A stretch of DNA of 64,000 bases from Heliocidaris erythrogramma (taxonomy: Eukaryota; Echinodermata; Echinoidea; Camarodonta; Echinometridae): NCBI GenBank assembly GCA_025617745.1, contig CM046863.1:930001-994000 (forward strand), in the 5' to 3' direction. Position 1 is the first letter of the stretch. Every line of letters starts with the position of its first letter. Shown here in pieces: positions 1 through 64,000 of the stretch. The notes beneath the pieces were generated by a model. It was not told where the DNA came from. It was given only the letters and a program-made list of their open reading frames with translations, and did not search any database. The translations under genes were made by a program, and so were the position numbers.

Positions 1-8
1 AAACGTCT

Positions 9-26
9 GGGGGGGGGGGGGGGGGG
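9..26. repeat. poly-G tract
   Basis: Uninterrupted run of 18 G at the window edge. Similar long G or C runs recur at about 21757, 55962, 56640, 57932, 60531, 60751, 61933 and 62161. They could form G-quadruplexes, and their lengths are likely to be unreliable in the assembly. Confidence 0.9.
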
Positions 27-1050
27 ATTCCACCCCGGCCGTTTTAGGGTTAAAAAGCATAATGCATTTCATAATTGTTAATGGAAGAAGTATACATGGA
101 ACAATCTGTTTTAGATTACCTTAATGACTATGCATTCATTGGTTAGAATTCTGTTTCATAGAGTCAGTATTTACTCAATTTGTCTTCTTTTCTGAAGCAA
201 TGTACAGCTAAACACACACAAAATATATCTTGTAAAAGAAATACACATGTACATGTATAATGAAAAGTATATCACACAAGGGTATACACCATACATGTAT
301 GTAATATATCATACTTGCAGGTATAGTACAGAAATACCGGGATGTTTTTAGAAATGGAGAGCTGAATTTTATATACACTGTTCCTGTTATGACTGGTTTT
401 TTCCTTTCTTAGTGCATCACTCGTTTGCGAATGTATCATAATAATGTGTGTGAGTGATGATTAATGATTTGTTGTACTTGGTACAATTCATATACCTTTT
501 ATTGTTAATTTTAACTGAGATGAAGGTATGTAATATTGCTTGCTTATGTTGTACTCACTGGCCATTACAGCGTATAGGCCCCTGAGAATGATAATACTAA
601 CAATCAATTCCTGGTGTCACATAGCAATTTGCTATGCATTTTTTATATGTGGGACTGTACAGAACTTAAAGTATTTTTCACATCCACCAAAAATGCTAAT
701 CAAATTTGAGAATATTATTACCTGATAATGTAGTGATGAAACAAAGCTTTTTGCTTGTCACTGTTTGTGAACTATTTTAAAGCCAGTTTATATAGAACTA
801 TTCACTTTTTTATTATTGTAAAAAAGGGCTTGCTAAGTTGGGATTGTCATTCAAATGCATCTTAAACTCATGTATTCTCATTACAACTACAGTACTGTGC
901 ATGAACATGTATATAAAATACCATGTATTCAAAGACCACATGCTCCAATGCATGCTTATATGCTTTATTAAATACAGCTCGTTCAGTTTTGTTTTAACGA
1001 AAACGGAAGGTTGGAAGGGTTCAGTTCTGTGTCCGAAAGGGTCCCTGTAA
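27..1050. other. AT-rich sequence without recognisable gene
   Basis: Only short ORFs (60-70 codons) with no recognisable domain and biased low-complexity composition. Short alternating tracts of the ACATGTAT kind occur around 250-310. No RNA gene or mobile-element end was seen. Confidence 0.6.
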
Positions 1051-1054
1051 GGCG

Positions 1055-1470
1055 AAAAATTGCACCCTTTTATGGGGGTAAAGGGCTTAATGTTGCACCC
1101 TGTGAGGTGCAAAACTGCACCTTCTGGAAATGTAAAATATTGCACGGAAAAATGTGTTGCCAGTGTTGCAATAGTTTGCACCCTTTTTATAGGCAAAAAA
1201 GGTTCAATATTGGACCCTAAATGGTGCAACATTGCACCTTTCTGAAAGGTACAATATTGCACCCAAAAAGGTGCTCCCAGTGTTGCATTTATTTGCACCC
1301 TTTTTATAGGAAAAAAGGTTTCAATATTGAACCTTAAATGGTGCAACATCGCACCCTAATAAGGGTGCAAAGTTGCACCTTTCTAAAAGGTGCAATATTG
1401 CACCAAAAAGGTGCTCCCAGTGTTGCATTTATTTGCACCCTAAAAGGTGCAACTTTGTACCTTTATTTCT
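1055..1470. repeat. Self-complementary TGCACC/GGTGCA tandem repeat
   Basis: Units of roughly 120-140 bp. Two consecutive copies start near 1161 and 1282 with TGTTGCA..TTTGCACCC, and a truncated third starts near 1420. Each contains GGTGCAA and TTGCACC in both orientations, so copies can fold on themselves or pair with a neighbour. A minus-strand reading frame runs through the copies and gives an internally repeated peptide, but that is explained by the repeat. Confidence 0.8.
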
Positions 1471-1479
1471 AAGTGTGTA

Positions 1480-2220
1480 ATGAGAAATACACCCGTTTTC
1501 ATATGTTATATTTCTTTCAATAAAAAATTCAAATTTATTCTATTGCCTTTCCAAAGTCATGTCTCCTTCAAACATTAGGTAACAGTGTTCCTATCGCTCA
1601 ACTTTATTATGACTGAGGACTGAAGGTTTGAATAACACTTAGATCTCTAAATAGATTATGAATATAAATAATTTACAGAAATGAAATGAAATTTTATTGG
1701 CTCAATACAACGATGTAAGTCTAATGTAATACAAATATTTTACGAGGTTATGTGCCTTGTCGTCATGTCAGCAATATTGGTTTAAAAAAAAAAACACGGA
1801 AAAAATGGTAATATCGAAAGGCCTAAATGACAAGAACTGAGATGAGAAAACAGTGATGTTGTTAAGCAAAGCCCATACCCATTAACAAATGTATGAGCGA
1901 AGGAAGATGGTCTCAATGAAAGGTTCTCATACGGAGAAATTAAATAATTAGAAAAAGCCTTTGTCATGAGAAAAAGGGGTGAAGAATCAAGGGCGGGATT
2001 TAAAATTTACAAAAATAGTTAAACATCTCAAAAATGTTCATATGAAAATGATATTGAAGGGGGGAGGGACATTTTGCGTTGTCTTCTGAATATTGCAAAC
2101 ACAAAGTCGTATATTTGCGATTCTTTAGTTTCTAATGAATTCCCGTGCTTGTAAGATCTCTTTGTAAAAGATGGGAATTTTCTTTTCATTTATAATGTTG
2201 AACGTACCCATGCTATAACT
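1480..2220. other. Intergenic, nothing recognised
   Basis: AT-rich sequence between the TGCACC repeat and the large tandem array. No long ORF, RNA gene or transposon terminus was seen. Confidence 0.5.
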
Positions 2221-3635
2221 AGAACTGCAATCGTATCAGAACGATGTGCATGGATTGACGTCTGTATTTTGCATGTCATTGAACAGTAAAATAAAAAGCA
2301 TCTCTTAAACTATCTATAGCAATTTGTTTGAAGTCTGTAGCATCTAGAATAGTGGAGATAGGCAAAATCGAACAAAAGGTACGAAACACGGACAAAATGG
2401 CGCCTGGACGGTCATGCATGAGTGATTTAATTGCGATTAAAACAAAGCGTTTGATAGATATTAAAAATCTGGCTTCGAGAGTCTCTTCATTTTGCCTCGA
2501 AGCATGTACCTGCAAAATTTCAAGAAAAATAAAAATCGTTCAGGGGGCCAAATGCGGGAAACCGATTTGCCCCATAGACAATACATGTAATACATGTGCA
2601 GGATCCGTATAATGACCCGACTTCAATCGCGATTTACTCAAAATATTCTGTGAGACCATATATCTTTTTTTGCATCCCTGATGAGGGAATTTTATTGCGG
2701 TCATTGTGAGCCTACTGCGACTAGCGCGCCATTTAAAATAAGCATATTATGCAATATTATGTAATGCATAGTAAATTAAGGTTTTTGCGTAATATCTTTG
2801 CGATGACGTCATCGATTTCAACCAAATTTCAAAGACGTACGATGAATGTTCACAAAATTAGAGCAAGTTGTCTTTATTTCGGCATTTATGCAAATATTGT
2901 GATTTTCAAGTGCAATTTTCTCAAAGTCGGTCAGTGATGAGGTATATATTTTTTTATTTGGCTGAAAAGGGTATATCTTGAAGTATCTAAATCCAAAAAA
3001 GGGTACGGGTTTACCAAGGCATGACGGAGATACGGCCACATGAAGAGAGCCGTTTTGAAAACTTTAGAGGGCGCTGTTTATATAATGCGTAATCAGAAAT
3101 GCATGACATTTTGCAGAAATGTTTGCAACGCCAAGACCAAGACTTGGTAAAAGTTTGAGACAAAAATCAATTGATATGACAAAGTTATAGGAATTTTTAA
3201 TATTCGGGAGTGAAAATTTCAAGAAATTTAGCGTTTTTCAATATGGCCGATTGCGGACTTAAATTTACAGTGTGAAGACGGCATTTTTCGTATTAATTTT
3301 TTTATTAGAATATAAAGAGCAACTCTTGGACTATCTACAGAAATTTGTTAGAAGTCTGTAGGATGTAGGATAGCTTAGATAGGCAATGAGAACAAAAGCC
3401 ATGAAAATGGCCCCAAAACGGCCCCAAAATGGAACAAAATGGCGCCTGGACGGTCATGCATGAATGATTTCGAAAAACGAAGACCTCAATTCACAACTAG
3501 ACATGCCAAGGAACATGCATACATAATTTGAAATGAAATGGAAAAGGGGGAAAGGACCTAGACAGAGCTCACAAACACCCTGTGCAAAACGAATGGGATC
3601 TGAGGCTAAAGAAGAAGAACACAGAAGAAGAAACT
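2221..3635. repeat. Array unit 1 (shortened)
   Basis: Starts at the landmark but lacks about 200 bp of the first half-unit: the sequence jumps from GCATGAGTGATT directly to AATTGCGATTAAAAC, whereas unit 2 has both flanks plus the intervening block. This accounts for its 1415 bp length. Confidence 0.8.
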
Positions 3636-5295
3636 AGAACTGCAATCGTATCAGAACGATGTGCATAGATTGACGTCTGTATTTTGCATGTCATTGAACA
3701 GTAAAATAAAAAGCATCTCTTAAACTATCTATAGCAATTTGTTTGAAGTCTGTAGCATCTAGAATAGTGGAGATAGGCAAAATCGAACAAAAGGTACGAA
3801 ACACGGACAAAATGGCGCCTGGACGGTCATGCATGAGTGATTCCGGAAAATGAAGAGTTCAGTGCATTACATGGCATGCCAAGGAACATGCATACGAAAT
3901 TTGAATCGAAATGGACAAGGGGAAAGGACCTAGACAGTGATCACAACCACTGCATGCAAAACAAATTGGCCACAATGGAAATCTGGCCCGGATAGCATGC
4001 CATATTTCCTTGGTAGTGGCATCTATGCAGGATATAAAATTGCGATTAAAACAAAGCGCTTGATAGATATTGAAAATCCGGCTTCGAGAGTCTCTTCATT
4101 TTGCCTCGAAGCATGTACCTGCCAAATTTTAAGAAAAATAAAAATCGTTCAGGGGGCCAAATGAGGGAAACCGATTTGCCCCATAGACAATACATGTAAT
4201 ACATGTGCAGGATCCGTATAATGACCTGACTTCAATCGCGATTTACTCAAAATATTCTGTGAGACCATATATCGTTTTTTGCATCCCTGATGAGGGAATT
4301 TTATTGCGGTCATTGTGAGCGTACTGCGACTAGCGCGCCATTTAAAATAAGCATATTATGCAATATTATGTAATGCATAGTAAATTAAGGTTTTTACGTA
4401 ATATCTTCGCGATGACGTCATCGATTTCAACTAAATTTGGTTAACAGTTGTCAAATACATAAATACACATACCCACCAAATTTCAAAGACGTATGTTGAA
4501 AGTTCACAAAATTAGAGCAAGTTGTCTTTATTTCTTTATTTATGCAAATATTGTGATTTTCAAGTGCAATTTTCTCAAAGTCGGTCAGTGATGAGGTATA
4601 TATTTTTTTATTTGGCTGAAAAGGGTATATCTTGAAGTATCTAAATCCAAAAAAGGGTACGGGTTTACCCAAGCATGACGGAGATACGGCCACACGAAGA
4701 GAGCCATTTTGAAAACTTTAGAGGGCGCTGTTTATATAATGCGTAATCGGAAATGCATGAAATCTGGCAGAAATGTGTGCAACGCCAAGACCAAGACATG
4801 GTAAAAGTTTGAGACAAAAATCAATTGATATGACAAAGTTATAGGAATTTTTAATATTCAGGAGTGAAAATAACAGAAATTTAGCGTTTTTCAATATGGC
4901 CGATTGCGGACTTAAATTTACAGTGTGAAGATGGCATTTTTGTATTAATTTTTTTTTAGAATGTTAAAAGCAACTCTTGGACTATCTATAGGAATTTGTT
5001 AGAAGTCTGTAGGATGTAGGATAGCTGAGATAGGCAAGGAGAACAAAAGGCATGAAAATGGCCCCAAAACGGACAAAATGGCGCCTGGACGGTCATGCAT
5101 GAATGATTTCGGAAAACGAAGAGTTCAGTGACCTAGAAGGGATGCCAAGGAACATGCATACGAAATTTGAAATAAAATGGACAAGGGGAAAGGACCTAGA
5201 CAGAGCTCACAAACACCCTGTGCTCATGACGTCAATGCGTCATGACGTCATGACGTCAATGCAATAAGAATGCAGAACGTGAACAAGATCAGACT
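3636..5295. repeat. Array unit 2
   Basis: Fuller unit of 1660 bp with both half-units. It ends in a TGACGTCA cluster (5227-5258) in place of the GAA tract seen before some other units. Confidence 0.85.
5227..5258. promoter_or_regulatory. Cluster of three perfect CRE palindromes
   Basis: TGACGTCA occurs at 5227-5234, 5243-5250 and 5251-5258. This is the consensus binding site of CREB/ATF bZIP factors (established). Whether anything binds here is inference; the cluster lies at the end of an array unit with no gene nearby. Confidence 0.5.
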
Positions 5296-6900
5296 AGAAC
5301 TGCAATCGTATCAGAACGATGTGCATAGATTGACGTCTGTATTTTGCATGTCATTGAACAGTAAAATAAAAAGCATCTCTTAAACTATCTATAGCAATTT
5401 GTTTGAAGTCTGTAGCATCTAGAATAGTGTAGATAGGCAAAATCGAACAAAAGGTACGAAACACAGACAAAATGGCGCCTGGACGGTCATGCATGAGTGA
5501 TTCCGGAAAATGAAGAGTTCAGTGCATTACATGGCATGCCAAGGAACATGCATACGAAATTTGAATCGAAATGGACAAGGGGAAAGGACCTAGACAGTGA
5601 TCACAACCACTGCATGCAAAACAAATTGGCCACAATGGAAATCTGGCCCGGATGGCATGCCATATTTCCTTGGTAGTGGCATCTATGCAGGATATAAAAT
5701 TGCGATAACCGATTTGCCCCATAGACAATACGTGTAATACATGTGCAGGATCCGTATAATGACCTGACTTCAATCGCGATTTACTCAAAATATTCTGTGA
5801 GACCATATATCTTTTTTTGCATCTCTGACGAGGGAATTTTATTGCAGTCATTGTGAGCCTACTGCGACTAGCGCGCCATTTAAAATAAGCATATTATGCA
5901 ATATTATGTAATGCATAGTAAATTACGGTTTTTGCGTAATATCTTCGCGATGACGTCATCGATTTCAACCAAATTTGGTTAACAGTTGTCAAATACGAAA
6001 ATACACATACCCACCAAATTTCAAAGACGTACGTTGAACGTTCACAAAATTAGAGCAATTTGTCTTTATTTCGGCATTTATGCAAATATTGTGATTTTCA
6101 AGTGCAATTTTCTCAAAGTCGGTCAGTGATGAGGTATATATTTTTTTATTTGGCTGAAAAGGGTATATCTTGAAGTATCTAAATCCAAAAAAGGGTACGG
6201 GTTTACCCAGGTATGACGGAGATACGGCCACATGAAGAGAGCCATTTTGAAACCTTAGAGGGCGCTGTTTATATAATGCGTAGTCAGAAATGCATGTAAT
6301 TTGGCAGACATGTGTGCAACGACAAGACCAAGACATGGTAAAAGTTTGGGACAAAAATCCATTCATATGACAAAGTTATAGGAATTTTTAATATTCGGGA
6401 GTGAAAATTTCAAGAAATTTCGCATTTTTCAATATGGCGGATTTCGGACTTAAATTTACAGTGTGAAGATGGCATTTTTCGTATTAATTTTTTATTAGAA
6501 TGTAAAAAGCAACTCTTGGACAATCTACAGGAATTTGTTAGAAGTCTGTAGGATGTAGGATAGCTGAGATAGGCAAGGAGAACAAAAGGCATGAAAATGG
6601 CCCCAAAAAGGCATGAAAACGGACAAAATGGCGCCTGGACGGTCATGCATGAGTGAGTTCGAAAAACGAAGACCTCAGTGACCTAGAAGGGATGCCAAGG
6701 AACATGCATACGAAATTTGAAATGAAATGGACAAGGGGAAAGGACCTAGACAGAGCTCACAAACACCCTGTGCAAAACGAATGGGGTCTGAGGAAAGAAG
6801 AAGAAAAAGAAGAAGAAGAAGAAGAAGAAGAAGAAGAAAAAGAAGAATAAGAATGCAGAACGCGAACGAGAATAGAAGATTGACTGACGTCAATCTAACT
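5296..6900. repeat. Array unit 3 with internal deletion
   Basis: Landmark at 5296. Compared with unit 2 it lacks about 150 bp: AAATTGCGAT is joined directly to AACCGATTTGCCCC, removing the AAGCGCTTGATAGAT segment. It ends with a long GAA microsatellite at 6791-6850. Confidence 0.8.
6791..6850. repeat. GAA-rich microsatellite
   Basis: Run of AAGAAG triplets with a few interruptions. Shorter versions sit at the equivalent place at about 3610-3632 and 8505-8530, so the tract belongs to the array unit and varies in length. It produces spurious poly-E and poly-R reading frames. Confidence 0.85.
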
Positions 6901-8530
6901 AGAACTGCAATCGTATCAGAACGATGTGCATAGATTGACGTCTGTATTTTGCATGTCATTGAACAGTAAAATAAAAGCATCTCTTAAACTATCTATAGCA
7001 ATTTGTTTGAAGTCTGTAGCATCTAGAATAGTGGAGATAGGCAAAATCGAACAAAAGGTACGAAAGACGGACAAAATGGCGCCTGGACGGTCATGCATGA
7101 GTGATTTTGGAAAATGAAGAGTTCAGTGCATTACATGGCATGCCAAGGAACATGCATACGAAATTTGAATCGAAATGGACAAGGGGAAAGGACCTAGACA
7201 GTGATCTCAAGCACTGCATGCAAAACAAATTGGCCACAATGGAAATATCGGCCGGATGGCTTGCCATAGTTCCGTAGGTAGTGGCATCTATGCAGGATAG
7301 AAAATTGCGATTAAAACAAAGCGCTTGATAGATATTAAAAATCTGGCTTCGAGAGTCTCTTCATTTTGCTCGAAGCATGTACCTGCAAAATTTCAAGAAC
7401 AATAAAAATCGTTCAGGGGGCCAAAGACGGGAAACCGATCTGCCCCATAGACAATACATGTAATACATGTGCAGGATCCGTATAATGACCGATTTCAATC
7501 GCGATTTACTCAAAATATTCTGTGAGACCATATATCTTTTTTTGCATCCCTGATGAGGGAATTTTATTGCGGTCATTGTGAGCCTACTGCGACTAACGCG
7601 CCATTTAAAATAAGCATATTATGCAATATTATGTAATGCATAGTAAATTAAGGTTTTTTGCGTAAATATCTTCGCGATGACGTCATCGATTTCACCAAAT
7701 TTGGTTAACAGTTGTCAAATACGAAAATACACATACCCACCAAATTTCAAAGACGTACGTTGAACCTTCACAAAATTAGAGCAATTTGTCTTTATTTCGG
7801 CATTTATGCAATATTGTGATTTTCAAGTGCAATTTTCTCAAAGTCGGTCAGTGATGAGGTATATATTTTTTTATTTGGCTGAAAAGGGTATATCTTGAAG
7901 TATCTAAATCCAAAAAAGGGTACGGGTTTACCCAGGCATGACGGAGATACAGCCACATGAAGGGAGCCGTTTTGAAAACTTTAGAGGGCGCTGTTTATAT
8001 AATGCGTAATCAGAAATGCATGAAATATGGCAGAAATGTGTGCAATGGCAAGACCAACACATGGTAAAAGTTTGGGACAGAAATCAATTGATATGACAAA
8101 GTTATAGGAATTTTTAATATTCGGGAGGGAAAATTTCAAGAAATTTAGCGTTTTTTCAACATGGCGATTTCGGACTTAATTTACAGTGTGAAGATGGCAT
8201 TTTTGGTATTCACTTTAAAAAAAGAATGTAAATAGCAACTCTTGGACTATCTACAGGAATTTGTTAGAAGTCTGTAGGATGTAGGATAGCTGAGATAGGC
8301 AAGGAGAACAAAAGGCATGAAAATGGCCCCAAAACGGACAAAATGGCGCCTGGACGGTCATGCATGAGTGAGTTCGAAAAATGAAGACCTCAGTGACCTA
8401 GAAGGGATGCCAAGGAACATGCATACGAAATTTGAAAAGAAATGGACAAGGGGAAAGGACCTAGACAGAGCTCACAAACACCCTGTGCAAAACGAATGGG
8501 GTCTGAGGAAGAAGAAGAAAAAGAAGAACT
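6901..8530. repeat. Array unit 4
   Basis: 1630 bp unit with both halves present. It carries several single-base differences from its neighbours, such as CGACTAACGCGCC for CGACTAGCGCGCC. Confidence 0.85.
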
Positions 8531-9219
8531 AGAATTGCAATCGTATCAGAACGATGTGCATAGATTGACGTCTGTATTTTGCATGTCATTGAACAGTAAA
8601 ATAAAAAGCATCTCTTAAACTATCTATAGCAATTTGTTTGAAGTCTGTAGCATCTAGAATAGTGGAGATAGGCAAAATCGAACAAAAGGTACGAAACACG
8701 GACAGAATGGCGCCTGGACGGTCATGCATGAGTGATTTCGGAAAATGAAGAATTCAGTGCATTACATGGCATGCCAAGGAACATGCATACGAAATTTGAA
8801 TCGAAATGGACAAGGGGAAAGGACCTAGACAGTGATCACAAGCACTGCATGCAAAACAAATTGGCCACAATGGAAATATTGCCGATGGCATGCCATAGTT
8901 CCGTAGGTAGTGGCATCTATGCAGGATATAAAATTGCGATTAAAACAAAGCGCTTTGATAGATACTAAAAACTGGCTTCGAGAGTCTCTTCATTTTTCCC
9001 TCGAAGCATGTACCTGCAAAATTTCAAGAAAAATAAAAATCATTCAGGGCCAAATGAGGGAAACCGATTTGCCCCATAGACAATACGTGTAGTCTTTGGC
9101 AGGATCCGTATAATGACCTTACTTCAATCGCGGATTTACTCAAAATATTCTTGAGACCCATATATCCTTTTTTTGCATCCTGACGAGGGAATTTTCACTG
9201 CGGTCATTGTGAGCCAACT
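8531..9219. repeat. Array unit 5, cut by gap
   Basis: Begins at a slightly changed landmark (AGAATTGCAATCG) and stops at the run of N. Small indels increase towards the gap, which suggests poor sequence quality. Confidence 0.8.
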
Positions 9220-9719
9220 NNNNNNNNNNNNNNNNNNNNNNNNNNNNNNNNNNNNNNNNNNNNNNNNNNNNNNNNNNNNNNNNNNNNNNNNNNNNNNNNN
9301 NNNNNNNNNNNNNNNNNNNNNNNNNNNNNNNNNNNNNNNNNNNNNNNNNNNNNNNNNNNNNNNNNNNNNNNNNNNNNNNNNNNNNNNNNNNNNNNNNNNN
9401 NNNNNNNNNNNNNNNNNNNNNNNNNNNNNNNNNNNNNNNNNNNNNNNNNNNNNNNNNNNNNNNNNNNNNNNNNNNNNNNNNNNNNNNNNNNNNNNNNNNN
9501 NNNNNNNNNNNNNNNNNNNNNNNNNNNNNNNNNNNNNNNNNNNNNNNNNNNNNNNNNNNNNNNNNNNNNNNNNNNNNNNNNNNNNNNNNNNNNNNNNNNN
9601 NNNNNNNNNNNNNNNNNNNNNNNNNNNNNNNNNNNNNNNNNNNNNNNNNNNNNNNNNNNNNNNNNNNNNNNNNNNNNNNNNNNNNNNNNNNNNNNNNNNN
9701 NNNNNNNNNNNNNNNNNNN
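9220..9719. other. Assembly gap (500 N)
   Basis: Exactly 500 N, a conventional placeholder length. The ~1.6 kb array stops on its left and the Helentron-like array starts on its right, so the junction between the two repeat systems is not visible. Confidence 1.
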
Positions 9720-10772
9720 CTATGGGAAATGTTTTGGTATATTGGTCAAAGCACTTGCCTCTCACTCCGGTGACCCAGGTTCGATCCCCAGTGGGTCCAT
9801 TAAATTTTTTTTTTTTTTGCTTCTTTTTGCCTTTCATTTTACCATCTTGTTCGACTATTAAATATTAAGCAATCACAAACCAAGTAATAAACTGCCTTAT
9901 TTTGCGTGTTTTGTCTATTGGAAAGTAGTGTGCAGTAGTTTGTGTACAACCCTATGGAAATTTCTCAAAATTGGCTTGGTCAATTATCTTCAAATTTTCA
10001 TCAGTAATCAGTCCTAATAAGGTCAAGTTCGCGCATCTTTTTCAAGGTCATCAGATTATCGTGACGTCATCCAGATGACATTTTGTAAAAATCAACTTAT
10101 GGTCGTATCTTCTAACGAAATGTGATTTCTCTTTCATATTTGGCATGGTTAAGGTCACCGTCATTGCAGTCATGGTCATCCATCACCATTATCATCACCA
10201 TCACCATCACCATCATCATCATTATATCATCATGATTATCATCACATCAATTATCATCATCACTGTCATGATATTCATGATGATGATGATGATAATGCTG
10301 ATTAACATCACCCATTATCATCATTACTGTCATGATGATATAATGATCATCATCATGATTTTCAACACCATTATCATCACTGTCATGATGATATTCATGA
10401 TGATGATTATCATCAACATCATTATCATCATCACTGTCATGATATTCATGATGATGATGATGATGATTAACATCAAAATCATTATCATCATCACTGTCAT
10501 GATGATATAATGCTCATCAACATCATTATCATCATCACTGTCATGATATGATCATCACCATGATTATCATCAACATCATTACATCTTCCAATGACCGTTT
10601 CACACATTTTTCTACATTCCTGTCCTCAAGAAGCATCTCCATGCGTGGCATTCTTGACTTCTTATCTTCAGTTTAGTATTTCCCCATTATTATGATCATC
10701 TTGATTACAATCATGATCATACAAATTGAAGACAGACCACCTAATTCGTCCTCATGACGAATTAAATTCTAG
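9720..10772 (+). mobile_element. Helentron-like unit A (5' cut by gap)
   Basis: Only the 3' half is present. tRNA-like module type 1 at about 9734-9803, CAT/ATC minisatellite at about 10160-10590, 3' hairpin at 10742-10764 and CTAG at 10769-10772. The body is nearly the same as in units I and L. Confidence 0.75.
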
Positions 10773-13400
10773 TTAGGTGGTCTGTCATTTATGACAGACC
10801 TCCTTTTAATTTTGTCAAGATTTTTCTTTATTCTTCTTTTTATTACAAAATCTTGTGGCCACCAAATCTCAAAATCGGCCAGGTCAATGTCATCGAGTTT
10901 CATGTCATGTATGAGGTCAATCATGGACATGGTCCATTAAGCTTTTGAAGGTCATCAAGTCATCGTGACGTCATCAAGACGCCATTTTGTAAATTTACAA
11001 GATCGATTATATCTTCATTATCGATCATCAAAAATCAACTATATTCACATCACATAAACTTCACTTGACAGGTATCAAGTCATGTCCTCACAGGTCATCT
11101 AGAGGTCAGGACGTGCGCGTACGCGCGCGTCAAAATTTAAAAATGCTCAAAATCACGTAGGATCAAGTCTACACACGTTTCAGGTAATTTTGAGCATTTC
11201 AAAAATGTCCGTGCGTAAGCGTCCGCGCGCGCGTTTTACGCACGCGCAAGTCGTAAATAACGTTAAAACGTTGTTTTTTCGATTGATTTGCAATCCTGAC
11301 ACTTTTCTTCATCATTTCCATCAACTTGGAATCAATTTCATTTAATAATAAGGTTTACGGGCGCGTCAAAGTTCAAAATCCGTGCGCGCAATCTTTGGCG
11401 AAAATAACGTAAAAACATGCAAAAACATGCCTCTACAAAATTAACTCTAGCTCTTTAAATAGTCCATAAACCCCCACTTTTTTTTTCATCATCAGGTAGG
11501 GTATGAATCATAAATATGATTTCATGTATCATTTGACCCTTATAAACATTATGACGTCATCAAAATGGCGCCAGAATTCAAAATTTCCATTTTTCATGTT
11601 TTGACGTCATCACATTTAAGCAAATTTGACTCTAAATTCGTAATTATTGGTCGTTTTTCGCCCAGATTTTTATGTGTTGTAGCTGAGGCAATTTTCCTAC
11701 AAAATCAGTTGCCATCATTTTTCATTTTGATGACAATCATCACAGTGATATTTTCAATTAAAGATGCCATGTCAGAATTTTCCCTATTTGCGTGTTATGT
11801 CTATGGAAGATGATTTTTTTTCGAATCATGAATCTACATGACATTGTTCTCTGAGCTGTATCTCAGTTGTTTTTGGTCGATTTTCTTCCAGATTTTAGTA
11901 TGTTATAGCTGGACTATAAGCTTTTATAAGTGTGGTCTCCAATTTTTGATCAGATGTCGGGATCATGCACAATTTTTCACTACAAAATGGGATTTGAGAA
12001 TCCCGTTTTTTGTTTACGTGTTATCTCTATGGGAATATTTGGTATATTGGTCAAAGCACTTGCCTCTCACTCTGGTGACCCAGGTTCGATCCCGGTGGGG
12101 CCATTAAAAAATTTTTTTTTTGCTTCTTTTTGCCGTTCATTTTACCATCTTGTTCGACTATTATAACATAAGCAATCACAAACAAAGTTATAAAATGCCT
12201 TATTATTTGCGTGTTATGTCTATTGGAAGTAGTGTGCAATAGTTTTATGTACAACCCTATGGAAAATCTGATTTCCTGACGTGTATTAAAGCTATCCTGC
12301 AATATCATTATTCCTATTTGATATCACAATTTCTCAAAATTGGCTCACCCTGTTATCTTCAAATTTTCTTCAGTCATCGGGCTAATAAGGTCAAGTTCCC
12401 ACATTTTTTTAAGTCATCAGGTTATCGTGACGCCATCTAGGCGCCATTTTGTACAAATCAACTTATGGTCGTAGCTTCTTCACTAAATGTCATTTCTCTT
12501 TCATATTTTGAAGGGCTAAGATCATGCCATTTCAGTCATGGTCATCACCATTTATCATCATCATCATCACCATCATCATTATATCATTATCATGATAATC
12601 ATCAACATCATTATCATCATCACTGTCATGATATTCATGATGATGATGATGATAATGATGATTATCATCATCAACATTATCATCATTACTGTCATGATAT
12701 AATGATCATCATCATGATTATCATCAACATCATTATCATCATCACTGTCATGATGATATATTGATGATGATGATTATCATCAACATCATTATCATCATTA
12801 CTGTCATGATATAATGATCATCATCATGATTATCATCAACTTCATTATCATCATCACTGTCATGATGATATTCATGATCATCATCATGATTATCTTCAAC
12901 ATCATTATCATCATCACTGTCATGATATTCATGATGATGATGATGATGATATAATATCATCACCTTCATGATCATCATTGCTATTATTATTATGTCATCA
13001 CCATCATTATCTCACCTTCATCATGATAATCATCACCATTATCATGATTGTTATCTTGCACAAATATTATCACATCTTCCAATGACCGTTGCACACATTT
13101 TTCTACATTCCTGTCCTCAAGAAGCATCTCCATGCGTGGCATTCTTGACTTCCTATCTTCAGTTTAGTATTTCCCCATTATTATGATCATCCTGATTACA
13201 ATCATGATCATACAAATTGGAATATTTGTTTTAGTATTTCCCCGTTATTATGATCATCTGATAACAATCATGATCATACAAATTGAATATTTGTTTAGTA
13301 TTTCCCCGTTCTTATGATCATCCTGATTACATCATCAAATTGAAATACATACCACCTAATTGAAATGACCTCACCCCCAATTCGACGAATTAAATTCTAG
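10773..13400 (+). mobile_element. Helentron-like unit B
   Basis: Begins directly after the CTAG of unit A. The 5' hairpin is of the GTCATTTATGAC type. tRNA-like module at about 12042-12107, minisatellite at 12540-13070. A ~67 bp segment containing TTTCCCCRTTATTATGATCA is repeated about three times at 13165-13335. The 3' hairpin is degraded (AATTCGACGAATT), but CTAG is kept at 13397-13400. Confidence 0.75.
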
Positions 13401-15543
13401 TTTTTCTTTATTTCTTCTTTTTATAACAAATTTTTGTACCCACAAATCTCAAAAATCGGCCAGGTCAATATCATCGAGTTTCATGTCATGTATGACGTCA
13501 ATTATGGACATGATCCATTAACATTTGGAGGTCATCAGGTCATCGTGACGTCATCAAGACGCCATTTTGTAAATTTACAAGATCGGTTATATCTTAATAA
13601 TCGATCATCAAATCAACTATATTCACATCACATAACTTCACATGACGGGTCATCAAGTCATGTCCTCACAGGTCATCTAGAGGTCAGGACGTGCGCGCGT
13701 CGCGCGCGTCAAATTTAAAAATGCTCAAAATCACATAGGATCAAGTCTGCACACGTTTCAGGTCATTTTGAGCATTTCAAAAATATCCGTACGTAAGCGT
13801 CCGCGCGCGCATTTTACGCGCGCACAAGTCGTAAATAACGTTAAATCGCTGTTTATTCGATTGATTTGCAATCCTGACACTTTTCTTCATCATTTCCATC
13901 AACTTGGAATCAATTTCAATCATAATAAGGTCGTACGGGCGCGTCAAAGTTCAAAATCTGTGCGCGCGTCTATGGCGAAAATAACGTCAAAACGTGCAAA
14001 ACATGCCTCTACAAAATTAACTCTAGCTCTTTAAATAGTCACAAACCCCCAATTTTTTTGTCATCATCACGTACGGTATGAATCATAGATTTCATTTCAT
14101 GTATCATTGACCCTTATAAACATTATGACATCATTCAAAATGGCGCCAGAAGTCAAAATTACCAATTTTCATGTTTTGACGTTGTCACATTTATGCAAAT
14201 TTGGCTCTAGATTCGTAATTATTAGTCGTTTTTCGCCCAGATTTTGCTATGTCAAAGCTGAGACAATTTTCTATCAGATCATCATCAGGTTTTTCATTTT
14301 GATGACGTCATCACAGTGAAATTTTCAATTAAAGATGCCATGTCAGAATTTTCCTTATTTGCGTGTTATGTCTATGGAAGATGATTCTTTTTCGAATCAT
14401 GATTCTACATGACATTGTTCTCTGAGCTGTATCTCAGTTGTTTTTGGTCCATTTTCTTCCAGATTTTAATATGTTGTAGCTGAGACTATAAGCTTTTATT
14501 AGTGTGGTCTCCAATTTTTGATCAGATGTCGGGATCATGCCCAATTTTTCACTACAAAATGGAATTTCAGAATCCCGTTTTTCGTTTACGTGTTATCTCT
14601 ATGGGAAATGTTTTGGTATATTGGTCAAGCACTTGCCTCTCATTCCGGGACCAGGTTCGATCCCCGGTGGGTCCATTAAATTTTTTTTTTTTTTGTGCTT
14701 CTTTTTGCCTTTCATTTTCCATCATCTTTGACTATTATAACATAAGCAATCACAAACAAAGTAATAAAATGTCTTATTTTGCATGTTATGTCTATTAGAA
14801 AGTAGTGTGCAGTAGTTTATGTATAACCCTATGGAAAATCTGATTCCCTGAAGTGTATTAAAGCTATCCTGCAATATCATTAGTCCTATTTGATATCACA
14901 ATTTCTCAAAATGATAATGATGTTGATGATAATCATGATGATGATCATGATTATCATCAACATTATTATCATCATCACTGTCACGATATTCATGATGATG
15001 ATTATCCTCAACATCATTATCATCATCACTGTCATGATATTCATGATGATGCTGATGATTATCATCAACTTCATTATCATCACTGACATGATGATATTCA
15101 TGATGATGATGATGATGATGATTATCAACATCATTATCAACAGCACTGCCATGATGTTATAATGATCATCATCATGATTATCTTCAACATCATTATCATC
15201 ATCACTGTCATGATGATATTCATGATGATGATGATACAATATCATCACCGTCATGATCATCATTGCTATTATTATTGTCATCACCATCATTATATAACCT
15301 TCATCATGATAATCATCACCATTATCATGATTGTTATCTTGCACAAATATTATCACATCTTCCAATGACCGTTCCACACATTTTCTACATTCCTGTCCTC
15401 TAGAAGTATCTCCACGCGTGGCATTCTTGACTTCCTATCTTCAGTTTAGTATTTCCCCATTATTATGATCATCCTGATTACAATCATGATACCAATTGAA
15501 AGACAGACCACCTAATTCGTCCTCATGACGAATTAAATTCTAT
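13401..15543 (+). mobile_element. Helentron-like unit C (5' truncated)
   Basis: Starts inside the T-rich segment that normally follows the 5' hairpin. tRNA-like module at about 14608-14677 with small deletions. The minisatellite begins with a near-perfect inverted repeat at 14911-14972. The 3' end reads CTAT rather than CTAG. Confidence 0.75.
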
Positions 15544-15585
15544 GCGTTATTATCATTATTATCATTATCATTACCATTTTCATTA
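15544..15585. repeat. ATT/ATC-rich spacer between units
   Basis: Low-complexity TTATTATCATT sequence between the end of unit C and the TTAGG start of unit D. Confidence 0.7.
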
Positions 15586-17400
15586 TTAGGTGGTCTGTCA
15601 TTTATGACAGACCTCCTTTTAATTTTGTCAAGATTTTTCTTCTTTAATATTATTTCTTTTTATGACAAATTGTTGTGGCCATCAAATCTCAAAATCGGCC
15701 AGGTCAATATCATCGAGTTTCATGTCATGTATGAGGTCAATCATGGACATGGTCCATTAAGCTTTTGGAGGTCATCAGGTCATCGTGACGTCATCAAGAC
15801 GCCATTTCGTAAATTTACAAGATCGAATATATCTTCATAATCGATCATCAAAAATCAACTATATTCACATCACATAAACTTCACATGACGGGTCATCGAG
15901 TCATGTCCTCACAGGTCATCTAGAGGTCAGGACGTGCGCGTACGCGCGCGTCAAAATTTAAAAATGCTCAAAATCACGTAGGATCAAGTCTGCACACGTT
16001 TCAGGTCATTTTGAGCATTTCAAATATGTCCGTGCCTAAGCATCCGCGCGCGCGTTTTACGCGCGCGCAAGTCGTAAATAACGTTCAAACGCTGTTTTTT
16101 CGATTGATTTGCAATCCTGATACTTTTATTCATCTTTTCCATCAACTTGGAATCAATTTCAATCAATAATAAGGTTGTACGGGCGCGTCAAAGTTCAAAA
16201 TTCGTGCGCGCGTCTATGGCGAAAATAACGTAAAAACGTGCAAAAACATGCCTCTACAAAATTAACTCTAGCTCTTTAAATAGTCCATAAACCCCCCCAA
16301 TTTTTTTTCATCATCAGGTATGGTATGAATCATAGATATGATTTCATGTATCATTTGACCCTTATAAACATTATGACGTCATCAAAATGGCGCAAGAAAT
16401 CAAAATTTCCATTTTTCATGTTTTGACGTCATCACATTTATGCAAATTTGGCTCTAGATTCGTAATTATTGGTCGTTTTTCGCCCAGATTTTGATATGTC
16501 ATAGCTGACGCCATTTCCTACAAAATTAGTTCCCACCATTTTTCATTTTGATAACGTCATCACAGTGAAATTTTCAATTAAAGATGCCATGTCAGAATTT
16601 TCCCTATTGCGTGTTATGTCTATGGAACATGACTTTTTTTCGAATCATGAATCTACATGACATTGTTCTCTGAGCTGTATCTCAGTTGTTTTTTGTCCAT
16701 TTTCTTCCAGATTTTAATATGTTGTACCTGAGACTATAAGCTTTTATAAGTAATATCTTTAATTTTTGATCAGATGTCGGGATCATGCTAAATTTTTAAC
16801 TACAAAATGGGATTTGAGAATCCCGTTTTTCGTTTACGTGTTATCTCTATGGGAAATGTTTTGGTATATTGATCAAAGCACTTGCCTCTCATTCCGGTGA
16901 CCCAGGTTCGATCCCCGGTGGGTCCATTAAATTTTTTTTTTTTTTTTTGCTTCTTTTTGCCTTTCATTTTACCATCTTATTCGACTATTATAACATAAGG
17001 AATCACAAACAAAGTATAAAATGTCTTATTTTGCATGTTATGTCTATTTAGAAACTAGTGTGCAGTAGTTTATGTATAACCCTATGGAAAATCTGATTCC
17101 CTGAAGTGTATTAAAGCTATCCTGCAATATCATTAGTCCTATTTGATATCACAATTTCTCAAGATGTGATGATAATCATGATGATGATCATGATTATCAT
17201 CAACATCATTATCATCATCACTGTCACGATATTCATGATGATGATTATCCTCAACATTATTATCATCATCACTGTCATGATATTCATGATGATGCTGATG
17301 ATTATCATCAACTTCATTATCATCACTGTCATGATGATATTCATGATGATGATGATGATGATTATCAACATCATTATCATCAGCACTGTCATGATGATAT
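15586..17400 (+). mobile_element. Helentron-like unit D (3' lost)
   Basis: Has the 5' hairpin (GTCATTTATGAC type), Z-DNA-prone GC tracts at about 15930-16070, a tRNA-like module at about 16860-16927 and minisatellite from 17166. The minisatellite stops at about 17400, where unrelated sequence begins; no 3' hairpin or CTAG is present. Confidence 0.7.
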
Positions 17401-18487
17401 GTGTCCCAACGGGTCGGAATCAGGCGGAAGTCGCAATCGGTCCTTGTCTAGAAACAAGGGTTTTAATGAAAATGTCATTTTGTACTAATTTTTTTTTTTT
17501 TACATATTCCGAAGCTCTGGTTATTCCTCTACCACGTCCCGAAATTTAAAGCCAATACCATGTCTAAGTACCTCAAAATAATGTTTAAAATCACCTCTTC
17601 CAAATCGCATCGACGGGAGTTTCATCTTCCGTAAAACGACAGATCCTCAACAGAACGCTTTGCGCACGTTGTTTTGTTACTAGGGCCCTGAGTGACGTGA
17701 CATAATGGCAGTTCGCCGACTTCGCACCCTGTGATTGGTCGGCGCTCTAATTGCCTAATGCATATTTATTTTTCTTAAAAGATCTCGGCTCGCCGTCTTT
17801 GACCGCTGTGATGGGTTACTCATAATTATTGTTATGCATATCCATATACCTGCGGGGCAGCCAAGGCTTCGGGGGCAAGTGCTGGCACACGCATAAAAAA
17901 GCGCGCAGAGAATGTGTGATGACGTCAATTCACTTTCAAACAATCGTTTTTCACAACTTCGTTTTATCAACAACTCGTTTTATCAACAACTCGTATTATT
18001 ACAATTCGATATTCGACTTACTGAGCTAGCTGCAACGCTTTATATCACGTTTATCTTCGTCGTAGAGAAAGTTCTACGATTGTATATTAAAGAGACATCT
18101 GGGATGTTTAACTCTATTAATTCTATTATCGTGGCTTTTTTTGCATTGAATAATTCAATGGTACTTGAACTAAGCATCAATGGATACGTGAAACGAGCGT
18201 AACTTATGCATCATTACACAGTTCGTTATTTCATTCTTTGTTTTTCATTATCGTTTGGTATGAGCATGATTCGCACGAAATACAACTTCCGTATTTTGTG
18301 TACAGAACAATAAAACAGCAAAGCTTTGACCCTGGTACACATGTGACGGCTTGCAAAGCCGGCTTCACGCCTGCAATAAAAGCCGCCTCGAGTTCATTAA
18401 AGGCCAAGTCCACCCTTATATCAATTTTTTTTTGCTTCAATAATGTACAACATGGTTTGACTCCATATGGAACATGTAAAATCATTA
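17401..18487. other. Non-array island with promoter-like sequence
   Basis: About 1.1 kb unlike the surrounding units. Around 17685-17765 it contains GTGACGTGA, ATTGG (an inverted CCAAT box) and ATGCATAT. A ~16 bp direct repeat (TCGTTTTATCAACAAC) lies at about 17960-17992, and AATAAA-like signals at about 18309 and 18375. Near 18400 it carries AAAGGCCAAGTCCACCC, which resembles a repeat I recall as widespread in echinoderm and hemichordate genomes. ORFs of 60-113 codons occur on both strands but show no domain. It may be a captured promoter fragment or part of an LTR element; identity unresolved. Confidence 0.4.
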
Positions 18488-20065
18488 TTAGGTGGTCTGT
18501 CAACGACAGATCACCTTTTAATTTCGTCAGAATTGTGTTTCTGTATTTTTATTTTTCCACCACTTTCTTGTTACCATGATTCCTCAAAATCGGCTGATTC
18601 AATTTTTATCAAATTTTCATCAGTAATCAGGTTCTATGAGTTCAAGCTCGGGTATCTTTTTCAAGGTCATCAGGTCATCGTGACGTCATCCAGGCGCCAT
18701 TTTGTGAAATCAATTATCAATGATATGTTCATAACGAGTTATCAAAAATGAACCATATTTGACACACATGAACCTTCAGGTCAAGCGTCAACATAAAATG
18801 TCAACCAAATCCGCGCGCGCATCATGACGCGCACGTACGGCGCGCGTCAAAATTTAGAAATGCTCAAAACACTTTTTAATCAAATTAGAGTACGGTTCAG
18901 GACATTTTAAGCATTTCAAAATTTCCCAACCGTTCGTGTCCGGGCGCGCGTTATGCGCGCTCGCAGCGCGTACAAAACTTAAAAATGCCTTTTTTTCGCA
19001 TGGTTTGTCTTCCTGACACTATTCTTGACAATTTCCAACTATTTACAGTCATTCTCGACCTTCCATAATGCCACAGGCGCGCGTCAAACTTCAAATTCGT
19101 GCGCGCGTCAACAGGCATTCTCATGTAAAAAGTGGGAAAAACATGCCTATCTAGAATTCGCCATAGCTCCTCAGAATGCACGGATACCCCCAAATTTCAT
19201 TACGTATTCTGAAAGCCTGTGAGTTGTAGATTTGAATTCATGCAGAATCTTTACTTATCTCATGTTCTGACGTCATATTTTCCACATGAACTAAAAAATA
19301 TCATTTTGAAAAAAATGAAGTCATCATTTTTGTATTCTTTAGATATAATTTCAGTAATAGGTGGTCGATTTCTTCCAGATTTTGATATGTTATAGCTGAG
19401 GACCATTCTCTACTAGATCAGTTGCCACCATTTTTCATTTTGATGAAGGCATCATAGTGAAATTTTCAATTAAAGACGCCATGTCAGAATTCCCCTATTT
19501 GCGTGTTATGTCTATGGAAGATGATTTTTTTTCGACTCATGAATCTACATGACATCGTTCTCTGGGCAGTATCTCAGTTATTTTGGGTCTATTTCCTTCC
19601 AGATTTTAATATGTTGTAGCTGAGACTATAAGCTTTCATAAATGTTGTCTCCAATTTTTGAACAGATGTCGGGATTATGCCCAATTTTCAACTACAAAAT
19701 GGGATTTGAGAATCCCGCTTTTCGTTTACGTGTTATCTCTATGGGAAATATTTTGGTCTATTGGTCAAAGCACTTGCCTCCCATTCCGGTGACCCAGGTT
19801 CGATCCCCGGTGCGTCCATTAAAAAAAAAATTTTTTTGCTTCTTTTTGCCTTTCATTTTACGATCTTGTTCGACTATTATAACATACACAATCACAAACC
19901 ATGCAATAAACTGCCTTATTTTGCATGTTATGTCTATTGGAAAGTAGTCTCCAGTAGTTTGTGTACAACTCTATGGAAATTTTGATTCCCTGTCGTGTAT
20001 TAGTTCATGGTCATATCTTCATAACGGAAAGTCATTTCTCACTCATATTTGGCAGGATTAAAGCT
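18488..20065 (+). mobile_element. Diverged Helentron-like unit E (3' lost)
   Basis: 5' hairpin GTCAACGAC with ATCACC. The body is clearly related but more divergent than other units, with different GC tracts at 18810-18990. tRNA-like module at about 19749-19818. Similarity fades after the TTTGGCAGGATTAAAG region, and there is no minisatellite or 3' end. Probably the oldest copy here. Confidence 0.65.
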
Positions 20066-20158
20066 AATACTGATCCCGTCAATTTCAGAAAATTAGACGC
20101 GCGCGTACGCTTATGTTCGCGCGTCAGTGCGCGCACAACAATGAAAAATGCCAACCCC

Positions 20159-20882
20159 GATAACTCCTAAACAACTTCGTCGATCTTTCTGAATCTTTCC
20201 ACAATCATCACATCTTGACCAAACATCATGCACACAAAAAGGCACATTCGTAGCTCAAATAGTTTTTTTTTTAAAAATCATTTATTGTCTTTTGGACCCC
20301 CCCCTCTTTTTTACGGGAAAATAACTCGAAAACGAAACAGTGAATCTTTTTCAAATTCGACACAGTCATGAGACCTGATAGGAAGAGTTCACAGTAAAAA
20401 AAACAAGTTCACGACGTCATTATGACGTCATCCAGGCTTCATTAAGTGAATTTTTGGTGATAAATGCCCGATAACGCCTAAACAAGTTGGTCGATCTTGC
20501 TGAATCTTTCCACAATCATCACATCTTGACCAAACATCATGCACACAAAAAGGCACATTCGTAGCTCAAATAGTTTTTTTTTTAAATCATTTATTGTCTT
20601 TTGGACCCCCCCCCCCCTTTTTACGGGGAAAATAACTCGAAACGAAACCTTGAATCTTTTTAAATTCGACACAGTCATGAGACCTGATAGGAAGAGTTTC
20701 ACAGTAAAAAAAACAAGTTCACGACGTCATTATGACGTCATCCAGGCTTCATTAAGTGAATTTTTGGTGATAAATGCCCGATAACGCCTAAACAAGTTGG
20801 TCGATCTTGCTGAATCTTTCCACAATCATCACATCTTGACCAAACATCATGCACACAAAAAAAAACACATTCGTAGCTCAAT

Positions 20883-20890
<8 letters not shown>
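20159..20890. repeat. ~310 bp tandem repeat, 2.3 copies
   Basis: GATAACKCCTAAACAA begins at 20159, 20470 and 20780 (spacings 311 and 310). Each unit contains CACATCTTGACCAAACATC, a C-run, and ACGACGTCATTATGACGTCA. The third copy breaks off in a long T-run (20884-20913). Sequence at 20914-21236 is non-repetitive with no recognised gene. Confidence 0.85.
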
Positions 20891-20916
<26 letters not shown>

Positions 20917-21236
20917 TGTAGACGTCGTTTTCTTGTCCATCTTTTCCTTAATAGCTCCTCCATCCTGGCATCTACAACGAAAAAAATGGTTGAACTTTGG
21001 AGGAAATGTTGGACCATTTTACTTCCAATTCAAAGATTCTTCACATTTTTCCTTATTTTCCTCCCATTGACAAATGAAAAAACGGAGAAAAACGGGAAAT
21101 TTCATATTAATTCTCCAAAAACCACCAAAACCACCATTTTTTGCTAGGCCCAATACTTAAAAACTAAATCTTGAATCTTTTTGAAATTTGGCACAGCCAT
21201 AAAATTTTGTACGAAAACTTGACTGTGAAAAGCACA

Positions 21237-22943
21237 AGGTCATCATGTCATCGTGACGTCATCAAGACACCATTTTGTAAATTTACAAGATCGATTATAT
21301 CATCATAATCGATCATCAAAAAATCAACTATATTCACATCACATGAAGTTCACATGAGGGTCATCAAGTCATGTCCTCACAGGTCATCTAAAGGTCAGGA
21401 CGTGCGCGTACGCGCGCGTCAAAATTTAAAAATGCTCAAATCACGTAGGATCAAGTCTGCACACGTTTCAGGTCATTTTGAGCATTTCAAAAAATTTGCG
21501 CGCGTACACGGGTGCGTGCACGTTTTCCCGTATTCCACCATGACGGAGCCCAAAATGGCCGTTTTTTCTGTGCACCTCACAGAACACAAAATCTGAGCAA
21601 TTTGATACCTTTCTATCTTTCTACGACAATTAATAAGGAAATTATCGTCCGTCAAAGTTTGCAGCACGCGCGGGCGTGATCCCTCACTATAGGCCATATA
21701 TGGGCAAAAACATGCCTATACAAATTTCACTGTAGCTCGTTAGATAGCCCGTTGACCCCCCCCCCCCCCCCCCCCCATCATCATCAGGTAGGGTATGAAT
21801 CATGAATGTCATTTTTATGTATCATTTTTACCTGATAAACATTATAACGTCATCAAAATGGCGCCAGAATTCAAAATTTCCATTTTTTCATGTTTTGACG
21901 TCATCACATTTATACAAATTTGGCTCTAGATTCGTAATTATTGGGTCGTTTTTCGCCCAGATTTTAATATGTGTAGCTGAGGCAAATTCCTACAAAACCT
22001 TTTCATTTTGATGACGTCATTATAGTGAAATTTTCAATTAAAGATGCCATGTCAGAATTTTCCCTATTTGCGTGTTATGTCTATGGAAGATGATTTTTTT
22101 TTAATCATGAATCTACATGACATTGTTCTCTGAGCTGTATCTCAGTTGTTTTGGGTCTATTTTCTTCCAGATTTTAGTATGTTATAGCTGAGACTATAAA
22201 CTTTTATAAGTGTGGTCTCCAATTTTGATCAAATGCCTTATTTTGCATGTTATGTCTATTAGAAAGTAGTGTGCAGTAGTTATGTATAACCCTATGGAAA
22301 ATCTGATTCCCTGAAGTGTATTAAAGTTATCCTGCAATATCATTAGTCCTATTTGATATGACAATTTCTCAAAATTGGCTTACTCAATTATCTTCAGTCA
22401 TCGGTCCTAATAAGCTCAAGTTCCCACATCTTTTTCAAGGTCATCAGGTTATCGTGACATCATCTAGGCGCCATTTTGTACAAATCAACTTATGGTCGTA
22501 TCTTCATAACGAAATGTGATTTCTCTTTCATATTTGGCATGGTTAAGGTCACTGTCATTGCAGTCATGTCTATCACCATTATCCCAATCATTATCATCAT
22601 TATCACCATCATCATTATATCATCAATCATCTTCATAATCACCATCACCATAATCATCACCATTATCACATCATCAATCTTCATCATTATCCCCTTCATT
22701 ATCATGACTATCATCACCATCATAATCATCATTACATCATCATCATCACCATTATCATCATCACCATATTCATTTTACCATGACCGTTTCATGTCCTGAA
22801 AAAGCATCTCCATTTGTGGCATTCTTGACTTCCATCTTCAGTTTAGTACTTCCCATTATTATGATCATCCTGATTACAATCATGATCGTACAAATTGAAA
22901 GACAGACCACCTAATTCGTCCTCATGACGAATTAAATTTCTAG
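21237..22943 (+). mobile_element. Helentron-like unit F (5' truncated, variant module)
   Basis: Similarity begins within TCATCGTGACGTCATCAAGAC. At about 21490-21720 the usual module is replaced by a different one (GCGCGCGTACACGGGTGCG ... GGCCATATATGGGC) shared only with unit P. A C20 run lies at about 21757-21776. The tRNA-like module is missing. The 3' hairpin and CTAG (22940-22943) are intact. Confidence 0.7.
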
Positions 22944-23039
22944 TTGTAACTTATTTTCATACAAGGAAGGGATTCTTTATTATCACATTTATAAAAATTG
23001 AAATATTTGACATTTCATATAATAAAATACATTAGGAAA

Positions 23040-23185
23040 AGTGAGTGTGTGACATCATCGGTTCACTCATTTGCATACCGCCATGCTATGCATATATCAC
23101 TGTTTCATGAAATAATGCAAAACTTCAAAATGCCGTAACTTTCTTATTTTACATCCGATTTCAGTGAAATTTTCACTGTTAAGTC
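23040..23185. repeat. Dispersed repeat fragment
   Basis: The stretch GTGACATCATCGGTTCACTC ... TAACTTTCTTATTTTACATC resembles an interspersed repeat I recall as very common in echinoderm and hemichordate genomes. It lies between the end of unit F and the LINE fragment. The resemblance is from memory and was not checked. Confidence 0.4.
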
Positions 23186-23836
23186 GTTCAACCACAGAGA
23201 AACTTGTTAATGCTCTTATCTCATCACGCTTAGATTTCTGTAATTCCATCCTCTATTTGCTCCTGACACGCAACTCGTTCGTCTCCAGAACCTACAAAAT
23301 ACTGCTGCGCGTATTGTCACACTTTCTCCTCGTAGAACTCACATTACCCCCATTCTCAAAACTCTCCACTGGCTCCCGGTATGTGACCGAATCATTTTTA
23401 AGTTGTTGCTGCAGTTTTCGTTCCTTACATGAGTCTGCTCCTTCCTACAATATGAAGTTGATTGTTAATTATAAGCCTACAAGACGTCTTCGTTCATCTC
23501 AATCCTCCTTATTAGTTGTCCCTAGAACACGCACTTCCTGGGGGGATAGGCTTTTTCTCATTCTGTCCGTCCCTATGAAATAAACTACCACTCGGTATTC
23601 GTAGCCTTGCATCCCTTCAGGACTTCAAATCTGCTCTAAAAACCCATCTTTTTTCAAAACAGTCCTATTTAATGAATACAGTTATAATTTATGTTTTTAG
23701 TGTACATATAACTCTACTTTAGTGTAAGAATTCGATATACATGTATATATTTGTTCATTATTGTTAAATTGTAAAGCGCCATGAGCGTCAGAGCCTGGCG
23801 GATACCGGCGCTATATAAATGTTCATATTATTATTA
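23186..23836 (+). pseudogene. 3' fragment of a CR1/L2-type LINE
   Basis: Three-frame reading gives the familiar C-terminal region of non-LTR reverse transcriptases: EKLVNALISSRLDFCNSILY in one frame, QNTAARIVTLSPRR and THITPILKTLHWLPV in another (about 23287-23385), then YKPTRRLRSSQSSLLVVPRT with WGDRLF, and SLQDFKSALKTHLF at about 23610. Single-base frame changes separate these pieces. The 3' tail has TAAAGCGCCATGAGCGTC, GCGCTATATAAATG and an (ATT)n microsatellite, as expected for L2/CR1-group LINEs. It is 5' truncated and dead. The start of unit G lies inside its (ATT)n tail. Confidence 0.8.
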
Positions 23837-26039
23837 TTAGGTGGTCTGTCGGTATCGACAGATCACCTTTTAATTTTGTCAGAATTTTCTTCTTTATTAT
23901 TTATTTATTTTTAAGACAAATTATTGTTCCTACCAAATCTCAAAATCGGCCTGGTCAATATCATCGAGTTTCATGTCATGTATGAGGTCAATCATGGACA
24001 TGGTCAACTAAGCTTTTGAAGGTCATCAGGTCATCGTGACGTCATCAAGACGCCATTTTCTAAATTTACAAGATCGATTATATCTTCATAATCGATCATC
24101 CAAAATGAACTATATTCACATCACATAAACTTCAGATGACGGGTCATCAAGTCATGTCCTCACAGGTCATCTAGAGGTCAGGACGTGCGCGTACGCGCGC
24201 GTCAAAATTTAAAAATGCTCAAAATCACGTAGGATCAAGTCTGCACACGTTTCAGGTCATTTTGAGCATTTCAAAAATGTCCGTGCGTAAGCGTCCGCGC
24301 GCGCGTTTTAGGCGCGCGCAAGTCGTAAATAACGTTAAAACGCTGTTTTTTCGATTGATTTGCAATTCTGACACTTTTCTTCATCATTTCCATCCACTTG
24401 GAATCAATTTCAATCAATAATAAGGTCGTACGGGCGCGTCAAAGTTCAAAATCCGTGCGCGCGTCTATGGCGAAAATAACGTAAAAACGTGCAAAAATAT
24501 GCTTCTACAAAATTAATTCTAGCTCTTTAAATAGTCCATAAACCCTCCAAATTTTTTTCATCATCAGGTAGGGTATGAATCATAGATATGATTTCATGTA
24601 TCATTTGATCCTTATAAACATTATGACGTCATCAAAATGGCGCCAGAAGTCAAAATTTCCATTTTTCATGTTTTGACGTCATTACATTTATGCAAATTTG
24701 GCTCTAGATTCGTAATTATTGGTCGTTCATCGCCCAGATTTTGATATGTTATAGCTGAAACAATTCTCTACAAGATCAGTAACCACTATTTTTCATTTGG
24801 ATGATGTCATCACAGTGAAATTTTCAATTAAAGATGCCATGTCAGAATTTTCCCTATTTGCGTGTTATGTCTATGGAAGATGATTTTTTTTCGAATCATG
24901 AATCTACATGACATTGTTCTCTGAGCTGTATCTCAGTTGTCTTTGGTCTATTTTCTTCCAGATTTTAGTATGTTATAGCTGAGACTATAAGCTTTTATAA
25001 GTGTGGTCTCCAATTTTTGATCAGATGTCGGGATCATGCCCAATTTTTCACGACAAAATGGGATTTGAGAATCCCGTTTTTCGTTTACGTGTTATCTCTA
25101 GGGGAAATATTTTGGTATATTGGTCAAAGCACTTGCCTCTCACTCCGGTGACCCAGGTTCGATCCCCGGTGGGTCCATTAAAAATTTGTGTTTTTTTTTT
25201 GCTTCTTTTTGCCTTTCATTTTACCATCTTCTTCGACTATTATATCATATACAATCACAAACCATGTACTAAACTGCCTTATTTTGCGTGTTTTGTCTAT
25301 TGGAAAGTAGTGTGCAGTAGTTTGTGTACAACCAGATGGAAATTTCTCAAAATTGGCATACTCAATTATCTTCAAATTTTCGGCAGTCATCAGTCCTAAT
25401 AAGGTCAAGTTCGCGCATCTTTTTCAAGCTCATCAGATTATCGTGACGTCATCCAGGCGACATTTTGTAAAAATCAACTTATGGTCGTATCTTCATAACG
25501 AAATGTGATTGCTCTTTCATATTTGGCATGGTAAAGGTCACTGTCATTGCAGTCATGGTCATCACCATTATCATCACCATCACCATCACCATCATCATCA
25601 TTATATCACTATCATGATTATCATCAACAACATTATCATCATCACTGTCATGATGATATTCATGATGATGATTATCATCAACATCATTATCATCAGCACT
25701 GTCATATTTATGATGATGATGATGATGATTAACATTAAAATCATTATCATCATCACTGTCATGATATGATCATCATCATGATTATCATCAACATCATTAT
25801 CATCACTGTCATGATATTCATGATGATGATTATCATCAACGTCATCACATCTTCCAATGACCGTTTCACACATTTTTCTACATTCCTGTCCTCAAGAAAC
25901 ATCTCCATGCATGGCATTCTTGACTTCCTATCTTCAGTTTAGTATTTCCCCACTGTTATGATCATCCTGCTTACAATCATGATCATACAAAGTGAAAGAC
26001 AGACCACCTAATTCGTCCTCATGACGAATTAAATTCTAG
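23837..26039 (+). mobile_element. Helentron-like unit G
   Basis: Intact TTAGG start with the GTCGGTATCGAC hairpin. GC tracts at 24185-24320, tRNA-like module type 1 at about 25108-25178, minisatellite 25560-25850, and CTAG at 26036-26039. The 5' flank is the LINE (ATT)n tail. Confidence 0.8.
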
Positions 26040-26067
26040 TTATTGTCATTATTGCTATCATTAATTA

Positions 26068-28284
26068 TTAGGTGGTCTGTCGGTATCGACAGATCACCTA
26101 TTAGTTTTGTCAAGATTTTTCTTCTTTATTAGGTGGTCTGTCGGTATCGACAGATCACCTTTTAATTTTGTCAGAATTTTCTTCTTTATTATTAGGTGGT
26201 CTGTCATTTATGACAGACCTCCTTTTAGTTTTGTCAAGATTTTTAGGTGGTCTGTCGGTATCGACAGATCACCTTTTAATTTTGTCAGAATTTTCTTTTT
26301 ATTTCTTCTCTTTATGACAAATTCTTGTGGCCACCAAATCTCAAAATCGGCCAGGTCAATATCATCGAGTTTCATGTCAGGTATAAGGTCAATCATGGAC
26401 ATGGTCCATTAAGCTTTTGGAGGTCATCAGCTCATCGTGACGTCATCAAGACGCCATTTTGTAAATTTACAAGATCGGTTATATCTTCATAATCGATCAT
26501 CAAAAATCAACTATATTCACATCACATAAACTTCACATGACGGGTCATCAAGTCATGTCCTCACAGGTCATCTAGAGGTCAGGACGTGCGCGTACGCGCG
26601 CGTCAAAATTTAAAAATGCTCAAAATCACGTAGGATCAAGTCTGCACACGTTTCAGGTCATTTTGAGCATTTCAAAAAATATCCGTACGTAAGCGTCCGC
26701 GCGCGCGTTTTACGCGCGCACAAGTCGTAAATAACGTTAAATCGCTGTTTTTTCGATTGATTTACAATCCTGACACTTTTCTTCATCATTTCCATCAACT
26801 TGGAATCAATTTCAATCAATAATAAGGTCGTACGGGCGCGTCAAAGTTCAAAATCCGTGCGCGCGTCTATGGCGAAAATAACGTCAAAACGTGCAAAAAC
26901 ATGCCTCTACAAAATTAACTCTAGCTCTTTAAATAGTCCACAAACCCCCAATTTTTTTGTCATCATCACGTAGGGTATGAATCATAGATTTCATTTCATG
27001 TATCATTTGACCCTTATAAACATTATGACGTCATCAAAATGACGCAGAATTCAAAATTTCCAATTTTCATGTTTTGACGCCGTCACATTTATGCAAATTT
27101 GGCTCTAGTTTCGTAATTATTTGTCGTTTTTCGCCCAGATTTTGCTATGTCATAGCTGAGACAATTCTCTACAAGATCAATTATCACGGTTTTTCATTTT
27201 GATGACGTCATCACAGTGAAATTTTCAATTAAAGATGCCATGTCAGAATTTTCCCTATTTGCGTGTTATGTCTATGGAAGATGATTTTTTTTCGAATCGT
27301 GAATCTACATGACATTGTTCTCTGAGCTGTATCTCAGTTGTTTTTGGTCTATTTTCTTCCAGATTTTAGTATGTTATAGCTGAGACTATAAGCTTTTACA
27401 AGTGTTGTCTCCAATTTTTGATCAGATGTCGGGATCATGCCAAATTTTTCACTACAAAATGTGATTTGAGAATCCCGTTTTTCGTTCACGTGTTATCTCT
27501 ATGGGAAATGTTTTGGTATATTGGTCAAAGCACTTGCCTCTCACTCCGGTGACCCAGGTTCGATCCCCGGTGGGTCCATTAAATTTTTTTTTTTTTTTTT
27601 TGCTTCTTTTTGCCTTTCATTTTCCATCTTGTTCGACTATTATAACATAAGCAATCACAAACCAAGTAATAAACTGCCTTATTTTGCGTGTTATGTCTAT
27701 TGGAAATTACTGTGCAGTGGTTTATGTATAACCCTATGGAAAATTTATCAAAATTGGCTCAGTCAATTATCTTAAAATTTTCGTTAGTCATCAGTCCTAA
27801 TAAGGTTAAGTTCCCGCATCTTTTCAAGGTCCTCAGATTATTGTGACGTCTTCTACGCGCCATTTTCTACAAATCAACTTATGGCCGTACCTTCGTAACG
27901 AAATGTCATTCTGTTTCATATTTGGCATAGTTAAGGTCAATGTCATTCCAGTCATGGTCATCACAATTATCACCATCATCATCCTCCTCATTATCATCAC
28001 TGTCAGGATATAATGATCACCATCATGAATTATTATCATCAACATCATTATCATCACTGTCATGATATTCATGATGATGATTATCATCAACATCATCACA
28101 TCTTCCAATGACCGTTTCACACATTTTCTACATTCCTGTCCTCAAGAAGCATCTCCATGCGTGGCATTCTTGACTTCCTACATGTATCTTCAGTCTAGCA
28201 TTATGATCATCCTGATTACAATCATGATCATACAAATTGAAAGACAGACCACCTAATTCGTCCTCATGACGAATTAAATTCTAG
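26068..28284 (+). mobile_element. Helentron-like unit H with stacked 5' ends
   Basis: Four 5' ends lie in a row at 26068, 26129, 26192 and 26243; three are of the GTCGGTATCGAC type and one of the GTCATTTATGAC type. A single body follows. tRNA-like module type 1 at 27511-27577: box A-like TGGTCAAAGCACTTG at 27522-27536, box B GGTTCGATCCC at 27557-27567, and a long T-run right after. CTAG at 28281-28284. Confidence 0.8.
27511..27577 (+). other. tRNA-like module, type 1 (exemplar)
   Basis: Contains an A-box-like and a perfect B-box-like sequence at tRNA-like spacing, followed by a T-run that could end Pol III transcription. Equivalent modules lie at about 9734-9803, 12042-12107, 14608-14677, 16860-16927, 19749-19818, 25108-25178, 29560-29626, 35357-35427, 37653-37720, 41450-41517 and 47922-47985, with a truncated one at 33338-33369. 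The cloverleaf is imperfect, so it is a tRNA-derived (SINE-head-like) module rather than a functional tRNA gene. Confidence 0.55.
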
Positions 28285-30576
28285 TTAGGTGGTCTGTCGG
28301 TATCGACAGATCACCTTTTAATTTTGTCAAGATTTTTCTTCTTTATTTCTTTATTTATTTATTTTTATTACAAAATTTTGTGGCCACCAAATCTCAAAAT
28401 CAGCCAGGTCAATATCATCGAGTTTCATGTCATGTATGAGGTCAATCATGGACATGGTCCATTAAGCTTTTGGAGGTCATCAGGTCATCGTGACGTCATC
28501 AAGACGCCATTTTGTAAATTTACAAGATCGATTATATCTTCATAATCGATCATCAAAAATCAACTATATTTATATCACATAAACTTCACATGATGGGTCA
28601 TCAAGTCATGTCCTCACAGGTCATCTAGAAGTCAGGACGCGCGCGTATGCGCGCGTCAAAATTTAAAAATGCTCAAAATCACATAGGATCAAGTCTGCAC
28701 ACGTTTCAGGTCATTTTGAGCATTTCAAAAATGTTCGTGCGTAAGCGTCCGCGCGCGCGTTTTACGCGCGCACAAGTCGTCAATAACGTTAAAACGCTGT
28801 TTTTTCGATTGATTTGCAATCCTGACACTTTTCTTCATCATTTCCATCAACTTGGAATCAATTTCAATCAATAATAAGGTCGTACGGGCGCGTCAAAGTT
28901 CAAAATCCGTGCGCGCGTCTATGGCGAAAATAACGTAAAAACGTGCAAAAACATGCCTCTACAAAATTAACTCTAGCTCTTTAAATAGTCCAAACCCCCC
29001 AATTTTTTGTCATCATCAGGTAGGGTATGAATCACAGATTTCATTTCATGTATCACTTGACCCTTATAAACATTATGATATCATCAAAATGGCGCCAGAA
29101 ATCAAAATTTCCATTTTTCATGTTTTGACGTCATCACATTTATGCAAATTTGGCTCTAAATTCGTAATTATTGGTCTTTTTCGCCCAGATTTTGATATGT
29201 TATAGCTGAGACAATTCTCTACAAGATCAGTTACCACGGTTTTTCATTTTGATGACGTCATCATATTGAAATTTTCAATTAAAAACGACATGTCAGAATT
29301 TCCCCTTTTTGCGTGTTATGTCTATGGAAGATGATTTTTTTTCGAATCATGAATCTACATGACATCGTTCTCTGAGCAGTATCTCAGTTATTTTTGGTCT
29401 ATTTCCTTCCAGATTTTAATATGTTGTAGCTGAGACTATAAGCTTTATTAGTAAGCACTCCAATTTTTGATCAGATGTCGGGATCATGCCTAATTTTGAA
29501 CTACCAAAGGGATTTGAGAATCCCGTTTTTCGTTTACGTGTTATCTCTATGGGAAATGTTTTGGTATATTGGTCAAAGCACTTGCCTCTCACTCCGGTGA
29601 CCAGGTTCGATCCCCAGTGGGTCATTAAAAAATTTTTTTTTTTGCTTCTTTTTGCCTTTCATTTTTACCATCTTGTTCGACTATTAAAACATAAGCAATC
29701 ACAAACCAAGTAATAAACTGCCTTATTTTGCGTGTTTTGTCTATTGGAAAGTAGTGTGCAGTAGTTTGTGTACAACCCTATGGAAATTTCTCAAAATTGG
29801 CTTGGTCAATTATCTTCAAATTTTCGTCAGTCATCAGTCCTAATAAGGTCAAGTTCGCGCATCTTTTTCAAGGTCATCAGATTATCGTGACGTCATCCAG
29901 ATGACATTTTGTAAAAATCAACTTATGGTCGTATCTTCATAACGAATTGTTTCTCTTTCATATTTGGCATGGTTAAGGTCACCGTCATTGCAGTCATGGT
30001 CATCACCATCACCATCATCATCATTATATCATCATGATTATCATCAACATCATTATCATCATCACTGTCATGATATCCATGATGATGATGATGATAATGC
30101 TGATTAACATCAACACCATTATCATCATTACTGTCATGATGATATAATGATCATCATCATGATTTTCAACATCATTATCATCACTGTCATGATGATATTC
30201 ATGATGATGATTATCATCAACATCATTATCATCATCACTGTCATGATATTCATGATGATGATGATGATGATTAACATCAAAATCATTATCATCATCACTG
30301 TCATGATGATATAATGCTCATCAACATCATTATCATCATCACTGTCATGATATGATCATCACCATGATTATCATCAACATCATTACATCTTCCAATGACC
30401 GTTTCACACATTTTTCTACATTCCTGTCCTCAAGAAGCATCTCATGCGTGGCATTCTTGACTTCTTATCTTCAGTTTAGTATTTCCCCATTATTATGATC
30501 ATCTTGATTACAATCATGATCATACAAATTGAAAGACAGACCACCTAATTCGTCCTCATGACGAATTAAATTCTAG
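28285..30576 (+). mobile_element. Helentron-like unit I
   Basis: Starts directly after the CTAG of unit H. GTCGGTATCGAC-type hairpin, type 1 tRNA-like module at about 29560-29626, minisatellite 30000-30385, CTAG at 30573-30576. Confidence 0.8.
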
Positions 30577-31962
30577 TTAGGTGGTCTGTCGGTATCGACA
30601 GATCACCTTTTAATTTTGTCAAGATTTTTCTTCTTTATTTCTTTATTTCTTTATTTTTATTACAAAATGTTGTGGCCACCAAATCTCAAATCAGCCAGGT
30701 CAATATCATCGAGTTTCATGTCATGTATGAGGTCAATCATGGACATGGTCCATTAAGCTTTTGGAGGTCATCAGGTCATCGTGACGTCATCAAGACGCCA
30801 TTTTGTAAATTGACAAGATCGATTATATCTTCATAATCGATCATCAAAAATCAACTATATTCACATCATATAAACTTCACATGACGGGTCATCAAGTTAT
30901 GTCCTCACAGGTCATCTAGAGGTCAGGACGTGCGCGTACGCGCGCGTCAAAATTTAAAAATGCTCAAAATCACGTAGGATCAAGTCTGCACACGTTTCAG
31001 GTCATTTTGAGCATTTCAAAAATGTCCGTGCGTAAGCGTCTGCGCGCGGGTACAACGCGCGCGCAAGTCGTAGATAACGTTAAAACGCTGTTTTTTCGAT
31101 TGATTTGCAATCCTGACACTTTGCTTCTTTTTGCCTTTCATTTTACCATCTTCTTCGACTATTATATCATATACAATCACAAACCATGTACTAAACTGCC
31201 TTATTTTGCGTGTTTTGTCTATTGGAAAGTAGTGTGCAGTAGTTTGTGTACAACCAGATGGAAATTTCTCAAAATTGGCATACTCAATTATCTTCAAATT
31301 TTCGGCAGTCATCAGTCCTAATAAGGTCAAGTTCGCGCATCTTTTTCAAGCTCATCAGATTATCGTGACGTCATCCAGGCGACATTTTGTAAAAATCAAC
31401 TTATGGTCGTATCTTCATAACGAAATGTGATTGCTCTTTCATATTTGGCATGGTAAAGGTCACTGTCATTGCAGTCATGGTCATCACCATTATCATCACC
31501 ATCACCATCACCATCATCATCATTATATCACTATCATGATTATCATCAACAACATTATCATCATCACTGTCATGATGATATTCATGATGATGATTATCAT
31601 CAACATCATTATCATCAGCACTGTCATATTTATGATGATGATGATGATGATTAACATTAAAATCATTATCATCATCACTGTCATGATATGATCATCATCA
31701 TGATTATCATCAACATCATTATCATCACTGTCATGATATTCATGATGATGATTATCATCAACGTCATCACATCTTCCAATGACCGTTTCACACATTTTTT
31801 CTACATTCCTGTCCTCAAGAAACATCTCCATGCATGGCATTCTTGACTTCCTATCTTCAGTTTAGTATTTCCCCACTGTTATGATCATCCTGCTTACAAT
31901 CATGATCATACAAAGTGAAAGACAGACCACCTAATTCGTCCTCATGACGAATTAAATTCTAG
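30577..31962 (+). mobile_element. Chimeric Helentron-like unit J
   Basis: The 5' part (30577-31120) matches unit M. At CCTGACACTTT it switches to the segment after the tRNA-like module of unit G, skipping about 1.1 kb of body. The switch is the junction of the ~5.9 kb duplication. 3' CTAG at 31959-31962. Confidence 0.8.
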
Positions 31963-31990
31963 TTATTGTCATTATTGCTATCATTAATTA

Positions 31991-34078
31991 TTAGGTGGTC
32001 TGTCGGTATCGACAGATCACCTATTAGTTTTGTCAAGATTTTTCTTCTTTATTAGGTGGTCTGTCGGTATCGACAGATCACCTTTTAATTTTGTCAGAAT
32101 TTTCTTCTTTATTATTAGGTGGTCTGTCATTTATGACAGACCTCCTTTTAGTTTTGTCAAGATTTTTAGGTGGTCTGTCGGTATCGACAGATCACCTTTT
32201 AATTTTGTCAGAATTTTCTTTTTATTTCTTCTCTTTATGACAAATTCTTGTGGCCACCAAATCTCAAAATCGGCCAGGTCAATATCATCGAGTTTCATGT
32301 CAGGTATAAGGTCAATCATGGACATGGTCCATTAAGCTTTTGGAGGTCATCAGCTCATCGTGACGTCATCAAGACGCCATTTTGAAATTTACAAGATCGG
32401 TTATATCTTCATAATCGATCATCAAAAATCAACTATATTCACATCACATAAACTTCACATGACGGGTCATCAAGTCATGTCCTCACAGGTCATCTAAAGG
32501 TCAGGACGTGCGCGTACGCGCGCGTCAAAATTTAAAAATGCTCAAAATCACGTAGGATCAAGTCTGCACACGTTTCAGGTCATTTTGAGCATTTCAAAAA
32601 TATCCGTACGTAAGCGTCCGCGCGCGCGTTTTACGCGCGCACAAGTCGTAAATAACGTTAAATCGCTGTTTTTTCGATTGATTTACAATCCTGACACTTT
32701 TCTTCATCATTTCCATCAACTTGGAATCAATTTCAATCAATAATAAGGTCGTACGGGCGCGTCAAAGTTCAAAATCCGTGCGCGCGTCTATGGCGAAAAT
32801 AACGTCAAAACGTGCAAAAACATGCCTCTACAAAATTAACTCTAGCTCTTTAAATAGTCCACAAACCCCCAATTTTTTTGTCATCATCACGTAGGGTATG
32901 AATCATAGATTTCATTTCATGTATCATTTGACCCTTATAAACATTATGACGTCATCAAAATGACGCCAGAATTCAAAATTTCCAATTTTCATGTTTTGAC
33001 GCCGTCACATTTATGCAAATTTGGCTCTAGTTTCGTAATTATTTGTCGTTTTTCGCCCAGATTTTGCTATGTCATAGCTGAGACAATTCTCTACAAGATC
33101 AATTATCACGATTTTTCATTTTGATGACGTCATCACAGTGAAATTTTCAATTAAAGATGCCATGTCAGAATTTTCCCTATTTGCGTGTTATGTCTATGGA
33201 AGATGATTTTTTTTCGAATCGTGAATCTACATGACATTGTTCTCTGAGCTGTATCTCAGTTGTTTTTGGTCTATTTTCTTCCAGATTTTAGTATGTTATA
33301 GCTGAGACTATAAGCTTTTACAAGTGTTGTCTCAATCTGGTGACCCAGGTTCGATCCCCGGTGGGTCCATTAAATTTTTTTTTTTTTTTTTTGCTTCTTT
33401 TTGCCTTTCATTTTACCATCTTGTTCGACTATTATAACATAAGCAATCACAAACCAAGTAATAAACTGCCTTATTTTGCGTGTTATGTCTATTGGAAATT
33501 ACTGTGCAGTGGTTTATGTATAACCCTATGGAAAATTTATCAAAATTGGCTCAGTCAATTATCTTAAAATTTTCGTTAGTCATCAGTCCTAATAAGGTTA
33601 AGTTCCCGCATCTTTTTCAAGGTCCTCAGATTATTGTGACGTCTTCTACGCGCCATTTTCTACAAATCAACTTATGGTCGTACCTTCGTAACGAAATGTC
33701 ATTTCTGTTTCATATTTGGCATAGTTAAGGTCAATGTCATTCCAGTCATGGTCATCACAATTATCACCATCATCATCCTCCTCATTATCATCACTGTCAG
33801 GATATAATGATCACCATCATGATTATTATCATCAACATCATTATCATCACTGTCATGATATTCATGATGATGATTATCATCAACATCATCACATCTTCCA
33901 ATGACCGTTTCACACATTTTTCTACATTCCTGTCCTCAAGAAGCATCTCCATGCGTGGCATTCTTGACTTCCTACATGTATCTTCAGTCTAGCATTATGA
34001 TCATCCTGATTACAATCATGATCATACAAATTGAAAGACAGACCACCTAATTCGTCCTCATGACGAATTAAATTCTAG
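31991..34078 (+). mobile_element. Helentron-like unit K (duplicate of H)
   Basis: Repeats the four stacked 5' ends of unit H. At about 33334 GTTGTCTC is joined to AATCTGGTGACCCAGG, deleting about 130 bp including box A; box B remains. CTAG at 34075-34078. Confidence 0.8.
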
Positions 34079-36376
34079 TTAGGTGGTCTGTCGGTATCGA
34101 CAGATCACCTTTTAATTTTGTCAAGATTTTTCTTCTTTATTTCTTTATTTATTTATTTTTATTACAAAATTTTGTGGCCACCAAATCTCAAAATCAGCCA
34201 GGTCAATATCATCGAGTTTCATGTCATGTATGAGGTCAATCATGGACATGGTCCATTAAGCTTTTGGAGGTCATCAGGTCATCGTGACGTCATCAAGACG
34301 CCATTTTGTAAATTTACAAGATCGATTATATCTTCATAATCGATCATCAAAAATCAACTATATTTATATCACATAAACTTCACATGATGGGTCATCAAGT
34401 CATGTCCTCACAGGTCATCTAGAAGTCAGGACGCGCGCGTATGCGCGCGTCAAAATTTAAAAATGCTCAAAATCACATAGGATCAAGTCTGCACACGTTT
34501 CAGGTCATTTTGAGCATTTCAAAAATGTTCGTGCGTAAGCGTCCGCGCGCGCGTTTTACGCGCGCACAAGTCGTCAATAACGTTAAAACGCTGTTTTTTC
34601 GATTGATTTGCAATCCTGACACTTTTCTTCATCATTTCCATCAACTTGGAATCAATTTCAATCAATAATAAGGTCGTACGGGCGCGTCAAAGTTCAAAAT
34701 CCGTGCGCGCGTCTATGGCGAAAATAACGTAAAAACGTGCAAAAACATGCCTCTACAAAATTAACTCTAGCTCTTTAAATAGTCCACAAACCCCCCATTT
34801 TTTGTCATCATCAGGTAGGGTATGAATCACAGATTTCATTTCATGTATCACTTGACCCTTATAAACATTATGATATCATCAAAATGGCGCCAGAAATCAA
34901 AATTTCCATTTTTCATGTTTTGACGTCATCACATTTATGCAAATTTGGCTCTAAATTCGTAATTATTGGTCTTTTTTCGCCCAGATTTTGATATGTTATA
35001 GCTGAGACAATTCTCTACAAGATCAGTTACCACGGTTTTTCATTTTGATGACGTCATCATATTGAAATTTTCAATTAAAAACGACATGTCAGAATTTCCC
35101 CTTTTTGCGTGTTATGTCTATGGAAGATGATTTTTTTTCGAATCATGAATCTACATGACATCGTTCTCTGAGCAGTATCTCAGTTATTTTTGGTCTATTT
35201 CCTTCCAGATTTTAATATGTTGTAGCTGAGACTATAAGCTTTTATTAGTAAGCACTCCAATTTTTGATCAGATGTCGGGATCATGCCTAATTTTGAACTA
35301 CCAAATGGGATTTGAGAATCCCGTTTTTCGTTTACGTGTTATCTCTATGGGAAATGTTTTGGTATATTGGTCAAAGCACTTGCCTCTCACTCCGGTGACC
35401 CAGGTTCGATCCCCAGTGGGTCCATTAAAAAATTTTTTTTTTTGCTTCTTTTTGCCTTTCATTTTACCATCTTGTTCGACTATTAAAACATAAGCAATCA
35501 CAAACCAAGTAATAAACTGCCTTATTTTGCGTGTTTTGTCTATTGGAAAGTAGTGTGCAGTAGTTTGTGTACAACCCTATGGAAATTTCTCAAAATTGGC
35601 TTGGTCAATTATCTTCAAATTTTCGTCAGTCATCAGTCCTAATAAGGTCAAGTTCGCGCATCTTTTTCAAGGTCATCAGATTATCGTGACGTCATCCAGA
35701 TGACATTTTGTAAAAATCAACTTATGGTCGTATCTTCATAACGAATTGTTTCTCTTTCATATTTGGCATGGTTAAGGTCACCGTCATTGCAGTCATGGTC
35801 ATCACCATCACCATCATCATCATTATATCATCATGATTATCATCAACATCATTATCATCATCACTGTCATGATATCCATGATGATGATGATGATAATGCT
35901 GATTAACATCAACACCATTATCATCATTACTGTCATGATGATATAATGATCATCATCATGATTTTCAACATCATTATCATCACTGTCATGATGATATTCA
36001 TGATGATGATTATCATCAACATCATTATCATCATCACTGTCATGATATTCATGATGATGATGATGATGATTAACATCAAAATCATTATCATCATCACTGT
36101 CATGATGATATAATGCTCATCAACATCATTATCATCATCACTGTCATGATATGATCATCACCATGATTATCATCAACATCATTACATCTTCCAATGACCG
36201 TTTCACACATTTTTCTACATTCCTGTCCTCAAGAAGCATCTCCATGCGTGGCATTCTTGACTTCTTATCTTCAGTTTAGTATTTCCCCATTATTATGATC
36301 ATCTTGATTACAATCATGATCATACAAATTGAAAGACAGACCACCTAATTCGTCCTCATGACGAATTAAATTCTAG
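34079..36376 (+). mobile_element. Helentron-like unit L (duplicate of I)
   Basis: Nearly identical to unit I over its whole length, including type 1 module at about 35357-35427 and minisatellite 35800-36190. CTAG at 36373-36376. Confidence 0.8.
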
Positions 36377-38441
36377 TTAGGTGGTCTGTCGGTATCGACA
36401 GATCACCTTTTAATTTTGTCAAGATTTTTCTTCTTTATTTCTTTATTTCTTTATTTTTATTACAAAATGTTGTGGCCACCAAATCTCAAAATCAGCCAGG
36501 TCAATATCATCGAGTTTCATGTCATGTATGAGGTCAATCATGGACATGGTCCATTAAGCTTTTGGAGGTCATCAGGTCATCGTGACGTCATCAAGACGCC
36601 ATTTTGTAAATTGACAAGATCGATTATATCTTCATAATCGATCATCAAAAATCAACTATATTCACATCATATAAACTTCACATGACGGGTCATCAAGTTA
36701 TGTCCTCACAGGTCATCTAGAGGTCAGGACGTGCGCGTACGCGCGCGTCAAAATTTAAAAATGCTCAAAATCACGTAGGATCAAGTCTGCACACGTTTCA
36801 GGTCATTTTGAGCATTTCAAAAATGTCCGTGCGTAAGCGTCTGCGCGCGGGTACAACGCGCGCGCAAGTCGTAGATAACGTTAAAACGCTGTTTTTTCGA
36901 TTGATTTGCAATCCTGACACTTTTCTTCATCATTTCCATCAACTTGGAATCAATTTCAATCAATAATAAAGTCGTACGGGCGCGTCAAATTTCAAAATCC
37001 GTGCGCGCATCTATGGCGAAAATAACGTAAAAAAGTGCAAAAACATGCCTCTACAAAATTAACTCTAGCTCTTTAAATAGTCCATAAACCCCCCAACTTT
37101 TTTTCATCATCGGGTAGGGTATGAATCATAGATATGATTTCATGTATCATTTGACCCTTATAAACATTATGACGTCATCAAAATGGCGCCAGAAGTCAAA
37201 ATTTCCATTTTTCATGTTTTGACGTCATCACATTTATGCAAATTTTGCTCTAGATTCGTAATTATTAGTCGTTTCTCGCCCAGATTTTAATATGTTGTAG
37301 CTGAGGCAATTTCCTACAAAATCAGTCTTCACCACTTTTCATTTTGATGACGTCATCACAGTGAAAATTTCAATTAAAGATGCCATGTCAGAATTTTCCC
37401 TATTTGCGTGTTATGTCTATGGAAGATGATTTTTTTTCGAATCGTGAATCTACATGACATTGTTCTCTGAGCTGTATCTCAGTTGTTTTTGGTCTATTTT
37501 CTTCCAGATTTTAGTATGTTATAGCTGAGACTATAAGCTTTTACAAATGTTGTCTCCAATTTTTGATCAGATGTCGGGATCATGCCCAATTTTTCACTAC
37601 AAAATGTGATTTGAGAATCCCGTTTTTCGTTCACGTGTTATCTCTATGGGAAATGTTTTGGTATATTGGTCAAAGCACTTGCCTCTCACTCCGGTGACCC
37701 AGGTTCGATCCCGGTGGGTCCATTAAATTTTTTTATTTTTTTTGCTTCTTTTTGCCTTTCATTTTACCATCTTGTTCGACTATTATAACATAAGCAATCA
37801 CAAACCAAGTAATAAACTGCCTTATTTTGCGTGTTATGTCTATTGGAAATTACTGTGCAGTGGTTTATGTATAACCCTATGGAAAATTTATCAAAATTGG
37901 CTCAGTCAATTATCTTAAAATTTTCGTTAGTCATCAGTCCTAATAAGGTTAAGTTCCCGCATCTTTTTCAAGGTCCTCAGATTATTGTGACGTCTTCTAC
38001 GCGCCATTTTCTACAAATCAACTTATGGTCGTACCTTCGTAACGAAATGTCATTTCTGTTTCATATTTGGCATAGTTAAGGTCAATGTCATTCCAGTCAT
38101 GGTCATCACAATTATCACCATCATCATCCTCCTCATTATCATCACTGTCAGGATATAATGATCATCATCATGATTATTATCATCAACATCATTATCATCA
38201 CTGTCATGATATTCATGATGATGATTATCATCAACATCATCACATCTTCCAATGACCGTTTCACACATTTTTTTACATTCCTGTCCTCAAGAAGCATCTC
38301 CATGCGTGGCATTCTTGACTTCCTACATGTATCTTCAGTCTAGCATTATGATCATCCTGATTACAATCCCCGTTACAATCATGATCGTACAAATTGAAAG
38401 ACAGACCACCTAATTCGTCCTCATGACGAATTAAATTCTAG
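36377..38441 (+). mobile_element. Helentron-like unit M
   Basis: Complete version of the unit whose 5' part was copied into unit J. Type 1 module at about 37653-37720. The 3' third is like units H and K. CTAG at 38438-38441. Confidence 0.8.
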
Positions 38442-40229
38442 TTCTTTATTCTTTTTATTACAAAATCTTGTGGCCACCAAATCTCAAAATCGGCCAGGTC
38501 AATATCATCGAGTTTCATGTCATGTATGAGGTCAATCATGGACATGGTCCATTAAGCTTTTGAAGGTCATCAGGTCATCGTGACGTCATCAAGACGCCAT
38601 TTTGTAAATTTACAAGATCGATTATATCTTCATTATCGATCATCAAAAATCAACTATATTCACATCACATAAACTTCACTTGACAGGTCATCAAGTCATT
38701 TCCTGACAGGTCATCTAGAGGTCAGGACGTGCGCGTACGCGCGCGTCAAAATTTAAAAATGCTCAAAATCACGTAGGATCAAGTCTGCACACGTTTCAGG
38801 TCATTTTGAGCATTTCAAAAATGTCCGTGCGTAAGCGTCCGCGCGCGCGTTTTACGCGCGCGCAAGTCGCAAATAACGTTAAAACGCTGTTTTTTCGACT
38901 GATTTGCAATCCTGACACTTTTCTTCATCATTTCCATCAACTTGGAATCAATTTCAATTAATAATAAGGTCGTACGGGCGCGTCAAAGTTCAAAATCCGT
39001 GCGCGCATCTATGGCGAAAATAACGTAAAAACATGCAAAAACATGCCTGTACAAAATTAACTCTAGCTCTTTAAATAGTCCACAAACCCCCCAATTTTTT
39101 TTCCTCTTTGGGTAGGGGATGAATCATAGATATGATTTCATGTATCATTTGACCCTTATAAACATTATGACGTCATCAAAATGGCGCCAGAATTCAAAAT
39201 TTCCATTTTTCATGTTTTCACGTCGTCACATTTAAGCAAAGTTGGCTCTCGATTCGTAATTATTGCTCGTTTTTCGCCCACATTTTAATATGTTGTAGCT
39301 GAGGCAATTTCCTACAAAATCACTCTCCAACATTTTTCATTTTGATGACGTCATCACAGTGAAATTTTCAATTAAAGATGCCATGTCAGAATTTTCCCTA
39401 TTTGCGTGTTATGTCTATGGAAGATGATTTTTTTTCGAATCATGAATCTACATGACATTGTTCTCTGAGCTGTATCTCAGTTGTTTTTGGTCTATTTTCT
39501 TCCAGATTTTAGTATGTTATAGCTGAGACTATAAGCTTTTACAAATGTGGTCTCCAATTTTTGATCAGATGTCGGGATCATGCCCAATTTTTCACTACAA
39601 AATGTGATTTGAGAATCCCGTTTTCGTTTACGTGTTATCTCTATGGGAAATATTTTGGTCTATCGGTAAAGCACATGACTACCATGGTCAAGGTACCTGG
39701 TTCGATCCCCAGGGCCGATTTTTTTTTTTTTTTTGCTTCTTTTTGCCTCTCATTTTACCATCCTCTTCGACTATTGTAACATAAAAATTCACAAATCATG
39801 TATTAAACTGCCTTATTTTCCGTATTATGTCTATTAGAAAGTAGTGTGCAGTAGTTTATGTACAACCCTATGGAAATTGTGATTTCCTGTCCTGTATTAG
39901 AGCTATGGTGTTAAGCTCCCTAGTATCCTGTATCATCATCATTATTATCATCACCGTCATGATCATCATCGCTATTATTATATCATCGCCATCATCATGT
40001 CATTATAATCATCATAATCACCATTATCATCACCATAATCATTTTACAATGACCGTTACACATTTTGCTACATTCCTGTCCTCAGGAAGCATCTCCATTC
40101 ATGGCATTCTTGACTTCCTATCTTCAGTTTAGTATTTCCCCGTTATTATGATCATCCTGATTACAATCATGATCGTACAAATTGAAAGACAGACCACCTA
40201 ATTCGTCCTCATGACGAATTAAATTCTAG
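38442..40229 (+). mobile_element. Helentron-like unit N (type 2 tRNA-like module)
   Basis: 5' hairpin absent: the unit starts in TTCTTTATTCTTTTTATTAC. Carries the second kind of tRNA-like module at 39656-39717. The minisatellite is short (39930-40045). CTAG at 40226-40229. Confidence 0.75.
39656..39717 (+). other. tRNA-like module, type 2
   Basis: Shares the outer context of type 1 (preceded by ATGGGAAATATTTTGG, followed by a T-run and GCTTCTTTTTGCC) but has a different core: GGTAAAGCAC, a TGAC/GTCA stem around a 7-nt loop TACCATG, then CCTGG-TTCGATC-CCAGG, a perfect T-arm. Also at 44092-44153 (one base changed in the arm) and 46171-46232. The loop would place CCA at the anticodon position, but position 33 is not T, so tRNA function is doubtful. 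Confidence 0.55.
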
Positions 40230-42870
40230 TTTTTCTTTATTTCTTCTTTTTATAACAAATTTTTGTACCCACCAAATCTCAAAATCGGCCAGGTCAATAT
40301 CATCGAGTTTCATGTCATGTATGAGGTCAATTATGGACATGATCCATTAACATTTTGGAGGTCATCAGGTCATCGTGACGTCATCAAGACGCCATTTTGT
40401 AAATTTACAAGATCGGTTATATCTTCATAATCGATCATCAAAAATCAACTATATTCACATCACATGAACTTCACATGACGGGTCATCAAGTCATGTCCTC
40501 ACAGGTCATCTAGAGGTCAGGACGTGCGCGTACGCGCGCGTCAAAATTTTAAAATGTTCAAAATCACATAGGATCAAGTCTGCACACGTTTCAGGTCATT
40601 TTGAGCATTTCAAAAATGTCCGTACGCAAGCGTCCGCACGCGCGTTTTACGCACGCACAAGTAGTAAATAACGTTAAATCGCTGTTTTTTCGATTGATTT
40701 GCAATCCTGACACTTTTCTTCATCATTTCCGTCAACTTGGAAGCAATTTCAATCAATAATAAGGTCGTACGGGCGCGTCAAAGTTCAAAATCGATGCGCG
40801 CGTCTATGGCGAAAATAACGTAAAAACGTGCAAAAACATGCCTCTACAAAATTAACTCTAGTTCTTTATATAGTCCACAAACCCCTCAATTTTTTTTCAT
40901 CATCAGGTAGGGTATGAACCATAGATTTCATTTCATGTATCATTTGACCCTTATAAACATTATGACGTCATCAAAATTGCGCCAGAAGTCAAAATTTCCA
41001 TTTTTCATGTTTTGACGTCATCACATTTATACAAATTTGGCTCTAGATTCGTAATTATTGGTCGCTTTTCGCCCAGATTTTAATATGTTGTAGCTGAGGC
41101 AATTTCATACAAAATCAGTGAACACCATTTTTCATTTTGATGACGTCATCACAGTGATATTTTCAATTAAAGATGCCATGTCAGAATTTTCCCTATTTGC
41201 GTGTTATGTCTATGGAAGATGATTTTTTTTCGAATCATGAATCTACATGACATTGTTCTCTGAGCTGTATCTCAGTTGTTTTTGGTATATTTTCTTCCAG
41301 ATTTTAGTATGTTATAGCTGAGACTATAAGCTTTTATAAGTGTGGTCTCCAATTTTTGATCAGGTGTCGGGATCATGCCCAATTTTTCACTACAAAATGT
41401 GATTTGAGAATCCCGTTTTTCGTTTACGTGTTATCTCTATGGGAAATGTTTTGGTATATTGGTCAAAGCACTTGCCTCTCACTCTGGTGACCCAGGTTCG
41501 ATCCCCGGTGGGGCCATTAAATTTTTTTTTTTTGTGCTTCTTTTTGCCTTTCATTTTACCATCTTGTTCGACTATTATAACATAAGCAATCACAAACCAA
41601 GTAATAAAATGCCTTATTTTGCGTGTTATGCCTATTAGAAAGTAGTGTATGTATAACCCTATGGAAAATCCGATTCCCTGAAGTGTATTAAAGCTATCCT
41701 GCAATATCATTAGTCCTATTGATATCACAATTTCTCAAAATTGGCTTACTCAATTATCTTCACATTTTCGTCAGTCATCGGTCCTAATAAGGTCAAGTTC
41801 CCACATCTTTTTCAAGGCCATCAGGTTATCGTGACGTCATCTAGGCGCCATTTTGTACAAATCAATTTATGGTCATATCTTCTTCACTAAATGTCATTTC
41901 TTTTTCATATTTGGAAGGGCTATGATCAATGTCATTTCAGTCATGGTCATCACCATTATCATCATCATCATCATCATCATCACCATCATCATCATTATTA
42001 TATCATTATCATGATAAATTTCAATATCATTATCATCATTATTGTCATGATATAATCATCATCATCATGATTATCATCAACATCATTATCATCATCACTG
42101 TCATGATAATATTCATGATGATTATCATCAACATCATTATCATCATCACTGTTATGATATTCATGATGATGATGATTAACATCAAAATCATTATCATCAT
42201 CGCGGTCATGATGATATAATGATCATCATCATGATTTTCATCAACATCATTATCATCACTGTCATGATATAATGATCATCATCATGATTATCATCAACAT
42301 CATTATCATCATCACTGTCATGATATTCATGATGATGATTATCATCAACATCATTATCATCATCACTGTCATGATATTCATGATGATGCTGATGATTATC
42401 ATCAACTTTATTATCATCATCACTGTCATGATGATATTCATGATGATGATGATGATGATGATTATCAACATCATTATCATCATCACTGTCATGATGATAT
42501 AATGATCATCATCATGATTATGTCATGATGATATTCATGATGATGATGATGATGATATAATATCATCACCGTCATGATCATCATTGCTATTATTATTGTC
42601 ATCACCATCATCATTATATCACCTTCATCATGATAATCATCACCATTATCATGATTGTTATCTTGCACAAATATTATCACATCTTCCAATGACCGTTTCA
42701 CACATTTTCTACATTCCTGTCCTCAAGAAGCATCTCCATGCGTGGCATTCTTGACTTCCTATCTTCAGTTTAGTATTTCCCCATTATTATGATCATCCTG
42801 ATTACAATCATGATCATACAAATTGAAAGACAGACCACCTAATTCGTCCTCATGACGAATTAAATTCTAG
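40230..42870 (+). mobile_element. Helentron-like unit O
   Basis: Starts TTTTTCTTTATTTCTTC as unit C does after unit B. Type 1 module at about 41450-41517 and the longest minisatellite in the array (41945-42665). CTAG at 42867-42870. Confidence 0.75.
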
Positions 42871-44890
42871 TTTTTAATATTTCTTCTTTTTATAACAAAT
42901 TCTTGTGGCCACCAAATCTCAAAATCGGCCAGGTCAATATCGTCAAATTTCATGTCATGTATGAGGTCAATCATGGACATGGTCCATTAAGCTTTTGGAG
43001 GTCATCAGGTCATCGTGACGTCATCAAGACGCCATTTTGGAAATTTACAAGATCGATTATATCTTCATAATCGATCATCAAAAATCAACTATATTCACAT
43101 CACATGAACTTCAGATGACGGGTCATCAAGTCATGTCCTCACAGGTCATCTAACGTCAGGACGTGCGCGTACGCGCGCGTCAAAATTTTAAAATGCTCAA
43201 AATCATGTAGGATCAAGTCTGCACACGTTTCAGGTCATTTTGAGCATTTCAAAAATTTGCGCGCGTACACGGGTGCGTGCGCGTTTTCCCCTATTCCACC
43301 ATGAAAGAACCTAAAATCGCCGTTTTTTCTTGTGTACTCTCATAGAACACAAAATTCTGAGCAATTTGATACCTTTTCTATCTTTCTACGACAATTAATA
43401 AGGAAATTATCGTCCGTCAAAGTTTGCAGCACGCGCAGGCGTGATCCCTCACTATAGGCCATATATGGGCAAAAACATGCCTATACAAAATTCACTGTAG
43501 CTCGTTAGATAGTCCGTTGACCCCCAAATTTTTTGTCATCATCAGGTAGGTTATGAATCATAGATATGATTTCATGTATCATTTGACCCTTATAAACATT
43601 ATGACGGCATCAAAATGGCACCAGAAATCCAAATTTCCATTTTTCATGTTTTGACGTCATCACATTTATGCAAATTTGGCTCTGGATTCGTAATTATGGG
43701 TCTTTTTTCGCCCAGATTTTGATATGTCATAGCTGAGGCAATTTCCTACAAAATTAGTTGCCACCATTTTTCATTTTGATGACGTCATCACAGTGAAATT
43801 TTCAATTAAAGACGCCATGTCAGAATTTTCCCTATTTGCGTGTTATGTCTATGGAAGATGACTTTTTTTTCGAATCATGAATCTACATGACATCGTTTTC
43901 TGAGCAGTATCTCAGTTATTTTTGGTCTATTTTCTTCCAGATTTTAATATGTTGTAGCTGAGACTATAAGCTTTTACAAGTGTGGTCTCCAATTTTTGAT
44001 CAGATGTCGGGATCATGCCCAATTTTTCAGTACCAAATGGGATTTGAGAATCACGTTTTTCGTTTACGTGTTATCTCTATGGGAAATATTTTGGTCTATC
44101 GGTAAAGCACATGACTACCATGGTCAAGGTACCTGGTTCGATCCCCGGGGCCGATTTTTTTTTTTTTTTTTTTTTGCTTCTTTTTACTTGTCATTTTACC
44201 ATCCTCTACGACTATTATAACATAAACAATCACAAACCAAGTAATAAAATGCCTTATTTTGCATGTTATGTCTATTGCAAAGTGCTGTGCAGTGGTTTAT
44301 GTATATCCCTATGGAAAATCTGTTTCACTGACGTGTATTAAAGCTATCCTACAATATCATTAGTCCTATTAGATATCACAATTTCTCAAAATTGGCTTAG
44401 TCAATTATCTTAATTATCTTATTGTGACGTCATCTAGACGCCATTTTCTACAAATCAACTTATGGTCGTATCTTCATAACGAAATGTGATTTCTCGTTCA
44501 TATTTGGCATGGTTAACGTCACTGCCATTGCAGTCATGATCCTTACCATTATCCCCATCATTATCATCATTATCATTATCATCATTATATCATCAATCAT
44601 CTTCAAAATCACCAACACCATAATCATCATGAATATCATTATCATCACCATCATTATATTATCATCTTCATCATCATCACCATTATCATCATCACCGTAA
44701 TCTTTTTACAATGACCGTTTCACACATTTTGCTACATTCCTGTCCTCAAGAAGCATCTCCATTCATGGCATTCTTGACTTCCTATCTTCAGTTTAGCATT
44801 TCCCCATTATTATGATCATCCTGATTACAATCATGATCGTACAAAGTGAAAGACAGATCACCTAATTCGTCATGACGAATTAAACTCTAG
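42871..44890 (+). mobile_element. Helentron-like unit P (variant module, type 2 tRNA-like)
   Basis: 5' hairpin absent. Carries at about 43250-43480 the alternative module found otherwise only in unit F, and the type 2 tRNA-like module at 44092-44153. Its minisatellite also resembles F's (ATTATCCCCATCATTATC). 3' hairpin loop shortened; CTAG at 44887-44890. Confidence 0.75.
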
Positions 44891-44899
44891 TCTTCTTTA

Positions 44900-46704
44900 T
44901 TAGGTGGTCTGTCGGTATCGACAGATCACCTTTTAATTTTGTCAGAATTTTCTTTTTATTTCTTCTCTTTATGACAAATTCTTGTGGCCACCAAATCTCA
45001 AAATCGGCCAAGTCAATATCATCGAGTTTCATGTCATGTATAAGGTCAATCATGGACATGGTCCATTAAGCTTTTGGAGGTCATCAGGTCATCGTGACGT
45101 CATCAAGACGCCATTTTGCAAATTTACAAGATCGATTATATCTTCATAATCGATCATCAAAAATCAACTTTATTCACATCACATAAACTTCACATGACGG
45201 GTCATCAAGTCATGTCCTCACAGGTCATCTAGAGGTCAGGACGTGCGCGTACGCGCGCGTCAAAATTTAAAAATGCTCAAAATCACGTAGGATCAAGTCT
45301 GCACACGTTTCAGGTCATTTTGAGCATTTCAAAAATGTCCGTGCGTATGCGTCCGCGCGCGCGTTTTAGGCGCGCGCAAGTCGTAAATAACGTTAAAACG
45401 CTGTTTTTTCGATTGATTTGCAATCCTGAAACTTTTCTTCATCATTTCCATCCACTTGGAATCAATTTCAATCAATAATAAGGTCGTACGAGCGCGTCAA
45501 AGTTCAAAATCCGTGCGCGCGTCTATGGCGAAAATAACGTAAAAACGTGCAAAAATATGCCTCTACAAAATTAATTCTAGCTCTTTAAATAGTCCATAAA
45601 CCCCCCAATTTTTTTTCATCATCAGGTAGGGTATGAATCATAGATATGATTTCATGTATCATTTGATCCTTATAAACATTATGACGTCATCAAAATGGCG
45701 CCAGAAGTCAAGATTTCCATTTTTCATGTTTTGACGTCATCACATTTATGCAAATTTGGCTCTACATTCGTAATTATTGGTCGTTCTTCGCCCAGATTTT
45801 GATATGTTATAGCTGAGACAATTCTCTACAAGATCAATCCTCACGGTTTTTCATTTTGATTACGTCATCACAGTGAAATTTTCAATTAAAAATGCCATGT
45901 CAGAATTTTCCCTATTTGCGTGTTATGTCTATGGAAGATGATTTTTTTTCGAATCATGAATCTACATGACATTGTTCTCTGAGCTGTATCTCAGTTGTCT
46001 TTGGTCTATTTTCTTCCAGATTTTAGTATGTTATAGTTGAGACTATAAGCTTTTATAAGTGTGGTCTCCAATTTTTGATCAGATGTCGGGATCATGCCCA
46101 ATTTTTCACGACAAAATGGGATTTGAGAATCACGTTTTTCGTTTACGTGTTATCTCTATGGGAAATATTTTGGTCTATCGGTAAAGCACATGACTACCAT
46201 GGTCAAGGTACCTGGTTCGATCCCCAGGGCCGATTTTTTTTTTGCTTCTTTTTGCCTGTCATTTTACCATCCTCTTCGACTATTGTAACATAAAAATTCA
46301 CAAATCATGTATTAAACTGTAGTGTGCAGTAGTTTATGTACAACCCTATGGAAATTGTGATTTCCTGTCCTGTATTAGAGCTATGGTGTTAATCCCCCTA
46401 GTATCCTGTATCATCATCATTATTATCATCACCGTCATGATCATCATCGCTATTATTATATCATCGCCATCATGTCATTATAATCATCATAATCACCATT
46501 ATCATCACCATAATCATTTTACAATGACCGTTACACATTTTGCTACATTCCTGTCCTCAGGAAGCATCTCCATTCATGGCATTCTTGACATCCTGTCTTC
46601 TGTTTAGTATTTCCCCATTAATATGATCATCCTGATTACAATCATGATCGTGCCAATTTAAGGACAGACCACCTAATTCGTCCTCATGACGAATTAAATT
46701 CTAG
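44900..46704 (+). mobile_element. Helentron-like unit Q (type 2 tRNA-like)
   Basis: Begins TTAGGTGGTCTGTCGG after a 9-bp spacer. The body to about 46130 is closest to unit G, but the tRNA-like module at 46171-46232 and the short minisatellite match unit N. It is therefore a mosaic. CTAG at 46701-46704. Confidence 0.75.
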
Positions 46705-48851
46705 TTTTTATTTACTTTTAAGGCAAATTGTTGTGGCCACGAAATCTCAAAATCGGCCAGGTCAATATCATCGAGTTTCATGTCATGTATGAGGTCAATC
46801 ATGGACATGGTCCATTAAGCTTTTGGAGGTCATCAGGTCATCGTGACGTCATCAAGACGCCATTTTGTAAATTTACAAGATCGATTATATCTTCATAATC
46901 GATCATCAAAAATCAACTATATTCACATCACATAAACTTCACATGACGGGTCATCAAGTCATGTCCTCACAGGTCATCTAGAGGTCAGCACGTGTGCGTA
47001 CGCGCGCGTCAAAATTTAAAAATGCTCAAAATCACGTAGGATCAAGTCTGCACACGTTTCAGGTCATTTTGAGCATTTCAAAAATGTCCGTGCGTAAGCG
47101 TCCGTGCGTGCGTTTTACGCGCGCGCAAGTCGTAAATAACGTTAAAACGCTGTTTTTTGGATTGATTTGCACTCCTGACACTTTTCTTCATCATTTCCAT
47201 CAACTTGGAATCAAATTTCAATCAATAATAAGGTCGTACGGGCGCGTCAAAGTTCAAAATCGATGCGCGCATCTATGACGAAAATAACGTAAAAACGTTC
47301 AAAAACATGCCTCTACAAAATTAACTCTAGCTCTTTAAATAGTCCATAAACCCCCAATTTTTTTTCATCATCAGGTAGGGTATGAATCATAGATTTTATT
47401 TCATGTATCATTTCACCCTTATAAATATTATGACGTCATCAAAATGGCGCCAGAAGTCAACATTTCCAATTTTCATGTTTTGACGTCATCACATTTATGC
47501 AAATTTGGCTCTAGATTCCTAATTATTGGTCGTTTTTCGCCCAGATTTTAATATGTTGTAGCTGAGGCAATTTCCTACAAAATCAGTGACCACAATTTTC
47601 CATTTTGATGACGTCATCACAGTGAAATTTTCAATTAAAGATGCCATGTCAGAATTTTCCCTATTTGCGTGTTATGTCTATGGAAGATGATTTTTTTTCG
47701 AATCATGAATCTACATGACATTGTTCTCTGAGCTGTATCTCAGTTGTTTTGGGTCTATTTTCTTCCAGATTTTAGTATGTTATAGCTGAGACTATAAGCT
47801 TTTATAGGTGTGGTCTCCAATTTTTGATCAGATGTCGGGATCATGCCCAATTTTTCACTACAAAATGGGATTTGAGAATCCCGTTTTTCGTTTACGTGTT
47901 ATCTCTATGGGAAATGTTTTGGTATATTGGTCAAAGCACTTGCCTCTCATTCCGGTGACCCAGGTTCGATCCCCGGTGGTTCATTAATTAATTTTTTTTT
48001 TTTGCTTCTTTTTGCCTTTCATTTTACCATCTTGTTCGACTATTATAACATAAGCAATCACAAACAAAGTAATAAAATGTCTTATTTTGCATGTTATGTC
48101 TATTAGAAAGTAGTGTGCAGTAGTTTATGTATAACCCTATGGAAAATCGGATTCCCTGAAGTGTATTAAAGCTATCCTGCAATATCATTAGTCCTATTTG
48201 ATATCACAATTTCTCAAAATGATAATGATGTTGATGATAATCATGATGATGATCATGATTATCATCAACATCATTATCATCATCACTGTCATGATATTCA
48301 TGATGATGATTATCCTCAACATCATTATCATCATCACTGTCATGATATTCATGATGATGCTGATGATTATCATCAACTTCATTATCATCACTGTCATGAT
48401 ATTCATGATGATGATGATGATGATGATTATCAACATCATTATCATCAGCACTGTCATGATGATATAATGATCATCATCATGATTATCTTCAACATCATTA
48501 TCATCATCACTGTCATGATATTCATGATGATGATGATGATATAATATCATCACCGTCATGATCATCATTGCTATTATTATTGTCATCACCATCATTATAT
48601 CACCTTCATCATGATAATCATCACCATTATCATGATTGTTATCTTGCACAAATATTATCACATCTTCCAATGACCGTTCCACACATTTTCTACATTCCTG
48701 TCCTCAAGAAGCATCTCCATGCGTGGCATTCTTGACTTCCTATCTTCAGTTTAGTATTTCCCCATTATTATGATCATCCTGATTACAATCATGATCATAC
48801 CAATTGAAAGACAGACCACCTAATTCGTCCTCATGACGAATTAAATTCTAG
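46705..48851 (+). mobile_element. Helentron-like unit R, last of the array
   Basis: 5' hairpin absent. Type 1 module at about 47922-47985. The minisatellite begins with a perfect 29-bp-arm inverted repeat at 48219-48280. CTAG at 48848-48851, followed by (TTA)n. Confidence 0.8.
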
Positions 48852-49438
48852 TTATTATTATTATTATTATTATTATTGCTCCACTTATTTTACTGAATTA
48901 TCCGCAATTTCAATTAAGTATTTTAAGTGTTAAAATATGGTCTGGCGTCCCCCCCCCCCTAAATTTTGGTGCTTCCGCCGCCAATGCCCCTCCCCTCTCT
49001 CTTTCTCTGTCATCTTTCCTTCTCGATCACACTTTCAACTTCCCCCTATCCCTTAGTCTTTCTTTATCAAATCTTCCCTCGTTCTCTCTCTCTCTGTCGA
49101 TCTCTCTCTCCCTCGCCCGCTCTCTTTCTCTCTAGGAAACATTTTACCCTCCCCGTTCTTCTATGAAGTTCAAACATTGTCGAAATGAGGAAAAAACAAG
49201 ATCATTTGATCTCCCCGCCCGCGCACGACTTGTTTATAAATAACTTCTGGGACAAGAACAAAGTGCCCTACATTTCGACCCCATAGCCAAAGACTTTAAA
49301 TAGTATCAAGACAGATTACTCTGACCTACTTCCGGAGTACATTTTGGAGGCGTAAATTCCTGTGTTAAAAACAGACTCGGAAAAATACGTTCCCCATAGG
49401 TATAACATGTGAAAAGATGTCTCACTTTGTCTTGATAT
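48852..49438. other. (TTA)n, CT-rich tract and unassigned sequence
   Basis: (TTA)n at 48852-48880, a C-run near 48947-48959 and a pyrimidine-rich CTCTCT tract at 48985-49140. From about 49200 the sequence is ordinary. CCCCATAGGTATAACATGTG at 49392-49411 resembles the ~190 bp tandem repeat at 59590-60470. No gene was recognised. Confidence 0.6.
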
Positions 49439-49442
49439 TTAA
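49439..49442. other. TTAA target site, left side
   Basis: TTAA directly outside the left inverted terminus, matched by TTAA at 59508-59511 outside the right terminus. This is consistent with a target-site duplication. Confidence 0.75.
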
Positions 49443-49466
49443 AGGTCCCCTTTTATGAAATTATAA
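49443..49466 (+). repeat. Left terminal inverted repeat
   Basis: AGGTCCCCTTTTATG followed by AAATTATAA. Pairs with the reverse complement of 59484-59507 at 22 of 24 positions. Confidence 0.75.
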
Positions 49467-49602
49467 TTCTTGGTATTTTGTAAATACGTATCGAAATATT
49501 TTTAAAATAATATTTCCCCAAGGTATTCATGTCCAAAACAGTCTCTTAAGCTCCGCCCCCTTTTAAACCAAGAATTCTCGTTCCGCGAGCATGATTGACG
49601 TG

Positions 49603-49610
49603 TGACGTCA
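49603..49610. promoter_or_regulatory. CRE palindrome upstream of THAP ORF
   Basis: TGACGTCA about 105 bp before the THAP start codon, with a GC-box-like CTCCGCCCCC at about 49553. A matching pair of TGACGTCA sites lies near the other end of the element (59319-59326 and 59329-59336). This suggests inward-facing promoters at both ends; function is inferred. Confidence 0.4.
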
Positions 49611-49714
49611 CAAACCGACATTGCCGATGCTTGTTTACAATATTGCCTATGTATTACATGTGCAAACTAACTTGCTGTTGTGTATACCACCTCGAAAACC
49701 ACCTCTAAAAAAGT

Positions 49715-50047
49715 ATGCCGCAACGCTGCGTTGTTGCAGGTTGCAGTAACACCACAAAGGAGGGTGTCAGTCTACATTTATTCCCTAAAGACCCAAATAT
49801 AAGAAGGAAATGGACCGCAAAAGTAAAATTAACTCGCGCCCATTGGAAGGGGCCGAGTGAGCACAGTGTTGTGTGCTCCGAGCACTTTTGTGCGGAGGAC
49901 TTCGTCGATAGCACGGGGCTGCGTATGGCATCAAGAAGAGGCCGTCCCGGAAACAAGTTTGATCATACATGTATCAATAATATGAAATTTGGCGACTCTG
50001 AGCTTTACCTCACAAGCACCTCTCTCAATTGGTCTTTACTATTATGA
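49715..50047 (+). CDS. THAP zinc-finger domain protein (first exon or short ORF)
   Basis: 110 codons. The THAP domain occupies about residues 1-70 with the C2CH zinc ligands C5, C10, C54 and H57 (C-x4-C-x43-C-x2-H, within the family range) plus the conserved P24, W33 and F63. THAP domains bind DNA and occur in P-element and Kolobok transposases and in host regulators. The ATG lies four residues before the first Cys, as is usual. After residue 70 the sequence no longer resembles a THAP end (no AVPTIF-like motif), and a possible splice donor (GTATGG) lies near residue 70, so the domain may continue in another exon that was lost or displaced. The nested gypsy element starts 216 bp downstream. 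Coding capacity as a DNA-binding module is well supported; expression and full gene structure are not. Confidence 0.8.
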   Translation: MPQRCVVAGCSNTTKEGVSLHLFPKDPNIRRKWTAKVKLTRAHWKGPSEHSVVCSEHFCAEDFVDSTGLRMASRRGRPGNKFDHTCINNMKFGDSELYLTSTSLNWSLLL

Positions 50048-50262
50048 TTTTTTTTTGTTCTTGATGAAGAAAAAGATCTTTTTCCATAAAGAGTGTTATA
50101 AAAATGTTTATCATGGTAGAGTGGAAACTCAGTATAAAGAGGTCTGATACAACAATATTCCTGATATAACAAGGCAATATTTTGGTCTCAACTCTTTATA
50201 TTCTTTTTTTTTTAAACTGATATAACGAGATTCTGGATTTAACCAGGTAATTTTAATAGTCC
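50048..50262. other. Sequence resembling pogo/Tigger termini
   Basis: Contains repeated GATATAACRAG words (for example near 50162 and 50218) and TAATTTTAATAGTCC, reminiscent of pogo/Tigger-type transposon ends. Weak resemblance from memory. The gypsy LTR follows directly. Confidence 0.25.
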
Positions 50263-50956
50263 TGTAGCGGTTGGTCGCTACTTATAAGGCGAGATGGGAA
50301 TAAGAAGCAATCACCACTTACCGACTTTATGCGTGCAGGGGTTAACCGGACATGGATCCTCCAAAATGCCAAAAGTTTCCAAATATTGCACAATCCGATT
50401 CAAATATATATTTACACAGGTATCACCACAGAAATGATCACAAAACTACTTGGCTAGCACAAGCGAGATTTGGACTGTTCTCTGAGTGAATTGCAGAGAA
50501 TAAAATGATGAAATAGAAATTCCTCCAGGTGAGATGATGGAGTATTGAATTAATGTGAAGTAGAGAATTGTAGAAATTGCTCCAATTGAAGTGCAGGAAA
50601 CAAATTCAGAAGTGAAGAGATGACATCCTCAAATTAACGTGTTAACTCGATGAGAAAACTTTGAGAAGTGTGTCTAGCAAAGATGGAGATGAAAAGTGTT
50701 TGTTCTTATCCCTTGCTAGTGTGGCAGGATGAAGAAGAAAGGGAGTATTGTTGAAAGTCCTTGAATTGAGGGTGAGTCATTAATGTGCGATGGGCATGGC
50801 CATGCAGCTGACCACTTGTTGATAGATAAATGTGATAACATAGGGGTGGTCGTGATTGCTGGTATAAAGGGCAATGTCCTCTCAAAATGACTTTGTACAA
50901 TAAGTGAAAGTGAGAAATTAAAGAAAAGATGAAGTGAGGATGAGGAAAATACTACA
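50263..50956 (-). repeat. 3' LTR of gypsy element
   Basis: 694 bp, TGTAG...CTACA on the plus strand. Differs from the other LTR by one extra A near 50680 and one G/A change near 50809. Confidence 0.93.
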
Positions 50957-50970
50957 TCAGCCCCCTCCTA
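50957..50970 (-). other. Polypurine tract
   Basis: Minus strand reads TAGGAGGGGGCTGA directly before the 3' LTR, where plus-strand DNA synthesis is primed in LTR elements. Confidence 0.75.
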
Positions 50971-51036
50971 GAACGTTGAATAAAAATGAAACGGTCGATA
51001 ATTGAGAAAATAGTCCGAATGAAATAAAATAATATC

Positions 51037-53229
51037 TCATTTGAAATTCCAAACTTGAACATAGCGTTTGGGAAAGTGTACTCTTCTGCCGGAGCGAGTT
51101 TGTCTGACTTCGGGCTTGGCAGGAGGAGTGATAGAGGGAGGTTGAGGCTGAGAGGTTGGTGTAGTAGGCGCTTGTGAAGGTATAGGGTCCTGTGAGAGTG
51201 TTGGACCAGGGTTGGTAGTAGATTTGACGGGCGAGTCCAAGTATGCAGGTTTCAAACGGTCGAGACTGACGCTGTCTTGTTTTCCTTTGAGTTGGATGAT
51301 GAAAAACTTGTCAGTTCGTCTGATGACTTCGAAGGGGCCGTCGTATGGTGGTTGGAGAGGTTTCTTGACTGCATCATGTCGCACAAATACATGGGTGCAT
51401 GTTGTGAGATCAGGATGAACCTGTGGTTTGCGTTGTTGAGCACGAGTGGGCTGAGGTCTGAGGTTCTGCATTTGTCTCCGTAGTCGGTGGATGTAGTTGC
51501 TAGGGTCCAAATCACAATCATTCTGACTAGGCGCTACAAACTGACCTGGCAACCTTATTGTTGTTCCATATACCAGTTCAGCTGCGCAACAACCTAAATC
51601 AGATTTGACTGCAGTTCGGATTCCAAGCAAGACGAGAGGGAGAGTTTCAGTCCATCTCGCACTAGTGGTAGCTTTGAGAGATGCTTTGAGTTGTCGATGA
51701 AAGCGCTCTACAAGTCCATTTGATGCTGGGTGGTAAGATGTAGTTCGAATCCGAGAGCTGCCAAGAAGATGAGTTAGGGCTTGAAAGAGAGAAGATTCAA
51801 ATTGTCGTCCTCTGTCGGTTGTGATGGTTGAGGGAGCTCCGAAGCGAGATACCCATTGTGAAATGAAAGCTTGGGCAACAGTCTCAGCTGATATGTCGGG
51901 GATTGGTATTGCCTCAGGCCATCGAGTGAAACGGTCAACACAAGTGAGGAGATATGCATTGCCATTTGAAGGAGGGAGGGGTCCCACGAGATCGATGTGG
52001 ATGTGGTCGAATCTAGCGTCTGGCGTTGCGAAAGTACCTATCGGTGCCTTGGTATGACGATGTACTTTGCAACGTTGACACTGTATGCAAGTTTTAGTCC
52101 AACTTCTGACATCTTTGTTGATTCCAGGCCATACAAATCGCTCAGTGATGAGTTTTTGAGTAGCATTGATGCCGGGGTGAGATAGGTTGTGAAGAGCATC
52201 AAACACAACTCGCCGAAATTTGGCTGGGATGTAAGGGCGAGGATTTGTAGTTGAAGTGTCACATAGAATGGTAGAGTCAGAAGTAGGGAGTGGTAGAGGT
52301 TGGAGTTTGAGCGAGGTTGTTTTGAGTTGTTTGAGTTCCTCGTCATCCTCCTGAGCAGTGGCGATGACATTGAAATCAATGTTGGAAGATGTTTTGAGCG
52401 AGTTGATTTCCATGCGGGAAAGTGTGTCTGCCACTACGTTGTGTTTGCCACTAACATGCCTAATATCAGTCGTGAATTGCGATATGTAGTCTAGATGCCT
52501 GACTTCTCGTGGTGAATACCTGTCGGGTCTAGAGTTGTAGGCATGGATGAGTGGTTTGTGATCTGTGTAGACACAGAATTGCCGTCCTTCTAGTGCATGC
52601 TTGAAGTGACGAATGGTGAGGTAGATAGCTAGAAGTTCACGTCCGAAAGTGCTATATCTGGTCTCCTCTGCTGGCTGCAGGCGTTTGGAGAAGAAGGCGA
52701 TGGGTTGCCAGTCATCGTCAACTAGTTGCTGCAACACCCCTCCGACAGCAACATCTGATGCATCAACCATAATGCAGAGTGGGGCATTAGGCTTAGGGTG
52801 TGACAGAAGTGTAGCGTTAGCTAATGCTGTCTTGACCGAGTTGAATGCATGGAGGGCTGTTTCGTCGAGATGAATTGCCTTGTTTTTCTGCTTGCATGCT
52901 AGGAGATCAGTGAGTGGTTGTGTGGTAGCTGCACAATCGGGAATGAAGCGTCGATAGAAGTTGATGAGTCCGAGAAACTCGCGAAGTTTGCGTAGAGAAT
53001 CAGGGACAGGGAAATCGTTGATGACTTTGACTTTCTCGGGAAGAGGGCGGATGCCGTTCTCATCAACGATATGGCCGAGAAAGGTGAGGGAGGATGCGCC
53101 AAATTCACATTTGGCTGGGTTGATGACAACTCCATATTTCGCAAGTCTAGTGAAGAGAAGTTGCAGGTGTTGTACATGCTGCTCCGGTGTCTCACTTGCG
53201 ATGAGGAGGTCGTCGATGTAGGCGTACAC
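51037..53229 (-). pseudogene. gypsy pol: RT end, RNase H and integrase
   Basis: 730-codon open frame. It opens at the YIDD catalytic box of reverse transcriptase (residues 4-7) and runs through the connection to RNase H: D156, E198, D223 and D268 are at the expected catalytic places. Integrase follows with zinc ligands H347, H351, C381, C384 and the DDE triad D413, D472, E508. The C-terminus is Pro/Ser/Thr-rich and ends near [10 protein letters not shown], common in gypsy elements. These domains would copy the RNA into DNA, remove the RNA strand and insert the DNA. All key residues are present, but the frame is separated from the N-terminal part of RT by a single-base frame change near 53238-53246. 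It is therefore not continuous with gag-pro as assembled. Confidence 0.93.
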
Positions 53230-53603
53230 AAAGGGAAGACCACGGTTACCTCATCAATGAATCGTTGAAAAGTTTGTGCGGCATTGCGTAGCCCAAAAGG
53301 CATGGGCACAAACTCAAATAACCCAAAGGGTGTGGTGATGGCTGTTTTGTGTACGTCTGAGGGATCGACTGGTATCTGATGGTAAGCTCGTATGAGATCG
53401 AGTTTTGTGAAAACTCGTTTGCCTGCTAGGGCAGAGGTGAAATCTTGAAGATGGGGGATTGGATATTTATCGGGAACTGTATTCCTGTTTAGTGCCCGAT
53501 AGTCTCCGCACGGTCTCCAGTCTCCAGGGGTTTTCTTGGGCACCATATGAAGTGGGGATGCCCAGTTGCTGCTGGATGGTCGGGTGATACCCAGTTCTAG
53601 CAT
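52899..53603 (-). pseudogene. gypsy pol: N-terminal reverse transcriptase
   Basis: Residues 1-120 are [24 protein letters not shown], the motif-A aspartate D69 in [11 protein letters not shown], and [17 protein letters not shown]. After about residue 120 the frame leaves the protein (the YIDD box is in another frame from 53229), so the listed tail is not real. RT homology also extends upstream in this same frame to about 53638 (AKAEFDHM before the nominal start), so the start codon at 53603 is only an internal Met. The frame change to the protease frame lies near 53634-53640. Confidence 0.88.
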
Positions 53604-54268
53604 GTGGTCAAATTCAGCTTTTGCGATGGTGGCCTGTCGGTTGCTAGGCGACGTGGACGGGCTGATACAGGAGGGCCTTTAGTCTCAATGTGATGGGTGA
53701 CGGAATGTTTGATTGTTGCCTCCTTGTACACATGACGTGTGATGTCAGGAAATTGATTGAGAAGAGATTTGTAAGCAGCTTGACTGTCTGGCTTTACAAA
53801 CATAGGACTGATAGAAGGAGTAGAAGAAAGGATGCCTTTTACTGAAAGATTAGTAGTAGAATCGATGAGTCGAAGATTGCGAACATCAACCAGCAAACCA
53901 AAGTGGTGTAGGAAGTCTGCCCCTAGGATAGGCGTGGAAATATCAGCAATGATGAAAATCCATCTGCAAGCTCGACGTAAGCCGACGTCGAGAGTCAGGC
54001 TTCGCTCTCCGTAAGTAGTAATACTTGAGCGATTTACTGCTTGTAGATGAAATTTCGAAGAAGGGTGATGTTTCTCCGATTTTGAAGGAGGAAGAACGCT
54101 TACTTCAGCTCCAGTGTCTACGAGAAATCGAATTCCAGTTTTCCTATCGGTAACGTAGAAGAGGCGACTATTTTGTGTCGTGCCAGTGGGACTTGTCGCT
54201 GCTAGTCGCTGGCTTGGTCGTTTCCCTGGTTGGTAGAAGCAGGTTTGAAGGAGCAGGGAGGAGAGCAT
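53597..54268 (-). pseudogene. gypsy aspartic protease region
   Basis: Contains LFYVTDRKTGIRFLVDTGAE with the catalytic DTG at residues 51-53, and ILGADFLHHFGLLVD, typical of retropepsins. The protease would cleave the gag-pol product. It ends in the linker before RT ([14 protein letters not shown]). The first ~25 residues overlap the end of the gag frame by 67 bp in a different frame, which could be a natural gag-pol frameshift or another indel. Confidence 0.85.
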
Positions 54269-55100
54269 TTCTTGGCCTCAATACCGAACCTCCAGTGATA
54301 ATAGCAGTCCCCTCCAGCATGGCGTTGTGAGCTGGGGCTTCTTGCTTTTCGGTCTTGTTTTTGACGAGAACCTCGATCACGGCTACGACTTCGGCCTCGA
54401 TCAGGCTGAGAAGACAGGGCTTGAACTTGCAATGTAAGCTGTGAAATTTGAGCCTTGAGTTCTTGCATCTCAGCAGAAGAAGTAGAAGAAGGAGTAGGTT
54501 GGGAGGAAGAAGACAGGTTCGAGATAGCGTGATAGTTTGATGGAGTAGTTGTCTCAATAATTTTATCCGCCAAATCCGCGAGCTTTTCTATCTCCATAGA
54601 GTCCCTAGTTGAAGCTAATACAAGTTGCACATTTGTTGGGAGCCTTTGTAGAAAAAGTTGCTTCAGAATGTTCTCCTCTAGCTTGCTGGTTCCTAATAAT
54701 TGCTTCATTTTTCGGAGTAACTGAGAGGGTTTGCGATCTCCCAGTTCCTCTGAAATGAGTAACTGATGTAGGCGTTTTTGCTCGGATGCCGAAGTCCTCT
54801 GGATAAGCTCAGCCCTTAGTTTGTCGTATGGCGTTTCCTTCGGGGTGAGATGAGAATATCACGAATTTCTTGAGCATATTCAGGCTGAAGGGATGCGACA
54901 ACGTAAGCGAATTTCGTTGCCTGAGCAGTGACGCCTCGGGTTGTGAACTGCGCCTCTACCTGGGCGAACCAAATGGTAGGATCATTTGGCCAGAAGGGAG
55001 GAATTCAAAGTTTGAGTTGAACATTTGAGACAGATGGAGAGCTAGAAGAAGTTTCAGAAGATGGAGAAGTTGAAGAATCAGTCATATTGTCAGTAGGCAT
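54202..55100 (-). pseudogene. gypsy gag, interrupted
   Basis: The likely start is at 55100 (MPTDNMTDSS). Codon 32 is TGA (55005-55007) just before PPFWPNDPTIWFAQVEAQF, a conserved gag motif in this group. A single-base frame change lies near 54841-54845. The rest (54202 to about 54840) includes YDKLRAELIQRT, a capsid-like region, an RS-rich stretch and a C-x2-H-x9-C-x3-C knuckle (CYYHWRFGIEAKKCSPPC), then the stop at 54202. Gag packages element RNA. With these breaks it cannot yield full-length protein. Confidence 0.85.
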
Positions 55101-55204
55101 TGTGACAGTTGAAATGGCAAGTAGATATATGAAGTAAAGGGTGACAATAAATGAAAACAATTTGACGAAGGATGAATGCTACTCAGCACGTTGGTCGGGT
55201 TTAG

Positions 55205-55222
55205 ATCACGTCGGGGTCACCA
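55205..55222 (-). other. Primer-binding site, tRNA-Trp type
   Basis: Minus strand reads TGGTGACCCCGACGTGAT one base inside the 5' LTR. This is complementary to the 3' end of animal tRNA-Trp (TCACGTCGGGGTCACCA), recalled knowledge. Confidence 0.85.
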
Positions 55223-55223
55223 G

Positions 55224-55916
55224 TGTAGCGGTTGGTCGCTACTTATAAGGCGAGATGGGAATAAGAAGCAATCACCACTTACCGACTTTATGCGTGCAGG
55301 GGTTAACCGGACATGGATCCTCCAAAATGCCAAAAGTTTCCAAATATTGCACAATCCGATTCAAATATATATTTACACAGGTATCACCACAGAAATGATC
55401 ACAAAACTACTTGGCTAGCACAAGCGAGATTTGGACTGTTCTCTGAGTGAATTGCAGAGAATAAAATGATGAAATAGAAATTCCTCCAGGTGAGATGATG
55501 GAGTATTGAATTAATGTGAAGTAGAGAATTGTAGAAATTGCTCCAATTGAAGTGCAGGAAACAAATTCAGAAGTGAAGAGATGACATCCTCAAATTAACG
55601 TGTTAACTCGATGAGAAAACTTTGAGAAGTGTGTCTAGCAAGATGGAGATGAAAAGTGTTTGTTCTTATCCCTTGCTAGTGTGGCAGGATGAAGAAGAAA
55701 GGGAGTATTGTTGAAAGTCCTTGAATTGAGGGTGAGTCATTAATGTGCGATGGGCATGGCCATGCAGCTAACCACTTGTTGATAGATAAATGTGATAACA
55801 TAGGGGTGGTCGTGATTGCTGGTATAAAGGGCAATGTCCTCTCAAAATGACTTTGTACAATAAGTGAAAGTGAGAAATTAAAGAAAAGATGAAGTGAGGA
55901 TGAGGAAAATACTACA
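55224..55916 (-). repeat. 5' LTR of gypsy element
   Basis: 693 bp, TGTAG...CTACA. Near-identical to the LTR at 50263-50956. On the minus strand a TATA-like CCTTTATACC lies about 90 bp into the LTR and could serve its promoter. Confidence 0.93.
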
Positions 55917-56077
55917 CCCTGAATGTAGTGAAAATGTAACGGGCAATTTTCAACCTACAACCCCCCCCCCCCCCCCCCCTCGTTCGGCAGGAAAAAGGGT
56001 ATACATCACAGGTACAGGTTGATTCCTACTTCTCTACCTTATACATGTAGTTCATTTGACAGAAAATCTGTTTTCCA
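55917..56077. other. Short flank with C-run
   Basis: Sequence after the gypsy element, with an ~18-base C-run at 55962-55979. Nothing else recognised. Confidence 0.5.
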
Positions 56078-56450
56078 ATGATTCCCTCTCTCTCTTTCAC
56101 CATTTCTTCTCTTGTGCTTTCCCTCCCTTTCTCCCTCTTTATGCCCAAAATTCTCCACTTACACACATCTTCCCTCAACTTTTTATCTCCTTTTTCCCCC
56201 AATGATTCCCTCTCTCTCTATTTCTCCCCTTGTGCTTTCCCTCCATTTCTCCCTCTTTATGCCCAAAATTCTCCACTTTCACACATCTTCCCTCAACTTT
56301 TTTATCTCTCCCTTTTCCCCCCAGTGATTCCCTCTCTTTTTCACTATTTCTTCTCTTGTGCTTTCTGTCTCCCTTTCTCCTTCTTTTTGCCCAATATTCT
56401 CCAATTACACACATCTCCTCTCAACTTTTTATCTCTCTTTTTTTTTTTTC
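56078..56450. repeat. Pyrimidine-rich ~120 bp tandem repeat
   Basis: About three copies, each starting TGATTCCCTCTCT at 56078, 56202 and 56324 and containing TTTATGCCCAAAATTCTCC and ACACATCTTCCCTCAAC. Long ORFs on both strands here are artefacts of the repeat. Confidence 0.85.
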
Positions 56451-57834
56451 TTTTTCCATTCTGCCAATTGTTGGTTTTGATCTCATTCCCGCACTCATAC
56501 CTTTCTTTTCAATTGTTAGTTTCATTCACGACAAGCCTTGCATAGTAAATGTGTTTGAGCTCTTCCATGGAGATATAGATGTTTTATCCAGGAAATGGTT
56601 GTCTTACAATTGAACATCAAAAATTCAACAGAATACCCACCCCCCCCCCCCCCCAAAAAAAAAAAAATAACAAAACAAAACAAACAAAACTGATTAGCTT
56701 CCAAAGTGTGTTTCATTAACAAATTAAACAACAAATGCCATAAAAAATAACAGTCCTCATATGCCATTAACAATAGAGTTATCATTCTTGACTGAGATAC
56801 ATGCATCTTTACAACATCAATTACAAAAAATGCTCTGGGCAAATACTTAGATGTGAACTCAGTTACCCAATTCCAATTTTATTTCTGACAGTGAAAATGA
56901 ATATTCAAAATAAGCCTCCTAGACTCTTTTCCTCTGATACTTGAAGCAAAAACAGCAATAAAATTTTTACATTGTCACAGTGTAGCACACCCTCATGTAA
57001 TAAACCCAACTTTCAGGGAAACTGATATCCATGTATAGGAATTAAATATCATGAAAAGATAGACTGAACAATGACGTACTAGCATTTTTAACATTTCTTA
57101 TAAACAGTTATATACATGATAAATGTATATGCTATCTAAGCGTTATCAAGTTAACAACTAGACCAACATATATAAGTACATAATAATAAATACAACAATA
57201 AATCAAATGAAAGAAGAAAAAAAAAATCTGTAGAAAAAATAATGTCAATTTGAAAAGAAATATGATGTGAAGCAACAATAATGATGATCACATGAATGAC
57301 CCGATTAAATAAAAGATGTTTGCCAGTCATTAGTACTGAATATTTTTTTCTTTCAAATAATGACTTTGTGTAAATGTTTACACTGATGGAACAACAGTTC
57401 TGATACATAAATATTTTTAAAATGTTCAATTCTACTATCACCTTTGCATAATGTTGAGATTTGTGCATGTCATATCCAAGCCCCAATAAAAAAAAAATAT
57501 GAGAATAATGGTTGCATAGCTTAAATTAAAGTTCCACAGAGCTGCCCTCCCTTTTGATTTTTTTTGCAAAGGTTAAAAAAATATATATACATACAGTAAA
57601 CTTTGAAAAGAAAATACCCTAAAGAGGTAAAATGCAGGGAATATTTCCAATTTAAAAAAAAATATCTTTGAAAATCTATCTTAGAACAGTAATAAAAATC
57701 TCAGTAATAAGGTGGAAGTAAAACATATTTTTCTGTAAACATAGATCTTGACAAGGTGGGGGAAAAGATATCAACAGCAAAATTGTATGTAGGTCTACGC
57801 CTCTTCAAAGCCCCTGTTCTGTTCTGATCCAGGA
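56451..57834. other. AT-rich interior, nothing recognised
   Basis: Low-GC sequence inside the TTAA element with a C-run/A-run at 56639-56668. Short ORFs up to 111 codons have no recognisable domain. No transposase motif was found. Confidence 0.5.
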
Positions 57835-58117
57835 TTGAGTAAAAGAGGGGGCCCAAAAATGAAAGTTTGTCAAAAGGTAGACCCGTATTTTTCTGGTCTC
57901 GCCAGCTTCTCGAAAAGTCGCTCAGCGAGGAGGGGGGGGGCGGGGGGGGGGGGGGGGCAAAAAAAAGAAATTCGCCAAACCTTCAAAAATCGCTCAGTAA
58001 GGGGTTATTGGGGTCCAGTTTCCCCTCCATAATTCCCTGACAAGCAACAAAAAAAATCATACTTCTCTTCCAAAGGGGGGGGGACCGGGCCGGCTGTGCC
58101 CCCTGGATCCGCCAATG
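57835..58117. repeat. G-rich dispersed repeat
   Basis: Contains TCTCGCCAGCTTCTCGAAAA, a G-run (57932-57957), CCCTGACAAGCAACAAAAAA and CCCCTGGATCCGCCAATGG. Related sequence is at 60660-60950 in the same orientation and at 62390-62640 in the opposite orientation (GTTGCTTGTCAGAGAA). Its left-hand end replaces the end of a P2X7-like exon. Confidence 0.7.
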
Positions 58118-58118
58118 G

Positions 58119-58195
58119 TTCTGATGGAAATGCTGCACGGATTCTTGTCACGGCACAAGATGGAAGAGGAACACGTCCTGCCCTGCCTGGCTTTC
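58119..58195 (-). CDS. P2X7-ballast-like exon, third block (truncated)
   Basis: After a TTTTATAG acceptor the frame reads KPGRAGRVPLPSCAVTRIRA then AFPSE, resembling the conserved VxLPSCxVxxIRxxFP motif near the end of the ballast domain. After FPSE the sequence turns into the GGCGGATCCAGGGGG dispersed repeat, so the natural C-terminus is lost. Confidence 0.6.
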
Positions 58196-58453
58196 CTATA
58201 AAAGATTTTTTTTTAAGATTAGACAACTTCAAAACAATGCACAGTGTAGTCTATGATGTAGGTGATAGTGAGGTAACTTTTACTTTGAACTTCACAAATA
58301 AACAATAGAAGATAATCTTCCTCTATTTACATTAAGGCTAAAACATTATTTTCTTTTATAGAATATCGTAATATTAATTTCATAAGGAGCCAAATTTTAT
58401 ATAATACAGGAATACTGCAGTAAGGATTAAAACAAAAAATATGGTGTACTCAC

Positions 58454-58560
58454 TGATTTTCAGTTGCATCCTGCCTTGCCTGTCCGCCATACTGCTGTCG
58501 ATACAAATAGTAAGCAGTTTCCATCACATACCGCTCCATGCAGACACACTGGATGAAACC
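58454..58560 (-). CDS. P2X7-ballast-like exon, second block
   Basis: 107 bp, open in one frame only, bordered by an acceptor with a CTT-rich polypyrimidine tract (ending CACCCAG) and a GTGAGT donor. It encodes about 35 residues containing CVCMERYVMETAYYLYRQQY, which resembles the conserved CL-x2-WVL-x2-AY-x2-YRQQYG segment of the ballast domain. Too short to show in ordinary ORF scans. Confidence 0.65.
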
Positions 58561-58951
58561 CTGGGTGGAGAAGAAGAAGAAGAAGAAGAAGATCATATCT
58601 ATTGTCAACTATAACGGTACCTACACTTACTTAGTGTAGCAGCACAAAGAAAACAAGCAAGATAACAGGAGAGCTAAGAGTTTTCTGGATATCAATGTTA
58701 GAATTTACTAGAATCAAACGCTACCACCCCATGCACCAGTAAAACTGCCCAAGCGCAAGCCCAGGCAGGGTCAGCAGGCGAACAATCAAACGGCGCGGCG
58801 TGTACCCCCGCCGCACATCGAGCTCACTGCCTCGATCAGCGAAGTATCAGCTCAGCCTCTCGGGCAATTTGCAAGCGTAAACAAGATTCATAATACGTGG
58901 ATATGCGTGAATTAAACTTTAATCGGTAATTTATTATCAAAAAATAATTAC

Positions 58952-59152
58952 CAGTTGTTATTCCCAAGTCTCCCGTCGATATCCTCTCCGTTATTAAAAT
59001 CAGGGACGTCTCTGTCATCATCAGAATCTTGCCCAGAATCCGACATGTCTGGCTCAAACATAGTATACGACCGGGCCCCTAATTCCTCTTCAATTTCTTC
59101 TGGGACTTGATGCTCCAAATCAGATATATCTGATCCTGAATAAGTGTCCTGG
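58952..59152 (-). CDS. Acidic exon upstream of the ballast-like exons
   Basis: 201 bp between a TTCTTCAG acceptor and a GTAATT donor. It encodes an Asp/Glu/Ser-rich peptide with SDISDLEHQVPEEIEEELGA, EPDMSDSGQDSDDD and RLGNNN, ending in TG of what would be a Trp codon. In related invertebrate proteins (recalled) the same layout precedes a WC-x-CG motif. No clear start codon in frame; an initiating exon further right was not identified. Confidence 0.55.
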
Positions 59153-59318
59153 CTGAAGAAGATGATGCCAACGTTGATGTAGGATTTTGTCTTTAAAAAG
59201 CTAAAATGAAATGCTGAAATGGCACGAAGTCGAAGGGATCTACACGAAGCTGATCAATAGCCATAACACACACACATCGATACTCGATCCAGCTTGTGTG
59301 AGTCGAGCGTTCTGTGGG

Positions 59319-59336
59319 TGACGTCACATGACGTCA
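59319..59336. promoter_or_regulatory. Two CRE palindromes near right end
   Basis: TGACGTCA at 59319-59326 and 59329-59336, about 170-185 bp upstream (minus strand) of the acidic exon. Mirrors the CRE upstream of the THAP ORF. Confidence 0.4.
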
Positions 59337-59483
59337 TCGATCGCTGGACCGATTTTCCAAAATTTTTAGGGGCGTTCCCAGTTATTTTTTTATTTTCAAG
59401 GTTACAGATTAATGAATGGAATTCAGGTAATATGATTGACAGATCTGGATTCACAGTAGAAAAGTCTATTAAATGAAGTTCCT

Positions 59484-59507
59484 TTGTAATTCCATAAAAG
59501 GGGACCT
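59484..59507 (-). repeat. Right terminal inverted repeat
   Basis: Reverse complement starts AGGTCCCCTTTTATG and continues GAATTACAA, matching the left end with two mismatches. TTAA follows at 59508-59511. Confidence 0.75.
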
Positions 59508-59589
59508 TTAATATCTTACTCTATATTTTTCAAGTCTGATTTTTGCACGAGAAAAAGGATGGATAGTTAAAAAAACATTTCTTGAACCC

Positions 59590-60470
59590 TTTTTGTCAAT
59601 AAATGCCGCTATATATCCCTTGGATCATGCCTGCTTTTTGACAGAGTCATCTGCCATAGGGTTAACACGTGAAAACATGGATTTTAAAAATGATTATAGT
59701 TCCTCTAGTATTACCTTGAATTTAGTGCAAATGTAGCTTACATGTAATTTGAGACTCTGAAAAGGCTTAATGAAGGCTCAAAAGGTGCAAAGGACCCCGC
59801 ATAAATCCCCGGGAATATGCATGCTTTTGGCCTTCCATCTCCCATAGGTTAACACGCAAAAACGGGAATTTTTGAATGATTATAATTCCCGCAAAATTAA
59901 ATCAAAATTTTGAAAAATGTGCCTTGAATAAAATTTAAGGCTATGAAAATGTATAATTAAGACTCAACTAGTTGAATAGACCCCGCATAAATCCCCGGGA
60001 ATATGCATGCTTTTTACCCCAAAAAAGTCTCTCCTGCCATAGGTTTACACGCGAAAACAAGGAATTTTAGGATGATTATAATTCCCTTTGTTTATCTTTG
60101 AAAATGTAAAAAATGTGATTTACATGAAATTTAAAGCTCTGATAAGGTATAATTAAGGCTTGATGAGTCCAGTAAACCCCCCATAAATCCCCGGGAATAT
60201 GCATGCTTTTGGCCTTCCAGCTCCCATAGGTTAACACATGAAAACAGGGGTTTTGAAATGATTTTAATTCCCCTAGTATTTATTTGAAATTATGAAAAAT
60301 GTGATTTACATGAAATTTAAAGCTCTGAAAGGGTATAATTGAGGCTCGATGAGTCCAATAAACCCCGCACAAATCCCCGGGAATATGCATGCTTTTGACC
60401 AAAAAAAAATAATTTGCCATATTACACGTGAATTCCAATTTTGTTATCGATGACCTAATTTGGGCGTGTA
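59590..60470. repeat. ~190 bp tandem repeat
   Basis: ATAAATCCCC (or a variant) starts at 59801, 59987, 60183 and 60369, with a diverged copy near 59599. Spacings are 186-196 bp. Each unit contains GGGAATATGCATGC, CCCATAGGTTAACAC and a GATTATAATTCC-like word. The sequence left of the TTAA element (49392-49430) carries the same CCATAGG..AACAYGTGAAAA motif, so the transposon probably inserted in the outermost unit. Confidence 0.85.
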
Positions 60471-60509
60471 CCGATCACGTGAGATCGACGACATCCAATG
60501 AGATCGTGC

Positions 60510-61150
60510 ACCAGCAGACGACCATGTAGGAGGGGGGGGGGGGGGCTTCTGAACCCTGTTATGGATATGAGTCCGACACTGACATTCTATGACAAGGGCG
60601 TAGTTAAAGGGTGGGGGCACAAAATTAATGCAGGGCTGTCAACTTTGGGGAACCGCTTGAAGGGAGATTTGTATTTTTTCTTCTCGCCAGCTCTCCAAAA
60701 GTCAGTTGGGGGATTTTTCGCCAGCCCTCCAAAAGTTGCTCAGTAGGGAGGGGGGGGGGGGGGGGGTGGGGGGTGTGGCAAATATTTTTCTTCTCGCCAG
60801 CCCTCCGAAAGTCGCTCAGTGGAGGGGTGTATACTATAGGGTATCAGATTTTATCAGTTTTCCTCCATAAATCTCTGACAAGCAAGTTATCAATTCTAAA
60901 AGGGGGATACAATTTTTTTTTAAGCCCCCTAAATCCGCCGCTGATCCATGCCCGGACTGTCACGTCAGTCTTGCGGGGTGGGCCTCTTTACAAGTTTTTC
61001 TCGGAGGGTTAATAGAACGACATTGTTATAGTCTCGTGGGCTCCCAAACTAAATTTGGTGCTCGATCCGGGTTTTTTCACAATTTAGGCAAGAGCCCGTA
61101 TATGCCAACCTGGGTTTCGAGAAGGAGGCCACGGCCGATTCGCCTCCTCT
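60510..61150. repeat. G-rich dispersed repeat copies
   Basis: CTTCTCGCCAGCYCTCC-AAAGT motifs at about 60682, 60719 and 60793, G-runs at 60531 and 60751, and TCTCTGACAAGCAAG near 60872, as in 57835-58117. Ends with GATCCGCC-type sequence. Several short degenerate copies seem to be stacked. Confidence 0.65.
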
Positions 61151-62330
61151 TGATCCGCCCCTGCTATTCTGTCATGAATGTGAAGAATAGGATTGCATAG
61201 TGTTGGTGGTCGATCTCATTAAATTGAAAGATTGGGGAAAAAGCAATAAGAGATCATTTTTTTTTTGTTCCAATTGCTTTATTTTTACTTTGTTTCTGTT
61301 TGTTTGTTGTTGTTTTTTTTTTTTGCTCAGTGATTTTGTTTTTAATCATGTAAATCACTCCTAATTTTTGTGATTTCTATTGATTTCCTAATAAAAACAC
61401 AAATAAAAAAAATAAGAGATCATTATTTTTTCCTCAATTCTATTGGAGTCATTTTTACAGATCGGTTGTATATAAGAGAGAATAAGAGTATGAGAAAAAA
61501 TGAGAGGGGGAGAAGAGAGAGACAAAGGGAGCTGGGGCAAAAGTAATGGGATATTCCTACAAAGACAGAATATGACTGTTAATAAATAAATTATATCACC
61601 AGCTGCTATTGATGGTTACTAGTTAATTTAATTTAAAACACGGAGGCCATCCCCCACTCTTTTCGTACAATCGGTAAAGGACCTATTGCGTTGGTGATGG
61701 CTTCGGAGCAAGCCCCTATACTGTTTTCTTCGCCTGCGTCTCACATTTCTACAGCAGAATATTACAAATAACTTACCGTAAGTTGGTTATATTGGTGGCG
61801 TATCCAGGAATGCAGGGGGAGGGGGAGACTCACGTCTGACGCACAAAAAAATCATCAGATGCATTCTATTTTGAATTTTAGGACAAGCAAGGGGGAAAAA
61901 ATGATCACAGTTTTCAGATCCTTTCTGTGCTGGGGGGGGGGGGGGGGGGGGGGGTACACATTTCCTTTCATTCGATGTGTAACTAAGACATGTCAGATTT
62001 GGTTTTGGCTGGCACATAGGGGTACGTATATTCCTGGATATATAATCTTGGATACACCACTCTTAATTTAATCTTTATATTTATATAAGGAATTGCTCGA
62101 ACGCAATCTCATTTTATTAAATCCTTTCTGTCTTGAATAAGGCTAATTACATTACAACTGACCCCCCCCCCCCCCCCCCTGGGCTGCGTACGGCCTTGAA
62201 ACCCAGTGAGGCATTTACTGCAGTGGGGGATTTAAAATGAGTATAGAATCTACTCTGACACATGCGCGTACCAAGGGGGGTGTTTTATATGTTCAAACAC
62301 CCCCGTTTGGTGTTATTTGAAGTTAAAACA
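61151..62330. other. Low-complexity intergenic sequence
   Basis: T-runs near 61259-61325, a purine-rich GAGAG tract at 61480-61540, a G22 run at 61933-61954 and a C-run at 62161-62179. No supportable gene. Confidence 0.5.
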
Positions 62331-62496
62331 CCCCACTTAGAATTTCTGATAACTTTTTCTGTTTTTTTTTTCCTTGTCAAGATAATTTTTGAATAAAAAG
62401 ACTCCCCCCCCCAAAAAAAAAAAAAATAACAGAAATAATGATTTTTTTTTTATTTTTTTTTTTTGTGTTGCTTGCCAGAGACTCTCCCCCCCCCCC

Positions 62497-62545
<49 letters not shown>

Positions 62546-62650
62546 TAAAAAAAAAAAAATAATAAATACTGATAACCTTTTTTTTTTGTTGCTTGTCAGA
62601 GAATTTGGGAGTAAAAACCACCCCCTTTAAAAAGTCCTGGGTATGCCACT
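62331..62650. repeat. Dispersed repeat in reverse orientation with A/T runs
   Basis: Two copies of GTTGCTTG[CT]CAGAGA (near 62466 and 62588) are inverted relative to 58030 and 60870. Long A-runs and T-runs between them could be mis-assembled. Confidence 0.6.
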
Positions 62651-63182
62651 GCTCTGACATACGGTAGGATAAATTCATCGTCAAATGTTAACTGTAGTAA
62701 AAAAGAACGGTAAGTACGGTATACAATTTTCAATCTTGAAATAAGCAGCGCTCAGTAAGGTATTTACTGGTAGACATTTCGCTGGGAGTTCAAGCAGCCA
62801 AGCCGTAATACAGCTCAGCCTCAGACTGTGGGCGCTGCCATGACAGATTACCAGCGTGTAAAGAAGAATGTAATCAGTTTTAACTAAATTCGAACAGGGA
62901 AAAACAGAGCACACAAATACTATACTCAAACATTTTTTTTTCTCAACAACATCACTAACGTCCAAAATTAACCAATCTCCAAATGCATGCAGGTTTCTTC
63001 CCCCGGAGGCGCTTACTTTTTCCGTGATGCATACGCGTCAAATCGGCCAAATCTGCATTTTTAACGTCTTGATGAAGACTATTCTTCGGCTCCTTCACGT
63101 GCACGTACTGCGCCTAGCTCGCTAGCCTGTACGCGCTATACGTATGTACGTACGTATATGGCACGCCATTTGCTCAATAAAG
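62651..63182. other. Intergenic, nothing recognised
   Basis: Ordinary composition. A TACGTATG/TACGTACGTA alternating tract lies at about 63137-63158. No gene seen. Confidence 0.5.
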
Positions 63183-63466
63183 GCGATAAACACTGTTTAT
63201 CGACCGATAAACTATGTTTTTCGAGAAAAACTATGTTTATCACTCGATAAACAGTGTTTTTCGGTAAAACGTTGTTTTTCGAGCGATAAACATAGTTTTT
63301 CAAGTGATAAACAGAGTTTATCGGTAAAACTATGTTTATCGAGTGATAAACATAGTTTTACGGTAAAACTATGTTTATCGAGCGAAAAACATTGTTTTTC
63401 GGTAAAACTATGTTTATCGGTTTATCGCTCGATAAACATAGTTTTACCGTAAAACAATGTTTATCG
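63183..63466. repeat. Palindromic ~24 bp minisatellite
   Basis: Successive GATAAACATAG / CTATGTTTATC words alternate orientation, separated by short linkers (GAGT, GAGC, CGG). Example: CGATAAACACTGTTTATCG at 63184-63202 is a perfect palindrome, and CTATGTTTATC-GAGT-GATAAACATAG at about 63330-63355 has 11-bp arms. The ORFs across it encode 8-residue repeats (KLCLSSDK-like) and are by-products. Confidence 0.9.
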
Positions 63467-63568
63467 ATAAGCAGAGTTATTCGTCCACTGTCGTAAGTGG
63501 CGCAGCGCAGGGCTCCTGCATAGAGTATACCTATGGATGCACGAGAACCGTTCTTCATCCCTAGCCCT

Positions 63569-63720
63569 CAGAGCCATCTATTACAGAGTTTGACCAACTC
63601 GGCTCCATGTAGGTAGCAATATGGCGCTTGTTGCTTTGTTAGGCAAGCACTAAACAAAGGAATATACGCCATGTTGTGCCCAAATAAACCGAGTTGGCCG
63701 AAGTCTGTAATATGGCTCTG
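63569..63720. mobile_element. MITE-like inverted-repeat element
   Basis: Left arm CAGAGCCATCTATTACAGAG ... CCAACTCGG (63569-63602) matches the reverse complement of 63689-63720 apart from a 2-base gap and a few mismatches. 152 bp total with no ORF. No clear target duplication, so the superfamily is unassigned. Confidence 0.65.
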
Positions 63721-64000
63721 TAGATGGTTTTACAAGCCCTCCCCTCCGGTCCCCAAAACAACAACAGCAATAAAAATAACAACATAATATTACAGAGAGT
63801 TCATAAAGGAGTCACTGCTATGTTTAATAAATAGCCTGGCAAGTAGCACAACATATTATAACAAGCATATTATTGATACGTATAGGCTATAGGCCAATTA
63901 TATGATCATGACAAGGGAAATAAAAGAAGCAATAGTAGAGTAACCGGTGCAAAATCTAAGTCTGGTCGCATAACTCCATCCAAAATGACATCGTCATCGT
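63721..64000. other. Intergenic, nothing recognised
   Basis: AT-rich sequence to the window edge with no recognised feature. Confidence 0.5.

Follow-up and report, generated by a model that had tools for sequence, protein, structure and literature searches.

A family of internally deleted transposons with THAP and P2X7 ballast-like gene remnants, very probably Kolobok elements of the Kol0 type

The 64-kb stretch of DNA analysed here (the window) contains at positions 49443–59507 a single DNA transposon, as the initial annotation of this 10-kb piece had proposed. With high confidence, we identify it as a non-autonomous derivative, by internal deletion, of a two-gene Kolobok transposon of the Kol0 type, a placement that rests on the two-gene plan, transposase plus KolX, predicted from sequence for its relatives in the same genome.

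Terminal repeats and gene remnants of the window copy

The element is bounded by TTAA target-site duplications at 49439–49442 on the left and, as read from the sequence, at 59508–59511 on the right. Comparison of the two ends placed the left terminal inverted repeat at 49443–49466 on the plus strand, with a 5'-AGG start of the RR type, and the right repeat at 59484–59507 on the minus strand. The repeats match at 22 of 24 positions, or 26 of 28 if TTAA is included, and the terminal sequence of the family reads AGGTCCCCTTTTATG. The 19-mer TTAAAGGTCCCCTTTTATG was found at two sites in the 64 kb, both of them the ends of the element, where 0.01 would be expected at ≤3 mismatches, and the best inverted 28-mer between the end regions scored 26, compared with 19–21 in 40 shuffles; taken together, the 19-mer count and the shuffle comparison rule out chance as the origin of the ends. 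The inverted ends of about 24 bp with TTAA on their outer sides, as first annotated, are thus borne out. Another feature cited at the outset, the occurrence of TGACGTCA upstream of each gene, was dropped, as the window contains the motif 72 times, in 69 cases outside the element, and TGACGTCA by itself provides no evidence for it. Six family members inspected do have TGACGTCA near their ends; of the larger relatives described below, L038+L039 has a single such copy and L037+L040 lacks it.

A THAP domain exon reads inward from the left end at 49715–49909 on the plus strand, in agreement with the initial annotation. Pfam (PF05485, E = 5.7e-14, profile positions 1–62 of 87) and tblastn with the sea urchin protein P0126 (E = 3e-29) identify it as the N-terminus of a Kolobok transposase, corresponding to approximately residues 1–66 of P0126; the exon lacks the AVPTIF-type end of the domain. 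Through a lost stop, the frame in the window extends to 110 aa, and the tail of this ORF occupies 49910–50047 on the plus strand, whereas the frame of 14 of 18 other copies closes after 78 aa. Beyond the THAP exon, tblastn with P0126 and P0128 found no transposase in the window at E 0.5, and the element contains no DDD/E core with the C/DxxH motif and HHCH finger. A Pfam search of five frames inside the element returned one further, sub-threshold domain match (E = 0.092), and Rfam at gathering thresholds gave no match in 49400–59600.

The ballast gene, KolX, reads inward from the right end on the minus strand, and its pieces were placed by tblastn with P0001, a 206-aa protein. The first-exon remnant lies at 58951–59133 (P0001 residues 17–78, E = 1e-11), the middle-exon remnant at 58452–58567 (residues 121–157, E = 9e-13), with a shift in the reading frame near 58541–58567, and the last-exon remnant at 58119–58196 (approximately residues 173–198, E = 7e-11 in the region and 5e-9 in the window). 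The last exon is split by an insert at 57829–58117, which we take to be hAT-like and which is flanked by the 8-bp duplication GTTCTGAT at 57821 and 58118. Beyond it, at 57795–57827, lie the severed C-terminal codons with the stop, where a tblastn match that is weak alone (E = 1.5) agrees with the end of P0001 in position and sequence. For P0001 residues of about 79–120 and 158–172, tblastn found no match in 48800–60300. The ballast-like exons first annotated on this side are therefore present, but the gene they belong to is broken by missing stretches, a frame change and the insert in its last exon. With two of the nine cysteines of P0001 left, the zinc-binding cysteine set of the P2X7 ballast domain is not retained, and the KolX of the window copy can hardly act.

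The identity of these pieces was derived from their protein relatives. Single ballast exons gave weak or absent Pfam matches (last exon, P2RX7_C, E = 0.065), and the joined pieces gave no P2RX7_C match in Pfam and no PDB match up to E 10; a sub-threshold match of the joined pieces to Atypical_Card (E = 0.0071) was taken as chance. In a protein search with the joined pieces, five of 14 candidates matched, namely P0001 (PF20478, E = 4.4e-35), P0002 from Lytechinus pictus, P0003 and two oyster proteins. P0001 itself matches P2RX7_C in Pfam (1.4e-16) and solved P2X7 structures in the PDB. An AlphaFold model of P0001 from five sequences was poor (pLDDT 48.6) and was left unused, and scans of viral_contigs and genome_contigs gave no confirmed ballast relatives.

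Copies of the family in the same genome and the site of insertion

The genome of the window itself (1.064 Gb, 26 contigs) was searched twice with DNA and once with protein. With the left end, 522 candidates were obtained, of which 40 were scored and found to be 94–98% identical; with the right end there were 559 candidates, and the 40 scored were 95–99% identical, the window itself being excepted in both cases. Twenty of the scored left-end matches were retrieved, 10 kb each, starting from the best-scoring, so that older or broken copies are under-sampled. Both ends are present in 18 of these 20 loci. Each of the 18 has TTAA on both outer sides, 20-mer flanks that differ by eye, and the THAP exon and the three ballast pieces in constant order between its ends, over spans of 3.4 to 7.3 kb. 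The test proposed in the initial annotation, whether independent copies contain both genes between TTAA-flanked ends, thus gave a uniform answer. In L019 and L022 the THAP exon is interrupted by frame changes. In L016 both genes are present and the match ends before the right end, and L015 contains the left part only. The right-end search also yielded a 2.3-kb short version (L033:1505–3783), in which neither the THAP exon nor any of the three ballast pieces has been lost.

The copies are very similar to one another, with a mean pairwise difference of 0.96% at the left and 0.97% at the right among 19 copies including the window, suggesting that the family spread recently. The insert in KolX with both GTTCTGAT duplications is found in 17 of 18 copies, L013 lacking one side. 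The shared insert and the shared stop of the THAP frame indicate that the founder was already broken when the family spread. None of the 18 copies yielded a match to the two missing ballast stretches, and no transposase match extends past residue 95 of P0126 or P0128 at E 1e-3 in 36 loci, which overlap partly and include the window's own place. The family is non-autonomous: the DDE transposase core is absent from the 36 loci and the damage to the ballast gene is common to the copies. As no core was found in the window or in these loci, we file the window copy as a non-autonomous derivative and not as a working Kolobok. The suggestion that a mobile element carries and spreads ballast genes therefore stands as far as the many copies are concerned, but what was spread here is a dead ballast fragment.

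It is conceivable, albeit quite unlikely, that the 78-aa THAP-only frame is made as a protein and acts in trans as a repressor of full-length Kolobok, which would make the family both a parasite and a brake. The KP element, a repressor of P, provides a parallel.

Within the transposon, and foreign to it, is nested a gypsy-type LTR retrotransposon at 50263–55916 on the minus strand, whose LTRs (50263–50956 and 55224–55916) are 99.7% alike. In the nine copies compared across the junction from both flanks, the gypsy element is absent; in its place they have an extra 57 bp (eight of nine) or 42 bp (L013) that is absent from the window, and no clean target duplication was found for the gypsy element at 50263–55916. 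The adjoining piece at 50122–50262, inside the transposon, has matching sequence in other copies and, by our assumption, resembles a mariner-type MITE.

To the right of the element, at 59654–60397, lies a 186-bp tandem array of 3.9 copies with 75% matches. When the window flanks are joined at one TTAA, they are identical to two array units at 121/185 and 117/185 positions, with alignment scores of 130.5 and 129.5, where 200 shuffles each reached no more than 106.5 and 110.0. This comparison is moderate evidence and suggests that the transposon inserted into a diverged unit of the array. Elsewhere in the window, the region 2800–47700 contains the 69 sites of TGACGTCA that lie outside the element, recurrent similar open frames and ATC-rich tracts, as well as a run of N near 9204–9720; a 310-bp tandem repeat of 2.4 copies with 95% matches is located at 20156–20895.

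Larger two-gene relatives and classification

When the padded THAP sequence was used as a query, three of nine candidates proved to be P0126 from Diadema setosum, P0128 from Lytechinus variegatus and a pipefish THAP-E2F protein. The latter (P0127, Entelurus aequoreus, 461 aa) combines a Kolobok-like THAP with E2F/DP and E2F CC-MB domains, possibly by domestication or by fusion of gene models. P0126 (692 aa) and P0128 (783 aa) both contain THAP together with the Mutator-like transposase domain PF20700 (34.3 and 26.9 bits, cut-off 26.5), and the motifs GDGRAD, TDRHRQ and DVWH as well as an HHCH finger are common to the two. P0128 alone shows LESYH, which includes the third acidic residue, because the corresponding region is missing from P0126.

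P0126 was also used to search the same genome; 64 of 5157 candidates were scored, which yielded 66 matches. THAP and core matches lie within 6 kb of each other in at least eight places, two of which were read, L037+L040 and L038+L039. In L038+L039, transposase exons occupy 854–6214 on the plus strand and KolX exons 10036–8314 on the minus strand, between TTAA-flanked ends at 498 and 10655 that form short inverted repeats with a raw match of 13/20. In L037+L040, transposase exons at 839–8725 and a convergent KolX at 13093–11635 lie between TTAA-flanked ends at 452 and 13793, again short and inverted, with a raw match of 15/20. By alignment, the transposase exons of both loci reach P0128 residue 783 and contain the DDE core with its motifs, so that they encode putative transposases. 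In PF20700, the core of L038 scores 34.5 bits and that of L037 19.4, below the cut-off of 26.5; one TAA is flagged within the L037 core match, where the alignment seems to enter an intron. KolX has three exons in both elements, with junctions near P0001 residues 78/79 and 157, the very points at which the ballast pieces of the window end, and all nine P0001 cysteines are kept in each. The last KolX exon of L038 matches P2RX7_C in Pfam (8.9e-8), and the middle exon has no Pfam match. The terminal sequences of both elements differ from those of the window family, indicating that neither is its direct parent, and no parent with exactly the ends of the family was found.

These features support the Kolobok assignment already suggested in the initial annotation. 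The window copy has the TTAA duplication, ends that both begin with AGG, in line with the 5'-RR...YY-3' ends by which Kolobok is defined (PMC9587614, in its description of the ends), and a THAP domain at the N-terminus of the transposase; its relatives combine THAP with a Mutator-like DDE core. The second gene of Kol0, a KolX with a ballast domain, is present in broken form in the family and in fuller form in L037+L040 and L038+L039. In the full-length kind, the THAP/DDE transposase reads inward from one end and KolX from the other. The transposase of a full-length relative would bind the AGG... ends, excise the element and paste it into TTAA, with KolX perhaps serving as an accessory protein of transposition. 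A deleted founder, its KolX already broken, may then have been mobilised in trans to many sites in recent times.

Alternatively, a THAP-bearing non-autonomous element could have captured the ballast piece from a host gene, in which case the ballast sequence would be cargo and not an old gene of the element. That no parent with these exact ends was found, and that the same two ballast stretches have no match in all 18 copies, would fit such a capture, as would the marker-linked ballast genes described for invertebrates in the relevant part of Rump et al. (PMC7016195). However, in the two larger elements of the same genome KolX occupies the corresponding position, with orientation and exon junctions unchanged, and KolX is a described gene of Kol0 in the account of PMC9587614; we therefore consider capture very unlikely. 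Far less credible still is a chance arrangement of two unrelated short MITEs flanking host THAP and ballast genes. The ends are short, and THAP and ballast domains occur in other proteins too, but in 18 of 18 two-ended loci, each at a different site, the two genes are enclosed by the same pair of ends. These independent copies refute the arrangement and, with it, the reading of the ends as two separate MITEs, which had been named at the outset as one outcome that would overturn the annotation. A piggyBac-type element with a KolX-like protein, which would share TTAA and for which the discussion of KolX in PMC9587614 offers a precedent in a few piggyBac families with proteins like the KolX C-terminal part, is likewise highly implausible, given that both ends start with 5'-AG, the RR type of Kolobok and not the non-RR type of piggyBac, that a THAP exon is present and that the core of the relatives is Mutator-like, with DVWH and HHCH. 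The reading as a deleted Kol0 element thus remains the one we adopt.

Relation to known systems

The main idea, that the ballast domain is a Kolobok gene, is already in print. In the sections concerned with KolX, Kojima and Bao 2022 (PMC9587614) report that Kol0 elements encode a transposase and KolX and assign the ballast fold to KolX; they further state that the tail of P2X7 and likely also nanor derived from KolX, and that ballast-like proteins of diverse animals had previously not been recognised as parts of Kolobok. The hosts given there for Kol0 are vertebrates, annelids, cnidarians and sponges, and the echinoderm mentions in those sections concern KolobokP. An echinoid-like KolX family with a young burst was not found in searches of the literature on KolX, on P2X7 and Kolobok, on the ballast domain and transposable elements, or on sea urchin Kolobok. 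The present analysis adds an echinoid-like host, a young burst of deletion derivatives and fuller relatives in the same genome.

The results provide direct genomic support for the published view of the ballast domain as a transposon gene, in a lineage absent from the Kol0 hosts that those sections of PMC9587614 list: a young family has copied KolX sequence to many sites, and fuller two-gene elements exist in the same genome. Together, these observations imply that invertebrate annotations as 'P2X purinoceptor 7-like' may often be transposon genes. For both genes, the closest named relatives include proteins of sea urchins, in addition to those of oysters for the ballast gene and of a pipefish for THAP.

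P0001 belongs to the same domain family as the P2X7 ballast with its Zn-coordinating cysteines and nanor (PMC7016195), as judged from its best match to P2X7 structures in the PDB (E = 1.6e-4). In contrast to the mobile copies described here, the invertebrate ballast proteins treated in the main text of PMC7016195, in which the string 'transpos' occurs 0 times, are products of genes with partly conserved neighbours. Rump et al. 2020 describe in this connection linkage between ballast genes and two markers over a range from sponge to sea urchin, suggesting that in those cases some ballast genes are fixed host genes rather than mobile ones.

With Kol0, whose type is Kolobok-1_XT, as characterised in the pertinent sections of PMC9587614, the elements share TTAA, 5'-RR ends and the pairing of a DDD/E transposase with KolX, as far as sites, ends and gene content are compared; unlike Kol0, the window copy is without a DDE core and its KolX is broken, and its relatives point to an echinoid. 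The Xenopus T2-MITEs and XKol (PMC6004289, whose main text mentions neither KolX nor P2X) resemble the window family, according to that text, in TTAA, in AGG ends and in non-autonomous amplification, presumably by a Kolobok transposase. In contrast to them, the window family retains pieces of both genes.
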